From Azospirillum sp. (GTDB taxonomy: Bacteria; Pseudomonadota; Alphaproteobacteria; Azospirillales; Azospirillaceae): 64,000 bases of DNA. The position numbers were made by a program, and so were the translations under genes. The stretch is from the NCBI GenBank assembly GCA_027486405.1, contig JAIXPD010000060.1, forward strand, positions 1-64,000. Direction: 5' to 3'. Under the pieces are notes generated by a model. The model was given only the letters and a program-made list of their open reading frames with translations. It was not told the origin of the DNA and searched no databases. Positions 1-64,000 of the stretch are shown here, piece by piece (the stretch's first letter is position 1; every line of letters starts with the position of its first letter).

Positions 1-76
1 CGCGAAGGCGGGGAACCAGAGTTTGCAGGACGACTCTGATGGAAAAGCCTGGATCCCCGCCTACGCGGGGATGACG
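1..76. repeat. Palindromic dispersed repeat, copy 1 (cut by window edge)
   Basis: This stretch ends in CGCGGGGATGACG and begins with the complementary CGCGAAGGCGGGG, so it can fold into a long imperfect hairpin. The reverse complement of 35299-35383 matches it without gaps at about 67 of 76 positions by eye. The outermost CGTCATCCCC of the left end lies outside the window. It is a REP/MITE-like element of the CGTCATCCCCGCGAAGGCGGG type that is widespread in proteobacterial intergenic DNA. Confidence 0.8.
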
Positions 77-201
77 TGATTCCTCGAAATGGAAAACAAT
101 CTCCATATGCGATAACCCCCCCGTTTGACGCCCCCCCGCTTGACGCCGGGTCCGGATGGCGGGCAAATGGCGCGTCTTCTCCGTTCAGGGCGTGCGCATC
201 C

Positions 202-942
202 ATGCTTTCCCATGACGATCGTCGTCGGAAAATCGCTGTCGTCGATGACGATCCGGCGGTGCGGCAGACCGTGGCGGATCTGCTGGCGGCGGAGGGGTAT
301 GAGCCGGTCTGCTGCGTGGACGCCGCGTCGCTGCTCGCCGCGCTGGACGCCACGCGGCTGGATTTGATCGTGCTGGATCTGAAGCTGCCGGACCGCGACG
401 GCATCGCCCTGTCGGCCCAGATTTCCGCGACCAGCGGCACCCCGATCATCATGCTGACCGGGCGGGCCGGGGACATCGACCGGGTGATGGGGCTGGAGGT
501 CGGGGCCGATGACTACATCGTCAAGCCATTCCACAACCGGGAGTTTGTGGCGCGGGTCAAGGCGGTGCTGCGCCGCACGACGCGGGACACGGTGGCCCCC
601 GTCGCCCCCGGCCCCCGGCGGGGCTATCGTTTCGCCGGTTTCACCCTCGACACCGATGGCCGCAAGCTGACCGATCCGATGGGGCGGCCGGTGACTCTGA
701 CGGTGGCGGAGTTCGATTTGCTGCTGGCGCTGGTCCGCGCCCATGGCCGGGTGTTGAGCCGCAACCAGATCCTCGACCTGACCCACCACGACCGCGACGA
801 CGTGTTCGACCGCACCATCGACGTGCTGATCCTGCGCCTGCGCCGCAAGATCGAAAGCAACCCGCAACAGCCCTGGATGATCCGCACCGAACGCGGCCTT
901 GGCTACATCTTTGACTGCGCGGTGGTGGCGTTCGGCGACTGA
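202..942 (+). CDS. OmpR-family response regulator
   Basis: This is a 246-aa DNA-binding response regulator. The receiver domain covers about residues 10-125, with the acidic DDD patch at 15-17, phospho-acceptor Asp59 in LIVLDLKLP, the Thr of IIMLTG and the Lys of YIVKPF. A winged-helix output domain follows and ends with the usual GRGLGYIF-like turn (RGLGYIF). The frame is open upstream to base 76, but homology begins only after the ATG at 202, so that start is preferred. It is the first gene of a same-strand block with an ABC importer and a hybrid sensor kinase at 5564, which is its likely partner. I infer that it switches on the transporter in response to the transported compound or a related signal. 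Confidence 0.9.
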   Translation: MLSHDDRRRKIAVVDDDPAVRQTVADLLAAEGYEPVCCVDAASLLAALDATRLDLIVLDLKLPDRDGIALSAQISATSGTPIIMLTGRAGDIDRVMGLEVGADDYIVKPFHNREFVARVKAVLRRTTRDTVAPVAPGPRRGYRFAGFTLDTDGRKLTDPMGRPVTLTVAEFDLLLALVRAHGRVLSRNQILDLTHHDRDDVFDRTIDVLILRLRRKIESNPQQPWMIRTERGLGYIFDCAVVAFGD

Positions 943-1083
943 GGCCGTGTCGGGCCTGTGTTAACAGTGTTGCAAACAATCCGCCCTCCCGTGACATGCC
1001 CGGTTTATCTGGCGCTGCTATCCGTGCCGCTGGCGTCCGGCACCGACCGGCGCGAAGAAACGCAAGCATCAGGAGGAACGGCG

Positions 1084-2127
1084 ATGGCGGGTGTGGTGAC
1101 AGGTTGGACGGGGCGCGTCGGGGCCGGGTTGGTGGCGTTGGTGGCGCTGGCCGCATCCCCGGCGAGCGCGCAGGACCGGTTGACCGTTCTGTGCGGCGTT
1201 CAGGAGGAATGGTGCAAGGCCATCGCCGTCGCCTTTGAAAAGAAATCCGGCATTCCGGTGGCGATGAGCCGCAAGAGCGCGGGCGAGGCCCTGGCCCAGC
1301 TCCGCGCCGAGGCGGCGAACCCCAAGACCGATGTCTGGTGGGGTGGCCCCGGCGACCCGCATTTGCAAGCGGCCGAAGAGGGGCTGACCCAGCCCGCCGA
1401 CAGCCAGCACGTTGCCGATCTCCAGCCCTGGGCCTTGAGCCAGCACCGGCAATCCAAGGGGCGCAGCGTCGGCGTCTACGCCGGTGCGCTTGGCTTCGTT
1501 TACAATGTGGAGATGTTGGCCAAGCGCAAGATCACGCCGCCGAAATGCTGGGCCGATCTGCTGCGCCCTGAATTCAAGGACGAGGTCCAGGTCGCCAACC
1601 CCAACGCGTCGGGGACCGCCTACACCGCGCTCGCCACGCTGGTGCAGATCTTTGGTGAGGAAGGGGCGTTCGATTACCTGAAAAAGCTGAACGACAACGT
1701 CAACCAATACACCAAATCCGGCAGCGCCCCGGCGTCCGCCGTGTCGCGCGGCGAAACGCTGGTCGGGATCATCTTCACCCACGACGGCATCAACCAGAAG
1801 GTCAACGGCTTTCCCGTGGACGTGACCACCCCGTGCGAGGGGACCGGCTACGAAATCGGCTCGGTCAGCATCATCAAGGGAACCCGCAAGCTGGACGCCG
1901 CCAAGGCGTTCTACGAGTTCGCCCTCAGCCCCGAAGGGCAGGCGACCGGCGCGCAGGCCAAGCAATTCCAGGTGCCGTCCAACAAGAAGGCCCCGACTCC
2001 GCCGGAAGCGCCGAATTTCGAAGACATCCGTTTCATCGACTACAATTTCCAGAAATACGGGACCGCCGAGGAGCGCAAGCGCCTGCTGTCGCGTTGGGAT
2101 TCCGAAATCAAGTCGGTCGGCAAGTAA
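1084..2127 (+). CDS. AfuA-type ABC transporter periplasmic binding protein
   Basis: This 347-aa exported protein has a signal peptide ending ASPASA-QD near residue 24 and a textbook ribosome binding site, AGGAGGA at 1071-1077, which fixes the ATG at 1084. The mature part is an extracellular solute-binding protein of the family usually annotated as iron(III) binding (LTVLCGVQEEWCKAIAVAF near the N-terminus, WWGGPGDPHLQAAEEG in the first lobe). The adjacent Tyr-Tyr pair that binds ferric iron in FbpA-type proteins is absent. AfuA of Actinobacillus, in the same family, is known to bind sugar phosphates, so an organophosphate or similar anion is a reasonable alternative. It sits 30 nt before its permease. 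Confidence 0.85.
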   Translation: MAGVVTGWTGRVGAGLVALVALAASPASAQDRLTVLCGVQEEWCKAIAVAFEKKSGIPVAMSRKSAGEALAQLRAEAANPKTDVWWGGPGDPHLQAAEEGLTQPADSQHVADLQPWALSQHRQSKGRSVGVYAGALGFVYNVEMLAKRKITPPKCWADLLRPEFKDEVQVANPNASGTAYTALATLVQIFGEEGAFDYLKKLNDNVNQYTKSGSAPASAVSRGETLVGIIFTHDGINQKVNGFPVDVTTPCEGTGYEIGSVSIIKGTRKLDAAKAFYEFALSPEGQATGAQAKQFQVPSNKKAPTPPEAPNFEDIRFIDYNFQKYGTAEERKRLLSRWDSEIKSVGK

Positions 2128-2157
2128 CCTCCCCGGCTCCAACGCACAGGTGATGTG

Positions 2158-4347
2158 ATGCGTCACAGCTCGGCACTTTGGGTGGTGCTGGGGTGGGTGG
2201 GCTTTGCCCTGCTGCCCTGGTTTTCCAGCGCCGCGACCCAGCTTTCCGTCAACCCGCCGGGGGCGGGGCTGGCGGGATCCGCGTTGATCGATGGGCTTGC
2301 CAACGGCCGTTGGTGGCTGGTGCCGCTGCTGGTCCCACTGACGGCCGGGGTGGGGGCCGTGGCGCTGCCCCGCCATCACCCGCTGCACCCGTGGCTGCTG
2401 CTGGTGGGCGGGGCGGTTGGTCTGCTCTGGACCGTTGTCCAGGGCTTCGCCATCGGCCTGAACGGCTGGAGCTGGTCCGGGCTGGCGGCGCTGTTCGGCC
2501 CGCTGCCGCAGGGTCAGGGGGCCTTCGGCCTGGGGGCCGCGCTGACCATGACGGCCTTCCTGTTCCAGACGACCAGCGGCTTTGCCGGGCTGGGCTGCAT
2601 GAAGGGCGACCGTTTCACCGCCGGGGCCATCGGGCTGGTGCTGTTGTCCATCGCCCTGTTCGTGTTCCTGCCGGTCGGCTTTGTCCTGAGCAGCGCCGGG
2701 GATGGCGGGGCGGGTGGCTTTTCCCCGCTCGCCCTGTGGACGCGGTTGACCGCACCGGACATCTGGCGGCTGAACTGCCTGTATGAGAGCCGCAGTTGCG
2801 GCGTGGTGTGGAACAGCGTGTTCCTCGCCACCATGACCGGGCTTCTGACCACCCTGCTGGGCTTGGCTTTCGCCCTGGTGGCGGTGCGCACCGGCTTTCG
2901 CGCCAAGGGGCTGTTGCGGATGCTGACGGTGCTGCCGATCATCACCCCGCCCTTTGTCATCTCGCTGGCGGTGATCCTGCTGTTCGGGCGCACCGGCACG
3001 GTGACGCTGGCCCTGGCCGATTGGTTCGGCATCCCGCCGTCGCGCTGGATTTACGGCCTGCCGGGGGTGTTGCTGACCCAGACGCTGGCCTTCACCCCCA
3101 TCGCCTTTCTGGTGATGATCGGGGTGGTCCAGGGCATCGGCCCGTCGCTGGAGGAGGCCGCCCAGACGCTGCGCGCCAGCCTGTGGGTGACGTTCCGCAC
3201 GGTGACGTGGCCGATGATGCGGCCCGGCGTGGCCAACGCCTTTCTGATCGGCTTCATCGAAAGCCTGGCCGATTTCGGCAACCCCCTGATCCTGGGCGGC
3301 AATTACGACGTGCTGTCCACCAAGATCTATTTCGCCGTGGTCGGCGCGCAAAACGATCCAGGCCGGGCGGCCGCACTCGGCATCATCCTGCTGGGCCTGT
3401 GCCTGGGGGCCTTCTGGCTGCAACGCCGGTGGCTTGGCACGAAATCCTACGCCACCGTCAGCGGCAAGGGCGACAACGGCGTGCCCCCGGCGCTGCCGAC
3501 CGGGGTGCGGGTCGCCGCCTTCGCCACCGCGATTCCGTGGGCGGTGTTCACCTTCATCCTGTATGGCATGGTGCTGTTCGGCGGCTTCACCGAGAATTGG
3601 GGGCGCAACAACAGCCTGACCCTGCGCCACTACCGCAACGCCTTTGATCTGACCTGGGGCGAGCATGGCTTGATCTGGGCCGGGCGGGCGTGGGATTCGC
3701 TGTTCACCACCATCCAGGTCGCCGGGCTGTCGGCCCCGCTGACGGCGGCCGTTGGCCTGATGACCGCCTATCTGCTGGTGCGCCAGCGCTTCGCCGGGCA
3801 AGGCGCGTTCGAGTTCTTCACGATGTTGAGCTTCGCCATCCCCGGCACGGTGATCGGCGTCAGCTACATCCTCGCCTTCAACCAGCCGCCGGTCGAACTG
3901 ACGGGGACGATGGCGATCCTGATCCTGTGCATCGTCTTCCGCAACATGCCGGTCAGCATCCGCGCCGGGGTGGCGGCGATGTCCCAGATCGACCGCAGCC
4001 TGGACGAAAGCTCGCTGACGTTGGGGGCGGGCAATCTGCAAACCATCCGCCGGGTGATCCTGCCGTTGCTGCGCCCGGCCATCGTCGCTTCGCTGGTCTA
4101 CAGCTTCGTCCGCGCCATCACCTCCATCAGCGCGGTGATCTTCCTGGTCAGTCCCCAGCATGAATTGGCCACCGCCTACATCGTCGGCCGGGTCGAACAA
4201 GGGGATTTCGGCCTCGCCATCGCCTACAGCTCGGCCCTGATCGTCCTGATGGGCGCGGTCATCGCCCTCATTCAACTCGTGGTCGGGGAGCGCCGCATCG
4301 GACGGCGCACGACCGACCGCCTTGCCTTGCAGGAGAAACCGGTATGA
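2158..4347 (+). CDS. Fused two-domain ABC transporter permease (AfuB type)
   Basis: This 729-aa inner-membrane protein carries two tandem permease domains. Each half has an EAA-type coupling loop: EEAAQTLRASLWVTFRTV in the first half and DESSLTLGAGNLQTIRRV in the second. About twelve or more hydrophobic helices are visible, including extra N-terminal ones. A GTG at 2155 is directly followed by the ATG at 2158, and either could start the protein. Its stop codon overlaps the start of the ATPase gene in an ATGA, indicating translational coupling. With the proteins on either side it forms a complete importer with one permease polypeptide, the arrangement typical of AfuB/FbpB families. Confidence 0.9.
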   Translation: MRHSSALWVVLGWVGFALLPWFSSAATQLSVNPPGAGLAGSALIDGLANGRWWLVPLLVPLTAGVGAVALPRHHPLHPWLLLVGGAVGLLWTVVQGFAIGLNGWSWSGLAALFGPLPQGQGAFGLGAALTMTAFLFQTTSGFAGLGCMKGDRFTAGAIGLVLLSIALFVFLPVGFVLSSAGDGGAGGFSPLALWTRLTAPDIWRLNCLYESRSCGVVWNSVFLATMTGLLTTLLGLAFALVAVRTGFRAKGLLRMLTVLPIITPPFVISLAVILLFGRTGTVTLALADWFGIPPSRWIYGLPGVLLTQTLAFTPIAFLVMIGVVQGIGPSLEEAAQTLRASLWVTFRTVTWPMMRPGVANAFLIGFIESLADFGNPLILGGNYDVLSTKIYFAVVGAQNDPGRAAALGIILLGLCLGAFWLQRRWLGTKSYATVSGKGDNGVPPALPTGVRVAAFATAIPWAVFTFILYGMVLFGGFTENWGRNNSLTLRHYRNAFDLTWGEHGLIWAGRAWDSLFTTIQVAGLSAPLTAAVGLMTAYLLVRQRFAGQGAFEFFTMLSFAIPGTVIGVSYILAFNQPPVELTGTMAILILCIVFRNMPVSIRAGVAAMSQIDRSLDESSLTLGAGNLQTIRRVILPLLRPAIVASLVYSFVRAITSISAVIFLVSPQHELATAYIVGRVEQGDFGLAIAYSSALIVLMGAVIALIQLVVGERRIGRRTTDRLALQEKPV

Positions 4348-5426
4348 GCATCGCCACCAACGCCGCCGGGGTGGAGTTCCGCAACGTCACCCGCCGTTAC
4401 GGCCAGGCCGTGGCCGTCAACGATGTCAGCTTCAGCATCCGGGCGGGCGATCTCGTCACCCTGCTGGGGCCGTCGGGCTGCGGCAAGACCACCACGCTGC
4501 GCATGATCGCCGGGTTGGAGATGGCGTCCTCCGGAACCATCCTGATCGGTGGCAAGGACATGACCCGCCTGCCCGCCACCGACCGCAACGTCACCATGGT
4601 GTTCCAGTCCTACGCGCTGTTCCCGCACATGACGGTGGCGGAAAACGTCGCCTATGGTCTGGTGGTCGGCGGAATGCGCAAGGCGGAGGCGGCGGAGAAG
4701 GCCGCCGCCGGGTTGGATCTGGTGGGGCTGTCGCGCTATGGCCAACGGCTGCCCAGCGAATTGTCGGGCGGCCAGCAGCAGCGCGTGGCCGTGGCCCGCG
4801 CCCTGGTGCTGGAACCCGAGGTGTTGCTGTTCGACGAACCGCTGTCCAACCTGGACGCCAAGCTGCGCCGCAAGATGCGCGACGACATCCGCGATTTGCA
4901 GCAGAAATTGGGTCTGACCTCCGTCTACGTCACCCATGACCAGGAAGAGGCGCTGGCGGTGTCCGACCGCATCATCGTGATGAATCGCTCGGTGATCGCC
5001 CAGATCGGCACGCCGACCGATCTCTACCGGCGACCCCGCGACCGCTTCGTCGCCGACTTCATCGGTGGGGCCAACCTGATCGAGGCGGAGTTGATCGGGC
5101 GGGCCGATGGTGTGGCGACCGTCCGCGTTGGCCACGCCGTGCTGCCGGTCCCGGACGCCGATGTGGCCGCCGATCTGCCGCTGGGCGGGGTGCTGCTGGC
5201 GGTGCGCCCCAACGCCATCCGCCTGCGGGCCGAGGTGGGGACCGGCAACGGCGTTCCGGTGACGGTGCGCAAGGCCACCTATCTCGGCTCCCACATGGAA
5301 TATGGCCTGACCAGCGCGCTGGGCGACCTGTTCGCCATCGACACCAACGTCGTCAACCCGGTTCCGGCGGGGACCACGGTGACGGCCCGCTTCGCCGATG
5401 ACGGGGTGATGGTGGTTCCGCGCTGA
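4344..5426 (+). CDS. AfuC/PotA-type ABC transporter ATPase
   Basis: This 360-aa ATPase energises the importer encoded upstream. Walker A is GPSGCGKTT at residues 42-50, followed by the Q-loop VFQSYALFPHMTV, the signature LSGGQQQR, Walker B LLFDEPLSNLD and the H-loop VYVTHDQEEAL, all intact. The C-terminal part (about 240-360) is a TOBE regulatory domain, as in polyamine, iron and sugar-phosphate importers. The start codon overlaps the permease stop (ATGA). The family does not settle the substrate. Confidence 0.92.
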   Translation: MSIATNAAGVEFRNVTRRYGQAVAVNDVSFSIRAGDLVTLLGPSGCGKTTTLRMIAGLEMASSGTILIGGKDMTRLPATDRNVTMVFQSYALFPHMTVAENVAYGLVVGGMRKAEAAEKAAAGLDLVGLSRYGQRLPSELSGGQQQRVAVARALVLEPEVLLFDEPLSNLDAKLRRKMRDDIRDLQQKLGLTSVYVTHDQEEALAVSDRIIVMNRSVIAQIGTPTDLYRRPRDRFVADFIGGANLIEAELIGRADGVATVRVGHAVLPVPDADVAADLPLGGVLLAVRPNAIRLRAEVGTGNGVPVTVRKATYLGSHMEYGLTSALGDLFAIDTNVVNPVPAGTTVTARFADDGVMVVPR

Positions 5427-5563
5427 CGCGGTCCAACCCGGACCGGCGCGTGGGTGTGGGGGGCTTCCGAACCGGGCGGGCGGCGTCCTAAACTGGCCTT
5501 CCAAACTGAAAGCGGGGAGGGGCGTGGCCGCCCCGCCCGGCGGATTCTGCGAAACGGGGAACC

Positions 5564-8230
5564 ATGGTCCGGCGTGTCTTGTCACCCGCCAGCGTGCGCG
5601 GGCGTTTGGTGGCGGCCTTCGGGGTGATGGTCCTCCTCACCACGGCGGTCGGCGGGGTCGGCTGGTTCGGCTTCGGGGAAACCGAACGCGCGTTGGTGTC
5701 GTTGCAAAAAGAGGGGCTGGGCGACATCGCGCTGGCCCTGCGCCTGTCCGAACGCAGCAGCGGTCTGGCCGCCCGCGCCCCCTTCATCGCCGCCATCACC
5801 TCCACCCCGGCGTTGGACGAGGAGCGCAGCCGCCTGGAAGACCGGTTGGTTGATCTGACCGCCCTGCTGCGCCAACTGCCCGATCGCTTGCCGGATCTGG
5901 ATTTGGACCGCCCCCATGTGCCGACGCGGGTGCCGCCGCTGGTCCGCCTGGCCGGGCGGCTGGATGGCACGCTGCGCAGTCTGGTGGACGCCACCGGCGA
6001 GGCCATCGACGCGCGGATCGAGGTGATGGAGATCCGCAACGGGCTGGAACGCCAGCGGGCCTTGGGCAACGCCCTGGCCGAGGCGGCGTTCCGCCATCAG
6101 CCGGATGCGCCCGTGTTCCGCACGCTGCGTCTGGCCGACGGCCTGCGCGATTCCGTCGCCGCCATGCTCGCGGCCGACAATCAGGGGGAGTTGGCGCGGC
6201 GGCGCGAGGGGTTCGAGGCCGATGTGGAGCGTCTGCGCCGCGTGGCCGCGTCGGACGGAACCGCGTTGCCCGAACTGCCCGAACTGCTGACGCTGTTGGA
6301 ACGCCAGAGCCGGGCCGCCGACGCCAGCCGCCGCCTGATGGGCATCGAACAGCGCATGCATTTCCTGGTCGCGGCGGCCAACACGCTCGCCGTGCAGATG
6401 ACCCAGGACGTCGACCGGGTGACGGCGGCGATGCAGGCGGCAACGCGGCAGCGGGTTGACGCGACCTCGCGCGCGTTGGATTCGGGCAAGGCCAGCATCC
6501 TGGCGTTGGGTGCCCTGTGCGCGCTGGCCGCGCTGGGGGCGGCGCTGTATGTCGTGCGCGACGTGGCGGCCAATCTGCGGGCGGTGACGCGGGCGATGTC
6601 GGCGTTGGCGGGCGGGGACCGGCAGGTCAGCGTTCCCGCCACCGACCGGCACGACGAGATCGGCGATCTGGCCCGCGCCTTCAACGTGTTCAAAACCAAC
6701 GTCTTCGAACGCGACGATCTGGCCCGCCAGTTGGGGGAGAATTCCCGCATGCTGACGGCGATCTTCAACAACATGAACGATGGCCTGTCGGTGTTCGACC
6801 AGAATGGCCAACTGGTCGCCTGGAATCCGCGCTTTCTGGATTTGAACGGCTTCACGCCGCAGGACGTGGCCGGTTGCAGCCTGGCCGATCTGCAACGCAA
6901 CCTGCTGGCGCGCGGGGTGACGATCCGCATGATCGATGGCCGACATGTCGATCCGGCGGCCCTGACCCGGTTGCGCGCCGCCCAGGTGGTGCGGTGCGAG
7001 CATCATTTCCCCGACGACCGCGTGGTGGAGTTGCACAGCAGCCCGATGCCGTCCGGCGGCTTCATCACCACCTATTCCGACCTGACCGAGCGGCGGGAGA
7101 TCGAACGCCGGTTGCGGCAGGCGCAGAAGATGGAGGCGGTCGGCCAATTGACCGGCGGCATCGCCCATGATTTCAACAATCTGCTCGCCCCGATCATCGG
7201 CAATCTCCAGATGATCCATGACGCCCCCGGCAACCCGGAGGAGGTTCGACCGCGCGCGCTGCGGGCGCTCGACGCCGCCGAACGCGGGGCGACGACGATC
7301 CAGCGCCTGTTGGCCTTTTCCCGGCAACAGGCCTTGCAGCCGCAGACCATCGATGTGAACGAGATGGTCGAGGGGATGTTGGATCTGCTGAGTTATGGTC
7401 TGGGAAGCGGGGTGACGCTGGTTCCGGCGCTGACGCCGGGGCTTCCCCCCGCCCTGGTCGATCCCGGCCAGTTGGAAAACGCGCTGCTCAATCTGGTGGT
7501 CAACGCCCGCGACGCGATGGGCGAGGGGGGCGGGACCATCACCGTCGCCACCCGTGCGGAGCGGTCGAACGATGCCGCCGGGGCAAGCGGTGTTGTCCTG
7601 TCGGTGATCGACACCGGCGGCGGCATGCCGCCCGCCGTGTTGTCGCGGGTCTTCGAACCCTTTTTCACCACCAAGCGCTTTGGCCGGGGCAGCGGCCTGG
7701 GCCTGTCGATGGTCTATGGCTTCGTCCGTCAATCGGGCGGCACGGTGGACATCACCAGCGAGGTCGGGCAGGGAACCACGGTCGCCATGCGCTTTCCCGT
7801 TGCCCCGCCGTCCGAAATCACCACACCGCTGGCCGACCGGGCCTCGGCACCTCTTGGGCCGGAACGCAGCGTTCTGGTGGTGGAGGACGACCCGGCGGTG
7901 CGGGCAACCGCCGTGGACCTGCTGACCGGGCTTGGCTATCGCGCGCTCGCCGTGGCCTCGGCGGATTCCGCGTTGGCGCTGCTGGCGCGCGAGCCGGTGG
8001 ACGCGCTCTTCACCGATGTGATGCTGAACGGCGGCATGAACGGCCCCGAACTGGCCGCCGCCGCCACCGCCCGCCATCCCGGCCTGCACGTGCTGTTCTG
8101 CTCGGGCTACGCGCGGGATTTCCTGGTCAAAAGCGCGTCCCTGCCGCCCGACCTGCGGTTTATCCCGAAACCCTATCAGAAACAGGCGTTGGCGGCGCAG
8201 TTGCGTGGCCTGTTCGATCCGGCGGCTTGA
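5564..8230 (+). CDS. Hybrid sensor histidine kinase with PAS and receiver domains
   Basis: This 888-aa membrane kinase has TM1 at about 14-36, a mostly helical periplasmic region of about 270 residues, TM2 at about 310-330, a HAMP linker, a PAS domain at about 395-510 (IFNNMNDGLSVFDQNGQLVAWN), a HisKA box with His535 in GGIAHDFNNLLAP, an HATPase domain (N-box VNARDAMGEGGG, G-box DTGGGMP and GRGSGLGLSM) and a C-terminal receiver with Asp818. Only one transcription regulator, at 202, lies in the block, so the kinase probably signals to it, directly or through its own receiver. It starts 137 nt after the ATPase gene. The long helical sensor suggests detection of a small ligand or of the loaded binding protein at 1084, but this is inference. 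Confidence 0.9.
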   Translation: MVRRVLSPASVRGRLVAAFGVMVLLTTAVGGVGWFGFGETERALVSLQKEGLGDIALALRLSERSSGLAARAPFIAAITSTPALDEERSRLEDRLVDLTALLRQLPDRLPDLDLDRPHVPTRVPPLVRLAGRLDGTLRSLVDATGEAIDARIEVMEIRNGLERQRALGNALAEAAFRHQPDAPVFRTLRLADGLRDSVAAMLAADNQGELARRREGFEADVERLRRVAASDGTALPELPELLTLLERQSRAADASRRLMGIEQRMHFLVAAANTLAVQMTQDVDRVTAAMQAATRQRVDATSRALDSGKASILALGALCALAALGAALYVVRDVAANLRAVTRAMSALAGGDRQVSVPATDRHDEIGDLARAFNVFKTNVFERDDLARQLGENSRMLTAIFNNMNDGLSVFDQNGQLVAWNPRFLDLNGFTPQDVAGCSLADLQRNLLARGVTIRMIDGRHVDPAALTRLRAAQVVRCEHHFPDDRVVELHSSPMPSGGFITTYSDLTERREIERRLRQAQKMEAVGQLTGGIAHDFNNLLAPIIGNLQMIHDAPGNPEEVRPRALRALDAAERGATTIQRLLAFSRQQALQPQTIDVNEMVEGMLDLLSYGLGSGVTLVPALTPGLPPALVDPGQLENALLNLVVNARDAMGEGGGTITVATRAERSNDAAGASGVVLSVIDTGGGMPPAVLSRVFEPFFTTKRFGRGSGLGLSMVYGFVRQSGGTVDITSEVGQGTTVAMRFPVAPPSEITTPLADRASAPLGPERSVLVVEDDPAVRATAVDLLTGLGYRALAVASADSALALLAREPVDALFTDVMLNGGMNGPELAAAATARHPGLHVLFCSGYARDFLVKSASLPPDLRFIPKPYQKQALAAQLRGLFDPAA

Positions 8231-8275
8231 AGGGCGGCGGGGGCGTCCCGGCACCGGCACCCGCCCGTCGCGGCC

Positions 8276-9436
8276 TCAGGCGGCCAGATCGCGCATGACC
8301 GTGATGAGGTCGGATTTCCCTTCGAAGCCGATGCCGGGCAGGTCGGGCATGACGATGTGGCCGTCCTCCACCCGCACGCCGTCGGGGAAGCCGCCGAAGG
8401 GTTGGAACAGGTCCGGGTAGCTTTCGTTGCCGCCCAGCCCCAGACCGGCGGCGATGTTCAGCGACATCTGATGGCCGCCGTGCGGGATGCAGCGGCTGGG
8501 CGACCATCCGGCGGTCTTCAGCACCTCCAGGGTGCGTTGGTATTCGCACAGGCCATAGGACAGGGCGCAATCGAACTGGAGCCAGTCGCGATCCGGGCGC
8601 ATCCCGCCGTAACGCAGCAGGTTGCGGGCGTCCTGGTGGCTGAACAGATTCTCACCGGTGGCCATCGCCCCCGGATAGAACTCCGCCAGCGCGGCTTGCA
8701 AGGCGTAATCCAGCGGATCGCCAACCTCCTCGTACCAGAAGAGCGGGTAGTCGCGCAGCATCTTGGCGTAGGCGATGCCCTGTTCCAGCGTCAGCCGCCC
8801 GTTGGCGTCCACGGCCAGTTGCGCCTTGCCGTCCAGCTCCTTCAGCACCGCTTCGATGCGCGGCTGGTCTTCGGCGATGCTGTTGCCGATCTTCATCTTG
8901 ACCACGGTGTAGCCGCGATCCAGGTAGCTGCGCATCTCGCCCCGCAGCGCGTCCAGCCCCTTGCCGGGGTAGTAATAGCCGCCAGCGGCGTAGACGAAGA
9001 CCTTGGGGTTGGCCTCGCGGCCGTGGCGTTTGGCCAGCAGGCGGAACAGCGGTTCCCCGGCGATCTTCGCCACCGCGTCCCACACCGCCATGTCGATGGT
9101 CCCGACGGCGACGGAGCGTTCGCCATGGCCGCCGGGCTTTTCGTTCTTCATCATCGCCGCCCAAATCCGGTCGGGATCAAGGTTGGTTCCGCTGTCGTCC
9201 AGAAGACTGTCCGGGGCGGCGTCCAGAATGCGGGGGGCGAAGCGTTCGCGGATCAGGCCGCCCTGGCCGTAGCGCCCGTTGGAGTTGAAGCCATAGCCGA
9301 CGACCCGACGGCCGTCGCGCACCACATCCGTCACCACGGCGACCAGCGACAGCGTCATCTTGGAAAAATCGATGTAGGCGTTGGCGATGGCCGACGCGAT
9401 CGGGGCGGTGATCTCGCGGATCTCGACGATTTTCAT
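8276..9436 (-). CDS. tarD: D-tartrate dehydratase (enolase superfamily)
   Basis: This 386-aa enzyme very closely resembles D-tartrate dehydratase of Bradyrhizobium, which converts D-tartrate to oxaloacetate. The enolase-superfamily active site is visible: KMK at 180-182, metal ligands Asp210 (AVDANG), Glu236 (YEEVGDP) and Glu262 (ATGENLF), and the general acid/base His319 in IPHGGHQMS. The segment YGFNSNGRYGQGGLIRERF near the N-terminus is characteristic of this group. The ATG at 9436 starts homology at once; the longer open frame upstream has no support. The divergent LysR regulator at 9607 probably controls it. The product oxaloacetate links to the C4-dicarboxylate genes nearby. Confidence 0.93.
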   Translation of the reverse strand: MKIVEIREITAPIASAIANAYIDFSKMTLSLVAVVTDVVRDGRRVVGYGFNSNGRYGQGGLIRERFAPRILDAAPDSLLDDSGTNLDPDRIWAAMMKNEKPGGHGERSVAVGTIDMAVWDAVAKIAGEPLFRLLAKRHGREANPKVFVYAAGGYYYPGKGLDALRGEMRSYLDRGYTVVKMKIGNSIAEDQPRIEAVLKELDGKAQLAVDANGRLTLEQGIAYAKMLRDYPLFWYEEVGDPLDYALQAALAEFYPGAMATGENLFSHQDARNLLRYGGMRPDRDWLQFDCALSYGLCEYQRTLEVLKTAGWSPSRCIPHGGHQMSLNIAAGLGLGGNESYPDLFQPFGGFPDGVRVEDGHIVMPDLPGIGFEGKSDLITVMRDLAA

Positions 9437-9563
9437 GGGGGCATCTCCTGTTTGGGGCCGCTGCGGCTTCGTTGTCCGGTCGGCTTGACGTATAAGCGGC
9501 GGGGCGACGGTGGCCCAATGCCAAGACCGTGGTTCGTCATGCCGGATCGGCATCACCAATGGC

Positions 9564-9602
9564 TTTGAACTGGGACGGGTTTGGACTGGGACGGGTTTGA
9601 AC
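9564..9602. repeat. 16-bp tandem repeat in the tarD/LysR divergent promoter
   Basis: TTTGAACTGGGACGGG at 9564-9579 is followed by TTTGGACTGGGACGGG at 9580-9595 and a partial third unit TTTGAAC at 9596-9602. The repeat ends four bases before the LysR start codon and lies in the 170-bp divergent intergenic region. It may be a simple duplication or part of the operator. Confidence 0.7.
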
Positions 9603-9606
9603 GGGG

Positions 9607-10524
9607 ATGGATCTGAACTGGCTGGATGATTTTCTGGCGCTGGCCGAACACAAGACGTTCGCGCGGGCGGCGGAAACCCGCAACGTGACCCAACCGGCCT
9701 TCAGCCGCCGCATCCAGGCGTTGGAGGAGTGGGTGGGAACGCGCCTGTTCGCCCGCTCCCCGCAGGGAACCACGCTGACACCCGCCGGTGATTTCCTGCG
9801 CGCCCATGCGGAGGATGTGTCCCGCCGCGTCCACCGGCTGCGGCAGGACACCCGCGCGGTGGCCGGGCGGGAGGCGTCGGCCATCACCATCGCCGCCACC
9901 CACGCCCTGTCCTTTGTGTTCTTTCCCGATTGGATCCGGGGGCACGCGCGCTTCGCCAGCCTTGGCCCGCTCAACTTGATTTCCGACACGATGGAGGCGT
10001 GCGAGCAGTTGATGGCGCGCGGCGCGGCGGATTTCCTGCTGTGCCACAGCCACCACGACGCCATGCCCCGTCTGGACACCCGCCATTTCACCAGCGTGGT
10101 CGTTGGTCAGGACGCGCTTGTCCCGCTGTGTGCCCCGGTGGAGGCGGGCGGTGGCCCGCGCTGGCCGCTGCCCGGCGATCCGTCGGCCCCGCCCCGCCTG
10201 TTGTCCTACCGCCCGCAATCCGCGCTGGGCCGCATCGTCGCCGCCACGTTGGAGCGGAACGGCCTGACGTTGACGGCGCACAACGCGCTGACGGCGCAGT
10301 TGGCGGCCACGCTGCTGACCATGGCGCGCCAGGGCGATGGGGTGGCGTGGCTGCCCAGAACCTTGGCCGAGGACGATCTGGCCGCCGGGCGTCTGGTGGA
10401 GGCCGGGGACGGGCGTTTCACCATTGGGGTCGAGATCCACCTGATCCGCGCGCGCCAGCGGCAATCGCCAACGGTTGAAGCCTTTTGGGCCGCCGTGACC
10501 GCTGGCGAGCGCCGCGACCAATAG
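9607..10524 (+). CDS. LysR-family transcriptional regulator, divergent from tarD
   Basis: This 305-aa regulator has the LysR winged helix-turn-helix at residues 1-60 (FLALAEHKTFARAAETRNV, then QPAFSRRIQALE) followed by a periplasmic-binding-protein-like effector domain. The ATG at 9607 gives the exact N-terminus expected of the family, so no earlier start is needed. It is transcribed away from tarD with 170 bp between the start codons, the classical arrangement for a LysR activator of its neighbour. D-tartrate or a product is the likely coinducer, by inference only. Confidence 0.88.
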   Translation: MDLNWLDDFLALAEHKTFARAAETRNVTQPAFSRRIQALEEWVGTRLFARSPQGTTLTPAGDFLRAHAEDVSRRVHRLRQDTRAVAGREASAITIAATHALSFVFFPDWIRGHARFASLGPLNLISDTMEACEQLMARGAADFLLCHSHHDAMPRLDTRHFTSVVVGQDALVPLCAPVEAGGGPRWPLPGDPSAPPRLLSYRPQSALGRIVAATLERNGLTLTAHNALTAQLAATLLTMARQGDGVAWLPRTLAEDDLAAGRLVEAGDGRFTIGVEIHLIRARQRQSPTVEAFWAAVTAGERRDQ

Positions 10525-10613
10525 GATTTGCGGGAAAATTTTGTGATATAATTATTATACACAATTGGGATAACAGTATCTCTATCCGGTGAATCTGGAT
10601 TGGAGATCGCGTC
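10525..10613 (+). promoter_or_regulatory. AT-rich leader before the GGDEF-EAL gene
   Basis: This short gap is strikingly AT-rich for the window and contains TATAAT (from about 10551) in the run TGATATAATTATTATAC, with a poorly spaced TTGCGG upstream. It probably holds the promoter of the gene at 10614, but no convincing -35 box at 16-18 bp could be assigned. Confidence 0.4.
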
Positions 10614-12452
10614 ATGTCCCATGCCCCTCAGCGCCGCGCCGGGGATCCGTTTGTCAGTTCCCCCGGCCTGCGCGCGCCCGTGTCGGGCGGCAGTCCCGCG
10701 CAGGTGTTGCGGCTGGTTCTGGACAACATGGCCGAAGGGGTGTGCGTCGCCGATCTCGACGGGCGGATCATCACCGCCAACCCGGCGGCGGAGGCGGTGT
10801 TCGGCCCGCTGCACTGCGTGGCCTTTGACGAACGCTTTGGCCCGTCCTTTCGCCTGGACGATCAGATCACGCCGTGCCCGCCCGCCTTGCGCCCGATGAC
10901 CCGCGCCATCCGGGGCGACAGCATCGAGCGGCAAAGCCTGTTCCTGGACCGTGGAGCGGAGAGGACGGTGGAGGAGGGCGCGCGGCCCGGCACGTGGATC
11001 CGCGTCAACGCCCGTCCGCTGCTGGAAACCGATGGGCGGATCGTTGGCGGCGTCCTGGTCTTCCGCGACATCACCCACATCAAGGCCACCGAAGACCGCA
11101 TGGCCTATCTGGCGCAGTTCGACGCCTTGACCGGCCTGCCCAACCGCTTCCAATTCCGCCAGCGGCTGGAGCGGGCGATCACGGCGGCGCGCGGGGCCGG
11201 GCGTCGGCTGGCGGTGCTGTTCCTGGATTTCGACCGCTTCAAGGAGATCAACGACAGCCTTGGCCACGAGTTGGGCGACGATCTGCTGGTGGCCATCGCC
11301 CGCCGCATCCGCGACGCCCTGCCGCCTTCTGTTTTCGTGGCGCGCTTTGGTGGGGACGAGTTCACCGCCTTGATCGAGGATCCGGGGGAGCGGGAGGAAC
11401 TGGCGGTGCTGGCCGCGCGGGTGCAACGGGCGTTGGCCGACCCCTTTCCGCTGGCGGGCGACAGCTACAGCCTGTCGGCCAGCGTCGGTGGCGTGCTGTT
11501 TCCCGACGACGCCGACGCCATCGACGATCTGCTGCGCAAGGCTGACATGGCGATGCAGCACGCCAAGGAGCAGGGCCGCAACGCCCTGCAATTCTACGAC
11601 GCCGCGATGACGGCGGCGGCGGCGGAACGGCTGGCGATGAAGGCGCAGTTGGCGCAGGCCCTGGAACGCGGCCAGTTCTTTTTGCACTATCAGCCGTTGG
11701 TGGAGGCCGGATCGGGCCGCCCGGTGGGGGTGGAGGCGCTGTTGCGTTGGCGCAGCGAGGCGTTCGGCCTCGTCTCCCCCGCCACCTTCATCCCCTTGAC
11801 CGAGGAAAGCGGTCTGATCGTGCCGATTGGCCGTTGGGTGCTGGAAACCGCCTGCCGCCAGGCCCGCGCCTGGGAGTTGGCCGGGCAACCGCCGATCGAG
11901 ATCGCCGTCAATCTGTCCCCCCGCCAACTGCGCGATCCGGAACTGGTCGAGCATGTGCGCGGGGTGCTGGATCGCAGCGGCCTGGATCCCTCCCGTCTGG
12001 TGTTGGAGATCACCGAGGGGCTGCTGATCGAGGATATGGCGCTGAGCCGTCGGGTTCTGGCGGCGCTGAAGCGGTTGGGCATCCGGCTGGCGTTGGACGA
12101 TTTCGGCACCGGCTATTCCAGCCTCAGCTACCTCAACAGCCTGCCCTTCGACATTTTGAAGATGGATGGCTCCTTCACCCGCAACCTCAGCAATGGGCAG
12201 ACGGTCAACACCGGTGGGCAGGCCATCGCGCGGGCGATCATCGCCCTGGGGCAGAGCCTGAACATGCTGCTGGTGGCCGAAGGGGTGGAAACCGCCGAAC
12301 AGCACGCGTGGTTGACCCGCAACGGCTGCGATCTGGTCCAGGGCTATCATTTCGGCCGTCCGGCGGCGGCGGACGACGTGACCGGGATCCTGCAAGGTCT
12401 GGCGCTCGCCCACAGCGCCCGCCAGATCGGGCAGAGCGATTTTGTGATCTGA
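10614..12452 (+). CDS. PAS-GGDEF-EAL cyclic-di-GMP enzyme
   Basis: This 612-aa cytoplasmic protein has a PAS domain (about 25-160, NMAEGVCVADLDGRIITANP), a GGDEF domain with an intact RFGGDEF near residue 247, and an EAL domain with EALLRW near 374, the DDFGTGYSSLSYL loop and the AEGVE motif. Both catalytic signatures are intact, so it could make or degrade cyclic di-GMP. The RxxD product-inhibition site that usually stands five residues before GGDEF is missing. No membrane segment is seen. It is convergent with dctD, only 28 bp away. The chemoreceptor at 20257 carries a PilZ domain, so c-di-GMP is evidently a signal in this organism. Confidence 0.92.
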   Translation: MSHAPQRRAGDPFVSSPGLRAPVSGGSPAQVLRLVLDNMAEGVCVADLDGRIITANPAAEAVFGPLHCVAFDERFGPSFRLDDQITPCPPALRPMTRAIRGDSIERQSLFLDRGAERTVEEGARPGTWIRVNARPLLETDGRIVGGVLVFRDITHIKATEDRMAYLAQFDALTGLPNRFQFRQRLERAITAARGAGRRLAVLFLDFDRFKEINDSLGHELGDDLLVAIARRIRDALPPSVFVARFGGDEFTALIEDPGEREELAVLAARVQRALADPFPLAGDSYSLSASVGGVLFPDDADAIDDLLRKADMAMQHAKEQGRNALQFYDAAMTAAAAERLAMKAQLAQALERGQFFLHYQPLVEAGSGRPVGVEALLRWRSEAFGLVSPATFIPLTEESGLIVPIGRWVLETACRQARAWELAGQPPIEIAVNLSPRQLRDPELVEHVRGVLDRSGLDPSRLVLEITEGLLIEDMALSRRVLAALKRLGIRLALDDFGTGYSSLSYLNSLPFDILKMDGSFTRNLSNGQTVNTGGQAIARAIIALGQSLNMLLVAEGVETAEQHAWLTRNGCDLVQGYHFGRPAAADDVTGILQGLALAHSARQIGQSDFVI

Positions 12453-12480
12453 CGTTCGCGGCGTAGGGCGCGCGCCCGAA

Positions 12481-13851
<1,371 letters not shown>

Positions 13852-13861
13852 GGTCGGAACC

Positions 13862-15772
13862 TCAGGCGTCGGCGCGGTTGGGGGTGTCGGTGACGGGATC
13901 GGGGCCAGAGTCCGGAGCGGCGGGCAGGTCGATGGTGAACAGCGCCCCGCCGTCCGGGCCGTTGGTCCCGGTCAGCGTGCCGCCGAAGTCACGCACGATC
14001 CCCGCCGAAATGGCAAGTCCCAAGCCCAGGCCGCCGCCGGTCTCGCCCTCGGCCCGGTCCGTCCCATCCTTGGCCCCGTCCTTGGCCGCATCCTTGGTGG
14101 TGAAAAACGGTTCGAAGAGCCGGTCGCGCGCCGCGTCGGACAGGCCGGGGCCGGTGTCGGCGACGGCGATGCGGACCCGCGCGCCGTGCCGCGCGGCGGT
14201 GACGGTGATGGCGGGTGCGGCCCCCCCACCGGTCATGGCCCCGCCGGTCCCTTTGGTGCCGGTCAGCGCGTCGAGCGCGTTGGTCAGCAGATTGACCAGC
14301 ACCTGTTCCAACCGGTTGGCGTCGCACAGGGCCACGGCGTCGTCCGCCGCCTCCACCGTCACCGCGACCGTGGAGCGGGTCACGCGGGCGTCCAGCAGGA
14401 ACAGGGCGTTGGCGATCACCCGGCCCGTCGCCACCGGCTGGGGCGCGCCGGTGGATTTGCGGGCGAAGCGCTTCAGCTCCCCGGTCAGCGCGCCCATGCG
14501 GTCCACCAATTGGCCGATGCGGTCCAAATTCTCCTGCGCGGCGTCGAGCTTGCCGCGTTGCAGGAACTTCACCGTGTTGCCCGACAGGGTGCGCAGCGCC
14601 GCCAGCGGTTGGTTCAACTCATGCGCCAACCCGGCGGACATCTGGCCGATCACCGCCAGCTTGCCCGCGTGGACCAGCTCCCCTTGCGCGGCGCGCAGGT
14701 GGCGGGTGCGCTCCTCCACCTTGCGTTCCAGGGCGTCGTTGGCGTGGCGCAGGGCGCGCAGGTGCCGCCGGTGCTGCCGCCACAGCAACGCCAGCATGCC
14801 GATCAGGGCGCTGCCGACCGCGCTCAAGGCCGCGTGCGCCCAGGCCATCGCCGTGACGGGGGCCACCGGCGACAGAACGGTGAGGGTCCAGGGCGTCCCG
14901 TGCAACGGCGCGCTTTGCGCCAGCACAAGGCCGGAAATGGCGAAGGGGGACGCGGCGTCGGCCTCCGACCGGGCCTCGGCGGGCAGGCGGACCAGTTCGG
15001 CGTCGTCCGACACCCGCCGCACCGGGCTGAGGCCAAGCGGCGGCAACGGGCGGGCGTTGTATTGCAGCGTCCGTTCCAACCGCTGGCGTTCCGCCCCGTC
15101 CAGCGGGCGCAAGGTGCTGTAGCGCCAGGACGGCACGGAGGCGAGGATGGCCACGCCGTTTTCGTCCACCACCAGAACCGGGGCCTCCACCGTCGCCCAG
15201 GAGCGTTCCAACTGCTCCAGGCTGACCTTGACCACCGCCACGCCGACGATCTCGCCGTCGTCGGTCAGGGTGGAGGAGAGGAAATAGCCCGGCTCGTTCC
15301 GGGTGGTCCCGATGCCGTAAAAGCGGCCGGGCCGCCCCGCCGCCGCCGCGATGAAATAGGGGCGGTAGAACAGATCCTCGCCGATGAAGCTGTCGGGGCG
15401 GTTCCAGTTGCTCGACGCGACGACGCGGCCCTGCGCGTTCATCACGTAAATGGCCAGCGTGCCGGTGCGCTGGTTCAGCCGCTCCAGAAAGCGATTCACC
15501 TCCGCCGCCGGGGCCGGACGCCCCGACGCCAGATCGAGCACGTCGCGTTCCAGCTCCAGCGTGGCCGGGAAGAAGGCGTATTTGTCGATCTCGCGTTCCA
15601 GGCTGGCGGCGTAGAGATCCAGCCGGTGCCGCCCGGTGTCGCCCAGCGCCGCCAACCCCGCCGTTTCGCTGGCGCGGAACGCCGCCGCCCCGATCAGCAG
15701 GGCAATGGTCAACACCAGAAGCGGAAACGGGCCGATCCGGCGCAGGCGGCGGGCGGTGGCGGCAAGGCGCAT
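13862..15772 (-). CDS. dctB: C4-dicarboxylate sensor kinase DctB
   Basis: This 636-aa membrane histidine kinase has TM1 at about 14-34, a large periplasmic tandem PDC/Cache sensor with the DctB-typical GRPGRFYGIGTTRNEPGYFL segment, TM2 at about 312-332, a coiled coil, the H-box with His384 in SAGLAHELNQPLAALR and an ATPase domain with a GLGLGLAIS G-box. In rhizobia DctB binds succinate, fumarate or malate and phosphorylates DctD, which is encoded immediately downstream. A low-complexity run rich in KDAAKDGAKDGTD interrupts the ATPase domain between the N and G boxes and is probably a surface loop. Confidence 0.94.
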   Translation of the reverse strand: MRLAATARRLRRIGPFPLLVLTIALLIGAAAFRASETAGLAALGDTGRHRLDLYAASLEREIDKYAFFPATLELERDVLDLASGRPAPAAEVNRFLERLNQRTGTLAIYVMNAQGRVVASSNWNRPDSFIGEDLFYRPYFIAAAAGRPGRFYGIGTTRNEPGYFLSSTLTDDGEIVGVAVVKVSLEQLERSWATVEAPVLVVDENGVAILASVPSWRYSTLRPLDGAERQRLERTLQYNARPLPPLGLSPVRRVSDDAELVRLPAEARSEADAASPFAISGLVLAQSAPLHGTPWTLTVLSPVAPVTAMAWAHAALSAVGSALIGMLALLWRQHRRHLRALRHANDALERKVEERTRHLRAAQGELVHAGKLAVIGQMSAGLAHELNQPLAALRTLSGNTVKFLQRGKLDAAQENLDRIGQLVDRMGALTGELKRFARKSTGAPQPVATGRVIANALFLLDARVTRSTVAVTVEAADDAVALCDANRLEQVLVNLLTNALDALTGTKGTGGAMTGGGAAPAITVTAARHGARVRIAVADTGPGLSDAARDRLFEPFFTTKDAAKDGAKDGTDRAEGETGGGLGLGLAISAGIVRDFGGTLTGTNGPDGGALFTIDLPAAPDSGPDPVTDTPNRADA

Positions 15773-16033
15773 CAGACCCCCCGCTGTGGCGCGCGAATGG
15801 AACGTTTGAAACAGCGTGAAACGCTTTTCGGGACGCTGTTCACCGGTTGCAACGCCCCGTCCCCGCGCGCGGCCATGCTCTGGGGACGGACGGGATTGGC
15901 GGCGGGGTGGGGGGATGGGCGATGCGGGGACAAGCGGGCGCTCCCGGTGGCGGTAGGCTGTCAGTCCTAAATCACCCGGCGCGTTCCGGCAATCGCGTGT
16001 GGAACATCAAAAAGGCAAGGGTCCAACCCTCAC
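15773..16033. other. Upstream region of dctB with an inverted repeat
   Basis: This 261-bp gap holds no gene. AACAGCGT at 15810-15817 and ACGCTGTT at 15833-15840 form a perfect 8-bp dyad with a 15-bp spacer about 40 bp before the dctB start, which could be an operator or a leader hairpin. No sigma-54-type box was found here. Confidence 0.5.
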
Positions 16034-16251
16034 GGCAATCGCTTGAACGAGCGGTCATCGTCAAGCAGGCAAGAAGGGACACGGATTTCACGGACAAAAG
16101 GATGGATTGCACGGATTTTTCCTCCAATCGCTTCATCCATCCCGTCACGAGGCTTGTAGCAAGCTTGCAAACAGGATGGCCGTGAGAAAAATCCGTGAAA
16201 TCCGTGGCAACTCTTGTTTCAGCCGGGTGCGCGATTCTTCAAGCGATTGCC
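16034..16251. repeat. 218-bp MITE-like element with 14-bp terminal inverted repeats
   Basis: The element begins with GGCAATCGCTTGAA (16034-16047) and ends with its exact reverse complement (16238-16251). Inside, CACGGATTTCACGGA occurs near the left end and its complement near the right end, so the whole piece folds back on itself. It contains no protein coding frame of note and no clear target-site duplication. The same 14-mer occurs once more at 35257-35270. It sits between dctA and dctB, separating the two transcription units. Confidence 0.75.
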
Positions 16252-16296
16252 ATGTCTCCCCCCTCCACCCGTGCGGGCAGAGGGGGGATTTGCGGG

Positions 16297-17586
16297 TCAG
16301 TGGCGCGCGGTGGCGGAGGCCAGAACGGGATCGGTGGCGTCCTCCGTCTCGTCCTCGTCGCTGGCGTCGCCGATGGCGTTCTCCCACTTGGCCACGACCG
16401 AGGTGGCGATGGCGTTGCCCAGCACGTTGGTGACGGTGCGGCCCATGTCCAGGAAATGGTCGATGCCCAGGATCAGCAGGATGCCCGCTTCCGGCAGGTT
16501 GAACATCGGCAGCACGGCGGCGACCACGACCAGCGACGAACGCGGCACCCCGGCGATGCCCTTGCTCGACACCATCAGCACCAGCAGCATGATGATTTGC
16601 TGATCGAGGCTGAGCGGCAGGTTGTAGGCCTGGGCGATGAACAGCGACGCGAAGGTCGTGTAGATCATCGAGCCGTCGAGGTTGAAGGAGTAGCCCAGCG
16701 GCAGGACGAAGCCGATCACCCGCTCGTTCACGCCGAACCGCTTCAGCGCCGCCATCAGGCGGGGATAGGCGGATTCGCTGGACGCGGTGGAAAAGCCCAG
16801 CAGCATCGGTTGGCGCACCAGACCCAGCAGGCGGAACACATCGCCCTTGAGCACCAGGAACCCGGCCCCCAGCAGCACCAGCCACAGCACGGCCAGCGCG
16901 ATGTAGAAGCTGCCCATGAAGGTGCCATAGACCGCCAGCACGCCCAGCCCCTGGGTGGCGACGACGTTGGCGACGGCGGCGAACACGCCGATCGGGGCGA
17001 AGCGCATCACATATTCGGTGACGCGCAGCATGACCGGAACCACCTCTTCGATCGACTGGGCGAGCAGGCCCGCCTTGGTGTCGCGCAACTGGCCCAGCGC
17101 CAGACCGAAGAAGACGGAGAAGACCAGGATTTGCAGGATCTCGTTGTTCGCCATCGCTTCGAAGATGTTGCGCGGGAAGACGTGGATCAGGAAATCCTTG
17201 AGGTTCAGCGACGACGTTTTCAGCCCGGCGCTGGCGGTGGTTTCCGGCAGCGGCACGCCGACATGCGCGCCCGGTTGCAGCAGGTTGGCGAAGACCAGCC
17301 CGATGAACAGCGACGCGAAGGACGCCATCAGGAACCAGCCGACCGCCTTGCCGCCGATGCGGCCCACGGTCTTGGCGTCGCCCATGCCCGACATCCCGGC
17401 CACCAGGGTGGAGAAGATCAGCGGGGCCAGGATCATCTTGATCAGGCGCAGGAAAATGTCGGTGACGATCACGAAGTAACCGGCCACCGTCTTGGCGTCC
17501 GCCGGGGACAGTTGCGTGTTGCAGAGATAGCCGGTGAGGATGCCGAGCAGCATCGCGGCGATGATGAGCGTCGTCTGTCGATTCAT
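16297..17586 (-). CDS. dctA: C4-dicarboxylate:cation symporter DctA
   Basis: This 429-aa inner-membrane symporter of the DAACS family takes up succinate, fumarate, malate and often aspartate with protons or sodium. Family features include IFLRLIKMILAPLIFSTLVAGM near residue 50, the serine-rich hairpin TASSESAYPRLM, and the LDGSMIY motif of TM7, followed by the second re-entrant loop (VSSKGIAGVPRSS). Length and start (ATG at 17586) match the family. It lies 60 bp after aspA on the same strand with an intercistronic hairpin and no promoter of its own visible, so it is probably read from the aspA sigma-54 promoter. Confidence 0.95.
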   Translation of the reverse strand: MNRQTTLIIAAMLLGILTGYLCNTQLSPADAKTVAGYFVIVTDIFLRLIKMILAPLIFSTLVAGMSGMGDAKTVGRIGGKAVGWFLMASFASLFIGLVFANLLQPGAHVGVPLPETTASAGLKTSSLNLKDFLIHVFPRNIFEAMANNEILQILVFSVFFGLALGQLRDTKAGLLAQSIEEVVPVMLRVTEYVMRFAPIGVFAAVANVVATQGLGVLAVYGTFMGSFYIALAVLWLVLLGAGFLVLKGDVFRLLGLVRQPMLLGFSTASSESAYPRLMAALKRFGVNERVIGFVLPLGYSFNLDGSMIYTTFASLFIAQAYNLPLSLDQQIIMLLVLMVSSKGIAGVPRSSLVVVAAVLPMFNLPEAGILLILGIDHFLDMGRTVTNVLGNAIATSVVAKWENAIGDASDEDETEDATDPVLASATARH

Positions 17587-17605
17587 GGGACGTGTCCTTC
17601 CCTGG

Positions 17606-17626
17606 CCCGGCGGTTTGCCCGCCGGG
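17606..17626 (-). other. Intercistronic hairpin between aspA and dctA
   Basis: CCCGGCGG at 17606-17613 pairs perfectly with CCGCCGGG at 17619-17626 around a 5-nt loop. There is no U-tract on either strand, so it looks like an mRNA-stabilising or partial-attenuation hairpin rather than a terminator. Confidence 0.55.
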
Positions 17627-17646
17627 ATGTCGGTGTTTGGAGCGGA

Positions 17647-19074
17647 TCAGCCGGCGGTGGGGATCATCTGGGGCCGGGTGAGGATGTCGGGGCGCAGCAC
17701 CTCGGCCAGCGCCTCCGCCGTCATCAGGCCGCGCGCCTCCACCAGTTCGGCCACGCCCTTGCCGGTGCGGTGCGCCTCGGCGGCGATGTCCGTGGCGTTG
17801 GCGTAGCCGATGTAGGGGTTGAGCGCGGTGACGATGCCGATGGAGTTGCGCACGGCGGCGGCCAGATGGTCGCGGTTGGCGGTGATGCCGTCCACGCACA
17901 GGTCGGCCAGCACCCGGCAGCCCTGGCGCAGATGGGTGATGCTCTTGAACAGGCTGTGGGCGATGATCGGTTCGAACGCGTTGAGCTGGAGCTGACCGGC
18001 TTCGGCGGCGAAGGTCACGGTCATGTCGTTGCCGATGACCTCGAAGGCGATCTGGTTGACCACCTCGGGGATCACCGGGTTGACCTTGCCCGGCATGATC
18101 GAGGATCCGGCCTGACGGGCGGGCAGGTTGATTTCGCCCAGACCGGCGCGCGGGCCGCTGGACAGCAGGCGCAGGTCGTTGCAGGTCTTCGACAGCTTCA
18201 CCGCCACCCGCTTCAGCACGCCCGACAATTGCACGAAGCTGCCGCAATCCTGCGTCGCTTCGATCAGGTTGGGGGCGGTGACGACCGGCACGCCGCTGAT
18301 TTCGGCCAGACGGCGGCAGACGAGCGGGGCGTAATCCGGGTGGGCGTTGATGCCGGTGCCGATGGCGGTGGCCCCCAGATTGATTTCGCGGATCAGCAGA
18401 GCGGCTTCCTTCAACCGCTCCTCATCCTCGGCCAGCATGACGGCGTAGGTGGAGAATTCCTGCCCCAGCGTCATCGGAACGGCGTCCTGCAACTGGGTGC
18501 GGCCCATCTTCAGCACGTCGGCGAACTCGTCGGCCTTGCGCTGGAAGGCGGCGCGCAGATAGCCCATCGCCTCCACCAATCGGAAAATGCCGGTGTAGGT
18601 CGCCAGCTTCAACGCCGTCGGGTAGACGTCGTTGGTGGACTGGCTCATGTTGACGTGTTCGTTGGGGTGCAGGTGCGTGTAGGCCCCGCGCGCGTGGCCC
18701 AGAATCTCCAACGCGCGGTTGGCGATGACCTCGTTGGCGTTCATGTTGGTCGAGGTCCCGGCCCCGCCCTGGATGACGTCCACCACGAAATGATCCAGCA
18801 GCGCCCCGGCCCGGATCTCGCGGCAGGCGGCAACGATGGCGTCGGCGCGCTCCGCGCTCAACAGCCCCAATTCCTGGTTGGCGCGCGCCGCCGCCGTCTT
18901 GATGTCCGCCAGCGCCCGGACCAGATCGGGGTAATGACCGATGGGGGTCCCGGTGATCGGGAAATTCTCGACCGCGCGCAGGGTGTGGACGCCGTAATAG
19001 GCATCGGCGGGAACCTCGCGGTCGCCCAGCAGATCATGTTCCAGGCGGGTGGGGCGGGTGGTGGCGGCGGGCAT
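17647..19074 (-). CDS. aspA: Aspartate ammonia-lyase
   Basis: This 475-aa enzyme of the fumarase/aspartase superfamily deaminates L-aspartate to fumarate and ammonia. The flexible active-site loop carries GSSIMPGKVNPVIPE, and other family blocks are TSTNMNANEVIANRA and HVNMSQSTNDVYPTA. The MPAATT start at 19074 is preferred because the extra upstream residues are not family-like. It precedes dctA in the same direction behind a sigma-54 promoter, so aspartate breakdown and dicarboxylate uptake are under the same DctB/DctD control. Fumarase C is the nearest alternative, but the aspartase-like YGVHTLRAVENFPI segment near the N-terminus favours AspA. Confidence 0.92.
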   Translation of the reverse strand: MPAATTRPTRLEHDLLGDREVPADAYYGVHTLRAVENFPITGTPIGHYPDLVRALADIKTAAARANQELGLLSAERADAIVAACREIRAGALLDHFVVDVIQGGAGTSTNMNANEVIANRALEILGHARGAYTHLHPNEHVNMSQSTNDVYPTALKLATYTGIFRLVEAMGYLRAAFQRKADEFADVLKMGRTQLQDAVPMTLGQEFSTYAVMLAEDEERLKEAALLIREINLGATAIGTGINAHPDYAPLVCRRLAEISGVPVVTAPNLIEATQDCGSFVQLSGVLKRVAVKLSKTCNDLRLLSSGPRAGLGEINLPARQAGSSIMPGKVNPVIPEVVNQIAFEVIGNDMTVTFAAEAGQLQLNAFEPIIAHSLFKSITHLRQGCRVLADLCVDGITANRDHLAAAVRNSIGIVTALNPYIGYANATDIAAEAHRTGKGVAELVEARGLMTAEALAEVLRPDILTRPQMIPTAG

Positions 19075-19127
19075 GGGACGTTTCGCTCCGTGATGGGGTT
19101 CCCGTCTGTGCGGGATGCCGCTCACAG

Positions 19128-19143
19128 AGCAACGGCTGTGCCA
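19128..19143 (-). promoter_or_regulatory. Sigma-54 promoter of aspA-dctA
   Basis: Read on the minus strand the sequence is TGGCAC, five bases (AGCCG), then TTGCT, which matches the -24/-12 consensus with the correct GG-to-GC distance. Transcription would begin near 19116, about 40 bp before the aspA start codon. DctD is a sigma-54 activator, which supports the assignment. Confidence 0.85.
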
Positions 19144-19213
19144 GCGCCGGTTGCTGCGCTTCTGATTTTAACTTATTGATTTTGCTTGATGTTGTTTCTG
19201 TTCAGCCCTCCAT

Positions 19214-19263
19214 CGTTCGGATTTCCGGATGGGGCGGCGAATCCACGTTCGGAAATCCGAACG
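19214..19263 (-). promoter_or_regulatory. Paired upstream activator dyads (probable DctD sites)
   Basis: CGTTCGGAAATCCGAACG at 19246-19263 is a perfect 8-bp dyad with a 2-bp centre. A weaker copy, CGTTCGGATTTCCGGATG, lies at 19214-19231. Their centres are 32 bp apart, about three helical turns, and stand roughly 85-120 bp upstream of the sigma-54 promoter, which is the classical geometry for a pair of enhancer sites bound by DctD dimers. Confidence 0.75.
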
Positions 19264-19673
19264 GCGTTTTGGCCTCTGCATCGCGGTGATGAGCGGGCAA
19301 GAGATGAGACGATGGTGACGCCGGAGTTGAATTAGAGAAAACGCACATAAGCTGTTACGTGAATTTCAGGTCTGCTCCGATTCGGACTGTCTTTGTTACG
19401 GATTTTTCAAATCGAGACGCTTTTCGCATTTTGCGAGCCATTTTGCTGTGTGATCGCACCAAAACGAGATCGAAAAAACGTGGCCCGTCTCAGAATGCTG
19501 CGCACAGCCATTGGAATTGTTGATTCCCCACTGGTCATACCAAAGTGCTTGGTCTTTGGCCTGCCGATTGCTTAGACACCGTAACAACGCTGCGTCATCC
19601 AGTCGCAGTGCGGTGTGGGAACGCTGAACAAAAACACAGAACGCCATCGTTGGAATGGCGAGGAGACGATTGC
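19264..19673. other. Intergenic region before the exported-protein gene
   Basis: About 410 bp of comparatively AT-rich DNA between the dct enhancers and the gene at 19674. Weak frames occur on both strands but lack ribosome binding sites and the codon bias of the neighbouring genes. It probably carries the promoter of the 19674 gene. No other structure was identified with confidence. Confidence 0.5.
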
Positions 19674-20198
19674 ATGAGCCGCAGCATCAAAACCCTTCTG
19701 GCCGCCGCCATCCTGTTCACCCCGCTGTCGGCGATGGCGTTCGACGTCGATGCCTACAAGGCGACGGTCACGGAATCGGTGCGCGAATTGCTGACCGGGA
19801 CCATCGCCGATCCGGCGGCGTCGCTGGCCCGTCAGGACAAGCTGATCGCCATGGGCGTGGAAGCGTGCAAGGAAAACGCCAAGGAGAACCCGGCCGACGC
19901 CAAGATCATGGAGTTGGTGATCGCCAGTGCCGAGGGCATGAAGGCGATGACGCCCGACCAGCTCGAAGCCAAATGGGGCGACAGCGGCGACGCGGGCGAC
20001 GCCGTCGGTGTGCCGCTGAAGTCGCTGGACCAGTTCAGCAAGACCCGCAACTACATCGACGTCGTCGTTCACCCGGCCCGCGCCTACACCTTCATCAAGG
20101 ATTGGCAGACCAGCAAAAGCAAGCAGGCCCTGGCCGAAGCCAAGGGCGAACTGGGTGAGGTGCTGGAGCATTCGGAGAAGCTGCGCAAGGCCAAGTGA
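19674..20198 (+). CDS. Exported protein of unknown function next to a chemoreceptor
   Basis: This 174-aa protein has a clear signal peptide ([17 protein letters not shown], cleavage after residue 22) and a good ribosome binding site AGGAGA at 19661. The mature protein is mostly helical and rich in Lys, Ala and Glu, with a single Cys near residue 64 ([13 protein letters not shown]) and a Lys-rich coiled-coil-like C-terminus ([20 protein letters not shown]). I do not recognise the family. It ends 58 bp before a PilZ chemoreceptor on the same strand and is probably co-transcribed with it, so it may be a periplasmic partner of that receptor. That role is inference from position only. Confidence 0.8.
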
Positions 20199-20256
20199 GC
20201 CGATCCGGCTCCCGCGTTTTCGGACCATCGGCTCATCGACCTTGGGGTTATCCATC

Positions 20257-22695
20257 ATGTTGGCAACGATCCGAAGCAAGCTGGTTGCAGGGTTGGCGGC
20301 GGCGGTCGTCGTCTCGTCGATTCCCGGTGTGGTCGGCTATTTTGCCACCGGCCGCATGTCGGCGGAGGTGGATGACACGCTGAACGCCGATGTTCCGAAA
20401 CTGCACATGGAGCAACTGGCCAACGCCCGCGCCCTGAAATCCATCATCGCGGTGCAGCGCATCCTGCGCGGGACCGTCGCCGACCCGGCGGCGGTCAAGG
20501 CGTTGGACGAGGAACTGGCCCTGGCCGACATGGACCTGACCATGCTGCGCGACGGCACGGATTCGGAGGCGTTCCGCTCGTCGCCCGCTGGGAAACTCTA
20601 CGCGGAAAAGGGCGTCAAACTGTTCATTCCCCAGACGGCGGTCGGCGACACCGCCGCGCTGGCGGAAAAGGCGCGGTCGGCGATGGCCGCCTTTGCCACC
20701 CAGGCCCGCGCCGTGGTCGCCCTGCACGACACCCGCCTGTCCTACACCTTCACCCTCAACGAGATGGTGTATGACGTCGGGCAATACGCCTATTTGCTGA
20801 AAGCCCGGCAGTCGCAATGGGTGGAGGCGTTGGGCGAGGCGGCGCGGTTCGACACGCCGTTTTCGGGCAACATTGACCCGGAGAAGAGCGACTTCGCCAC
20901 GATGGCGCGGATCTACACCCCGAAGGATGCCAAGCTCGCCAAGCTGTTCGCCAATTTCACCAAGTTGGATCGGCAGGTGCACGACACCGCCCGCCAGATC
21001 AACGCGGCGTCAACCGACAACAAGCAGTCCATTTTTGACAAGCAGCGAGGCCGCTCGATCCAGCAGGCGTCTCACGCGCTGGACCAGATCATTGAATACA
21101 TCGTGCCGGTGATGGTGGACCTGCGTGGCAAGGAGCGTGAGGCATTGGCCGCGCTCGACCGTGCTTATCTTGATCTGCAAGCCGCGTTGGAGCCGCTGCA
21201 AGAGGTTGGTCAGCGGGGCGTGGATGAGGGAACGACCGAGGTGGCCGCGCTGCGCGATCAGGCGCAATGGGTGTCGATCGTGGCCACTCTGGCCGGTCTG
21301 CTCGTGGCGGCGCTGGTGGCGACGCTGCTGAGCCGGGCGTTGTCCGCGCCGTTGGGCCGGATCACGGCGGTGATGGGCCGTCTGGCCGGTGGCGACACCA
21401 GCGTGACCGTGCCGGAGCTTCATCGTGGCGGCGAGATCGGCGCGATGGCGGCGGCGGTGGGTCAATTCCTGAAAAACGCCCAGGACAACGACCGCCTGCG
21501 CGCCGATCAGGAACGGATGCGCGAGCAGGCCGAGGAGCAGCGCGTCGCCGCGTTGGAGTCGATGGCGAGCACGGTGGAGCATGAAAGCCAGATCGCCGTC
21601 GGCGTGATTTCCGACCGCACCCATGAGATGACCGACAACGCCCGCCAGATGGCCGAGGCCGCCGCCCGCGTCGGTTCCCATTCGCAGGATGTGGCGTCCG
21701 CCGCCCGGCAGGCGCTGGCCAACGCCGAAAGCGTGTCGGCGGCGACCGAGGAGCTGTCGGTGTCGATCCAGGAGATCAGCCGCCAGATCAGCGGGGCCAG
21801 CGAGGCGACGCGCGAAACCGTGCAGCTCAGCGCCGAAGCCCAGCGCACGATCCTGTCGCTGAGCGACGCGGTCAGCCGGATCGGCGACATGGCCACCTTG
21901 ATCGCCAACATCGCCGGGCAAACCAATCTGCTGGCCTTGAACGCCACCATCGAAGCGGCGCGGGCGGGTGAGGCCGGCAAGGGCTTCGCCGTGGTGGCGA
22001 GCGAGGTGAAGGCGCTGGCCAACCAGACCGCCAAGGCGACCGACGACATCGCCCGCCAGATCGCCGAGGTGCGCGCCGCCACCGGGGCCGCCGTGTCGAT
22101 GGTCGACAGCATGTCGGGCCGCATCGGCGAAATCGACGTGATCGCCGGAACGGTCGCGGCGGGCGTGGCCCAGCAGGCCGCCGCCACCCGCGACATCTCC
22201 CGCAACGTCATCGAGGCGGCGTCCGCCGCGCGGCTGGTCAGCTCCCGCATCGAGGTGGTGGCGAACGACGCGCAGACGACCGGGGCCGCCGCCGAGGATG
22301 TGCGGACCAAGGCCGACGAGGTGGCGGTCAGCATCACCGGCCTGCGCACCGACATCGTCCGCGTGATCCGCACCTCCACCCGCGACGCCGACCGCCGCCG
22401 CACCCGGCGTTACGCCGTGCGCAAGGCGGGCAGCCTGGAGGTGGGAGGCCGGTCTGTGGAGGTGACGGTGGACAATCTGTCGATCGGTGGCGCGTTGCTG
22501 GCCGCCGGGCCGCAGGTGCCGCCGAACGCGCGGGTGACGCTGCGCCTGTCGGGCTACAACGCCGACATCCCGGCGATGGTCATCGGCACCGACGGCGGCG
22601 TGCGCCTGTCCTTCCTGCTGGACGCCGACGCGGAGGAGCGTTTCCGCCGCTTCTTCGAACCGCTGACCCAGGGGCTGACGCCGCTGGCCGCGTGA
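20257..22695 (+). CDS. Methyl-accepting chemotaxis protein with C-terminal PilZ domain (Tlp1-like)
   Basis: This 812-aa transmembrane chemoreceptor has TM1 at about 9-30, a long helical periplasmic sensor, TM2 at about 341-362, a HAMP domain, the signalling hairpin with the intact tip [19 protein letters not shown], and a C-terminal PilZ domain from about residue 712. The PilZ RxxxR (RRRTRR) and DNLSIGG motifs that bind cyclic di-GMP are both present. This architecture is known from Azospirillum brasilense Tlp1, an energy-taxis receptor whose c-di-GMP binding tunes CheA signalling. The ATG at 20257 places TM1 correctly. A strong terminator follows the gene. Confidence 0.93.
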
Positions 22696-22736
22696 CGATC
22701 CGGCTTTATCCGCCCCGCCTTGTCCGATGCGCCTTG

Positions 22737-22775
22737 AACACCCCCGCAGCCTGAAGTGCGGGGGTGTTTCGTTTT
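22737..22775. terminator. Rho-independent terminator between convergent genes
   Basis: AACACCCCCGCA (22737-22748) and TGCGGGGGTGTT (22757-22768) form a perfect 12-bp stem with an 8-nt loop, followed on the plus strand by TCGTTTT. It ends the chemoreceptor transcript and may also work for the convergent MFS operon. Confidence 0.9.
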
Positions 22776-22798
22776 CAGCGAAAGGGTCTGCGTGACGG

Positions 22799-24076
22799 TC
22801 AGCGGGTTTCGGACAGGCGGTCGATCCGGCGCAGGGCCGGGAACAGCCAGGCCCAGGCCCCCGCCAGCGCCACCGCGCCGACGCCACCGGCCACCGCCGC
22901 CGGAACGACGCCAAAGGCCGCCGCCGCCGCCCCGGATTCGAACTCGCCCAACTGGTTCGACGCGCCGATGAACAGCGACGTCACCGCCCCCACCCGCCCG
23001 CGCATGTCATCGGGCGTGGCGAGTTGGATCAAGGTCTGGCGCACGAACATGCTGACCTGATCGGTGGCCCCAACCGCCAGCAGGGCGACGAAGGACAGGA
23101 CCGGATCGGTGGACAGGCCAAAGACGATGGTGGCCAGACCAAAGCCGCCGACGGCGATCAGCATCCAGCGCCCGGCGTGGCGCTGCACCCCCCAGCGGGT
23201 GATCGCCACCGCCATCACCAGCGCGCCCAGCGCCGGGGCGCTGCGCAGCAACCCCAGCCCCCAGGGGCCGACGTGCAGGATGTCGCGGGCGTAGATCGGC
23301 AACAGCGCCGTCGCCCCGCCCAGCAGCACGGCGAAGAGATCGAGCGAGATCGCCCCCAGAATCTCCGGACGGCTGCGGATGAAGGACGCCCCGGCCAGCA
23401 GGGTGGACCAGCTCATGGCCCGGCGCACCATCATCACCGGGCGCGGGCGGGTCGCCAGGATCAACAGCACCGCCACCAGCAGCATCGCCGCGCTGACGCC
23501 ATAGACCACCGCCGGACCGGCGATGTAGAGCAAGCCGCCCAGCGCCGGGCCGGAAATCTGCGCCACCTGGATGGCGGAGGATTGCCAGCCGATGGCGTTC
23601 GGCAAATCCTCCACCGGGACGGTGGCCGACAGCAGGGCCTGATTCGCCGGTCCCTCGAACGCCTTGGCCGCACCGATCAGGGCGACGGTGGCGAAGATCG
23701 CCGTTGGCGACAAGGCCCCGGCCATGGTCGCCACAAACAGCCCGAACACCGCCGCGCATTCCACCGCCAGCGCGGCGAACAACACCCGCTTGCGGTCGTG
23801 GTTGTCCACCACATGCCCGGCGAACAGCAGCAGGGCCAGCGACGGCAGGAACTGGCTCAACCCGACCAGACCCAAATCCAGCGCGCTGCCGGTCAGGTCG
23901 TACATCTGCCAACCCACCGCCACCACCTGCATCTGAATCGCCAGCATGGCGCAGACGCGCGCGCTCCAGAACAGGGCAAAGGCGCGGTGACGGAAGGCCG
24001 AACGGAAGGATCCGTCGGTTGTGGATTTGCCAGTTGTGGATTCGCCGGTTGTGCCGGATGAGGGCGCTGCGGTCAT
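22799..24076 (-). CDS. MFS transporter, EntS/MFS_3-like
   Basis: This 425-aa inner-membrane protein has about twelve hydrophobic helices and the EntS-type MFS_3 layout (FWSARVCAMLAIQMQVVAVGWQMYDLTGSA at the start, DDMRGRVGAVTSLFIGASNQLGEFESG late). Members export siderophores or drugs; the substrate here is unknown. The ATG at 24076 overlaps the stop of the thiolase-like gene, so it is the last gene of the bioMNY operon. Its first 22 residues are a Thr/Gly/Ser-rich near-repeat (GTTGESTTGKSTTDGS) encoded by a degenerate DNA tandem repeat. In this context an exporter of a fatty acyl or biotin-related compound is possible but unproven. Confidence 0.85.
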   Translation of the reverse strand: MTAAPSSGTTGESTTGKSTTDGSFRSAFRHRAFALFWSARVCAMLAIQMQVVAVGWQMYDLTGSALDLGLVGLSQFLPSLALLLFAGHVVDNHDRKRVLFAALAVECAAVFGLFVATMAGALSPTAIFATVALIGAAKAFEGPANQALLSATVPVEDLPNAIGWQSSAIQVAQISGPALGGLLYIAGPAVVYGVSAAMLLVAVLLILATRPRPVMMVRRAMSWSTLLAGASFIRSRPEILGAISLDLFAVLLGGATALLPIYARDILHVGPWGLGLLRSAPALGALVMAVAITRWGVQRHAGRWMLIAVGGFGLATIVFGLSTDPVLSFVALLAVGATDQVSMFVRQTLIQLATPDDMRGRVGAVTSLFIGASNQLGEFESGAAAAAFGVVPAAVAGGVGAVALAGAWAWLFPALRRIDRLSETR

Positions 24077-25275
24077 GACATCGTTTCCACCAAGGTTGCC
24101 AACCCCAAACCGCCCCCGATGCCCAACGTGGCAAGGCCGCGCCGGGGCCGATCCGGGCCGGTTGGGAAGAGAAGGTCGCTGAACAGGAGTTCGCTGAACA
24201 GTCGGGTCATCAGAATGGCCCCCGACGCGCCATAGGGGTGGCCGAGCGCCAAGGCCCCGCCGCCCACGCACACCCGATCCGCGTCCAGCCCCAGCGCGTC
24301 GAGGCAGGCCAGGACCTGGGCGGCGAACGCCTCGTTGAACTCGACACGGTCGATGGTGTCCAGGCTCAGGCCGGGCAGGCTCAGGCCGGGGTGACGGGCC
24401 AGCAGTTTGCGCACCGCCGGAATCGGGCCGGTGCCGAGCAGATGGGGATCGACGCCCGCCGCCTGGGAATCGACGACCCACAGGCCGGGTGGTCCGCCCA
24501 ACGACCGATGGATCCGTTCCGACACGACAACGACCGCCGCCGCGCCGTCGTTGATCGGGCAGGCGTTGCCCGCCGTCACGGTTCCGTTTTCGCGGAAGAC
24601 CGGGCGCAGGCGGGCCAGCCGCTCCAGGCTGCTGTCGCGGCGCGGTCCGTCGTCGCGGTCGATGATGGTTCCGTCGGGCAGGGTGAGAGGCACGATTTCG
24701 CGAGCGAAACGACCGCTGTCCTGCGCGGCCACCGCCTTGCGATGGCTGGTCAGGGCGTAGGCGTCCTGCCGCTCGCGGGTGATGCCATGGGCGGCGGCGA
24801 CGTTTTCGGCGGCTTCACCCATTGATGGGTCGCCGATGCTTTCGGGAGCGAAACGGGCGCGGTCGTAAAAACTGGGGCTGCGGTAGAGGCTGGACGGCTT
24901 GGCGACCCGCCACGGCGCGGTGCTGGTGCTTTCCACCCCACCGGCGACGATGACCTCCCCGGCCCCGGCCTGGACCAGCCGGGCGGCGAGGTTGATCGCC
25001 TCCAGCCCCGAGCCGCATTGCCGGTCCACCGTCACCCCCGGCACGCTGACCGGCAGCCCGGCGGCCAGCGCCGACAGGCGGGCGACGTTGCCGCCGGGGC
25101 CGACGGCGTTGCCCAACAGCACCTCATCGACCGCGTCGGGTTCCAGCCCGGCGTCGGCCAGGGCGGCGCGGATCACCGGGGCGGCGAGATCCTCAACCGG
25201 CAGGTCGCGCAGGCTGCCGCCGATGCGCCCCACCGGGCTGCGCCGCGCGGCGATGATGATGGCGCGTTGGCTCAC
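24073..25275 (-). CDS. Thiolase-family protein lacking the second catalytic Cys
   Basis: This 400-aa protein has the thiolase fold. The acyl-accepting Cys87 lies in VTVDRQCGSGLEA, and NEAFAAQ and His346 (ALGHPYGASGA) are present. The final CxGGG block, normally with the base Cys, reads LATLGIGGGLG, so Gly385 replaces it (codon GGC). A proline-rich insertion precedes it. The GTG start at 25275 overlaps the ligase stop as GTGA. The set bioY, acyl-CoA ligase and thiolase matches the Bacillus yhfU-yhfT-yhfS operon, part of the biotin regulon. The likely role is with acyl-CoA linked to biotin precursor supply, but activity without the Cys is uncertain. Confidence 0.88.
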   Translation of the reverse strand: MSQRAIIIAARRSPVGRIGGSLRDLPVEDLAAPVIRAALADAGLEPDAVDEVLLGNAVGPGGNVARLSALAAGLPVSVPGVTVDRQCGSGLEAINLAARLVQAGAGEVIVAGGVESTSTAPWRVAKPSSLYRSPSFYDRARFAPESIGDPSMGEAAENVAAAHGITRERQDAYALTSHRKAVAAQDSGRFAREIVPLTLPDGTIIDRDDGPRRDSSLERLARLRPVFRENGTVTAGNACPINDGAAAVVVVSERIHRSLGGPPGLWVVDSQAAGVDPHLLGTGPIPAVRKLLARHPGLSLPGLSLDTIDRVEFNEAFAAQVLACLDALGLDADRVCVGGGALALGHPYGASGAILMTRLFSELLFSDLLFPTGPDRPRRGLATLGIGGGLGLATLVETMS

Positions 25276-26768
25276 GCAATCGCCTCCAACGCGCCGTTGC
25301 GGGCGCGGTCGCGGATGTCGGCGCGGGCGATCTTGCCGCTGCCGGTCAGGGGCATGTCGGCGGCGGCGAACAGGCGGCGGGGGGCCTTGTAGCCTTCGAG
25401 ATGGGCGTCGGACCAGGCGCGCAGTTCCTCCGCGCCGACGCGCGCCGCGCCGCGCCACCACAGCACGGCGCTGACCAGATCGCCCCAATAGGGATCGGGC
25501 AGGCCGAACACCACCGCCTCGGCCACCGCCGGATGGGCGCGCAGGACGGCTTCGACCTCCGCCGGATAGACGTTGAGGCCGCCGGAAATCAGCATGTCGC
25601 CCGCCCGCCCGATCAGACGCAACCAGCCCTGGGCGTCGATCCAGCCGAAATCGCCGACCGTGCCCCAACCGTCGCGGGCGCGGAAACCCGACCCGTCGGA
25701 CGGGCCGAGATAGCCGTCGCTCAGCATGGCGCTGCGCACCCAGACCGTGCCGGGCTGGCCCGCCGGGACCGGATGGCCGTCGTCGTCGCGCACCGACAAT
25801 TCCACCCCGTGGAAGGGACGGCCGACGCTGTCGGGCGGCGCGCCCTCGCGGGAATCGCGCAGGCTGACGAAGCTGAGTTCCGACGCGCCGTAATATTCCA
25901 GCACGATGACGCCGGGGCAGAGCGCCAGCAGGCGGTCGTGGGTGGCGGGGGCGAGCTTGGCCCCGGAGCACACCACCCGGCGCAGGGTGGGGAAGGCCAG
26001 CCCGGCGCGCTCCGCCGCGTCGAGGATGCCGACCAGCATGGTGGGAACCACCACCAGCGTGGTGAGCGCCGCCGCCGAATCGGCCAGCCGCCGGGCGGCG
26101 TCATCGGCGTCGAATTTCGCCTGGACATGCACCGTCGCCCCGGCGGACAGCCCCTCGACCGCGCCATACAGGCCCAGCCCGTGGACCAGCGGCCCCGGAA
26201 CCAGCACGCCGTCGTCGAGGCCGATGCCGAACTCCACCCGGCTGGCGTCGAGCGTGGCGAGCCAGGAAGCCTGATTGCGGATGAACGCCTTGGGCCGTCC
26301 GGTGGTTCCGGAGGTGAAACCGATCAGAAAGGGGGTGGCCGGATCGACGGGGGGGAGATCAAGGGGAGGTAGGTCGGCGTCGCCGCCCCGTTGTGCGGCC
26401 AGCCAGTCGGCGACCGTCGATTCGTCGAGCAACGCATCAGGGTGCAGGGTGTCGAGCGCGGCGGCGCTTTGCTCCGAGCTCCATTTCGGGTCGAGCAGGG
26501 CGACGATGCCGCCCGCCGCCACCGTGCCGAGGAACAGAATCAGCAGTTCGGCCCGGTTGCCGAGCCGCAGGGCGACGCGCGGCGGCGCGTCGTCGCCCGT
26601 CGCGGATTTGGCTGCGGCCAACGCCCACACCCCCGCCCCGGCCTGTTGCACGCGCGCCAACAGCGCGCCATAGGTCAGCGGCGCGTCGGGTCCAGCGCCG
26701 GTGACGATCAGGGCGGGGTGGTCCGGGGCGCGGCTGGCGGCCTCGGCAAAGGGGCGGGCGAGGCTCAT
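25272..26768 (-). CDS. Acyl-CoA ligase (AMP-forming), YhfT-like
   Basis: This 498-aa enzyme adenylates a carboxylic acid and transfers it to CoA. The P-loop FTSGTTGRPKAF, the YGASELSFVSL motif, GDFGWID and the C-terminal hinge RLIGRAGDMLISGGLNVYP are intact, as is the catalytic Lys in GSGKIAR. Its position between bioY and a thiolase gene points to the YhfT-type ligases associated with biotin uptake. The acid substrate cannot be read from the sequence; a medium- or long-chain fatty acid or a pimelate-like acid is possible. The ATG at 26768 lies 20 bp after bioY. Confidence 0.9.
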   Translation of the reverse strand: MSLARPFAEAASRAPDHPALIVTGAGPDAPLTYGALLARVQQAGAGVWALAAAKSATGDDAPPRVALRLGNRAELLILFLGTVAAGGIVALLDPKWSSEQSAAALDTLHPDALLDESTVADWLAAQRGGDADLPPLDLPPVDPATPFLIGFTSGTTGRPKAFIRNQASWLATLDASRVEFGIGLDDGVLVPGPLVHGLGLYGAVEGLSAGATVHVQAKFDADDAARRLADSAAALTTLVVVPTMLVGILDAAERAGLAFPTLRRVVCSGAKLAPATHDRLLALCPGVIVLEYYGASELSFVSLRDSREGAPPDSVGRPFHGVELSVRDDDGHPVPAGQPGTVWVRSAMLSDGYLGPSDGSGFRARDGWGTVGDFGWIDAQGWLRLIGRAGDMLISGGLNVYPAEVEAVLRAHPAVAEAVVFGLPDPYWGDLVSAVLWWRGAARVGAEELRAWSDAHLEGYKAPRRLFAAADMPLTGSGKIARADIRDRARNGALEAIA

Positions 26769-26788
26769 TCCCTAAGGTCGCCGGTTGG

Positions 26789-27340
26789 TCAGGCGTGGGC
26801 GGTCGGCAGGACACCGGCCCGGCGCACGGCGGCGGCGGCGGCGGCGGCCACACCGGCCTTGATGAGATCGCCGGGGATGAAGGCCAGCATGGCGGTCACG
26901 GCCTTCTCCAGCGGCATGCCCGCCACCACCGACAGCCAGGGGATGCCACCGGCGTAGACGGCCAGGATGCCGCCCGCCACGCAGACCGCGAACAGGCGCA
27001 GCGGGTTGGCCCCGGTGGCGAAGCGTTCGGCCAGCAGGCCGGTGACGAAGGCCCCGACCGGGAAGGCCAGGATGAAGCCGCCCGACGGCCCCAGGATCAC
27101 GCCGATGCCGCCACGGCCACCGGCCAGCAGCGGCAGACCGGCGGCGACCAGCAGCACGAACAGCAGCAGCGCCAGACCGCCGCGCTTGGCCCCCAGCAGC
27201 GCGCCCGCCAGCATCACGCCCAGCGATTGCGCGGTGATCGGCACGGGCAGGAAGCCCAGCGGAATGGGGGGAGCCATGCCCAAACCAGCCACGAGGGCGG
27301 CGAACAGGGCGCTGAGGACGAGATCGCGGGTGGTCAACAT
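26789..27340 (-). CDS. bioY: Biotin ECF transporter substrate-binding subunit BioY
   Basis: This 183-aa membrane protein is the S-component that captures biotin. Family motifs include PVPITAQSLGVMLAGALLG near residue 32, the GLPLLAGGRGG block and ILGPSGGF, with six hydrophobic helices. Its start overlaps the end of bioN by seven bases, so the three subunits are translationally coupled. No BioR-type operator (TTATCTATAA or close) is visible before bioM. Confidence 0.94.
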   Translation of the reverse strand: MLTTRDLVLSALFAALVAGLGMAPPIPLGFLPVPITAQSLGVMLAGALLGAKRGGLALLLFVLLVAAGLPLLAGGRGGIGVILGPSGGFILAFPVGAFVTGLLAERFATGANPLRLFAVCVAGGILAVYAGGIPWLSVVAGMPLEKAVTAMLAFIPGDLIKAGVAAAAAAAVRRAGVLPTAHA

Positions 27341-28011
27341 GGGGGCTGCGCTTCCTTATCGTTGGGACCGACGGCATCATTTGGACGGACGTCCGGGCGA
27401 GCGTCGTCGGTCGGGTCATACCCCCGCGCCTCCAGCGCGGCGGTGAGATCATCGGCCAAGCGGAGAATCTTGACCAGCAGCGGAACGAACAGGGCGGCTA
27501 TGCTCCGTTCGACGCCGCGCGCCTGTTGCGCCATCCGCACCTCGCGCACCTGTTCGGCCAGCAGCGGGATGAAACGGATGGTCAGGGCCAGCATCAGCGC
27601 CAGCTTGGCCGGGTTCACCCCCAGCGGGCGCAGGATGGCGAAGACCCGCTCGAAGAGATCCACCATGGCGGCGACCTTGGTGGTCAGCGTCACCAGCGTG
27701 GCCAGCAGGATCAGCGCGGCGAAGCGGGCGACGGCGGCCAGCGTGTCCGCCCAGCCGGTCCCGGCCACCAGCGCCTGCACCCCGAACAGCAACCCCAGCA
27801 TCAGCACCGGCGCGCGCAACTCGCGCAACACCCGCCCCAGCGGCAGCTTGGCCAGCCACAGGGCGACCAGCCCCAACAACCCGGCGGCCAGCGCCCCGAC
27901 CGCACCGGGCAGCGCCAGCACCAGCAGCGTTGCCGCCAGCAGCCCGCCCATCTTCACCCCGGCCCCCAGCCGGTGGACGGGCGAATCCCGGTGCAGATAG
28001 AGGCCCAGCAT
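27334..28011 (-). CDS. bioN: Biotin ECF transporter membrane-coupling subunit BioN
   Basis: This 225-aa EcfT/CbiQ-family protein couples the ATPase to BioY. Two Ala-Arg-Gly motifs that bind the ATPase are present, AQQARGVE near 165 and LEARGYDP near 199. Several hydrophobic helices precede them. It overlaps bioM by one base and bioY by seven. The C-terminal tail (about 205-225) is hydrophilic, Asp/Pro-rich and probably disordered. Confidence 0.92.
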   Translation of the reverse strand: MLGLYLHRDSPVHRLGAGVKMGGLLAATLLVLALPGAVGALAAGLLGLVALWLAKLPLGRVLRELRAPVLMLGLLFGVQALVAGTGWADTLAAVARFAALILLATLVTLTTKVAAMVDLFERVFAILRPLGVNPAKLALMLALTIRFIPLLAEQVREVRMAQQARGVERSIAALFVPLLVKILRLADDLTAALEARGYDPTDDARPDVRPNDAVGPNDKEAQPPC

Positions 28012-28697
28012 CAGCCCAACCGCGCGACATAGGCGGGAACGGCGACCGACGGCGCGTCGTCGATCACGACGCGGCCATCCTCCAGCACCAGGACGCGGTC
28101 GAAATCCATCACCATGTCCAGATCATGGGTGACGACGATGGCGTGTTGCGGCAACGCGCGGATGGCCTGGATCACCGTGCGGCGGTTGCGCAGGTCGAGC
28201 AGCGTCGTCGGCTCGTCGAACACCACATGGGCGGGGTCGAGCACCAGCACCCCGGCGATGGCGAGAAGCTGCTTTTCCCCGCCGCTCAACTGGTGGGCGG
28301 GCTGGTGGCGGTAGCGGGTGAGGGCGTAGCGGTCCAGCGCCGCCGTCACCCGGCGGGCGATTTCGTCCTTGGCCACCTTGCGCGCCTTCAGGCCAAAGCC
28401 GACATCCTCCTCCACCGTCGGGTAGACGATCTGCACGTCGGGGTTCTGGAAGACGAAGCCGACGCGCTGGCGCACCGCCCGCCCGTCGCGCCGGGTGTCC
28501 AGCCCGTCCACCGTCACCGTCCCGGCGCTGGGCAGGATCAGCCCGTTCAGCATCCGGGCCAGCGTGCTTTTGCCCGACCCGTTGCCGCCGAGGATGGCGA
28601 TGCGCCGCTCTGTCAGCGTCAGGGACAAGTCGCGCAACACGGTGCGGTCGCCATAGGCGTGGGAGACGGCGCGAAGCGTGATCGACGGGCTGGGCAT
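28011..28697 (-). CDS. bioM: Biotin ECF transporter ATPase BioM
   Basis: This 228-aa ATPase has Walker A GGNGSGKST, Q-loop FVFQNPDVQIVYPTVEEDV, signature LSGGEKQLLA, Walker B HVVFDEPTTLLDLRN and the H-loop VVTHDLDMV, all intact. It is the first gene of the operon bioM-bioN-bioY-ligase-thiolase-MFS. A single ATPase serves the complex, as in other BioMNY systems. Confidence 0.93.
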   Translation of the reverse strand: MPSPSITLRAVSHAYGDRTVLRDLSLTLTERRIAILGGNGSGKSTLARMLNGLILPSAGTVTVDGLDTRRDGRAVRQRVGFVFQNPDVQIVYPTVEEDVGFGLKARKVAKDEIARRVTAALDRYALTRYRHQPAHQLSGGEKQLLAIAGVLVLDPAHVVFDEPTTLLDLRNRRTVIQAIRALPQHAIVVTHDLDMVMDFDRVLVLEDGRVVIDDAPSVAVPAYVARLG

Positions 28698-28761
28698 GGG
28701 GTGGTTGGGCTTGTGTGACGGTATTGTTGCGTGTGCGAACGCTGTCTTACCGGCTTTGCCC

Positions 28762-29742
28762 TCAGCCCGCCAGCACGACCTTGGACCGACGGCCCGGCGT
28801 TTCGGCCAGCCGCATCGCCTCGGCCACCTCGGCCAGGGGGACGGGTGGGGCGGCGGTCAGGGTCAAGGCCCCGCTCTCAACCCGCGCCATCAGGGCGGCA
28901 AAGGCGGCGTGCCACTCGTCGGCTGTGCAGCGGTCCACCCAGCGTTTCAGCCAAAAGCTCAGCACCCGCACCCCGCGCGCGGCGGCGGCGGGCAGATCGG
29001 TGGGGATCAACGACCCGGAGAGCAGGCCATACGTCACCAGCGTGCCGCCGGGGGCGATGTGGTCGACCAGCGCCGCCCCCTCCGCCCCGCCGATGGCGTC
29101 GAGCGCGGCGGCGGCCCCGCGCCCGTCGGTCAGGGCGGCGACTGTGGTGGCCAGATCCTCCCGCGCGCTGTTGACCACGGCGGTGGCCCCCAGCGCCAGT
29201 ACGTCGTCGCGCGCGTCGTCACGGCGAACCACGGCGATCAGGCGCAGCCCCAGCGCCCGCGCGGTCTGGGCAGCGATCCGCCCGCAGGCCGAGGCCCCGG
29301 CGGTGACGATCACCGTGTCCCCCGCCCGCAAGGTCAATTCACGCGTCAGCAGCCGGTCGATGGTCAACGGGTTGATGTAGCATTGGGTCGCCACCGCGTC
29401 GGGGATGGCGTCGGGGACCGGAACCGCCCAGCGGGCCGGGCTGGCGATCAGCTCCGCCCAGGTGCCGGTTCCGCGCAGGGGCAGCACCCGCCGCCCGATC
29501 CAGTCGGCCGACACGCCGTCGCCCACCGCCACCACCCGCCCGACCGCCTCGAACCCCGGGACAAAGGGCAGGGCGGTGGCCTGGGCGTAGGTGCCGCGCA
29601 CGGTCAGCAGATCGGACGGGTTGACGCTGGCCGCCGCCATCCGCACCAGCAGGTCGCCGGGGCCGGGGGCCGGGTCCGGCCGGTCGCACAGGCGCAGCAC
29701 GCGCGCCGGATCGCCGAACTGGTCGCAGATAATCGCCCGCAT
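28762..29742 (-). CDS. Quinone oxidoreductase/enoyl reductase-like MDR protein
   Basis: This 326-aa NAD(P)H-dependent reductase belongs to the zinc-free branch of the medium-chain dehydrogenase superfamily, near mitochondrial-type enoyl-CoA reductase and quinone oxidoreductase. Visible features are MAAASVNPSDLLTVRGTY, the nucleotide-binding segment VTAGASACGRIAAQTARALG and the C-terminal SKVVL ending. No structural or catalytic zinc ligands are seen. It stands alone between bioM (64 bp) and gbcB (129 bp), all on the minus strand. The substrate cannot be assigned. Confidence 0.82.
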   Translation of the reverse strand: MRAIICDQFGDPARVLRLCDRPDPAPGPGDLLVRMAAASVNPSDLLTVRGTYAQATALPFVPGFEAVGRVVAVGDGVSADWIGRRVLPLRGTGTWAELIASPARWAVPVPDAIPDAVATQCYINPLTIDRLLTRELTLRAGDTVIVTAGASACGRIAAQTARALGLRLIAVVRRDDARDDVLALGATAVVNSAREDLATTVAALTDGRGAAAALDAIGGAEGAALVDHIAPGGTLVTYGLLSGSLIPTDLPAAAARGVRVLSFWLKRWVDRCTADEWHAAFAALMARVESGALTLTAAPPVPLAEVAEAMRLAETPGRRSKVVLAG

Positions 29743-29871
29743 GGCCGGTCGCTCCCCGATGTCGAGACGACGCCTTCATGCCGGGTTGCGCCCGCGCTGT
29801 CGAGAGCGCAGACGGGCGGGGACCGGAATGGCTCCCGCCCGCCAAAAGGGGCCGTCGGTCTGACCAGGGGG

Positions 29872-31017
29872 TCAGCGGTCGATCACCACATCGCTGGTGG
29901 GGCGGCTGCAACAGAGCAGGATTTGACCCGCGTCGATTTCGCGCTGGCGGATGCCGCCGCCGTGCTTCATCGCCACGGTCCCGGAGACCAGCTTGCTCTT
30001 GCAGGTTCCGCACAGACCGCGCGAGCAGGAGGAGGGCAAACGCAGCCCCGCCGCCGCTGCGGCGGTGAGGATGGGGGTGCCGGGGCCGCAGGTGATGGTT
30101 TTGCCGCTCTTGGCGAACTCCACCGTGAATCCGGTCGCGGCGGTGGCGGGATCCGCTGGGGCCGGTTCCGCTGCGCCCGCTTCCGCCGGAGTCGATTCGC
30201 CGGGGGCGGCGTTGCCCGGCAGTTCGTCGAAGTTGAAACTTTCCTCGTGGTAGCGGGCCGGATCGACCCCAGCCTCCGCCGTCATCGCCCGCACCGCCGC
30301 CATGAAGGGGGCGGGACCGCAGACATAGACGTCACGTTCCAACAGGTCCGGCGCGATCAGGCGCAGCATCGGCAGGGACAGCCGCCCGCTGTAACCCGGC
30401 CATTGCCCTTCCGCCCCCGCCGCCTCGCAAACATGGGCCAGCCGGAACCCGGATTCGGCCCGCGCCATGGCGTCGAGTTCGGTGCGGAAAATGATGTCGG
30501 CGGGGCTGCGGGCGGCGTGGACGAAGACGACGTCCCGCTCCAGCCCGAGATCGTCGAGCGTGCGCGCCATCGACATCAGCGGGGTGATGCCGCTGCCCGC
30601 CGACAGGAACAGCAGCTTGGTCAACGGGCGGTCGGCCGGGGTGAACTCCCCCATCGGGCCGGTGGCGCGGAGTTCGCGCCCCGGGACCATGTGGTCGTGC
30701 AGCCAGTTGGAGGCCGGGCCGCCGGGAACCCGCTTGACCGTGATGGCGATGCGGTGGGGGCGGGCGGCTGACGACGCGACCGTGTAGCAACGGTTCACGA
30801 TCCCGCCGTCGATGGGCAGATCGAGCGTGATGAACTGCCCCGGTTTGAAGCGGAACCGGCAGGGCGTGCGCCCGGAAAAGACGAAGGTCTTGACGTCGTG
30901 GGTTTCCTGCCGCACCGCCCGGCAGACCAGCCGGTCGTCGCGGTCGGGATCCCACGGGGGAGCCTCGGCCCCGGTCAGCTCCGATGCCCAATCCGGGATG
31001 TGCGCGCCGCTGGTCAT
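29872..31017 (-). CDS. gbcB: Glycine-betaine demethylase reductase GbcB-type
   Basis: This 381-aa flavoprotein passes electrons from NAD(P)H to the Rieske oxygenase encoded upstream. It has an FAD domain (NRCYTVAS), a nucleotide domain (SAGSGITPLMSMARTL, YVCGPAPFM) and a C-terminal plant-type 2Fe-2S domain with Cys331, 336, 339 and 369. An Ala/Pro/Glu-rich linker at about 268-290 joins the last two parts. Start and gbcA stop overlap as ATGA. The pair matches GbcAB of Pseudomonas; a role on proline betaine (stachydrine) instead of glycine betaine is the main alternative. Confidence 0.87.
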   Translation of the reverse strand: MTSGAHIPDWASELTGAEAPPWDPDRDDRLVCRAVRQETHDVKTFVFSGRTPCRFRFKPGQFITLDLPIDGGIVNRCYTVASSAARPHRIAITVKRVPGGPASNWLHDHMVPGRELRATGPMGEFTPADRPLTKLLFLSAGSGITPLMSMARTLDDLGLERDVVFVHAARSPADIIFRTELDAMARAESGFRLAHVCEAAGAEGQWPGYSGRLSLPMLRLIAPDLLERDVYVCGPAPFMAAVRAMTAEAGVDPARYHEESFNFDELPGNAAPGESTPAEAGAAEPAPADPATAATGFTVEFAKSGKTITCGPGTPILTAAAAAGLRLPSSCSRGLCGTCKSKLVSGTVAMKHGGGIRQREIDAGQILLCCSRPTSDVVIDR

Positions 31018-32300
31018 GCCGCCACCTCAACGCCCGCCGACAGGCCGTGTTGCAGGCCACGATGGGCCGACAAACGGTCGATGTACCACGCGCAGAACTT
31101 CTCCACCAACCCTTCGGTGTGCGGGGAATAGGGGCCGGGTTCATAGGCCGGGCTGGTGGCCCCCGCCTGGGCGATGGCGACCAGATCGCCGTCCTGGCGG
31201 TTGGTGGCGTTCCACACCTCGGTCAGGGCCGTCTTGTCGTAATCCACGCCCTCCACCGCGTCCTTGTGGACCAGCCAACGGGTGCGCAGCAGCGTGCGGT
31301 CGGGCGTGAGCGGCAGGACGGAGAAGGTGACGATGTGGTCGGACATGAAATGGTGCCAGGAGTTCGGCTGGGTCCAGAAGGACAGGCCGCCCAGGCTGCG
31401 GTCGGGCAGGTTGCCCAAGGTCTTGCGGCTGGCGGCGCGGGTGTCCTTGGTCTGGGATTCGCCGCTGCCGTCGATGGGCAGGCGTTGGGTGCGGAAGCCG
31501 GTGACGTCGGTCAGCCGGTCGATCTCGCGCGACGGCAGGCCCATGGACTCCCAGCGCGCGTGCGAATCGGCCAGAAGCTGGTCATAGCGTTCGGCGTGAA
31601 CCCGGCGGTTGTCGTCCAGGCTATCGGGCGCGAAGCCGAATCCGTATTCGAACAGCGGAACCGTCAGTTCCGGGTGGTTGCCGACGCAATGGTAGCATTC
31701 CCGGTTGTTCTCCATCGTCAGCTTCCAGTTGCCCAGCTCGATCAGATCCTCCGAATGGGCGATCTTGCAGTTGCGCAGATCGTGGGGAAGGATGTACGGC
31801 TCGATCGCGGCGGCCAGCGCGTCGATGTCGCCGGGGGCCTCCTTGGCCAGACAGACGAAGATCAGGCCGCCGACGCTGCGGACATGCACCGGCTTCAACC
31901 CGTGGCAGGAATGATCGAACTCCGCCCCCATATGCTCGGTGAACAGCAGCGTTCCATCCAGGCCGTAGGTCCACTGGTGATAGGGGCACACCAGATTGCC
32001 GACCGACGACGCGCCCTCCGGCGTCAGTCGCGCGCCGCGATGGCGGCAGACGTTGTGAAAGGCGCGCACCTGCATGTCGTCGTCGCGCAGGATGATGACC
32101 GACGCCCGGCCGATGTCCACCGTCACGCAATCGCCGGGTTCGGGAATTTCCGGTTCCACCGCCACGTAAATCCAATGGCGTCCGAAGATCGCCTTCAGGT
32201 CCAGATCAAAGACGCTTTGGCTGGTGTAGAAGGGCGCTTCCAGCGAATAGCCGGGCTTGCGGCGCGCGATCAGGGCATCGACGGACACGGATTCGGACAT
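31014..32300 (-). CDS. gbcA: Glycine-betaine demethylase Rieske oxygenase GbcA-type
   Basis: This 428-aa oxygenase removes a methyl group from a quaternary ammonium substrate, releasing formaldehyde. The Rieske cluster ligands are Cys85, His87 (VCRHRGARL), Cys105 and His108 (CPYHQW). The mononuclear iron site has His204 and His209 in NNRECYHCVGNHPEL. The later block LVHKDAVEGVDYD is typical of GbcA and stachydrine demethylase Stc2. Choline degradation genes, serine dehydratase and a DgcA-type gene elsewhere in the window favour glycine betaine. TGTCGC repeats lie upstream at 32372-32423. Confidence 0.88.
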   Translation of the reverse strand: MSESVSVDALIARRKPGYSLEAPFYTSQSVFDLDLKAIFGRHWIYVAVEPEIPEPGDCVTVDIGRASVIILRDDDMQVRAFHNVCRHRGARLTPEGASSVGNLVCPYHQWTYGLDGTLLFTEHMGAEFDHSCHGLKPVHVRSVGGLIFVCLAKEAPGDIDALAAAIEPYILPHDLRNCKIAHSEDLIELGNWKLTMENNRECYHCVGNHPELTVPLFEYGFGFAPDSLDDNRRVHAERYDQLLADSHARWESMGLPSREIDRLTDVTGFRTQRLPIDGSGESQTKDTRAASRKTLGNLPDRSLGGLSFWTQPNSWHHFMSDHIVTFSVLPLTPDRTLLRTRWLVHKDAVEGVDYDKTALTEVWNATNRQDGDLVAIAQAGATSPAYEPGPYSPHTEGLVEKFCAWYIDRLSAHRGLQHGLSAGVEVAA

Positions 32301-32371
32301 GGCTGGCTCCCGGTTTCAAGGCATCGGCGGGATCAGTGTTTCACCGCTGGCGGTCGTCGGGTGGCCCATTT

Positions 32372-32423
32372 GCGACAGCTTGTTGTCAACCCCCGACAGC
32401 GGGGTGCGACAGGGGGTGCGACA
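32372..32423 (-). promoter_or_regulatory. TGTCGC repeats upstream of gbcA
   Basis: Read in plus orientation, GCGACA occurs at 32372, 32406 and 32418 and the near-copy CCGACA at 32393. The 32372 and 32393 units are 21 bp apart, two helical turns, as for an AraC-family regulator binding two half-sites. The same word recurs before dgcA and both GlxA-type regulators. Confidence 0.6.
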
Positions 32424-32490
32424 CCGCAGGGAAACGTCGTTCGGATCGGATGGGATCAGCGGGAGGTGGGGGAAGCGGCCATGGCGCAAA

Positions 32491-32516
32491 GGCCGGGTCC
32501 TGCGCGGAACCCGGCC
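32491..32516 (-). terminator. Hairpin after iolB
   Basis: GGCCGGGT (32491-32498) pairs with ACCCGGCC (32509-32516). On the minus strand only a short TTTG follows, while the plus strand has CGTTTTC. It probably ends the iolB transcript before gbcA. Confidence 0.65.
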
Positions 32517-32528
32517 CCGTTTTCATTC

Positions 32529-33338
32529 TCACGCGGGCTTGAGCAGCCAACGGTGTTCCGGCGCGGTGTTGAAATGCCAGGCCCGGCGTGGTCCGGCCAT
32601 CACGTTCAGGTAATAGCCGGTGTAGCCATGGGCCGCGCCGACCGGGTGATAGCCGCGCGGGACCAGCACCAGATCGCCGTTCTCCACCGCCATCGCTTCG
32701 TCCAGCGAGCGGTCGTCGGTGTAGACGCGCTGGAAGGCGAAGCCCTGCGGCGGGTCGATCCGGTGGTAATAGGTTTCCTCAAGCTGGGTTTCCGCCCCGC
32801 CATCGTCCTGGTCGTGCTTGTGCGGCGGGTAGCTGGACCAGTTGCCGGGCGGGGTCACAACCTCCACCACCAGCAGGCTGTCGGCCTGTTGCGAGTCGGG
32901 CAGAATGTCGTAGACAAGGCGGGTGTTGCTGCCCTGCCCACGCACGGACGAGGCCACATCCTCCGGGCGAATCAGGCGAATCGGCAGGCCGCCGTTCTGG
33001 CCGGGGGCGGTGCAGACCGCCAATTCCAGCGCGCTGGTGGCCGTGACCCGCCAGGACGCCCCCTGCGGCAGATACACGGCGAAGGGCCGCTTGTCCTCAA
33101 ACGGACTCATGCGGTCGCCCAGATCGGCCCAAGTTTGATCGCCCGCCGCCACGTCGGCGCGTCCGGCCACCAGCACCAGACAGGTTTCGCGGTCCGCGCT
33201 GTGGCCCGAGACGGTCTGTCCGGCCGCCAGTTGGTACAGATCGAAACCGATGAAACGCCACCCCGCCGATTCCGGCGTGACGTGGTGGACGCGTCCGCTG
33301 TCGTCAGGAGAATGGTTGCGCAACAACAATTTGCTCAT
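32529..33338 (-). CDS. iolB: 5-deoxy-glucuronate isomerase
   Basis: This 269-aa cupin-type enzyme converts 5-deoxy-glucuronate to 5-dehydro-2-deoxy-gluconate in myo-inositol breakdown. The family region YPPHKHDQ with metal-binding histidines, followed by LEETYYHR and PRGYHPVGAAHGY, is intact. The ATG at 33338 gives the standard N-terminus MSKLLLRNH; the open frame beyond it is intergenic. It is separated from the main iol genes by the porin but has an IolR-like operator about 100 bp upstream. Confidence 0.94.
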   Translation of the reverse strand: MSKLLLRNHSPDDSGRVHHVTPESAGWRFIGFDLYQLAAGQTVSGHSADRETCLVLVAGRADVAAGDQTWADLGDRMSPFEDKRPFAVYLPQGASWRVTATSALELAVCTAPGQNGGLPIRLIRPEDVASSVRGQGSNTRLVYDILPDSQQADSLLVVEVVTPPGNWSSYPPHKHDQDDGGAETQLEETYYHRIDPPQGFAFQRVYTDDRSLDEAMAVENGDLVLVPRGYHPVGAAHGYTGYYLNVMAGPRRAWHFNTAPEHRWLLKPA

Positions 33339-33740
33339 GATCGTGGTGTCCCTGGATGGCGCGCGGTGCCGCGATAAGGCGGATCCTGTGGATGGACACG
33401 AATGTATCATATATTCCAAAATTCAGCAAAAATAGAATTTTTCTTCTGAATTCTGGCCTGGCGATGCTGCAACGCCGTTTCGCGTGTGCAAAATGGAGCT
33501 GTGCGGCGTTTTTGACACAGTTTTGTGTGAAAGAGCACAGAATCCGGAATCTGGATTGCTCCACTCCCGGATTTGTCGTTCTGTCATGAAGGTCGTTCCG
33601 TTGAACCCGTTCTGATTTCGGAACGTCATTGGAACATCCCATTCACGAGTGTCACACTCATTTGCGTTCATGAAAGGCCGTAAAGGCCGAAGGTCCGGGC
33701 AATCGGACCAACGAACCTGCAGCTTGGAGGATCAATCCGC
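33339..33740. promoter_or_regulatory. Divergent iolB/porin promoter region
   Basis: This 402-bp AT-rich gap holds the promoters of iolB and the porin. An IolR-like operator, AGAA-TTTTTC-TTCT, lies at 33434-33447. On the porin side, GTTCCGTTGAAC (33595-33606) is a perfect GTTC-N4-GAAC dyad, followed by GTTCTGATTTCGGAAC, which may be operators of another regulator. No protein gene is seen. Confidence 0.6.
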
Positions 33741-34883
33741 ATGTCACGTATCGCTCTTCTCGTCGGTGTTGCTTCCATCGCTCTGGCGTCCGGCTCGGCG
33801 ATGGCCCAGTCCAAGTCGAAGTTTGACATCACCATCGGTGGCGACGCCTATTTCGAAGCCGGCATCGTCGGTCAAGACCTCGATCAGGGCCAGCGTTCCA
33901 CCGAATTCCGCAACCGTCTGCGTCTGGTCATCACCCCGATCGCCAAGGCCGACAACGGTCTGGAATACGGTGCCCGCCTCCGCACGGTGACGGACGCCAG
34001 CCGCAACCTGGTCAGCGACCGCGCCTACATCTTCGTCAACGGCAGCTTCGGCACGGTCAGCGCCGGTCAGCAGAACGGTCTGTCGGACGAATACGCCATC
34101 TTCGCCCCGTCCGATTGGGGCACGGGTGGTGTTGACGGCGACATGCAGGCGTTCCTGGGCACCGCCACCAGCGGCAACCTGCCGAGCACGGCGGGTGCCT
34201 TCCGCACGCTGGTGTCGGGCAACAACGCGACCCGTCTGACCTACCTGACGCCGAAGTTCTCCGGCTTCCAGTTCGGCGTCACCTATCAGCCGAACACCGA
34301 CAGCCAGAACACCGACGTCAACCGCCGCAAGACCGCCGCTCCGAGCGGGAACACCGCCGGTGCCTACAAGGACGTCTTCGAAGTTGGCGGCAACTACGAC
34401 GGCAAGTTCGGCGATGTGACCGTCGGCGGCAGCCTGTACTACCTGGGTGGCTCGTCGAAGAGCTCCTCCACCTCGACCGCGACGTTTGAAAACCTGTCCT
34501 CGACCAACGTCGGCCTGTCGGTCGGCTACGGCGGGTTCAAGGTCGGCGGCAGCTACTCCTGGTCGGGCAAGAGCGGCTACGCCAAGCGCACCACCACCCT
34601 GGCGGCCATCAGCCGTGAAGCCCAGGACGTCTGGACCGTTGGCGGTCAGTACACCACCGGCCCGATCACGGTCGGTGTTGGCTACCTCAACGCCCAGGAC
34701 GCGGGCAGCCTGACCGTCCGTGGCAAGAACGAGTTCCAGCAGTTCGTCGTTGGTGCGAAGTATGTCATCGCTCCGGGCCTGTCGGTTGGTGGCGAATACA
34801 ACTACTTCAAGCTGAACTCCGATGTTGCCGCCAACAAGGACAAGGGCAACGTGGTCCTGTTCACCACCAACCTGGCGTTCTAA
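33741..34883 (+). CDS. General outer-membrane porin
   Basis: This 380-aa trimeric-type porin has a signal peptide (IALLVGVASIALASGSAMA-QS, cleavage near 22), alternating amphipathic strands throughout, and the terminal Phe (NVVLFTTNLAF) required for outer-membrane assembly. The ribosome binding site TTGGAGGA is at 33724-33731. Codon choice is more strongly biased than in neighbouring genes, as expected for an abundant protein. It has its own terminator. Its place beside inositol genes may be coincidental; IolR-like control of the shared intergenic region is possible. Confidence 0.93.
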   Translation: MSRIALLVGVASIALASGSAMAQSKSKFDITIGGDAYFEAGIVGQDLDQGQRSTEFRNRLRLVITPIAKADNGLEYGARLRTVTDASRNLVSDRAYIFVNGSFGTVSAGQQNGLSDEYAIFAPSDWGTGGVDGDMQAFLGTATSGNLPSTAGAFRTLVSGNNATRLTYLTPKFSGFQFGVTYQPNTDSQNTDVNRRKTAAPSGNTAGAYKDVFEVGGNYDGKFGDVTVGGSLYYLGGSSKSSSTSTATFENLSSTNVGLSVGYGGFKVGGSYSWSGKSGYAKRTTTLAAISREAQDVWTVGGQYTTGPITVGVGYLNAQDAGSLTVRGKNEFQQFVVGAKYVIAPGLSVGGEYNYFKLNSDVAANKDKGNVVLFTTNLAF

Positions 34884-34911
34884 TCCAGAACGTTGCTTGA
34901 TGGTTGCTTGA

Positions 34912-34946
34912 GGGTTCTGTGGGTTTTTGACGAAGCCACAGAACCC
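34912..34946 (+). terminator. Porin terminator hairpin
   Basis: GGGTTCTGTGG (34912-34922) and CCACAGAACCC (34936-34946) form a perfect 11-bp stem 28 bp after the porin stop. No U-tract follows, so termination may be incomplete or the hairpin may protect the mRNA end. Confidence 0.7.
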
Positions 34947-34984
34947 CGAGCGCAAGGCGATTGAGCGGGCCAAAGCGCGGAACG

Positions 34985-35212
34985 ACTCCAATGTTTGGAG
35001 TGGTTTCGGCGCGGTCCGCTCCGTCCCTTGAATGTGTGATTGTTCTGAGTTTCGGTTTTTCCTGGAGCTTCGCTCCGGTTCGGCGTTCGTCCATCCCGTC
35101 ACGCCGGAGCGTACGCTTGCGCTCGTCCCTCGGGTGCGTCCCCTCTAGCCGCTCTCCTGGCGACAGAGGATCCTATGCGCCGGGTGGTGATGCGTCACCA
35201 CCCGGTTTTTTT
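34985..35212 (+). ncRNA. Candidate structured non-coding RNA ending in a strong terminator
   Basis: The stretch between the porin hairpin and the terminator at 35180-35212 has no credible coding frame but several local hairpins: ACTCCAA-TGT-TTGGAGT near 34986, GGAGC-TTC-GCTCC near 35064, and the GC-rich terminator. It could be a small RNA with its own promoter or a long 3-prime tail of the porin mRNA. Evidence is structural only. Confidence 0.4.
35180..35212 (+). terminator. Strong rho-independent terminator
   Basis: CCGGGTGGTGA (35180-35190) pairs perfectly with TCACCACCCGG (35195-35205) around TGCG and is followed by seven T. It is oriented for plus-strand transcription although the nearest plus-strand gene ended about 300 bp earlier. 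Confidence 0.92.
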
Positions 35213-35256
35213 GTTGGGCTTTTGGTGTGGGACGCTTTCGGTGGACAGCACCATAG

Positions 35257-35270
35257 GGCAATCGCTTGAA
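35257..35270. repeat. Solo copy of the MITE terminal 14-mer
   Basis: GGCAATCGCTTGAA is identical to both ends of the element at 16034-16251. No second end is found nearby, so this may be a remnant or a related element truncated by the palindromic repeat at 35299. Confidence 0.6.
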
Positions 35271-35298
35271 GGGTTATAAACCTATACGAAGAATTTGC

Positions 35299-35383
35299 CG
35301 TCATCCCCGCGAAGGCGGAGATCCAGGCTTTCCCGTCAGAGCCACTCTGCGAACTCTGGTTCCCCGCCTTCGCGGGGATGACG
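35299..35383. repeat. Palindromic dispersed repeat, copy 2
   Basis: This 85-bp element starts CGTCATCCCCGCGAAGGCGG and ends with the near-complement CCGCCTTCGCGGGGATGACG, and its interior also pairs in part. Its reverse complement aligns with 1-76 at about 88 percent. Short flanking words GAATTTG and GAATTTC may reflect a longer inverted terminus. Confidence 0.85.
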
Positions 35384-35464
35384 AATTTCTTGTTAGAGGA
35401 ATTTCAAGCCTTCACCCGATTGCCCTGGCAGCACCACCGCCCTCCTCACCGTGCCCACCGACGA

Positions 35465-36310
35465 TCAACGGCTGGCCTTTTCCTTGTCCAACCGTTGCCC
35501 CAACCCGACGATCAGGCTGACCGCCATGCACATGGTCGCGGTCAGCGAGCGGAAGCCTTTGACCTGCGCGTCTTCCACCGCGAGCGTCACCCCGGCCAAG
35601 GGCATGATCGGGCTGAGGGTTCCGTCGGTGATGCCCAGAACGGGCACGCCATTGTCGGCCGCCAGCCGGCAGATCTCCACCGTGTCTTCCGAATAGGGTT
35701 TGAAGCTGATGGCGACCAGCAGGTCGCGGTCGCCGATGGCCTGCACCTGCTGGCGCAGCATGCCGCCCAACCCGTCGAGCAGCACGGTCCGCCGCCCCAG
35801 CCGCCCCAGCGCGTAGCCGAGATAGGCGGCGACCGGGAAGGAACGCCGTTGGCCCATCACATAGATGTGTTCGGCCCCTTCCAGCAGATCCAGCGCGCGG
35901 TCCAGATCGGTGGCGGTCAATTCCTGGCGCAGATGCTCCAGCGCGTTGATGCCCGCGTCGATGAAATGCTCCAGCACGCGCGAGGCGTCGGACAGGGCGG
36001 GGCCGCCATCGGTCAGGGCGCGGATCCGCTCCTTGTAATTGGGCATGTTGTCGGTCAGACGGGTGCGGAAGACGCGCTGCATCTCCGTGAACCCGTCAAA
36101 CCCCAGCGTCTTTGAAAAACGGATGAGGGCCGAGGGCTGAACCCCGGCCCGTTCGGCGATCTGCGCCACGGTTTCCAACGCCATGTCGTTTGGGTTGGAC
36201 AGCGCGTATTCGGCGATCTGGCGCAAACGCGGGCTGAGGCTGTTCTGCCGTTGGGCGATGGCGGCCTGAAGAGCGGTGAAGCTCGTCGGCGCGTCGGTGT
36301 CTGGCTCCAT
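35465..36310 (-). CDS. iolR: RpiR-family inositol repressor IolR
   Basis: This 281-aa regulator has an RpiR/MurR helix-turn-helix (ETVAQIAERAGVQPSALIRFSKTLGF) and a SIS sugar-phosphate-binding domain (IYVMGQRRSFPVAAYLGYALG). In Sinorhizobium the RpiR-type IolR represses inositol genes by binding GGAA-N6-TTCC, and several such sites occur in this window, including one 50 bp before this gene. The ATG at 36310 is preferred over the longer frame, which would run through that operator. It is the likely repressor of iolB, iolC, iolD and itself. Confidence 0.9.
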   Translation of the reverse strand: MEPDTDAPTSFTALQAAIAQRQNSLSPRLRQIAEYALSNPNDMALETVAQIAERAGVQPSALIRFSKTLGFDGFTEMQRVFRTRLTDNMPNYKERIRALTDGGPALSDASRVLEHFIDAGINALEHLRQELTATDLDRALDLLEGAEHIYVMGQRRSFPVAAYLGYALGRLGRRTVLLDGLGGMLRQQVQAIGDRDLLVAISFKPYSEDTVEICRLAADNGVPVLGITDGTLSPIMPLAGVTLAVEDAQVKGFRSLTATMCMAVSLIVGLGQRLDKEKASR

Positions 36311-36359
36311 GGGGCGGGACCGGCCTGTCGATGGGGCGCGCGGCGGCGCGGAAGCGCTT

Positions 36360-36373
36360 AGAATAAATGTTCC
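36360..36373 (-). promoter_or_regulatory. IolR operator upstream of iolR
   Basis: AGAA-TAAATG-TTCC, preceded by TT, matches the GGAA-N6-TTCC repressor motif with one change. Its position 50 bp before the iolR start suggests autoregulation. Confidence 0.65.
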
Positions 36374-36455
36374 CACCGCTGGAACCAAGCGCCGCGTGCG
36401 TGCGCGTCACGCCCCATGCGCGGGTCAGACACAATAATCAATGAAAAACAAGGGA

Positions 36456-38486
36456 TTACGCGGACTTCACCCCGGACAGGAAGCCCTCCACCTCGCGGCG
36501 CAGGCGTTGGCTTTCCTGGCTCAGCCCGTCGGCCTCCCGGCCGACCAGGGCGGCGGCGTCACCGCTGTCGGTGGCCGCCCCGGTCACGCGGTCGATCCGG
36601 CGGCCGACGTCGGCGGTCCCGTCCGACAGGGCGTCGGCGCTGTGGGCGATGCGGCTGGTGGCCGCCCCTTGCTGTTCGATGGCGGCGGCGATGGCGGCGG
36701 AAATGCGCGACACGTCGCGGATGACCGCGCCGATTCCCTCAATCGCGGCCACCGCCGACCGGCTGGCGGTTTGGATGCTGGCGATCTGGCGGGTGATGTC
36801 ATCGGTGGCGCGCCCGGTCTGTTCGGCCAGCGATTTGACCTCTCCGGCGACCACGGCGAAGCCCTTTCCGGCCTCCCCGGCGCGCGCGGCCTCGATGGTG
36901 GCGTTGAGCGCCAGCAGGTTGGTTTGCTTGGTGATCGCGGTGATGAGCGCCGTCACCTCGTCGATCCGGCCGATGGAGTGGGCCAGATCGGCGATCAGGG
37001 CGATGGAGTGGTCGGTTTCGGCCACCGCGCGGTCCGCGACCGCCGTGGCCTGTTCCACCTGCCGGGCGATCTCGCCGATGGACAGGGTCAGGTCCCCCGC
37101 CGCCGCCGCCACGCTGCGCACGTTGCCGCTGGCCTGGGCGAAGGCGTCGGCCACCGCCACGCTTTCCCGGCTGGTGGTGGCCGAGGCGGCGGACAGGCTG
37201 GACGACGCCCGCTGCATCCGCCCGGCGGACTCGTCCAGCGCGGCGACCACGCCGGTGATCTGGCCTTCGAAGCCGCGCATCAGCGCTTCCAGCCGGGCGA
37301 CCCGTTCGGCCCGCGCCGCCGCGTCGATCCGGCTCTGTTCGGCGCGCTGGGCGCTGTCGATGGCCGCGCGTTTGAACACGTCCACCGCGTCGGCCATCGC
37401 CCCCACCTCATCCCGACGGCCCACACCGGGGATGACGATGTCGGTGTCGCCCGCCGCCAAACGCCGCATCGCGTCGGTCATGCGGATGACGGGACGCGCC
37501 ACGGCCCGCGCGATCAGCACCGTCAGCAGCCCGCCCAACGCCATCCCGGCCAGCGAGACCAGCAGAATGACGCTCTGGGTGGTGGAAATCAGCTCCTGGG
37601 TGTCGGCGGCGACGGCGCGTTCGTCGCGCAAGCCCTCTTCGCGCAGGGTGGCGGCGTCGGCGACCATGGCCTGACCCGCCGCCTTTTCCGCCGCCTCCAT
37701 CGCGCCCAACTGCGCCTCGATCTCCACCGCGCGTTTGAAGGCGTTGTGGTAGGCGCGGGCGAGCGTGCGGATCTGCCGGACCGGGCCGTAATATTCGCGC
37801 CCCTTGGTTTTTTCGACCAGGGAGTCGAGCGTGGCGATCAGGTCGCCAAAGCGGCGTTCGGCGGCGGCGGTGGATTCGGCCTTGCCCAGATCGACCCAAC
37901 TCAGGGTCCGGGTGGTGTTGAGCCACGCCAGCAACAGCCGTTCGGTCCCGTCCCCGGCCAGCCGCTGAATCTCGGGATCGCCATCCTTGGCGGCGGCCTG
38001 CCGGATTTCCTGGAAACGCTCCAGCATCATCGCGCCGGAGGGATCCAGCACCTCGCGGATCATCCGCACCTGTTCGCGCTTGCCCTCCGTCAGTTCCGAC
38101 AGGGCCTTGCCATAGGCGTCGAGATGGCCTTGCACGCCGTCGCCGCTGGGAAACCCGGCGTCGGTCAGGCGCTGGCGCAGCGCCACGGCGGCGGCCTGGG
38201 CGGCGTTGGCCACCGGTTCCGCCCCGGTCAACACGAACTCGCGCGCCAACCGCCGCAGATCGAGCACGCCCCGGTCGATCTCCTGCGCCAGCGTCACCCC
38301 GTTCACCCGCTCGGCAAAGGCCGACACCTGCCCGTCGATGCGCGCCAGCACGGCGACGCTGCCGCTCGACAGTCCGGCCAGAATGGTCAACAGGCTGACG
38401 GCGCTGACCGCCATCTTGGTGCGGATGGTCAGGTGGGCGAACGCGCCCACCGTCCCGCGCGGCGACGCGCTGGCGGGGTGTGGCAT
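36456..38486 (-). CDS. Methyl-accepting chemotaxis protein inside the inositol region
   Basis: This 676-aa transmembrane receptor has TM1 at about 24-45, a long all-helical periplasmic sensor of about 255 residues resembling helical bimodular (HBM) domains, TM2 at about 302-325, a HAMP domain and a signalling hairpin with the canonical tip [19 protein letters not shown]. The MPHPAS start at 38486 is chosen because earlier residues are not family-like. It lies between iolR and iolG on the same strand, 162 bp after iolG. By position it is a candidate receptor for inositol or a related attractant; nothing in the sensor itself proves the ligand. Confidence 0.9.
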
Positions 38487-38648
38487 GGGACGATGCTCCC
38501 GGCGGAGAGGGGGGATGGGGCGGCTGATGGTGGCGCGCGCGTCGTCTCCCAACCCGCGCGCCCGAACCAACACCGGGGCGGCGCGGGCCACGCCGCAGGG
38601 GAGGGGGCCGGTTGCCCGTGTCGCAGGCAACCGGCGGGCAACAATGGT

Positions 38649-39656
38649 TTACGAAACGCCGACGTCGGCGACGCGGACCACGCCGCCGGTGCGCAGCGAC
38701 AACAGCGCGGCTTCGGCCAGACGCTGGGCCTCGCGGCCCTCCTGGAAGCTGGACAGCGGGGTGGTACCGTTTTCGACGCAATCGACGAAATGGTCGATCT
38801 CGGCCAGATAGGCGTCCTGGTAGCGTTCGATGAAGAAATCCAGAACCGGGTCCATCGCGCCGGTGCGCGCCGACCCCCAGGCTTCCACCGTGGTGGCGCG
38901 GCGGTTTTGCGCCTGCAACATGCCGGTGGCGCCGAAGGCCTCGATCCGCTGGTCGTAACCGTAGACGCTGCGGCGGCTGTTGTTGATGTGGACCAGCGCG
39001 CCGGACGCCGCGCGCAGCACCAGCATGGCGGCGTCGATGTCGCCCTCCGCGCCGATGGCGGGGTCGATCAGGTTGGCCCCCATCGCCTGGACTTCCACGA
39101 TGTCACCGGCCAGATAACGGGCCATGTCGAAATCATGGATGGTCATGTCGCGGAACAGACCGCCCGACTTCTTGACGTAGCTGGCGGGCGGCGGGGAGGG
39201 GTCGCGGCTGGTGATGATGACCTGTTCCAGACGCCCGATCTCCCCGGCCTGGATGCGGTCGCGCACCGCCTTGAAGGACGGATCGAAGCGGCGGTTGAAC
39301 CCGATCATGACCAGCGGGTTGAGCGGCGCGATCTCCGCCCAGCAGGCTTCCACCCGGCCCATGTCGAGGTCGATCGGCTTTTCGCACAGCACCGGCTTGC
39401 CCGCCTTGGCCGCCAGCGCGATCAGATCGACGTGGGTGTCGGTGGAGGAGGCGACGAACACCGCGTCCACCGCCGGGTTGGCCAGCGCCTCGTCCACCGT
39501 GGCGGCCACCGCGCAGCCAACGGCGGCGGCGGTCTCCTGCGCGGCGGCGGCGGCCACGTCATAAACGACCGTCACGTCGGCGCGCGGGTGCGCCTTGATG
39601 TTGCGGGCGTGCATGCGGCCGATGCGGCCACAGCCGATAACGGCGAAACGAACCAT
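38649..39656 (-). CDS. iolG: myo-Inositol 2-dehydrogenase
   Basis: This 335-aa Gfo/Idh/MocA-family enzyme oxidises myo-inositol to 2-keto-myo-inositol (scyllo-inosose) with NAD. The Rossmann motif GCGRIGRMHARNI is at the N-terminus, CEKPID contains the catalytic Lys, and MTIHDFDMARYL supplies the Asp/His pair. GGLFRDMTIHD and GALVHINNSRRSVYGYDQR are characteristic of IolG. It starts 87 bp after the paralogue at 39744. Start at 39656 is supported by family length. Confidence 0.93.
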   Translation of the reverse strand: MVRFAVIGCGRIGRMHARNIKAHPRADVTVVYDVAAAAAQETAAAVGCAVAATVDEALANPAVDAVFVASSTDTHVDLIALAAKAGKPVLCEKPIDLDMGRVEACWAEIAPLNPLVMIGFNRRFDPSFKAVRDRIQAGEIGRLEQVIITSRDPSPPPASYVKKSGGLFRDMTIHDFDMARYLAGDIVEVQAMGANLIDPAIGAEGDIDAAMLVLRAASGALVHINNSRRSVYGYDQRIEAFGATGMLQAQNRRATTVEAWGSARTGAMDPVLDFFIERYQDAYLAEIDHFVDCVENGTTPLSSFQEGREAQRLAEAALLSLRTGGVVRVADVGVS

Positions 39657-39743
39657 GGGTAACACTCCTGAGGGGAAAAAGCGTCGATGAACCAAGAACG
39701 ATGACAGAGGGATGCGAAAGCCGGTGACAGGAAAGCGGGCCGG

Positions 39744-40886
39744 TCAGACGCTGCCCACCGCGATCCACCGCCGTTCGCGGGCGGAGACGTGGATGGCTTC
39801 GGCGATCTGTTCGATGGCGCAGGCGTCGCGGAAATCGGGGTAGGCGGCGGCCTTGCGCCCGGCCTTGTGCGCGCCGATCGCCTCGACCAGCCCCTTGACC
39901 TCGATGGTCTTGAGGTCGCCAAAGCCGATCTGGTGGCCGGGGGCCGGGCAGAAGGCGGCGTAATCGCCATGCTCCGGCCCGGCTTCGATGGTGCGGAAGC
40001 CCTGACGCCCGCGCGGCCCGCCGACGGTGTAGAGCTTCAGCTCGTTGAAGCGCTCCTGGGTGAAGGCGATGGATCCCTTGGTGCCGACCAGTTCGAAGGC
40101 GAGCTGCATCTTGCGGCCCTGCGCGATCCAACTGGCCGTCACCGTGCCGGTGGCACCGTTGGCGAATTCAAGCAGTGCGTGGGCCTGATCGTCCACCGCC
40201 ACCGCGCGCGTCTCCGCCGCGCCGGGGGCGACCGGGCGATGGTCGTGCACGGTGTGCAGACGGCCCGACACCGCCGCGACGTCGCCAACCAGATGGCGGG
40301 CGAGCGACAGGATGTGGCTGCCGATGTCGGCCAGGGCACCGCCCGCGTTGTCGGCCTCGCACCGCCAGGTGAAGGGGTGGGCGGGGTCGGCCATGAAATC
40401 TTCGGCGTGGATGCCGCGAAAGCCGGTGATCGCCCCGATCTCACCGCTCTCCACGATCTCGCGGGCCAGCGCGATCATCGGGTTTTTCAGATAGTTGAAG
40501 CCAACCAGCGTCACCACGCCGCGCGCGTCGGCCGCCGCCGCCATGGCGCGGGCGTCGGCCAGCGTGGTCGCCAGCGGCTTTTCGCAATAGACATGCTTGC
40601 CCGCCTCGATCGCCGCGAGCGCGATGGGGGCGTGCAAACGGTTGGGCGTGGTGATCGCCACCACATCCACCGCCGGGTCGGCGACCAGCGCCCGCCAATC
40701 CCCGGTGTGGCGCTGGAACCCCAAGGCGCGCGCCGCCTGGGCCGCCGTCGCCTCGTCGCGCTCCGACAACAGGTCGAGCACCGGGGTCAGAGGCAGATCA
40801 TACAGACCGGCGACGGCGCGAAAGGCCTGGGCGTGGGCGCGCCCCATGAAACCGCTGCCCACCAACCCGACATTCAGGGTGTTCAT
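39744..40886 (-). CDS. Second Gfo/Idh/MocA oxidoreductase of the inositol region
   Basis: This 380-aa NAD(P)-dependent dehydrogenase has the N-terminal GSGFMGRAHAQAF, the catalytic Lys in YCEKPLATT and DIGSHILSLARHL with the catalytic Asp/His. It resembles sugar or cyclitol dehydrogenases (for example scyllo-inositol dehydrogenases, IolW/IolX-like) more than IolG. Its position between the ABC permease and iolG suggests action on another inositol isomer, a methylated inositol or a sugar. The exact substrate is not assignable. Confidence 0.88.
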   Translation of the reverse strand: MNTLNVGLVGSGFMGRAHAQAFRAVAGLYDLPLTPVLDLLSERDEATAAQAARALGFQRHTGDWRALVADPAVDVVAITTPNRLHAPIALAAIEAGKHVYCEKPLATTLADARAMAAAADARGVVTLVGFNYLKNPMIALAREIVESGEIGAITGFRGIHAEDFMADPAHPFTWRCEADNAGGALADIGSHILSLARHLVGDVAAVSGRLHTVHDHRPVAPGAAETRAVAVDDQAHALLEFANGATGTVTASWIAQGRKMQLAFELVGTKGSIAFTQERFNELKLYTVGGPRGRQGFRTIEAGPEHGDYAAFCPAPGHQIGFGDLKTIEVKGLVEAIGAHKAGRKAAAYPDFRDACAIEQIAEAIHVSARERRWIAVGSV

Positions 40887-40917
40887 GATGAATGGCTTTC
40901 CATGGTCCTGGATGGGA

Positions 40918-41940
40918 TCAGCGCTTGCCGCGCCGCATCTTGGCGTAGGTGTCGAAGGCGACGGCCAGCACGATGATGACGCCCATGACGATCTGCTGGA
41001 AATAGGGCGAGACGTTCATCATCACCAACCCGTTCAACAGAACGCCGATCAGCAGCGCGCCGATCATCGTCCCGCCGATGCCGCCCATGCCGCCGAACAG
41101 GCTGGTTCCGCCGATGACGACCGACGCGATGATGCGCAGCTCGTAGGAGGTTCCGGCGATGGCCTCCGCCGACCCCAGACGGGCCGACAGCAGGAACCCG
41201 GCCAGACCGGCCAGGAAACCGACGATGACATAGACCGACACCAGCACGCGCGGCACGTTGATGCCGGTCAGGCGGGCGGCCTCCGGGTTGCCGCCGACGG
41301 CGTAGATCTGGCGGCCATAGCGGGTGTAGCGCAGCACGACATAGCCCGCCGCCGCGACGACGAACAGCACCAGCACCGGCACCGGAATGCCCAGCACGTC
41401 GCCCCGGCCCCACCAGCGGTACCCGGCGTCAAACCCGGCGATGGGCGCGCCATCGTTCATCAGCAGGGTGGCCCCGCGCCAGATGGTCATCCCGCCCAGC
41501 GTGACGATGAAAGGAGGAACGTTGAACAGCGTGATCGTCTTGCCGTGCAGATAGCCGGTCAGCGTGCCGATGGCGCAGGAGATGATGAGCGCCACCAGGA
41601 AGCCCATGCCGAAAAAGGCCCCGGCCCCGACGTTGGTGACGACCCAGGCCCCGGCCAGCGCGCCAAAGGCCAGGACGGAACCGACGGCCAGATCGACGCC
41701 GCCGGTCAGGATGACGCAGGTCATGCCGACGGCGACGATGCCGTAGATCGAGACCTCGGTCAGGATGTTGGTGACGTTGCGCACCGACAGGAAATTCGGG
41801 CTGCTGATGCCGAAGGCGACGCACAGGACGATCAGAAACAGCAGGACGCCGTATTTTTCCAGGAATTGGACGATGTCGAAGCCGCGCGGTTTTTTCGGCG
41901 GCTGGGTCGCCAGCGGGGTGGTGGTTGCGGCGGTGGTCAT
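40918..41940 (-). CDS. iatP: Inositol-type sugar ABC permease
   Basis: This 340-aa RbsC-type permease has about eight to ten helices, the GGVDLAVGSVLAFGALAGAW block and GGTSLFGGMGGIGGTMIGALL near the C-terminus. A start at 41955 (MKDKTM) is possible, but the ATG at 41940 has AAGGA at proper spacing and is preferred. It follows the ATPase closely and belongs with the binding protein at 43651. Assignment to inositol is by cluster context. Confidence 0.85.
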   Translation of the reverse strand: MTTAATTTPLATQPPKKPRGFDIVQFLEKYGVLLFLIVLCVAFGISSPNFLSVRNVTNILTEVSIYGIVAVGMTCVILTGGVDLAVGSVLAFGALAGAWVVTNVGAGAFFGMGFLVALIISCAIGTLTGYLHGKTITLFNVPPFIVTLGGMTIWRGATLLMNDGAPIAGFDAGYRWWGRGDVLGIPVPVLVLFVVAAAGYVVLRYTRYGRQIYAVGGNPEAARLTGINVPRVLVSVYVIVGFLAGLAGFLLSARLGSAEAIAGTSYELRIIASVVIGGTSLFGGMGGIGGTMIGALLIGVLLNGLVMMNVSPYFQQIVMGVIIVLAVAFDTYAKMRRGKR

Positions 41941-41956
41941 GGTCTTGTCCTTCATG

Positions 41957-43546
41957 TCAGTGCGCCGCGTGCGCATGCGCGGCGGCACCCGAGCCGGGCA
42001 GGCTGGAACTGGCCGGGGAACTGGCCGGGCCACCCAGCGCCATCAGGCTCATCAATTCTTCTTCGGTGGCGTCCTCGGCGGGCAGGCTGCCGGTGATGCG
42101 GCCTTCGCGGAAGGTGATGATGCGGTCGCTGACCGCCATCACCTCGGGCAGTTCGGAGGAGATGACGATCACCGCCACCCCGGCCTTGGCCATTTCGAAC
42201 AGCACCTGGTGCACCTCCGCCTTGGCCCCGATGTCGATGCCGCGCGTGGGTTCGTCCACGATCAGCACCTTGGGGTGCAGCGCCATGCAGCGGGCCAGCA
42301 GAACCTTTTGCTGGTTGCCGCCCGACAGGGTGCCGATGGCGACCTCGTCGTTGGCCATGCGGATGCCGAGCTTGCGGGTGTAATCGGCGATCAGCGCCCG
42401 CTCGCCCGCCTCATCGACGAAGAACTTCCATTTCGACAGCCGTTTCAGGCTGGGCAAGGACATGTTGTGGCGGATGGAATGGGGCAGGAAGCACCCCTGC
42501 TGCTTGCGGTCCTCCGGGACCAGGGCGATCCCCGCCGCGATGGCGTCGCTGGGGGTGCGGATGGACGCGGTGCGGCCATCGACCATGATGACGCCGCTGT
42601 CGCAGCCGTCGGCCCCGAAGATCACGCGGGCCAGCTCCGTCCGCCCGGCCCCGACCAGACCGGCGAAACCGACGATCTCGCCCGCCCGCACCTGCACCGA
42701 CAGGTCGGTCAGGACGCAGGCGTGCGGATCGGTGGCGCTGCCCGCGCGCGACACGCCGCGCACCTCCAGCATCACCCGGTCTCCGGCGAAACGGTCGCGG
42801 CGGCGCTGGAACTCGACGTCGCGGCCCACCATCAGACGGACCATGTCCTGCACCGTCGATCCGGCCACCGGGCGGGTGTCGACGTAACGGCCATCGCGGA
42901 ACACGGTGAAGCGGTCGCACACCGCCGTCACCTCGATCAGGCGGTGGGTGACGTAGATGATGCTGATGCCCTTGGCGCGCAGGCCGTGGATGATCTCGTG
43001 GAGCTTGTCGACCTCCTTGCCGCTCAACGCCGCCGTTGGTTCATCCATGATGATGAGCCGGGCGTTCATCGTCAGCGCCTTGGAGATTTCGACCATCTGC
43101 TGTTCGGCCACGCTCAACACGCGCACCGGCATCCGGGGGTCGAGGTCGAGGCCGAGATCGTCGATGACCTTCTGGGCGTCGCGGTACATCCGCCGCCAAT
43201 CGATCAGGCCGTTGCGGCGCAGCGGCTCGCGGCCCAGATACATGTTCTCGGCGATGGTCATCGCCGGCAGCAGGTTGAATTCCTGGTAAATCGTGACGAT
43301 GCCCAGCCGTTGCCGCGCCAGCGGCGTGTCGGCGGGGTCGAGCGGCTGTCCGTTGAACAGCATGCTGCCGCCGTCGCTGGGCTGCGCCCCGGCCAGGATT
43401 TTCAGAAAGGTGGATTTGCCGGCCCCGTTCTCGCCGAGCAGGGCGTGGACCTCGCCCGCCTCGATGTCGAGCCGGACACCGTCGAGCGCGACGACGCCAG
43501 GAAAGACCTTCTTGATGTCCGCCGCCTTAAGGATCGTCTGACCCAT
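41957..43546 (-). CDS. iatA: Inositol-type sugar ABC ATPase (double NBD)
   Basis: This 529-aa RbsA/MglA-type protein has two nucleotide-binding domains. The first is complete: GENGAGKST, LSVAEQQMVEI, LIIMDEPTAALS. The second has the degenerate P-loop GLVGAGRTE usual in this family, with LSGGNQQKVLLARC and VLIVDEPTRGID. ATG 43546 directly follows a GTG that could also start the frame. The C-terminal tail is Ala/His-rich (AAAHAHAAH). It provides ATP hydrolysis for the importer with iatP. Confidence 0.9.
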   Translation of the reverse strand: MGQTILKAADIKKVFPGVVALDGVRLDIEAGEVHALLGENGAGKSTFLKILAGAQPSDGGSMLFNGQPLDPADTPLARQRLGIVTIYQEFNLLPAMTIAENMYLGREPLRRNGLIDWRRMYRDAQKVIDDLGLDLDPRMPVRVLSVAEQQMVEISKALTMNARLIIMDEPTAALSGKEVDKLHEIIHGLRAKGISIIYVTHRLIEVTAVCDRFTVFRDGRYVDTRPVAGSTVQDMVRLMVGRDVEFQRRRDRFAGDRVMLEVRGVSRAGSATDPHACVLTDLSVQVRAGEIVGFAGLVGAGRTELARVIFGADGCDSGVIMVDGRTASIRTPSDAIAAGIALVPEDRKQQGCFLPHSIRHNMSLPSLKRLSKWKFFVDEAGERALIADYTRKLGIRMANDEVAIGTLSGGNQQKVLLARCMALHPKVLIVDEPTRGIDIGAKAEVHQVLFEMAKAGVAVIVISSELPEVMAVSDRIITFREGRITGSLPAEDATEEELMSLMALGGPASSPASSSLPGSGAAAHAHAAH

Positions 43547-43650
43547 CACCGGCCTCCCAAGCTGGAATGTGGAAACGGTGCTGGGACACGGGCCGACGGG
43601 GTGCGTCCGTCCGTGTCCCGCCCGTTCAGGCTTGCGTCAGGGGACGAGGG

Positions 43651-44607
43651 TTACTTGACCTCGCCGATGCGGTCGGCCTTGTCCAGATTGTCCTTGTTGA
43701 TGAGGGTCGGCTCCAGGGCCAGGCTCTTCAGCTCCGTCCCCTTGCGGATGTGATCGACCAGCGTGTTGAGCGCCGTGCGGATCTGGGTGCTCGGGCTTTG
43801 TTCCACCGTGGCGGCCATTTCACCGGCGCGGATCTTGCCCAGCGTTTCCGGCAGGGCGTCAAAGCCGATGACGACGGTCTTGGACTTGCCGCCGCTGGTG
43901 GAGCGGACGGCTTCCAGCGCGCCCAGCGCCATGTCGTCGTTGGAGGCGACGATCACGTCCGGCGGGTTGCTGGCGTTGGCGGTCAGGATGCCTTCGGTGA
44001 CGGTCAGGCCCTCGGCGCGCTTCCAGTTGGCGGTCTGGTCGGCGATCAACTGGTACTTGGACCCCGCCGCCGCGATGCCGTCGCGGAAGCCCTTGGCGCG
44101 GTCGATGGCGGAGCTGCTGCCCGGCTGGCCGCTGAGATGGACGATGCGGGCGCCGTTGGGGAAGGTCTTCGCCACCCAATTGGCCAGCGTGCGGCCACCG
44201 GCGACGTTGTCGGCCCCGACATGGGCCACCGGCTTGGACGTGCCTTCCACGCGGCGGTCCACGGTGACGACCGGGATCTTCTCGGCCAGCAGATCGTCGA
44301 TGGCCGGGGCCAGAGCCTTGGCGTCGTTCGGGGCGACGATGACGCCCTTGGCCCCCTGCACCACGGCGTTGGCCAGATCGGCCGACTGCTTGGGCGAGTT
44401 GCTCTGCGCGTCCACGACGGTCAGGTTGACGTCGAGCAGCTTGGCCTCGGCCTGAAGGGCGCGGTTCATGGCGATGACGAAGGGTTCGGACAGGTTTTGG
44501 AAGCTGACGACGATCTTCTCGCCCGCAGCCAGGGCAGAGAAGGAGGTCAGGGCCGTGGTCGCGGTCAGAACGGCACCGAAAGCGAGGGCGAGGGTGTTCT
44601 TGGACAT
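43651..44607 (-). CDS. ibpA: Inositol-type sugar ABC binding protein
   Basis: This 318-aa periplasmic protein has a signal peptide (cleavage at SALAAG, about residue 28) and the RbsB/peripla_BP_4 fold: VVDAQSNSPKQSADLANAV, GVIVAPNDAKAL, PVVTVDRRVEG and VIVASNDDMALGALEAV. Sugar-binding residues typical of the family (Asn/Asp/Arg) are present. It lies between iolA and the ATPase and is presumably the myo-inositol receptor. The 205-bp gap before it shows no clear IolR site, so it is probably read from iolA. Confidence 0.87.
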   Translation of the reverse strand: MSKNTLALAFGAVLTATTALTSFSALAAGEKIVVSFQNLSEPFVIAMNRALQAEAKLLDVNLTVVDAQSNSPKQSADLANAVVQGAKGVIVAPNDAKALAPAIDDLLAEKIPVVTVDRRVEGTSKPVAHVGADNVAGGRTLANWVAKTFPNGARIVHLSGQPGSSSAIDRAKGFRDGIAAAGSKYQLIADQTANWKRAEGLTVTEGILTANASNPPDVIVASNDDMALGALEAVRSTSGGKSKTVVIGFDALPETLGKIRAGEMAATVEQSPSTQIRTALNTLVDHIRKGTELKSLALEPTLINKDNLDKADRIGEVK

Positions 44608-44812
44608 GCATTCCTCCGGTTTGGATTTGTTAACGCGATGGGCGTGTTGTCAGACCTTGGGGCCTGATCGGTTTGGCTCCGGGACCGGGATGGTCCGTGG
44701 CCTTTTTGGCGTGTGTCTGGTGAGCCGACGGCGGGTGGGGATGGACCACCCGCCGCCAGCCCATCCCGCTGGCCAGCCTGAACCCACGACTGGCCTTACC
44801 CCATGGCCAGCC
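44608..44812 (-). other. Spacer between iolA and the binding-protein gene
   Basis: A short gap with duplicated words (tandem TGGCC..TTACCCCATGG near 44790-44820). No operator or hairpin was recognised with confidence. Confidence 0.4.
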
Positions 44813-46318
44813 TTACCCCATGGTCGGCATGACGAAATCGGCCCCGGCGCGGATGCCGGTCGGCCAGCGGGTGGTGATGGTCTTCAGCCGGGTGTAGAAA
44901 CGCACCCCTTCCGGCCCGTGCATGTGGTGATCGCCGAACAGCGAGCGTTTCCAACCGCCGAAGCTGTGGAAAGCCATCGGGACCGGGATCGGCACGTTGA
45001 TGCCGACCATGCCGACCTCGATCTCCGCGCCAAAGGCGCGGGCGGTGTCGCCGTCGCGGGTGAAAATCGCCGTGCCGTTGCCGAATTCGTGCGCGTTGAT
45101 GAGGTTGACCGCCGTCCGGTAATCGGGCACGCGGACCACCGCCAGCACCGGGCCGAAGATCTCCTCCTTGTAGATGCGCATGTCGGGCGTCACCCGGTCG
45201 AACAGCGTGCCGCCAAGGAAATAGCCGTCGCCAGCGCTGGGATCAGTCAACGCCACCGACCGGCCATCGACCACCAGTTCCGCCCCTTCGGCGACGCCAA
45301 GGTCGATGTAGCCACGCACCTTGTCGCGATGGGCGGCGGTGACGAGCGGACCCATGTCGGCGCTGGGGTCGGTGCCGGGGCCGACGCGCAGGGCGCGCAC
45401 CCGTTCCGTCAGCTTGGCGACCAGCGCGTCGGCGATGGCGTCCGTCACCGGCACGGCCACCGAAATCGCCATGCAGCGTTCGCCCGCCGAGCCGTAGGCG
45501 GCCCCCATCAGCGCGTCCACCGCCTGGTCCAGGTCGGCGTCGGGCATGATGATCATGTGGTTCTTGGCACCGCCCAGCGCCTGCACCCGTTTGCCGTGGG
45601 CGGCCCCGGTGGCGTAGATGTAATGGGCGATGGGGGTGGAGCCGACGAAGCTGACCGCCTTGACGTCCGGGTGGGTCAACAGGGCGTCGACCGCGACCTT
45701 GTCGCCATGGACGACGTTGAACACGCCGTCGGGCAGGCCCGCTCGCTTCAGCAGATCGGCCAGGAACAGCGCGGCGCTGGGCACCCGTTCCGACGGCTTC
45801 AGGATGAAGCAGTTGCCGCACGCGATGGCCACCGGGAACATCCACATCGGGACCATGGCCGGGAAGTTGAACGGGGTGATCCCGGCGACCACACCCAGCG
45901 GCTGGCGCAGCGAATGGCTGTCCACCCGGGTTCCGACATTCTCCGCGATTTCGCCCTTCAGCAGGTGCGGGCCGCCGCAGGCGAACTCCACCACCTCCAG
46001 CCCGCGCGTGACCTCGCCCAGCGCGTCGGAATGGACCTTGCCGTGTTCGGCGGTGATCAGGCTGGCCAGCCGGTCGGCGTTGGCCTCCAACAACTGTTTG
46101 AACGTGAACATCACGCGCGCGCGGCGCAGCGGCGTGGCGTTCGACCAGGCCGGGAAGGCGGCGCGGGCGGCGGCGATGGCGCGCTCAACCTCCGCCGTCG
46201 TGGCCAGCGGCACGCGGGTGCTGATTTGGCCGGTGGCTGGGTTGAAGACATCGCCGGTGCGTCCGCTGGTGCCGTCCACCCGCGCGCCGTCGATGAAATG
46301 CTGAACAATCTGGGTCAT
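44813..46318 (-). CDS. iolA: Methylmalonate-semialdehyde dehydrogenase (acylating)
   Basis: This 501-aa CoA-dependent aldehyde dehydrogenase converts malonate semialdehyde to acetyl-CoA and CO2, the last step of inositol breakdown. The catalytic Cys lies in [14 protein letters not shown], and the MmsA/IolA-specific [16 protein letters not shown] and [16 protein letters not shown] segments are intact. It follows iolE by about 105 bp in the same direction. The same enzyme class also serves valine degradation, but the context fixes the inositol role. Confidence 0.93.
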
Positions 46319-46423
46319 GGAGAGGGCGATCTTTCAAGAGAGGCGGCCAAAATGGCGGCGGCAGCGCCCTGGCCCGACCGATGCGCGCGACTGGGCCGCA
46401 CCGGCGGGCCGGAGGAGCGTGGC

Positions 46424-47314
46424 TTACAGGCCGAGTTCGGCGACCAGCGCGCTGAGATGCGCGCGGCCCTTGGTGACGTAGGTGAGCGGGTGGGCCTTGG
46501 CGGGATCCTGTTCGGCTTCGATGACCAGCCATTGCCCGGCGTAATTCTTGGCCTTCAGCGCCGCCAGCACCGCCGGGAAATCGACGCAACCGTCGCCCGG
46601 AACCGTGAACACGCCGTTGACCACGGCGTCGAGGAAGCTGCTGTCGCTGGCCTTGGCCGCCGCCAGCACCTCGGCGCGCACGTCCTTGCAATGGACGTGG
46701 TTGATGCGGTGGCCCCAGGCGGAAATCACATCCAGCGGTTTGCCGCCCGCAAAGGTCAGGTGGCCGGTGTCAAGCAGGATGCCGACGCTGTCGCCGGTCG
46801 CCTCGGCAAAGCGGTTGATCTCGTCGGGCGTCTCAACCACCGTGCCCATGTGGTAGTGATAGGCCAACGGCGTGCCCTGTTCGCGCAGGTAATCGCCGAA
46901 TTCGGTCATCTTGCGGCCGAACTCCGCCCATTGTCCGGCGTGGATGGTCGGGCGCTTGGACAGCGGCGTGCCGCGTTCGCCATGGACGCAGCCGGTGGTT
47001 TCCGCCACGACCATGACCGAGCAGTTGAACGCCTTCAGCAGGCGCAGATGGGGCTGCACCGCCTCGATCTCTTCGGCGACGCTGCGTTCCAGCAGACCGG
47101 CGCTGTACCAGCCCGACACCAGCGACAGGCCATGACGATCCAGGATCGGGCGCAGGGCGTCGGGATCGCGCGGGAATTTGTGGCCCAGCTCGAACCCGTC
47201 GAAGCCGGCCTGACGGCCTTCGGCGAGGCAAACCTCCAGCGGGGTGTCGCCACCCAGCTCCTGCATGTCGTCGTTGCTCCAGGCGATCGGGTTGACGCCA
47301 AGACGAACGGTCAT
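46424..47314 (-). CDS. iolE: Inosose dehydratase
   Basis: This 296-aa TIM-barrel enzyme dehydrates 2-keto-myo-inositol to 3D-trihydroxycyclohexane-dione. IolE signatures are GVNPIAWSNDDMQELGGDTPLE, AYHYHMGTVVE and LLDTGHLTFAGG with metal-binding His and Glu/Asp, followed by INHVHCKDVR. Length matches the family. It lies 56 bp after iolD. Confidence 0.94.
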   Translation of the reverse strand: MTVRLGVNPIAWSNDDMQELGGDTPLEVCLAEGRQAGFDGFELGHKFPRDPDALRPILDRHGLSLVSGWYSAGLLERSVAEEIEAVQPHLRLLKAFNCSVMVVAETTGCVHGERGTPLSKRPTIHAGQWAEFGRKMTEFGDYLREQGTPLAYHYHMGTVVETPDEINRFAEATGDSVGILLDTGHLTFAGGKPLDVISAWGHRINHVHCKDVRAEVLAAAKASDSSFLDAVVNGVFTVPGDGCVDFPAVLAALKAKNYAGQWLVIEAEQDPAKAHPLTYVTKGRAHLSALVAELGL

Positions 47315-47370
47315 AATCGGGTGCTCCCAGACGAACGGAGAGAAGGATCAAGAACGGAGAAAAACGAGGC

Positions 47371-49218
47371 TCAGCGGCGCTGCCGGGCCTTGGCGGCGAC
47401 GTAGCGCGCGCGCGCCGCCGTCACCTCCGGCCGGGTGGAAACCTCCGGCACCGGCACATCCCACCACGCCCCGCCCTCTTTGGTGGAGGGCAGCGGATCG
47501 GTGTTGATGACGATGGCGTAGGTCACGGGCGACGCCTTGGCGCGCTCCAGCGCGTCGGACAGGGCGGCCACGCCCGTCACCTGCTCCGTCACCGCGCCCA
47601 AGGCGCGCAGATGGGCGGCGAAATCGACGGCGGGCAGAACGTCCGTTTCAAAATGGGCGTCGCGCAGCAGATTGTTGAAGGGGGCACCGCCGCAGGCGTT
47701 TTGCAGGCGGTTGATGCAGCCATAACCCCGGTTGTCGAGCAGGACGACGACAAGCTTGCGCTTCATCATCACCGACACGGCCAGTTCGGAGTTCATCATC
47801 ATGTAGCTGCCGTCGCCGACCATGACGAAGACCTCGCGCTCCGGCTCGGCCATCTTCACGCCCAGACCCCCGGCGATCTCATAACCCATGCAGGAGAAGC
47901 CGTATTCCAGGTGATAGCCGCCGGGCCGCGCCGTGCGCCACAGCTTGTGCAATTCACCGGGCAGGCCGCCCGCCGCGCAGACGACGACGCCATCCTCCCC
48001 CGCCGCGCGGTTGACCGCGCCCAACACCTGGGCGTCGGTCGGCAGATCCAGACCGGCGTCGGCGGTCGCGGTGTCGACCACGCGGTTCCACAGGCTCATG
48101 TGCTCCTGCGCGGTGGCCCGCCAGGCGGTCGGTGCCACCCAACCGGCCAGACCGGCCGTCAGCGACTCCAGCCCGCGCGCGGCGTCGGCGACCAGGGGCA
48201 AGGCCCCGCCCTTGGCGGCGTCGAAGGCGGCGACGTTCAGCCCGATCAGGCGACCGGCGGGGTTGCCGAACACCGACCAGGAGGCGGTCGTGAAATCGGC
48301 CAGCCGGGTGCCGACGGCCAGAACGACGTCGGCCTCCTCGGCCAGCGCGTTGGCGGCGCTCGATCCGGTGACGCCGATGGAGCCGACGTTGCACGGGTGG
48401 TTCCAGGCCAGGGCGCCCTTGCCCGCCTGGGTTTCGGCCACCGGGATGCCGTGGCGGGCGGCGAAATCGGCCAGCGCGGCGCAGGCCCCGCTGTAATGCA
48501 CGCCGCCACCGGCGACGATCAGCGGCTTGGCCGCGCCGCGCAGCGCGGCGAGCACGTCGGCCAGTTCGTCGCGGTCGGCCTCCGGGCGGCGGGTGCGGTG
48601 GATGGTCCGTTCGAAGAAGGCCAGCGGGAAGTCATAAGCCTCCGCCTGGACATCCTGCGGCAGGCAGAGCGTGACCGGGCCGCAGTCCGCCGGGTCGGTC
48701 AGCACCTGGATGGCCCGGCGCAGGCTGGGCATGAGCTGTTCGGCCCGCGTGATGCGGTCCCAGAAGCGGGAGACCGGGCGGAAGCAATCGTTGGCCGACA
48801 CGGTGAAATCGCCCGGCTGTTCCACCTGTTGCAGCACCGGATCGGGCGCGCGGGTGGCGAAGGTGTCGCCCGGCAGCAGCAGCACCGGCAGCCGGTTGAC
48901 GTGGGCGAGCGCTGCCGCCGTCACCATGTTGACCGCCCCCGGCCCGACCGATGTGGTGCAGGCCATCATCCGGCGGCGGGCGTTGGCCTTGGCGAAGGCG
49001 ATGGCGGCGTGCGCCATGCCCTGTTCGTTGTGGGCGCGGTAGGTCGGCAGCGTGTCGCGGGCGGCGTGCAACGCCTCGCCCAGACCGGCGACGTTGCCAT
49101 GGCCGAAGATGGCCCACACCCCGGCGAAAAGCGGCTGTTCCCGCCCATCGACGGTGACGAATTGGGCGCTCAGAAATTTGACCAGAGCCTGGGCCACGGT
49201 GAGGCGAACGGTCGCCAT
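47371..49218 (-). CDS. iolD: 3D-trihydroxycyclohexane-1,2-dione hydrolase
   Basis: This 615-aa thiamine-diphosphate enzyme opens the ring to give 5-deoxy-glucuronate. The catalytic Glu region AHNEQGMAHAAIAFAK near residue 60, HVNRLPVLLLPGDTFATR and the ThDP-binding MVGDGSYMMMNSE are all intact and IolD-typical. The ATG at 49218 is supported by an immediate family N-terminus. An IolR operator at 49363-49376 lies about 145 bp upstream, so a promoter for iolD-iolE-iolA probably starts here. Confidence 0.94.
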   Translation of the reverse strand: MATVRLTVAQALVKFLSAQFVTVDGREQPLFAGVWAIFGHGNVAGLGEALHAARDTLPTYRAHNEQGMAHAAIAFAKANARRRMMACTTSVGPGAVNMVTAAALAHVNRLPVLLLPGDTFATRAPDPVLQQVEQPGDFTVSANDCFRPVSRFWDRITRAEQLMPSLRRAIQVLTDPADCGPVTLCLPQDVQAEAYDFPLAFFERTIHRTRRPEADRDELADVLAALRGAAKPLIVAGGGVHYSGACAALADFAARHGIPVAETQAGKGALAWNHPCNVGSIGVTGSSAANALAEEADVVLAVGTRLADFTTASWSVFGNPAGRLIGLNVAAFDAAKGGALPLVADAARGLESLTAGLAGWVAPTAWRATAQEHMSLWNRVVDTATADAGLDLPTDAQVLGAVNRAAGEDGVVVCAAGGLPGELHKLWRTARPGGYHLEYGFSCMGYEIAGGLGVKMAEPEREVFVMVGDGSYMMMNSELAVSVMMKRKLVVVLLDNRGYGCINRLQNACGGAPFNNLLRDAHFETDVLPAVDFAAHLRALGAVTEQVTGVAALSDALERAKASPVTYAIVINTDPLPSTKEGGAWWDVPVPEVSTRPEVTAARARYVAAKARQRR

Positions 49219-49618
49219 TCTCGCTACTCCAAATGGGGCCGGTTGTGGCCCGTGTTCCTCCGGGATCGCCGCAAGGGTGGGGCTGCGATCCGTTGTGTGT
49301 TTGGAACCGGCGCTGGGGGCGTCCGGCAGACGGCATTTTTCTTCCGTCTTGCTTTCTTATTTAGAATATACGTTCCAAAAGCGGCTGTAAAGGGGCTGTT
49401 GTTGGTCGGACGGATGTTTTGCGGTGCGGGATGTTTTGTCGTGGCTGCGCGTTTTGTCACGCCCCCGGAGTCGCACCCAGCGTCCGGGCGGTCGGCGGGG
49501 TGGTGGGAAAACAGGACGCATGGAATTTATACGGCGTCCGGGTGTTTGCTATCGGGCGTGTCACCCGACCGTTCCGCCGATCGCGCAACCGATCCGCCAA
49601 CCGACCATTGGACCCATC
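49219..49618. other. Upstream region of iolD
   Basis: This 400-bp gap carries the iolD promoter and the leader of the small lipoprotein gene. The only clear element is the IolR operator at 49363-49376; an AT-rich TTATTTAGAATATACG run overlaps it. Confidence 0.5.
49363..49376 (-). promoter_or_regulatory. IolR operator upstream of iolD
   Basis: AGAA-TATACG-TTCC, again preceded by TT, is nearly identical to the site before iolR (TTAGAATA..(T/C)GTTCC). Confidence 0.65.
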
Positions 49619-49879
49619 ATGCCGATTCCCCCGCTGACCCTGCTGTGCCTGGCGCTTCTCACCGCCTGCGGCGGATCGGGTGCGGTGCATCCCCTCACCG
49701 CCGCCGGTTCCACCCCTGCGGCGGCGACCCGGCCGGAGATTTTGCGGACCAGCGCCACCCACACCGGGCTGACGGTGCTGCCGCGCAGCCGGGGCGGTGG
49801 GCGGGGCGACGGGATGCCCGCCACCCGCTTTCCCACCCCGCTGTCGGCGCTGGATCCGCAGGTGGCGGCAACGGAGTGA
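49619..49879 (+). CDS. Small putative lipoprotein opposite the iol genes
   Basis: This 86-aa protein starts MPIPPLTLLCLALLTACGG with a lipobox LTAC, so Cys17 would be lipidated after signal cleavage. The mature part is about 70 residues, rich in Thr, Ala, Pro and Gly, with no domain I recognise. It is the only plus-strand gene in the inositol region and ends 12 bp before the iolC stop (convergent). A short coding frame in GC-rich DNA could be spurious, but the lipobox and charge pattern favour a real gene. Confidence 0.55.
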   Translation: MPIPPLTLLCLALLTACGGSGAVHPLTAAGSTPAAATRPEILRTSATHTGLTVLPRSRGGGRGDGMPATRFPTPLSALDPQVAATE

Positions 49880-49891
49880 TCCGGCGACGGA

Positions 49892-51817
49892 TCAGGCCGC
49901 CGCGCGCGTCGCCTCGGCCCGCTGCTCGTCCCAGAAGGCGATGAGGCGGCGGTAGGCGGTGGCCATGGTGTCGATGGCCTCGGCGTCGGACATGGTCCCA
50001 GAGAGCCACCCGTCGGCGGCGGCCCCGAACAGGGTGCGGCCCACGGCAAACCCCTTGCACACCGGCTGCCGGGCGGCGAGCGCCAGACCGGCTTTCAACG
50101 CCTCCTCCGGCGCGTCCAGCCCCAGGATCAGCACGCCCCGGCACAGCGGATCGCGGGCGGCGACCACGGCGGAAATCGCGTCCCACGCCGCTTGGCTGGT
50201 CTGCGAGGGCAGTTTCCACCAATCGGGCAGAACCCCCAGATCGTAAAAACGGTCCATGGCGCGGGCGATGGTGCGGTCGTCCACCGCCGACTCCTTGGGC
50301 GGGATGATTTCCAGCAGGAATTCGTGGTTGGTTCCCCGGCAGGCGGCGAACAGCGCCAGGATCTGCCGTTCCTGGTCGTCGCGCAGGGCCGGTTCATCGT
50401 CCGGGTGCAGGAAGGCGAGGCACTTCACCACATGCTCGGCGGGCCATTCGCGGATCGTCACCGCCGCGTCGGGGCCACCCTCGAAGCGCAGCGGGCGCGA
50501 TCCCGGCAGTTCGATCGGGCGGCCGATCCAGGCGTTGGTTCCGGTCAACTCCTCCAAGGCGCTCTGGCCGTGCAGGCCGTCGAGCAGCATGCCGAAGCCG
50601 TCGCGGTCCCCGGCCCCTTGGCGGGCGGCGGTCAGCGCCAGGCTCTTGAAATCGGCGATGCGCGCCGGGTCCGCCCCGTGCTTTTCGGCCATCGCCTCCA
50701 ACTGGGCGCGGTGGTCGATGGCGAAGGCCAGAACCTCCGGCCAATCGCGGCGGCGGGTGGTGGCCCAATGGATGTGCGACAGGGTGGCGTCTTCGCGCAA
50801 ACGGGTGGTCGGGCTGCCGTGCGTCAGGAAATGGGTCAGTTCGGTCCAGGTCGGGACCGCCGGGGCGCAGCCGTGGCGCGACACCGCAAAGGCCCCGCAG
50901 GCGTTGGCGTAGGTGCAGCAATCCGCCAGCGGCGCGTCGCGCAGCCAGCCGCGCAGGAAGCCCGACATGAAGGCGTCGCCCGCCCCCAGCACGTTGTAGA
51001 CCTCCACCGGGAAGCCGGGGCCGCGAACGCCGAGGTCGAGATTGTCCGGCACGTCGCCGGAAAAGACGACGCAGCCCATCGGCCCGCGCTTGCACACCAA
51101 CGTCGCCGAGGTCAGGCGGCGGACGGCGCGCAGGGCGGCGACGGTGTCGGTGCTGCCACCGGCGATGTGGAACTCCTCCTCCGTCCCGACGATCAGATCG
51201 CAGCCCGGCAGGATGGTTTGCAGAAGCGCGGTGACGCCGCCGTCGGCGACGAAACGCTCCTCGCCCAGCCCGTGACCGGTCAGCTTCCACAGCACCGGGC
51301 GGTAATCGATGTCGAACACCACCTTCACGCCGTTGGCGCGCGCCAGCCGCATCGCCTTGCGCATGGCGGCGTCGGTGCCGGGGCTGGAAAAATGGGTTCC
51401 GCTGACGACGATGGCGCGCGACGACGCGATGAACGCCTCGTCCACATCATCCTCGCAGATCGCCATGTCGGCGCAGTTTTCCCGGTAGAAGATCAGCGGG
51501 AAGGTCTTGCGGTCGCGGATGCCCAGGATGACCAGCGCGGTCAGGCGTTGGGGGTCGGTGATGACGTGGCTGGTGTCCACCCCCTCGCGGATCAATTGTT
51601 CGCGGATGAAGCGGCCCATATGCTCGTCGCCCACACGGGTCAGCAGCGCCGATTTCAGCCCCAGCCGCGCGGTGCCGACGGAAATGTTGGTGGGGCAGCC
51701 GCCAACGTATTTCGCGAAGCTTTGCACGTCTTCCAACCGGCTGCCGATCTGCTCGCCGTAGATGTCAACCGAAGACCGGCCAATGGAAATGACGTCGAGG
51801 GCGCGTTCGTGAGGCAT
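49892..51817 (-). CDS. iolC: 5-dehydro-2-deoxygluconokinase fused to DUF2090 aldolase-like domain
   Basis: This 641-aa protein has a PfkB kinase (about 1-330; GRSSVDIYGEQIG, YVGGCPTNISVG, and the C-terminal NVLGAGDAFMSGFLRG with the catalytic Asp) followed by a DUF2090 domain (about 335-641). The kinase phosphorylates 5-dehydro-2-deoxy-gluconate. In proteobacterial IolC fusions the second domain is annotated as the 2-deoxy-5-keto-gluconate-6-phosphate aldolase, which would explain the absence of iolJ here. ATG 51817 is preferred over a TTG one codon earlier. Two IolR operators lie upstream at 52011-52053. Confidence 0.92.
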   Translation of the reverse strand: MPHERALDVISIGRSSVDIYGEQIGSRLEDVQSFAKYVGGCPTNISVGTARLGLKSALLTRVGDEHMGRFIREQLIREGVDTSHVITDPQRLTALVILGIRDRKTFPLIFYRENCADMAICEDDVDEAFIASSRAIVVSGTHFSSPGTDAAMRKAMRLARANGVKVVFDIDYRPVLWKLTGHGLGEERFVADGGVTALLQTILPGCDLIVGTEEEFHIAGGSTDTVAALRAVRRLTSATLVCKRGPMGCVVFSGDVPDNLDLGVRGPGFPVEVYNVLGAGDAFMSGFLRGWLRDAPLADCCTYANACGAFAVSRHGCAPAVPTWTELTHFLTHGSPTTRLREDATLSHIHWATTRRRDWPEVLAFAIDHRAQLEAMAEKHGADPARIADFKSLALTAARQGAGDRDGFGMLLDGLHGQSALEELTGTNAWIGRPIELPGSRPLRFEGGPDAAVTIREWPAEHVVKCLAFLHPDDEPALRDDQERQILALFAACRGTNHEFLLEIIPPKESAVDDRTIARAMDRFYDLGVLPDWWKLPSQTSQAAWDAISAVVAARDPLCRGVLILGLDAPEEALKAGLALAARQPVCKGFAVGRTLFGAAADGWLSGTMSDAEAIDTMATAYRRLIAFWDEQRAEATRAAA

Positions 51818-52240
51818 CAATCAGCTCCGCTGCAATCCGGGACCGGCGGACGGCGGGCAAGCGCAGGCGTGGTCCGGCCGCGCCGATGGCGGTCCCGTCG
51901 CGTCTGTCTCTCCCCGTCGTCCGGTCTTTGTTTTGGCCGGTCTTTGTTTTTGGGTTGTGTTGGCTCTAGCCGCCGGTGGTGATCCAGCGCTTGATCGTTG
52001 GTTGGATTATAGAACAAAAATTCCCTAAGCCGTCAATCAGGAATTTTTGTTCCATCGCGAGGCGGGCGGCCAAACGCCAAAACGCCCCGGACTCACGGCC
52101 GGATCGCGGGAGGATCAGGCCGGAGTTTGGGGCGTGGGCCGTCGCAATCGGACGGAGTCACCAGGAACGGGGTTGGAACGGATGAACCGTGCGCATCGGG
52201 CTGCGGACCGGGCTGAACCGGCCCCGGACGTGGCGTGTGG
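51818..52240. other. iolC promoter region
   Basis: This 423-bp gap separates iolC from betA, both on the minus strand. It holds the double IolR operator at 52011-52053 and an AT-rich promoter around it. The rest shows no gene or clear terminator after betA. Confidence 0.55.
52011..52053 (-). promoter_or_regulatory. Double IolR operator upstream of iolC
   Basis: AGAA-CAAAAA-TTCC (52011-52024) and GGAA-TTTTTG-TTCC (52040-52053) are two motif copies arranged as a perfect 13-bp inverted repeat (GAACAAAAATTCC and its complement) with a 15-bp spacer. The right copy is an exact GGAA-N6-TTCC. Confidence 0.8.
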
Positions 52241-53944
52241 TCAGGCCGACCGGCGGACCGGCGGAGCCACGCTCGCCCCCGGTGCCACGTAGTAGGGCAC
52301 GCTGGCGCGCGGTTCCGGTTTGCGGTTGCGGATCACGTCGGCCAGCTTTTCCGCCATCATGATGGTGGGGGCGTTCAGGTTGCCGGTGATGATGCGCGGC
52401 ATGATCGAGGCGTCGATCACCCGCAACCCCTCCAGCCCATGCACCCGGCCTTGCCCATCAACCACCGCCTGATCGTCGGTTCCCATCCGGCAGGAACAGG
52501 ATGGGTGATAGGCGGTTTCGGCGTGGTGGCGGACGAAGGCGTCGAGATCGGCGTCGGTCTGGCAATCGGCGCTGGGGCTGATCTCCCGCCCGCGATAGGG
52601 GTTGAGGGCGGCTTGCCGCATGATCGTCCGGGTGATGCGGATGCCGTCGCGGAACTCCTGCCAATCCTGGGCGTCGGCCATGTAGTTGAACAGGATGCTG
52701 GGCGGGGCGTTGGGATCGCGCGACACCGCCCGCACCCGCCCCTTGCTGGGCGAACGCATGGAGCCGACATGCGCCTGGAAGCCGTGGGCCTGCACCGCGT
52801 TGGTGCCGTTGTAGCTGATCGCCACCGGCAGGAAATGATATTGCAGGTTGGGCCACGGCACATCGTCGCCGGTGCGGATGAAGCCGCCCGCCTCGAACTG
52901 GTTGCTGGCCCCGACACCGGTCCCCAAAAACAGCCATTCCGCCCCGATGGCGGGCTGATTCCACCATTGCAGCGCCGGATAGAGCGAAACCGGCTGCGTG
53001 CATTCATACTGGATGTACATTTCCAGATGGTCTTGCAGATCGGCCCCGACGCCGGGCAGGTCGATCACCTGCGGCACGCCCAGATCGCGCAGCAGATCCG
53101 ACGGGCCGACGCCCGACCGGTGCAGGATGGCGGGCGAGCCGATGGCCCCGGCGCACAGCAGCACCTCGCGCCGGGCGTGGACCGTGTGCGGGGTGGTGCC
53201 GCGCCGATAGGCGACGCCCACCGCCCGCCGCCCGTCGAACAGGATGCGGTCGGTCAGCGCGTGGGTGACGATGGTCAGGCCGGGCCGCCCCTTGGCGCGG
53301 TCGAGATAGCCGCGCGCCGTGCTGGACCGCCGCCCCTGGCGGGTGACGGTGCGGTCCATCGGGCCGAAGCCCTCCTGCCGGTAGCCGTTGAGGTCGTCGG
53401 TGCGGGCGTAACCGGCCTGCACCCCGGCCTCCACCATCGCCTCATAGAGCGGGTTGACGCCGGGCTTGGCGGTCGTCACCTGCACCGGGCCGTCGCCGCC
53501 GTGGTAATCGTTCGGGCCGACGTCGCGGCTTTCCGCCTTTTTGAAATAGGGCAGGCAGTCCAGGTAACTCCAGTCCTCCAACCCCGGCTGTTCGGCCCAG
53601 CCGTCGTAATCCAGCGCGTTGCCCCGGATGTAGCACATGCCGTTGATGAGGGAGGAGCCGCCCAGCCCCTTGCCGCGCCCGCACTCCATCCGGCGGTTGT
53701 TCATGTGCGGTTCAGGTTCGGTGACAAAGGCCCAGTTGTAACGCCGCCCTTGCAGCGGAAAGGCCAGCGCGGCGGGCATCTGGGTGCGGAAATCCAAGCG
53801 ATGGTCCGGCCCGCCCGCCTCCAGCAGCAGGACGCTGACGCCGGGATCCTCGGTCAGGCGGCTGGCCAGCACGTTGCCCGCCGAACCGGCCCCGATGATG
53901 ATGTAGTCGTAGTCGCGCGTTGCGATGGACGTGACGATGGACAT
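52241..53944 (-). CDS. betA: Choline dehydrogenase
   Basis: This 567-aa GMC-family FAD enzyme oxidises choline to betaine aldehyde (and can go on to betaine) at the membrane. The FAD motif is [17 protein letters not shown], followed by [18 protein letters not shown]; the catalytic His is in [13 protein letters not shown] and the C-terminal block [16 protein letters not shown] is typical of BetA. It follows betB by 71 bp and ends with a Pro/Ala-rich tail. With betB and gbcAB it supplies the start of betaine catabolism. Confidence 0.93.
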
Positions 53945-54015
53945 GGGTCAGCCCTCTGAACGGCCAGGCGTTCCAGACACGGTGTGCGGACGGGTGGGTC
54001 GGGGGTGGGAAGGGG

Positions 54016-55485
54016 TCAGAAGACGGAGCCGTATGGCCCCAACTCCACCTGCACCGACTTCACGCGGGTGTAGTGATCGAACGACTCCACGCCGTTTTCC
54101 CGGCCGATGCCGGATTGCTTGAAGCCGCCGACCGGCATTTCCGGCGGGGATTCGCCCCAGGCGTTGATCCAGCAGATCCCGGCCTCCAGCCGGTGGATGA
54201 CGCGGTGGGCGCGGGCAAGGTCGGTTGTCACCAGCCCGGCGGCCAGCCCGTACCGGCTGTCGTTGGCCCGCGCGATGACCTCCTCCTCCTCGTCGAACAC
54301 CAGGATCGACAGGACCGGGCCGAAGATTTCCTCCTGCACGATGCGCATGCGGTCCAGGCAATCGGTGAAGATGGTGGGGGCGACGTAGGCCCCGCGCGCG
54401 AAAGCGTCGCCATAGGGCGGGCCGCCGCCCGCCAGCAGCCGCGCCCCTTCGGCCTTGCCGCTGGCGATGAAGCCCAGCACCTTGTCCCGGTGGGGGAAGC
54501 TGGCGAGCGGGCCGAAATTCGTGTCCGGATCCAGCGGATCGCCCATGCGCACGCGCTCCACCCGGGCCAGCAGGCGGTCTTCGAACGCCGCCTTGACGCT
54601 GCGGTGGACAAACACCCGCGTGCCGTTGGTGCAGACCTGTCCGGAACTGTAGAAATTCGCCATCATGGCGATGTCGGCGGCGCGGTCCAGATCGGCGTCG
54701 GCGAAGACGATCAGCGGCGATTTGCCGCCCAGCTCCATCGTCACGTCCTTCAACGTCGATCCACCCGCCGCCGCCATCACCGCCTTGCCGGTGTCCACCC
54801 CGCCGGTGAAGGAGATCTTCTCGATCCCCGGATGGCCGCTGAGGAGCGCGCCGACCCGGCCATCGCCCTGCACCACGTTGAACACGCCGTCCGGCAGACC
54901 GGCTTCGCTGTAGATCGCGGCCAGACGCAGCGCCGACAGCGGTGTGATTTCGCTGGGCTTGAAGATCATGGCGTTGCCCGCCGCCAGCGCCGGGGCCGAT
55001 TTCCACAGCGCGATCTGAATCGGGTAATTCCACGCCCCGATTCCGGCGACCACGCCCAGCGGCTCCCGCCTTGTGTAGACGAAGGAGGTGGGGCGGAGCG
55101 GGATTTGCCGCCCTTCCAGCGCCGGGGCAAGACCGGCGTAATATTCCAGCACGTCGGCCCCGGTGGCGATGTCCACCGCGCGGGTTTCGCTGATCGGTTT
55201 GCCGGTGTCGAGCGTCTCCAGTTCCGCCAACGCGTCGTTGCGCTCGCGCAGCAGGGCGACGGCGCGGCGCAACACCCGGGCGCGCTCCATCGCCGGGCGG
55301 GCGGCCCAGTCGGCTTGCCCGGTCCGGGCGCTGTCCACCGCACGGTCCACGTCGGCGGCGGTCGCCTGCGCCACCTCCGCCAGCGTTTCGCCGGTGGCGG
55401 GGTTGACGGTGGTGAACCAGCCATCGCCGGTTGCCGGTGTCGATTGGCCGTGAATGTAGTGGGTTTGCCGCCCGAACCGCGTCAT
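54016..55485 (-). CDS. betB: Betaine-aldehyde dehydrogenase
   Basis: This 489-aa aldehyde dehydrogenase converts betaine aldehyde to glycine betaine with NAD(P). Key parts are [20 protein letters not shown], the catalytic Glu in [12 protein letters not shown] and the catalytic Cys in [14 protein letters not shown], where VCTNGTRV is the BetB signature. The ATG at 55485 gives the E. coli-like length. A BetI-type operator lies 80 bp upstream, but no betI gene is next to it. Confidence 0.94.
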
Positions 55486-55565
55486 GATTGCCGTCTCCGC
55501 CGTTCGCGTCTGCGCTGGGTGTGCGCTGGGTTTTTGCCGTGGCTGTAGCTTAGGCGTTTTTTTTA

Positions 55566-55579
55566 ATTGATCGTCCAAT
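55566..55579 (-). promoter_or_regulatory. BetI-type operator upstream of betB
   Basis: ATTGATCGTCCAAT (ATTGNNCGNNCAAT dyad) lies in an AT-rich stretch before betB and closely resembles the BetI operator of other bet operons. betI itself is not in the window. Confidence 0.7.
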
Positions 55580-55612
55580 AAAAAATAAACACCGTCGTGA
55601 GCGTTCTCCGCA

Positions 55613-55631
55613 CTTGTCGGTTTGCGACAAG
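55613..55631. promoter_or_regulatory. TTGTCG/CGACAA dyad between betB and the GlxA-type regulator
   Basis: CTTGTCG and CGACAAG form a perfect 7-bp inverted repeat around GTTTG. It carries the same GTCG/CGAC core as the sites before gbcA, dgcA and the second regulator and lies in the betB/regulator divergent region. Confidence 0.55.
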
Positions 55632-55770
55632 GACAAGGGCGAGCCTGTTCAATCCGGCGGATGCGGGGACGGTGTTACTGTTTCGACACGCAACGGATCG
55701 GGGCGGCGGTGGCGCGCGGCCTGCACCCACCGCCGACCGCACACGCAGCAACGTTTTGGGGGGCGACGCG

Positions 55771-56736
55771 ATGGAGACCATCGGCTTTTTGCTGGTGCCC
55801 GATTTCTCAATGATCGCCTTCACCGCCTCGGTCGAGCCGCTGCGGCTGGCCAACCACATCAGCGGGCGCACGCTGTACCGCTGGGTGCTGCTGTCGCGCG
55901 ACGGCGGGGCGGAGCGCGCGAGCAACGGTGTGGGCGTGCTCTGCGACCATGGGCTGGACGACGCGCCGCCGTTGCCCACCCTGGTGGTGTGCAGCGGCAT
56001 CGGCGGCCACCGCTACGACGACCGGGCGGTGTTGTCCTGGCTGCGGCGGGCGGCGACGCGCGGGACGCAACTGGGGGCGGTGTGCACCGGCAGCCACATT
56101 CTGGCGCGCGCCGGGCTGCTCGACGGCTACCGCTGCACCATCCATTGGGAAAATCTGGCGGGGATCGCCGAAACCTTTCCGGAGATCGAGGCGACGGGGG
56201 AGCTGTTCACCATCGACCGCAACCGCTTCACCTGCGCGGGCGGCACCTCGGCCACCGACATGATGTTGCACCGCATCGCCGCCGCCCACGGCGAAACGCT
56301 GGCCATCGACATCGCCGAACAGATGCTGCACGACCGCATCCGCCCCGGCCACGCCCACCAGCACGACGCCATCCAGCCCAACCCGGTGATGGAGTGCAAG
56401 GAACTCAACGACGTCATCCGGCTGATGCAGGACAATTTGGAAGACCCGCTGGATCTGGCCACCCTGTCGGCGATGCTGGGCCAGTCGCGGCGCAACGTGG
56501 AGCGGCTGTTCCGCAAGTATCTCGATTGCTCGCCCGCCCGCCATTATCTGGGCCTGCGGCTGAAGCGGGCGCGGCAATTGCTGTCGCAAACCTCGTTGCC
56601 GGTGATCGAGGTGGCGGTGTGCTGCGGCTTCGTGTCCGCCACCCATTTCAGCAAATGCTACCGCGACCATTTCGGCGTGCCGCCGCGCAGCGACCGGCAG
56701 GGCCAGCGCGCGCGGGTGGCGGTGGGGGCGCTGTAA
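55771..56736 (+). CDS. GlxA-family AraC-type regulator, betaine cluster (GbdR-like)
   Basis: This 321-aa regulator has a DJ-1/PfpI-like amidotransferase fold (about 1-185; GFLLVPDFSMIAFTASVEPLRLAN, GAVCTGSHILARAGLLDG) and an AraC DNA-binding domain (about 215-305; LATLSAMLGQSRRNVERLFRKY and AVCCGFVSATHFSKCYRDHFG). Regulators of this class, including GbdR and CdhR of Pseudomonas, control choline, betaine and carnitine breakdown. The ATG at 55771 begins homology directly. The gene for the ABC/chemoreceptor fusion follows after 30 bp and is probably co-transcribed. Confidence 0.88.
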   Translation: METIGFLLVPDFSMIAFTASVEPLRLANHISGRTLYRWVLLSRDGGAERASNGVGVLCDHGLDDAPPLPTLVVCSGIGGHRYDDRAVLSWLRRAATRGTQLGAVCTGSHILARAGLLDGYRCTIHWENLAGIAETFPEIEATGELFTIDRNRFTCAGGTSATDMMLHRIAAAHGETLAIDIAEQMLHDRIRPGHAHQHDAIQPNPVMECKELNDVIRLMQDNLEDPLDLATLSAMLGQSRRNVERLFRKYLDCSPARHYLGLRLKRARQLLSQTSLPVIEVAVCCGFVSATHFSKCYRDHFGVPPRSDRQGQRARVAVGAL

Positions 56737-56766
56737 TCCGATCGGTTTGTTGTGAAGGAGCGAGCC

Positions 56767-58497
56767 ATGACGGTGGGCACGGGGGACGCGGTTTCGCTTC
56801 GGGGGGTGTGGGCGGTCTACGGACAGGCATCGGCGGAGGCCCGGCGTGTGATCGCCGCGCGCGCCGACCGGGCGGCGGTGGCCGCGACCGGCGTCGAGGT
56901 CGCCGTGGCCGGTCTGTCGCTGGACATCGGCGGTGGGGAGATCCTGGCGCTCCTCGGGCGGCTGGGATCGGGCAAATCAACCCTGCTGCGGCTGATGAAC
57001 CGGCTGGTCGATCCGGTCGCCGGAACGGTGACGGTCGGCGGGGTAGCGTTGGCCGATCTGTCGCCGCGCGCGCTCGCCGCCTTTCGCCGCGAACGGCTGG
57101 GCATGGTCTTCGCCTCCGCCGCCGCGTTGCTGGCCAACCGGACGGTCGCGGGCAATGTCGAATTCGCCCTGGAGGTGATGGGGCAGGGGCGGAGCCAGCG
57201 GCGCGAACGCGCCATGGCGGCGCTGTCGCAATTCGGACTGGCCGAGCGGGCGGGGGCGGCGCTGGCCGATTTGTCCGCCGCCGACCGGCTGCGCGTGGGC
57301 TTCGCCCGCGCCATCGTCACCGCGCCGCGCCTGCTGCTGATCGACGACCCCTTTGCCAGCCTGCCCGCGCTGGAGCGGTCGGAACTCACCGAGGATCTGG
57401 CCCGTGTGGCGCGCGCGTTGGGATCCACCATGGTGCTGGCGATGCGCGACGCCGAGGACGCTATGCGGGTGGCCGACCGGGTGGCGGTGCTGAAAGGCGG
57501 GGCGCTGGTGGCGGTGGACACGCCCGACGCGCTGCTGGAACGGTCGGATGAGAACGCCGAGGTCCGTTTCTTTCTGCACCGCATCGCCGAACAGCGGGCG
57601 GTGCGGCGGCGGGCCGAACGGCTGGACGGGGCGATCAAGGGCTTTGAGGCGGCGGTGACGCAGGCCTTGGGCGCGGTCGGCCAATCGGCGGGGGCGCTCG
57701 ACGCCACCGCCCGCACGCTGAAAGGCATTTCCAGCGAAACCGGCGGGCGGGTGATCGAAACCGCCGCGTCGGTCGGCCAGACCGCCGCCAGCGTCGGCGC
57801 GATGGAGGCGGCTGCTCAACAAATGGCCGGTTCGATGGATGAAATCGGGCAGCATGTCGGCCAATCGGTCGCCATCGCGTCCGCCGCCGTCGCCCAGGTG
57901 CAGGACACCGACGACAGCGTGCGTGGCCTGATCGGCGCGGCCCGCAGCATCGTCGGCATGGTCGGCGTCATCAGCGCCATCGCCGCGCGCACCCGCCTGC
58001 TGGCGCTGAACGCCACCATCGAATCGGCGCGGGCGGGGGAGGCGGGGAAGGGCTTCGCCGTCGTCGCCAGCGAGGTCAAGCAACTGGCCGAACAGACCGC
58101 GCGTGCGACGGAGCAGATCGCCGCACAGGCGGCGGGCATCCAGGCCACCACCGACGGGACCATCCAGGCGATCGCCCGCATCAAGGACACCATCGGCGAC
58201 ATGAACGCCCTGTCCGGCGCGGTGGCGGCGGCGGTGGAGCGGCAACGCAGCTCCGCCGACGACATCGGCCAGCGCATCGCCGAAGTGACGGCGACGGCGG
58301 AGGCGCTGAGCGCGGCCATCGAACGGTTCGGCAGCGGGGCCGAGCGCACCGACGCCGCCACCAGCCATGTGCTGGACGCCGCCGATGGTCTGGCCGCGTT
58401 GACCGACGGGCTGCGCGCGCGGGTGGACGGTTTTCTGGCCGACATCCGCGACGGCACGGCGGCGGACGGCGATCCGTCCAACCGCCGCGCCGGTTGA
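56767..58497 (+). CDS. Degenerate ProV-like ABC ATPase fused to a soluble chemoreceptor signalling domain
   Basis: This 576-aa soluble protein has two parts in one frame. Residues 1-270 follow ChoV/ProV of betaine importers: conserved N-terminal insert (10-58), intact Walker [10 protein letters not shown] (64-72), but Q-loop Gln changed to Ala116 (VFASAAALL), signature LSAAD (169-173) in place of LSGGM, Walker B ending Asp193-Asp194 instead of Asp-Glu, D-loop ASLP, and H-loop His replaced by Arg227. Residues 276-560 form a methyl-accepting signalling hairpin whose tip reads [19 protein letters not shown], with Arg408 and Arg410 in place of the usual Gln and Asn. No membrane segment is seen. 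The ATG at 56767 has AAGGAG upstream. I infer a receptor that senses nucleotide or transporter state for betaine-like compounds. Confidence 0.85.
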
Positions 58498-58595
58498 TGG
58501 AACGGGTGTTTCATCATGCCGGCCTCCTGGCCCGTCTCCTGGTTTAATTCTTGCTTTCCCCCGGACCGACCGGATCGCCCGGAGGACGGTGGTGT

Positions 58596-58657
58596 CGCGG
58601 GTGGCAACACCCGCGTGCCCCTTGTTCCCGGACGGGAAACAGGCGACAGTTTGTCGC
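58596..58657 (+). promoter_or_regulatory. Three adjacent dyads before the second GlxA-type regulator
   Basis: CGCGGGTG-GCAA-CACCCGCG (58596-58615) is a perfect hairpin with a GCAA tetraloop after the fusion gene. TTCCCG-GA-CGGGAA lies at 58625-58638, and GCGACA-GTT-TGTCGC at 58643-58657, only 20 bp before the next start codon. The last carries the repeated GCGACA word and may be an autoregulatory site. Confidence 0.6.
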
Positions 58658-58677
58658 GCGGAACAAGGGAGAGCAGG

Positions 58678-59796
58678 ATGCCGGATGGCGCTTGGAACGG
58701 GGGGCCGCCGGGCGACGCGGCCAAACGCGCGACCGCGAAAGAAGCGGTGCTGTCGGTCGGCTTCATCCTGGCCAACCGCTTCACCTTGACCGCGCTCGCG
58801 ACCTTTCTCGACGCGCTGCGGCTGGCGGCGGACGATGGCGACGGATCGCGGCAAATCCGCTGCCGCTGGACCATCATGGGGTCGGGGGCCGAGCCGGTGC
58901 GGTCGAGCTGCGGCGTGTCCATCGGCGCGTGGGAGGCGTTCCAGGATCCGCGCGGCTTCCATTACATCGTCGTCGTCGGCGGTCTGCTCCACCCCGGCCC
59001 GCAATTGGACGACGAGACGGTCGCCTATCTGAAGGCGGCCGCCGCCGCCGGGGTGACGCTGGTCGGGGTCTGCACCGGCGGTTTCGCCCTGAGCCGCATC
59101 GGCCTGATGAACCGGCGGCGCTGCTGCGTGAGCTGGTATCACTACAGCGATTATGTGGAGGAGTTCCCGGACGTCGAGCCGGTGGCCGATCAGCTCTACG
59201 TCGTTGACCGCGACCGCATCACCTGTTCGGGCGGTGCCGGGGTGGCCGATCTGGCCGCGTACCTGATCGAACGGCATCTGGGCCGGGCCTGCGCGCAGAA
59301 GACCATGCACATCATGCTGATCGACAAGGCCCGTCCCGCCAACCAGCCGCAACCCCAGCCGCCGACCCACAACGAGGTGGTGAACGACCGGGTGCGCCGC
59401 GCCCTGCTGCTGATGGAACAGCATCTGGCCGATCCGCTGACGGTCGAGGACATCGCCCGCAAGGTCAACATCAGCACCCGCCAGTTCGAACGGCTGTTCC
59501 GCTTTTCCACCGGCGTGAGTCCGACCGCCTTTTACCGGGTGCTGCGCCTGCGCTATGGCCTGTGGCTGCTGCGCAACTCGACCCGCTCCATCACCGACAT
59601 CGCGGTGGAGTGCGGGTTTGCCGATTGCGCCCATTTCTCGCGCCAATTCCGCGAGGGGTTCGGCGTGTCCCCGTCCGCCCTGCGGCGCGGCGGGCCGGAG
59701 GTGGAGGGACTGACCCTGCCCACCGACGGCCCGTCGGCCCTGCTGCGCGCCTTCGATCTGCGCAGCGTTCCGCCGGACCGGCGGATTTACGAGTAG
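58678..59796 (+). CDS. Second GlxA-family AraC-type regulator, betaine cluster
   Basis: This 372-aa regulator has the same plan as the gene at 55771: amidotransferase-like domain (about 25-210; GVCTGGFALSRIGLM) and AraC domain (about 245-340; VEDIARKVNISTRQFERLFRFSTG, IAVECGFADCAHFSRQFREGFG). The ATG at 58678 follows AGGGAGAGCAGG and begins homology after a short variable tail. Which of the two is the true GbdR functional equivalent cannot be told from the sequence; this one is closer in length to GbdR. It has a Gly/Pro-rich N-terminal leader of about 20 residues and a Pro/Gln-rich linker near 222-232. Confidence 0.88.
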   Translation: MPDGAWNGGPPGDAAKRATAKEAVLSVGFILANRFTLTALATFLDALRLAADDGDGSRQIRCRWTIMGSGAEPVRSSCGVSIGAWEAFQDPRGFHYIVVVGGLLHPGPQLDDETVAYLKAAAAAGVTLVGVCTGGFALSRIGLMNRRRCCVSWYHYSDYVEEFPDVEPVADQLYVVDRDRITCSGGAGVADLAAYLIERHLGRACAQKTMHIMLIDKARPANQPQPQPPTHNEVVNDRVRRALLLMEQHLADPLTVEDIARKVNISTRQFERLFRFSTGVSPTAFYRVLRLRYGLWLLRNSTRSITDIAVECGFADCAHFSRQFREGFGVSPSALRRGGPEVEGLTLPTDGPSALLRAFDLRSVPPDRRIYE

Positions 59797-59805
59797 AAAT
59801 GGCGA

Positions 59806-60618
59806 TCACACCGTGACCGTCCAGGATCGAATCTCGTCCAGGCGTCGTTGCGCTGCCGTGTCGTCACCGCCCTGGGCCGGGTGGAATCCGGGGACAAAGA
59901 AGCGCAACCAGGGCAGGGCCTGGCGGGGAAAATAGCCCGATGGCCGGAACAGGAAACGGGCCGCCTCCACCCAGGTCCGGGCGCGCCACAGGCCGCCGAC
60001 CCGGTGGACGTTGTCCAGCGTTTGCACCATGGTTTCCACCAGCATCAACAGGCTGATGTAGAGCATCCACAGGGTCCGCCGCCAATAGCCGCCGCCCAAG
60101 GCGCAGTACACCTCGAAGGCGACGGCGCGGTGTTCGTGCTCCTCCGCCGAATGCCACAGCCACAGGGCGCGCAGGGCGGGGGGTGCCCCGTCCAACCACA
60201 CCTCGTCCCGCAACAGGGCGTCGCCCTGGGTGGCGGTGAAATGCTCGTACGCGATGACGATGGCCAACTTGTTCAGCACGCTCATCCCGCGCCCCTGCTT
60301 GATTCGCCAGCCGATGATGGGCGCGAGGACGAAACGCAGCCCCTGTTCCTCCAGCCGTCGGTTCAGGCGGACATGCACGCCGGTGTGCGCCGCCTCCTGC
60401 CGGATGAAGCGGTCGATGTCGTCGCGCAGGGTGGGGTCGGTGATGGCGGGAAGCGCCTCCCGCAGGGTGGCGATGAAGTATTTCTCGCCGGTTGGCAACA
60501 TCAGGGAGCTGGCGTTGAACATTTGACTGCGCCAAACGTCACCACCAAGCCAATTGACGGACAACGTTTCCAGGGCCGCATCATCAAGCGTGAAGCGGCG
60601 GACCACAAGATCCGACAT
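59806..60618 (-). CDS. Predicted metal-dependent hydrolase (COG3687-type)
   Basis: This 270-aa helical protein resembles the predicted metal-dependent hydrolase family with a ferritin-like di-metal centre. Candidate ligands are in RQEAAHTGVH, AYEHFTA and HSAEEHEHRAVAFE. The segment WLGGDVWRSQMFNASSLMLPTGEKYF is the family's N-terminal block. A start at 60618 has GGAGGA upstream and is preferred. It is convergent with the regulator before it (9 bp) and divergent from a TetR gene. Function of the family is not established; a hydroxylase or lipid-modifying role has been suggested by structure only. Confidence 0.8.
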   Translation of the reverse strand: MSDLVVRRFTLDDAALETLSVNWLGGDVWRSQMFNASSLMLPTGEKYFIATLREALPAITDPTLRDDIDRFIRQEAAHTGVHVRLNRRLEEQGLRFVLAPIIGWRIKQGRGMSVLNKLAIVIAYEHFTATQGDALLRDEVWLDGAPPALRALWLWHSAEEHEHRAVAFEVYCALGGGYWRRTLWMLYISLLMLVETMVQTLDNVHRVGGLWRARTWVEAARFLFRPSGYFPRQALPWLRFFVPGFHPAQGGDDTAAQRRLDEIRSWTVTV

Positions 60619-60721
60619 GGGATCCTCCATTTGTCTGGTCGGTGCTGTTTTTGATCTGGACGAGGGCAGGATAGCGAGGGATGGTGTGCGGGCAAACTCG
60701 CTTTCCCGGACCAGCACGGCG

Positions 60722-61420
60722 ATGACCGACGATACGGATCAACAGCTTGATTCCATGAGAAAAAAGCCGAGACAGCCGCGCGCGTGGCGCACGGTGGCGA
60801 CGATTTTCGAAGCGACCGTTCAGATTTTGGCCCGGCATGGCGAAGGCGGTTTGACCACCAACCGGGTGGCGGAACGGGCGGGTGTCTCCATCGGCACGCT
60901 GTACCAGTATTTTCCCGGCATGGACGCGATCATTCTGGCGATGATTGACTGGCGGCGGCGGCAGATCGTCGCCGATCTGGAAAAGATGCTGGCGGCGGCG
61001 GGCGCGTCCAACGACGATCCGGCGGTCCACACCCGGCTGTACATCCGCACGCTGGTGCAGGCGTTCGGCATCCCCGCGCCCGGGACCGGCCCGCTGCTGC
61101 GCCGGGCGTGGCTGCTGGACCACACGCCCGAATGCATCGCCATGATGCAGGACACGGTGGCGCTGACCCACGCGGCGCTGGTGCAACGGGCGCACCCGGA
61201 TTACCCGCCGCCCAGCCCTGCCGACCTGTTCGTGGCCACCCGTGGGGTGATGGGGGCGATCCGCGCGGCGGTGCTGGAAGGCTCCGACCTGCCGGGAACC
61301 CAAGCGTTCGAAGACGCGCTGACGACGATCACCCTGGCCCTGACCCGCCGCCCCACTGGATCGCGACACGAATCGCGACACGGCGACGCAGTGGGCGGGG
61401 GAGAATCGGGGCCAACTTGA
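60722..61420 (+). CDS. TetR-family transcriptional regulator
   Basis: This 232-aa regulator has a TetR helix-turn-helix (RTVATIFEATVQILARHGEGG then TNRVAERAGVSIGTLYQYFPGMDAI) and a C-terminal ligand domain. It is divergent from the predicted hydrolase with 103 bp between starts and probably represses it. It is not BetI: the BetI-specific NGIISHYFQDKNGL pattern is absent. The C-terminal tail is His/Arg/Gly-rich and probably disordered. Confidence 0.88.
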   Translation: MTDDTDQQLDSMRKKPRQPRAWRTVATIFEATVQILARHGEGGLTTNRVAERAGVSIGTLYQYFPGMDAIILAMIDWRRRQIVADLEKMLAAAGASNDDPAVHTRLYIRTLVQAFGIPAPGTGPLLRRAWLLDHTPECIAMMQDTVALTHAALVQRAHPDYPPPSPADLFVATRGVMGAIRAAVLEGSDLPGTQAFEDALTTITLALTRRPTGSRHESRHGDAVGGGESGPT

Positions 61421-61759
61421 ACGTTTCCGACGATGCTGTCGCTTGCGTTCAAATGGAATGGCCACTCTGTTCTAGCCTGTCCGATCCATTCAGCTTTCTA
61501 CTGATCCCTGCGAAAAGCGCGAGGCAGGCATGTCCAACCAGTCGATCGTCTCACCCATCCCAACGCGGTTTCGCATCTTGAGCATTGGGGCCGCGCGTGG
61601 CGGAATCCGGGATCCAAGAAGACCGGCGTCGTCACCGTCGGGGCGGGTGGGTGCGGGCCGACGGTTGCCTGTCATCGGGCCGAAGGGCCTGAGGCCCGGC
61701 TGACCATCCCCCCCCAGGACCGACGCCCGTCCATCCTTTGATGCACAAGGACCTTGCCC
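61421..61759. other. Upstream region of serine dehydratase
   Basis: This 339-bp gap has one TGTCGC word at 61437-61442 but no 21-bp partner. GGGCC-GAAGGGCCTGA-GGCCC near 61677 can form a hairpin. No riboswitch fold or gene was recognised. Confidence 0.45.
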
Positions 61760-63139
61760 ATGGCCGTCAGCGTCTTCGATGTGTTCAAGATCGGCATCGG
61801 GCCGTCCAGTTCGCACACCGTCGGGCCGATGAAGGCCGCCGCCGCCTTCGTCACCGGTCTGGCCGACCGCGCCGACCGGACGGCGGTGGAGCGGGTGACG
61901 GCGGAGCTGTACGGCTCGCTCGCCCTGACCGGCGTCGGCCACGCCACCGACAGCGCGGTGCTGCTGGGGTTGTTGGGGGAATGGCCCGACACCGTCGATC
62001 CCGAACGGATCCCGGCCCTGGTCGAGGGGATTCGGCGCGACCGGCGGCTGGCGCTGGGCGGCGGTCCCGTCATCGCCTTTGACCCCGACCGGGATTTGCT
62101 GCTGCACAAGGGCGAGACGCTGCCCGGCCACCCCAACGGCATGCGGCTGACCGCGCGCGACGCCGCCGGAACCCTGCTCGACACCCGCGTCTATTACTCC
62201 GTCGGCGGCGGCTTCGTCGTGACGGAGGAGGAGTTGCACCGCAACGAACCCGCGCCCGGGGTGCCCGACGTTCCCTATGATTTCAACTCCGCCGACGAGA
62301 TGCTGGCGTTGGCGCGGGACAGCGGGCGCAGCATCGCCGCCCTGGTCCGCGACAACGAGCGCGTCACCCGCAGCGACGAGGAGATCGATGAGGGGATGCG
62401 CCGCATCTGGGGGGCGATGAAAGGCTGCGTGGCGCGTGGCATCACCCAGGACGGCGTTCTGCCCGGTGGACTGAAGGTGCGCCGCCGCGCCGCCGCGCTC
62501 TACCGCGACGCGTGCAGCAAGGCGGAATCGGCGCTGCGCGACCCGATGGCGGTGATGGACTGGATCAGCGTCTACGCCATCGCGGTGAACGAGGAAAACG
62601 CCGCCGGTGGACGGGTGGTGACGGCCCCGACCAACGGGGCGGCGGGCATCGTTCCGGCGGTGCTGCATTACTACGACCGCTTTTGCCACAACGCCAGCGA
62701 GCGCGGGATCTTCGATTTCCTGCTGACCGCCACCGCCATCGCCACGCTCTACAAAAAGAACGCCTCAATCTCCGGGGCGGAGGTCGGGTGCCAGGGCGAG
62801 GTCGGGGTGGCCTGTTCGATGGCGGCGGGCGGGCTGGCCGCCGCGATGGGCGGAACCCCGGCGCAGATCGAAAACGCCGCCGAAATCGGCATGGAGCACA
62901 ATCTGGGCCTGACCTGCGACCCCATCGGCGGGCTGGTGCAGATCCCCTGCATCGAACGCAACGCGATCGGCGCGGTCAAGGCGATCAACGCCGCCCGTCT
63001 GGCCCTGAACAGCGACGGCCTGCACCATGTCTCGCTCGACAAGGTGATCCGCACCATGCGGGAAACCGGGGCCGACATGCAGACGAAATACAAGGAAACG
63101 TCGCTTGGCGGCTTGGCCGTCAACGTCGTCGAGTGCTGA
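61760..63139 (+). CDS. sdaA: L-serine ammonia-lyase (iron-sulfur type)
   Basis: This 459-aa single-chain serine dehydratase converts L-serine to pyruvate and ammonia using a 4Fe-4S cluster. The N-terminal domain begins [19 protein letters not shown]; the cluster cysteines lie in [26 protein letters not shown] and PCIERNAIG, and the chain ends in the typical C-terminal Cys (VNVVEC). A TTG two codons earlier could also start it; ATG 61760 has CAAGG nearby. In Pseudomonas a serine dehydratase sits in the glycine betaine cluster, taking glycine-derived serine to pyruvate, which fits here. Confidence 0.93.
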
Positions 63140-63202
63140 TCCGTTCACCCCGGCGGGACAGGGACGCGCCATGACGATCCTGCCCGCCGGTCTGCGCGCA
63201 AA

Positions 63203-63239
63203 TGCGACGGCCTGTCGCAATCCTGCGGTGATCTGTCGC
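63203..63239 (+). promoter_or_regulatory. TGTCGC repeats upstream of the dgcA-type gene
   Basis: TGCGAC-GGCCT-GTCGCA (63203-63219) is an inverted repeat, and TGTCGC at 63213 and 63234 form direct repeats exactly 21 bp apart. The spacing equals that upstream of gbcA, supporting a common AraC-type activator. Confidence 0.65.
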
Positions 63240-63306
63240 GGGTTGGCAGGTTTCCTTGACGATCCGGTGACATCCTTTTTCCATCGACAGTGAGAAGCGA
63301 GCCGCC

Positions 63307-64000
63307 ATGCCGTCGCCCGCCGAAACCCTTCTCAAGCCCTTGACGATCAAGCATCTGACCCTGCGCAACCGGGTCATGAGCACCAGCCACGCGCCGGGAT
63401 ACGGATCGGAGGGCAAACCCAAGGAACGCTACCAGCTCTACCACGAGGAAAAGGCCAAGGGGGGCATCGCGCTGACCATGTTCGGCGGCTCCTCCTCGGT
63501 CGCGGTGGACAGCCCGGCGGCCCCGTGGAACCAGATCTCCGTCGCCGACGACAGCGTGATTCCGTTTCTGCGCGAGTTCTCCGACCGGGTCCACCGGCAT
63601 GGCGCGGCGCTGATGATCCAGTTGACCCATATGGGGCGGCGCACGCGTTGGGACACGGAGCATTGGTTGCCCACCGTCTCGGCCTCGGCCCGGCGGGAAC
63701 CGGCGCACCGCAACACGCCCAAGGAGATGGAAGACTGGGATTTCAAGCGGATCATCGCCAGCTTTGCGGCGGCGGCCCGCCGCTGCAAGGAAGGCGGGCT
63801 GGACGGGTTCGAGCTGTCCGCCGCCCATGGCCATCTGATTGACCAGTTTTGGAGTCCGTCGGTCAACCGCCGCACCGACAAATACGGCGGCAGCCTGGAA
63901 AACCGCATGCGTTTCGGCATCGAGGTGTTCGAGGCCATCCGGGCGGAGGTCGGCGACGACTACATCGTCGGCATCCGCATGTCGGGCGACGAGCTGATCG
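63307..64000 (+). CDS. dgcA: DgcA-type dimethylglycine demethylase (5-prime part)
   Basis: The first 231 residues of an old-yellow-enzyme/trimethylamine-dehydrogenase-like flavoprotein are present; the gene runs off the window. The FMN barrel shows [49 protein letters not shown], and the catalytic-type [14 protein letters not shown] with [19 protein letters not shown]. This closely follows Pseudomonas DgcA, which demethylates dimethylglycine to sarcosine; a proline-betaine demethylase (StcD) is the alternative. The paired TGTCGC sites upstream link it to gbcA. Confidence 0.82.

Follow-up and report, generated by a model that had tools for sequence, protein, structure and literature searches.

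A chemoreceptor typically senses by way of a ligand-binding domain of its own or of a binding protein docking onto that domain. Signalling proteins that read the activity of an ABC transporter have precedents in BceAB-BceS and PstSCAB-PhoU-PhoR, as described in the available part of PMC6978683; those systems consist of separate proteins with a histidine-kinase output, whereas the protein described here joins a transporter-type subunit to an MCP. Its other closest described relative is ProV/OpuAA, the ATPase subunit of the OpuA-type importers (PDB 7ahc/7ahd; TIGR01186). According to the accessible text of PMC10710835 the OpuA ATPase subunit carries tandem CBS domains, and the accessible text of PMC8199443 reports that it can leave its complex in vitro. 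On the receptor side the nearest systems are the soluble, membrane-free MCPs of the common Azospirillum length class; A. brasilense has 38H and 36H chemoreceptor arrays (PMC6759762, available portion).

In the literature searched, with subscription journals mostly outside it, the combination of an ABC ATPase with an MCP appeared once. Table 3 of the survey PMC8547431 gives ABC_tran as the LBD type of one MCP cluster comprising one sequence; that receptor, an MCP with ABC_tran as its non-signalling part, is known from the table row alone. The accessible parts of PMC1183210 and PMC8561660 contain nothing on an ABC ATPase–MCP architecture. The first-pass annotation of our locus had stated that no receptor of such architecture was described, which is nearly right, the tabulated sequence being the exception. 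Chemoreceptors are known; as far as our searches show, an ABC ATPase input domain is new to description apart from that row. New in the present analysis are a copy with intact ATPase motifs, selection on both halves of the protein, loss of the methylation motif and a relocated binding-protein gene.

The window is the whole stretch of DNA that was analysed, 64,000 nucleotides of an Azospirillum sp. (contig JAIXPD010000060.1, positions 1–64,000). On its forward strand, 56767–58497 forms one frame of 576 codons, open throughout, which encodes a ProV/OpuAA-type ABC ATPase domain (residues 1–270) followed by an MCP signalling domain (residues 276–560; 57592–58446, forward strand). The sequence AAGGAG, a likely ribosome-binding site shared with the A. 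griseum copy, lies 6 bases 5' of the ATG at 56767 (56755–56760, forward strand). Pfam matched ABC_tran at residues 49–197 (E 7.6e-23) and MCPsignal at residues 372–530 (E 2.8e-25), the latter at 89.6 bits against a family cut-off of 34.6. That one protein contains both domains, as first read from the open frame, is thus nearly certain. The closest NCBIfam models for the N-terminal half were ProV TIGR01186 (1.1e-54), PRK10070 ProV (5.2e-48) and ChoV TIGR03415 (3.7e-47), and the ProV-family cut-offs were missed widely (186 against 326.6 bits for TIGR01186; 161.1 against 483.75 for ChoV). The domain search found no HAMP, CBS or other sensor domain in the fusion at E ≤ 0.01; two weak, sub-threshold matches to coiled-coil DUFs fell inside the MCP half. 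No transmembrane helix is evident, the highest 19-residue Kyte-Doolittle mean being 1.9, in the MCP helix at 388.

By sequence the closest solved relative is OpuAA, which matches fusion residues 35–275 with E 1.6e-38. All 50 Foldseek matches listed for the structure model were ABC ATPases or ABC transporters, OpuA among them (7ahc_C, E 1.1e-14, rank 6). The model was built from a thin alignment of 16 rows (mean pLDDT 71, pTM 0.50) and is reliable for the ATPase half only, where pLDDT exceeds 85 across most of residues 51–260. In the modelled junction helix (residues 264–320; 57556–57726, forward strand) the confidence declines from 74 to 51, and the coiled coil after the helix is poorly predicted. 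The match to OpuA ends inside this helix, at residue 275 of the query and 270 of the chain. As aligned, the ATPase domain stops where OpuAA/ProV would enter its C-terminal regulatory part and continues into the MCP coiled coil. The fusion therefore resembles ProV/OpuAA in its ABC fold and in sequence over residues 35–275, and differs in having an MCP module in the C-terminal place that in OpuA holds the CBS domains, and in having no adjacent permease gene.

The fusion was matched at E ≤ 1e-65 in 13 of the 45 genomes of the genus, the window's own included, at full length or nearly, and 32 had no match at this threshold. Three lineages can be told apart: the window's copy with that of A. griseum, the copy in genome G040, and a main clade of ten genomes together with A. 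lipoferum 4B. Full-length copies in other genomes of the genus are 39–48% identical to that of the window. Twelve of the 13 copies read through both halves in one frame; the copy in G018 is frameshifted beside an N, which may reflect either a sequencing error or genuine loss of the gene. The fusion was absent from all 37 other genomes of the family Azospirillaceae; relaxing the threshold added two genomes, which matched via the MCP half only. Among the matches listed for two samples that overlap, one of 385 genomes from the class and one of 398 from the phylum (at most three candidates scored per genome), the window's own was the only fusion, and the next-best class-level match among those listed covered the ATPase half only (363.8 bits against 844.3). 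Within the genus the gene appears to have been lost in G034, where about a dozen codons of each gene end remain between the binding-protein gene and fae (L186:3575–3798). It was probably also lost in G021, where a few codons resemble the 5' end of the fusion (L187, about 13064–13222) and fae is missing. With losses in two close relatives and no match in 32 of 45 genomes, the gene is dispensable.

For the MCP half we aligned the fusions with 42 ordinary MCPs chosen by similarity to them, 41 from the genus and one from a sister genus; three distant rows were removed by hand, and a length filter kept the frameshifted G018 copy outside the set. The alignment spans 287 of 288 columns, practically gap-free, and the fusion appears to belong to the 38H length class. 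The tip-core residues N415, E419, R422 and E425, which we take to be the equivalents of Tsr 381, 385, 388 and 391, are kept in all 13 aligned fusions and in all 42 other MCPs. The full hairpin and this tip core are shared with the soluble MCPs, from which the fusion differs by its ABC ATPase-fold input, by having no HAMP or transmembrane part and by the missing methylation motif. Arg408 and Arg410 (57988–57996, forward strand), reported by the first-pass annotation in place of the usual Gln and Asn, are indeed exceptional, with Q in 41/42 and N in 42/42 non-fused MCPs. Such changes occur, however, only in the copies of the window and A. griseum and in that of G040, which has R and K. The remaining 10 of the 13 aligned fusions keep Q and N, so that the arginines are ruled out as a family hallmark. 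We presume these positions to be Tsr 374 and 376, where Q and N are usual, not defining for MCPs. In the window's fusion the changes might weaken the contact with CheA/CheW; its genome has 15 CheW-domain matches.

The standard methylation motif, scored by a consensus that we take to be [ASTG]2-x2-[EQ]2-x2-[ASTG]2, was found in none of the 13 fusions and in 41 of the 42 non-fused MCPs. Scored at three homologous places, the E/Q pair occurs in 10, 2 and 1 of the 13 fusions, against 31, 30 and 41 of the 42 ordinary receptors. Of these pairs the main clade retains the first, outside a complete motif, and the window's fusion has QQ at the second place. Its third site is degraded to AAVERQRS (residues 488–495; 58228–58251, forward strand). 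We read the loss as a probable loss of CheR/CheB adaptation.

The fusion gene lies between two different GlxA/AraC-type regulator genes. The upstream one (DJ-1_PfpI + HTH_18; 55771–56736, forward strand) ends 30 bases before the ATG, with identical spacing in A. griseum, and is perhaps co-transcribed with the fusion. The second (58678–59796, forward strand) clusters with the GbdR-like regulators of relatives. In both the window and A. griseum the fusion adjoins probable betB and betA genes, in the window a betaine aldehyde dehydrogenase gene (54016–55485, reverse strand) and a choline dehydrogenase gene (52241–53944, reverse strand), both probable and named from their translations. Further off are a GbcB-like gene (29872–31017) and a GbcA-like gene (31014–32300), both on the reverse strand and clustering with the relatives' genes that match GbcB and GbcA, and a gene for L-serine dehydratase (61760–63139, forward strand). 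An apparent inositol-catabolism cluster with its own ABC importer, also named from translations, occupies 38649–51817 of the reverse strand. In the window's genome proVW and the binding-protein gene lie about 11–14 kb from the fusion, the proVW pair at about 11 kb, and the binding-protein gene is not adjacent to the fusion. A HAD-family gene lies there between proW and the binding-protein gene (L037:11709–12731), and one is found near proVW in many relatives too.

The assignment to a betaine gene cluster, right for the window, becomes sharper in the relatives. In the ten main-clade genomes the gene order is binding protein (OpuAC), fusion and formaldehyde-activating enzyme (Fae), and an A. oryzae record has the same order around the fusion as G020, the one representative used for the family searches of the neighbourhood. 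The binding protein is ChoX-like (TIGR03414, below the cut-off). Genes like gbcA, gbcB and that for GbdR occur in all ten neighbourhoods; their representatives match the respective NCBIfam models, though with scores short of the cut-offs. Seven of the ten also have a gene for a purU-like formyl transferase. Other genes of the betaine-demethylation cluster are presumably those named dgcA, dgcB and sox. Because betaine demethylation releases formaldehyde, Fae fits the main-clade cluster. The context in G040 is different, with purT, DUF2325 and CoA-transferase genes.

The main clade also differs in where the binding-protein gene of the importer stands. We examined L040–L049, from the ten main-clade genomes, and L179–L181, L183, L184 and L191–L196. 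About 12 kb separate proVW from the fusion in all nine readable fusion genomes; G030 was left out of this count, its contig ending inside the presumed proV. No OpuAC binding-protein gene follows proVW in any of the 11 readable main-clade genomes (nine with the fusion, two scarred), whereas this same gene follows proW in all six comparison genomes (G000, G016, G035, G011, G040 and G007), three of which have a HAD-family gene in between. At E ≤ 1e-60 the binding protein had a single match, directly upstream of the fusion, in nine of the ten main-clade fusion genomes; G025 has a second, more distant match elsewhere. Since proVW has no binding-protein gene of its own there and a close copy stands upstream of the fusion, the importer's binding-protein gene was most likely moved beside the fusion in the main clade. 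No permease gene lies directly beside the fusion. Canonical ProV is found in 43 of the 45 genomes of the genus, with or without the fusion, so mere co-occurrence is uninformative. In the main clade there is, however, genetic linkage of the fusion with the binding protein of the importer and with betaine demethylation.

Taken together, the data support describing the product as a soluble MCP, linked to betaine/choline genes, whose input domain is a degenerate relative of ProV. We propose as the most economical working model, quite possible although short of probable, that the fusion is a cytosolic Azospirillum chemoreceptor whose ProV-type ATPase module senses the state of a ProVW-type importer and signals to CheW/CheA. 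A duplicated ATPase subunit of a glycine betaine/choline importer would here substitute for the transmembrane sensor and HAMP parts. The module would sense the importer's working state on ProW, instead of ProV or paired with it, or through its own nucleotide occupancy, and its state would pass through the junction helix and the MCP hairpin to CheW/CheA, so that cells would steer by importer activity or cell energy while living on betaine. As the methylation motifs are lost, the fusion would report a steady state and not an adapting temporal gradient. What we infer is that the protein signals to CheA, that it docks on a permease or senses nucleotide, how its ligand logic works and that it lacks adaptation. 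In favour of the model we count the spread of the fusion over 13 genomes, purifying selection on both halves, the intact ATPase half in G040, the displaced binding-protein gene and the betaine-demethylation neighbours in the main clade, the retained Walker A and Walker B residues, the ordinary alignment of the MCP half, the CheW-domain matches, the precedents for reading a transporter's state and the in-vitro release of the OpuA ATPase subunit. A narrower form of the model is more doubtful, though still possible: that the ProV-like subunit, catalytically dead in most members, docks as part of the fusion on the permease for betaine and turns the importer into the ligand-binding part of a methylation-free chemoreceptor, with cells swimming by transport flux. 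The motif-intact member in G040 would then resemble an evolutionary intermediate still able to hydrolyse ATP. If the importer-state reading is true, it would link transport directly to behaviour at the level of genes and would make uptake- or metabolism-dependent taxis, an old question, testable with one gene. It suggests that some Azospirillum soil bacteria may steer by the state of their own importer instead of binding the nutrient directly.

The nucleotide-binding site was compared with that of 42 non-fused ProV-type ATPases. Walker A is intact in the window's fusion, as first noted (GRLGSGKST with its GKST, residues 64–72; 56956–56982; this and the following sites on the forward strand), and the Walker B aspartate D193 is kept. 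The catalytic residues that the first-pass annotation listed as replaced are all correctly identified, each position holding the canonical residue in 42/42 of the non-fused homologues. Ala116 (57112–57114) stands at the Q-loop glutamine, which is Gly in the 11 main-clade fusions. LSAAD (residues 169–173; 57271–57285) replaces the LSGGM/Q signature, with A171 and A172 at the two invariant glycines. D194 (57346–57348) takes the place of the catalytic glutamate, P200 (57364–57366) that of the D-loop aspartate, which all 11 main-clade fusions retain, and R227 (57445–57447) that of the switch (H-loop) histidine. The main-clade fusions have, besides the Q-loop Gly and the retained D-loop Asp, lost the signature glycines and carry V, A, M or G at the glutamate and Q at the histidine. 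Catalytic motifs are thus lost in 12 of the 13 fusion genomes and decayed in two of the three lineages. In G040, however, the Q-loop Gln, LSGGM, the catalytic Glu, the D-loop Asp and the His are all intact, and the identity of its ATPase half to canonical ProVs from the genus reaches 71%. A general loss of the ATPase across the fusions is therefore ruled out, and its decay, judged by these motifs, is no family trait.

The retention of Walker A GKST in 12/12 fusion rows and of the Walker B Asp in 13/13, while the Glu, the signature and the His decay, speaks for a stand-alone nucleotide sensor. Such a protein would bind ATP or ADP without any permease, the degenerate site holding the nucleotide long enough to set the state of the MCP, and would report cell energy (energy taxis). 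A protein without a transmembrane part would suit this role, and loss of the methylation motif suits a state reporter. We nevertheless consider it rather unlikely, as it leaves the main-clade linkage to the importer's binding protein unexplained and decay of the signature should hinder a stable ATP sandwich.

How far the ATPase half has diverged was measured at 146 sites conserved among 30 canonical ProVs, almost all from the genus. Of these sites 133 are retained in G040, 88 in the main clade and 71 in the window. In the main clade the losses concentrate in the catalytic regions (12 of 32 sites kept, against 76 of 114 elsewhere; p 0.004), whereas in the window these regions are not specially depleted (14 of 32 against 57 of 114; p 0.55). 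The window's ABC half being divergent throughout, its motif losses merge with the background; the loss of motifs noted initially is hence right residue by residue, and neither family-wide nor in excess of this background. In the segment after the Q-loop the main clade keeps 10 of 12 conserved sites and the window 7 of 12. Within the main clade, 16 of the 22 sites at residues 119–140 show no variation, compared with 119 of 239 outside them, a p of 0.046 that is non-significant given the 14 regions tabulated. This segment, placed as in other ABC structures, is presumably the part that touches the permease in ABC importers, and a permease-docking surface in the fusion's ATPase half is weakly favoured by the pattern. 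The motif-intact ATPase, the two decayed lineages and the scars of gene loss form a natural series in which to study the change from enzyme to sensor.

Across seven pairs of fusions dN/dS was 0.05–0.29 for the ABC half and 0.045–0.11 for the MCP half, lower for the MCP half in six of the seven; six pairs of canonical ProV gave 0–0.05. These estimates indicate purifying selection on both halves and tight constraint on the signalling half. With values above those of canonical ProV yet below 1, the ATPase half is under relaxed selection that still constrains it. On the proposed reading, the ATPase subunit of an ABC transporter serves as an input domain that has been selected across species after loss of catalytic residues in most of them. 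Faster evolution than in canonical ProV, the disappearance of half of the canonical-conserved sites in the window and the lost methylation motifs would also fit a passive adaptor, in which decay would have left the ATPase half as no more than a dimerising cap, with the MCP half setting the array's baseline and sensing nothing. This is unlikely, and clearly so, given an ABC dN/dS well below 1 in all seven pairs, the retained Walker A and the strong main-clade linkage to betaine genes.

The output could also run in the reverse direction, the fusion regulating the importer, with its ATPase-like half competing with ProV for ProW and its MCP half tethering or gathering it at the pole. The MCP half occupies the place of the OpuAA C-terminal regulatory part, and OpuA ATPase subunits are reported to detach in vitro (PMC8199443, available text). 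The better conservation of the MCP half in six of seven pairs and the invariant tip core point instead to signalling, and we regard regulation of the importer as distinctly improbable. Returning to the importer-state reading, several observations count against it as well: the weak signal at the presumed docking surface, where the window keeps just 7 of 12 sites, the relaxed ABC half, the distant binding-protein gene in the window's genome, the different context in G040, the changes at the tip and the dispensability of the gene.

That a sequencing or assembly error joined two genes is almost certainly wrong, since A. griseum has a 97% copy of the window's fusion and two closed replicons each carry a complete one: plasmid unnamed4 of A. 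oryzae KACC 14407, where the gene is annotated 'methyl-accepting chemotaxis protein', and AZO_p1 of A. lipoferum 4B. A joining error is ruled out by these conserved copies, the frameshift beside an N being confined to G018. The fusion is a real, conserved family; the first-pass annotation had named a joining error and the absence of homologous fusions from related genomes as grounds for rejecting it, and we found intact copies on closed replicons and matches in related genomes of the genus.

The trees place the ATPase half as a descendant of ProV-type subunits, and they favour, without proving, one origin of the fusion. Support for a single origin was 71/75 in the ABC tree from all columns, 92/83 without the motif columns and eleven distant ATPase rows, which were dropped between the first and the second ABC tree, and 90/87 in the MCP tree. 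For the ABC set the frameshifted G018 copy was retained after deletion of its X. The MCP tree pairs the window with G040 (99/95), a pairing that would need two separate decays of the ATPase. In the ABC tree the two decayed lineages pair instead (97/94); their branches are long, and a grouping of window and G040 is not rejected (p 0.32).

MCP genes were also seen beside other proV genes. Among 29 loci with 1.5-kb flanks they adjoin such genes in two, in G011 (L101) and G035 (L108). In the window's genome an ordinary membrane MCP gene is divergent from a second proV-proW operon (L070:7382–10629, C35). MCP genes standing beside proV genes thus offer a possible route to the fusion.
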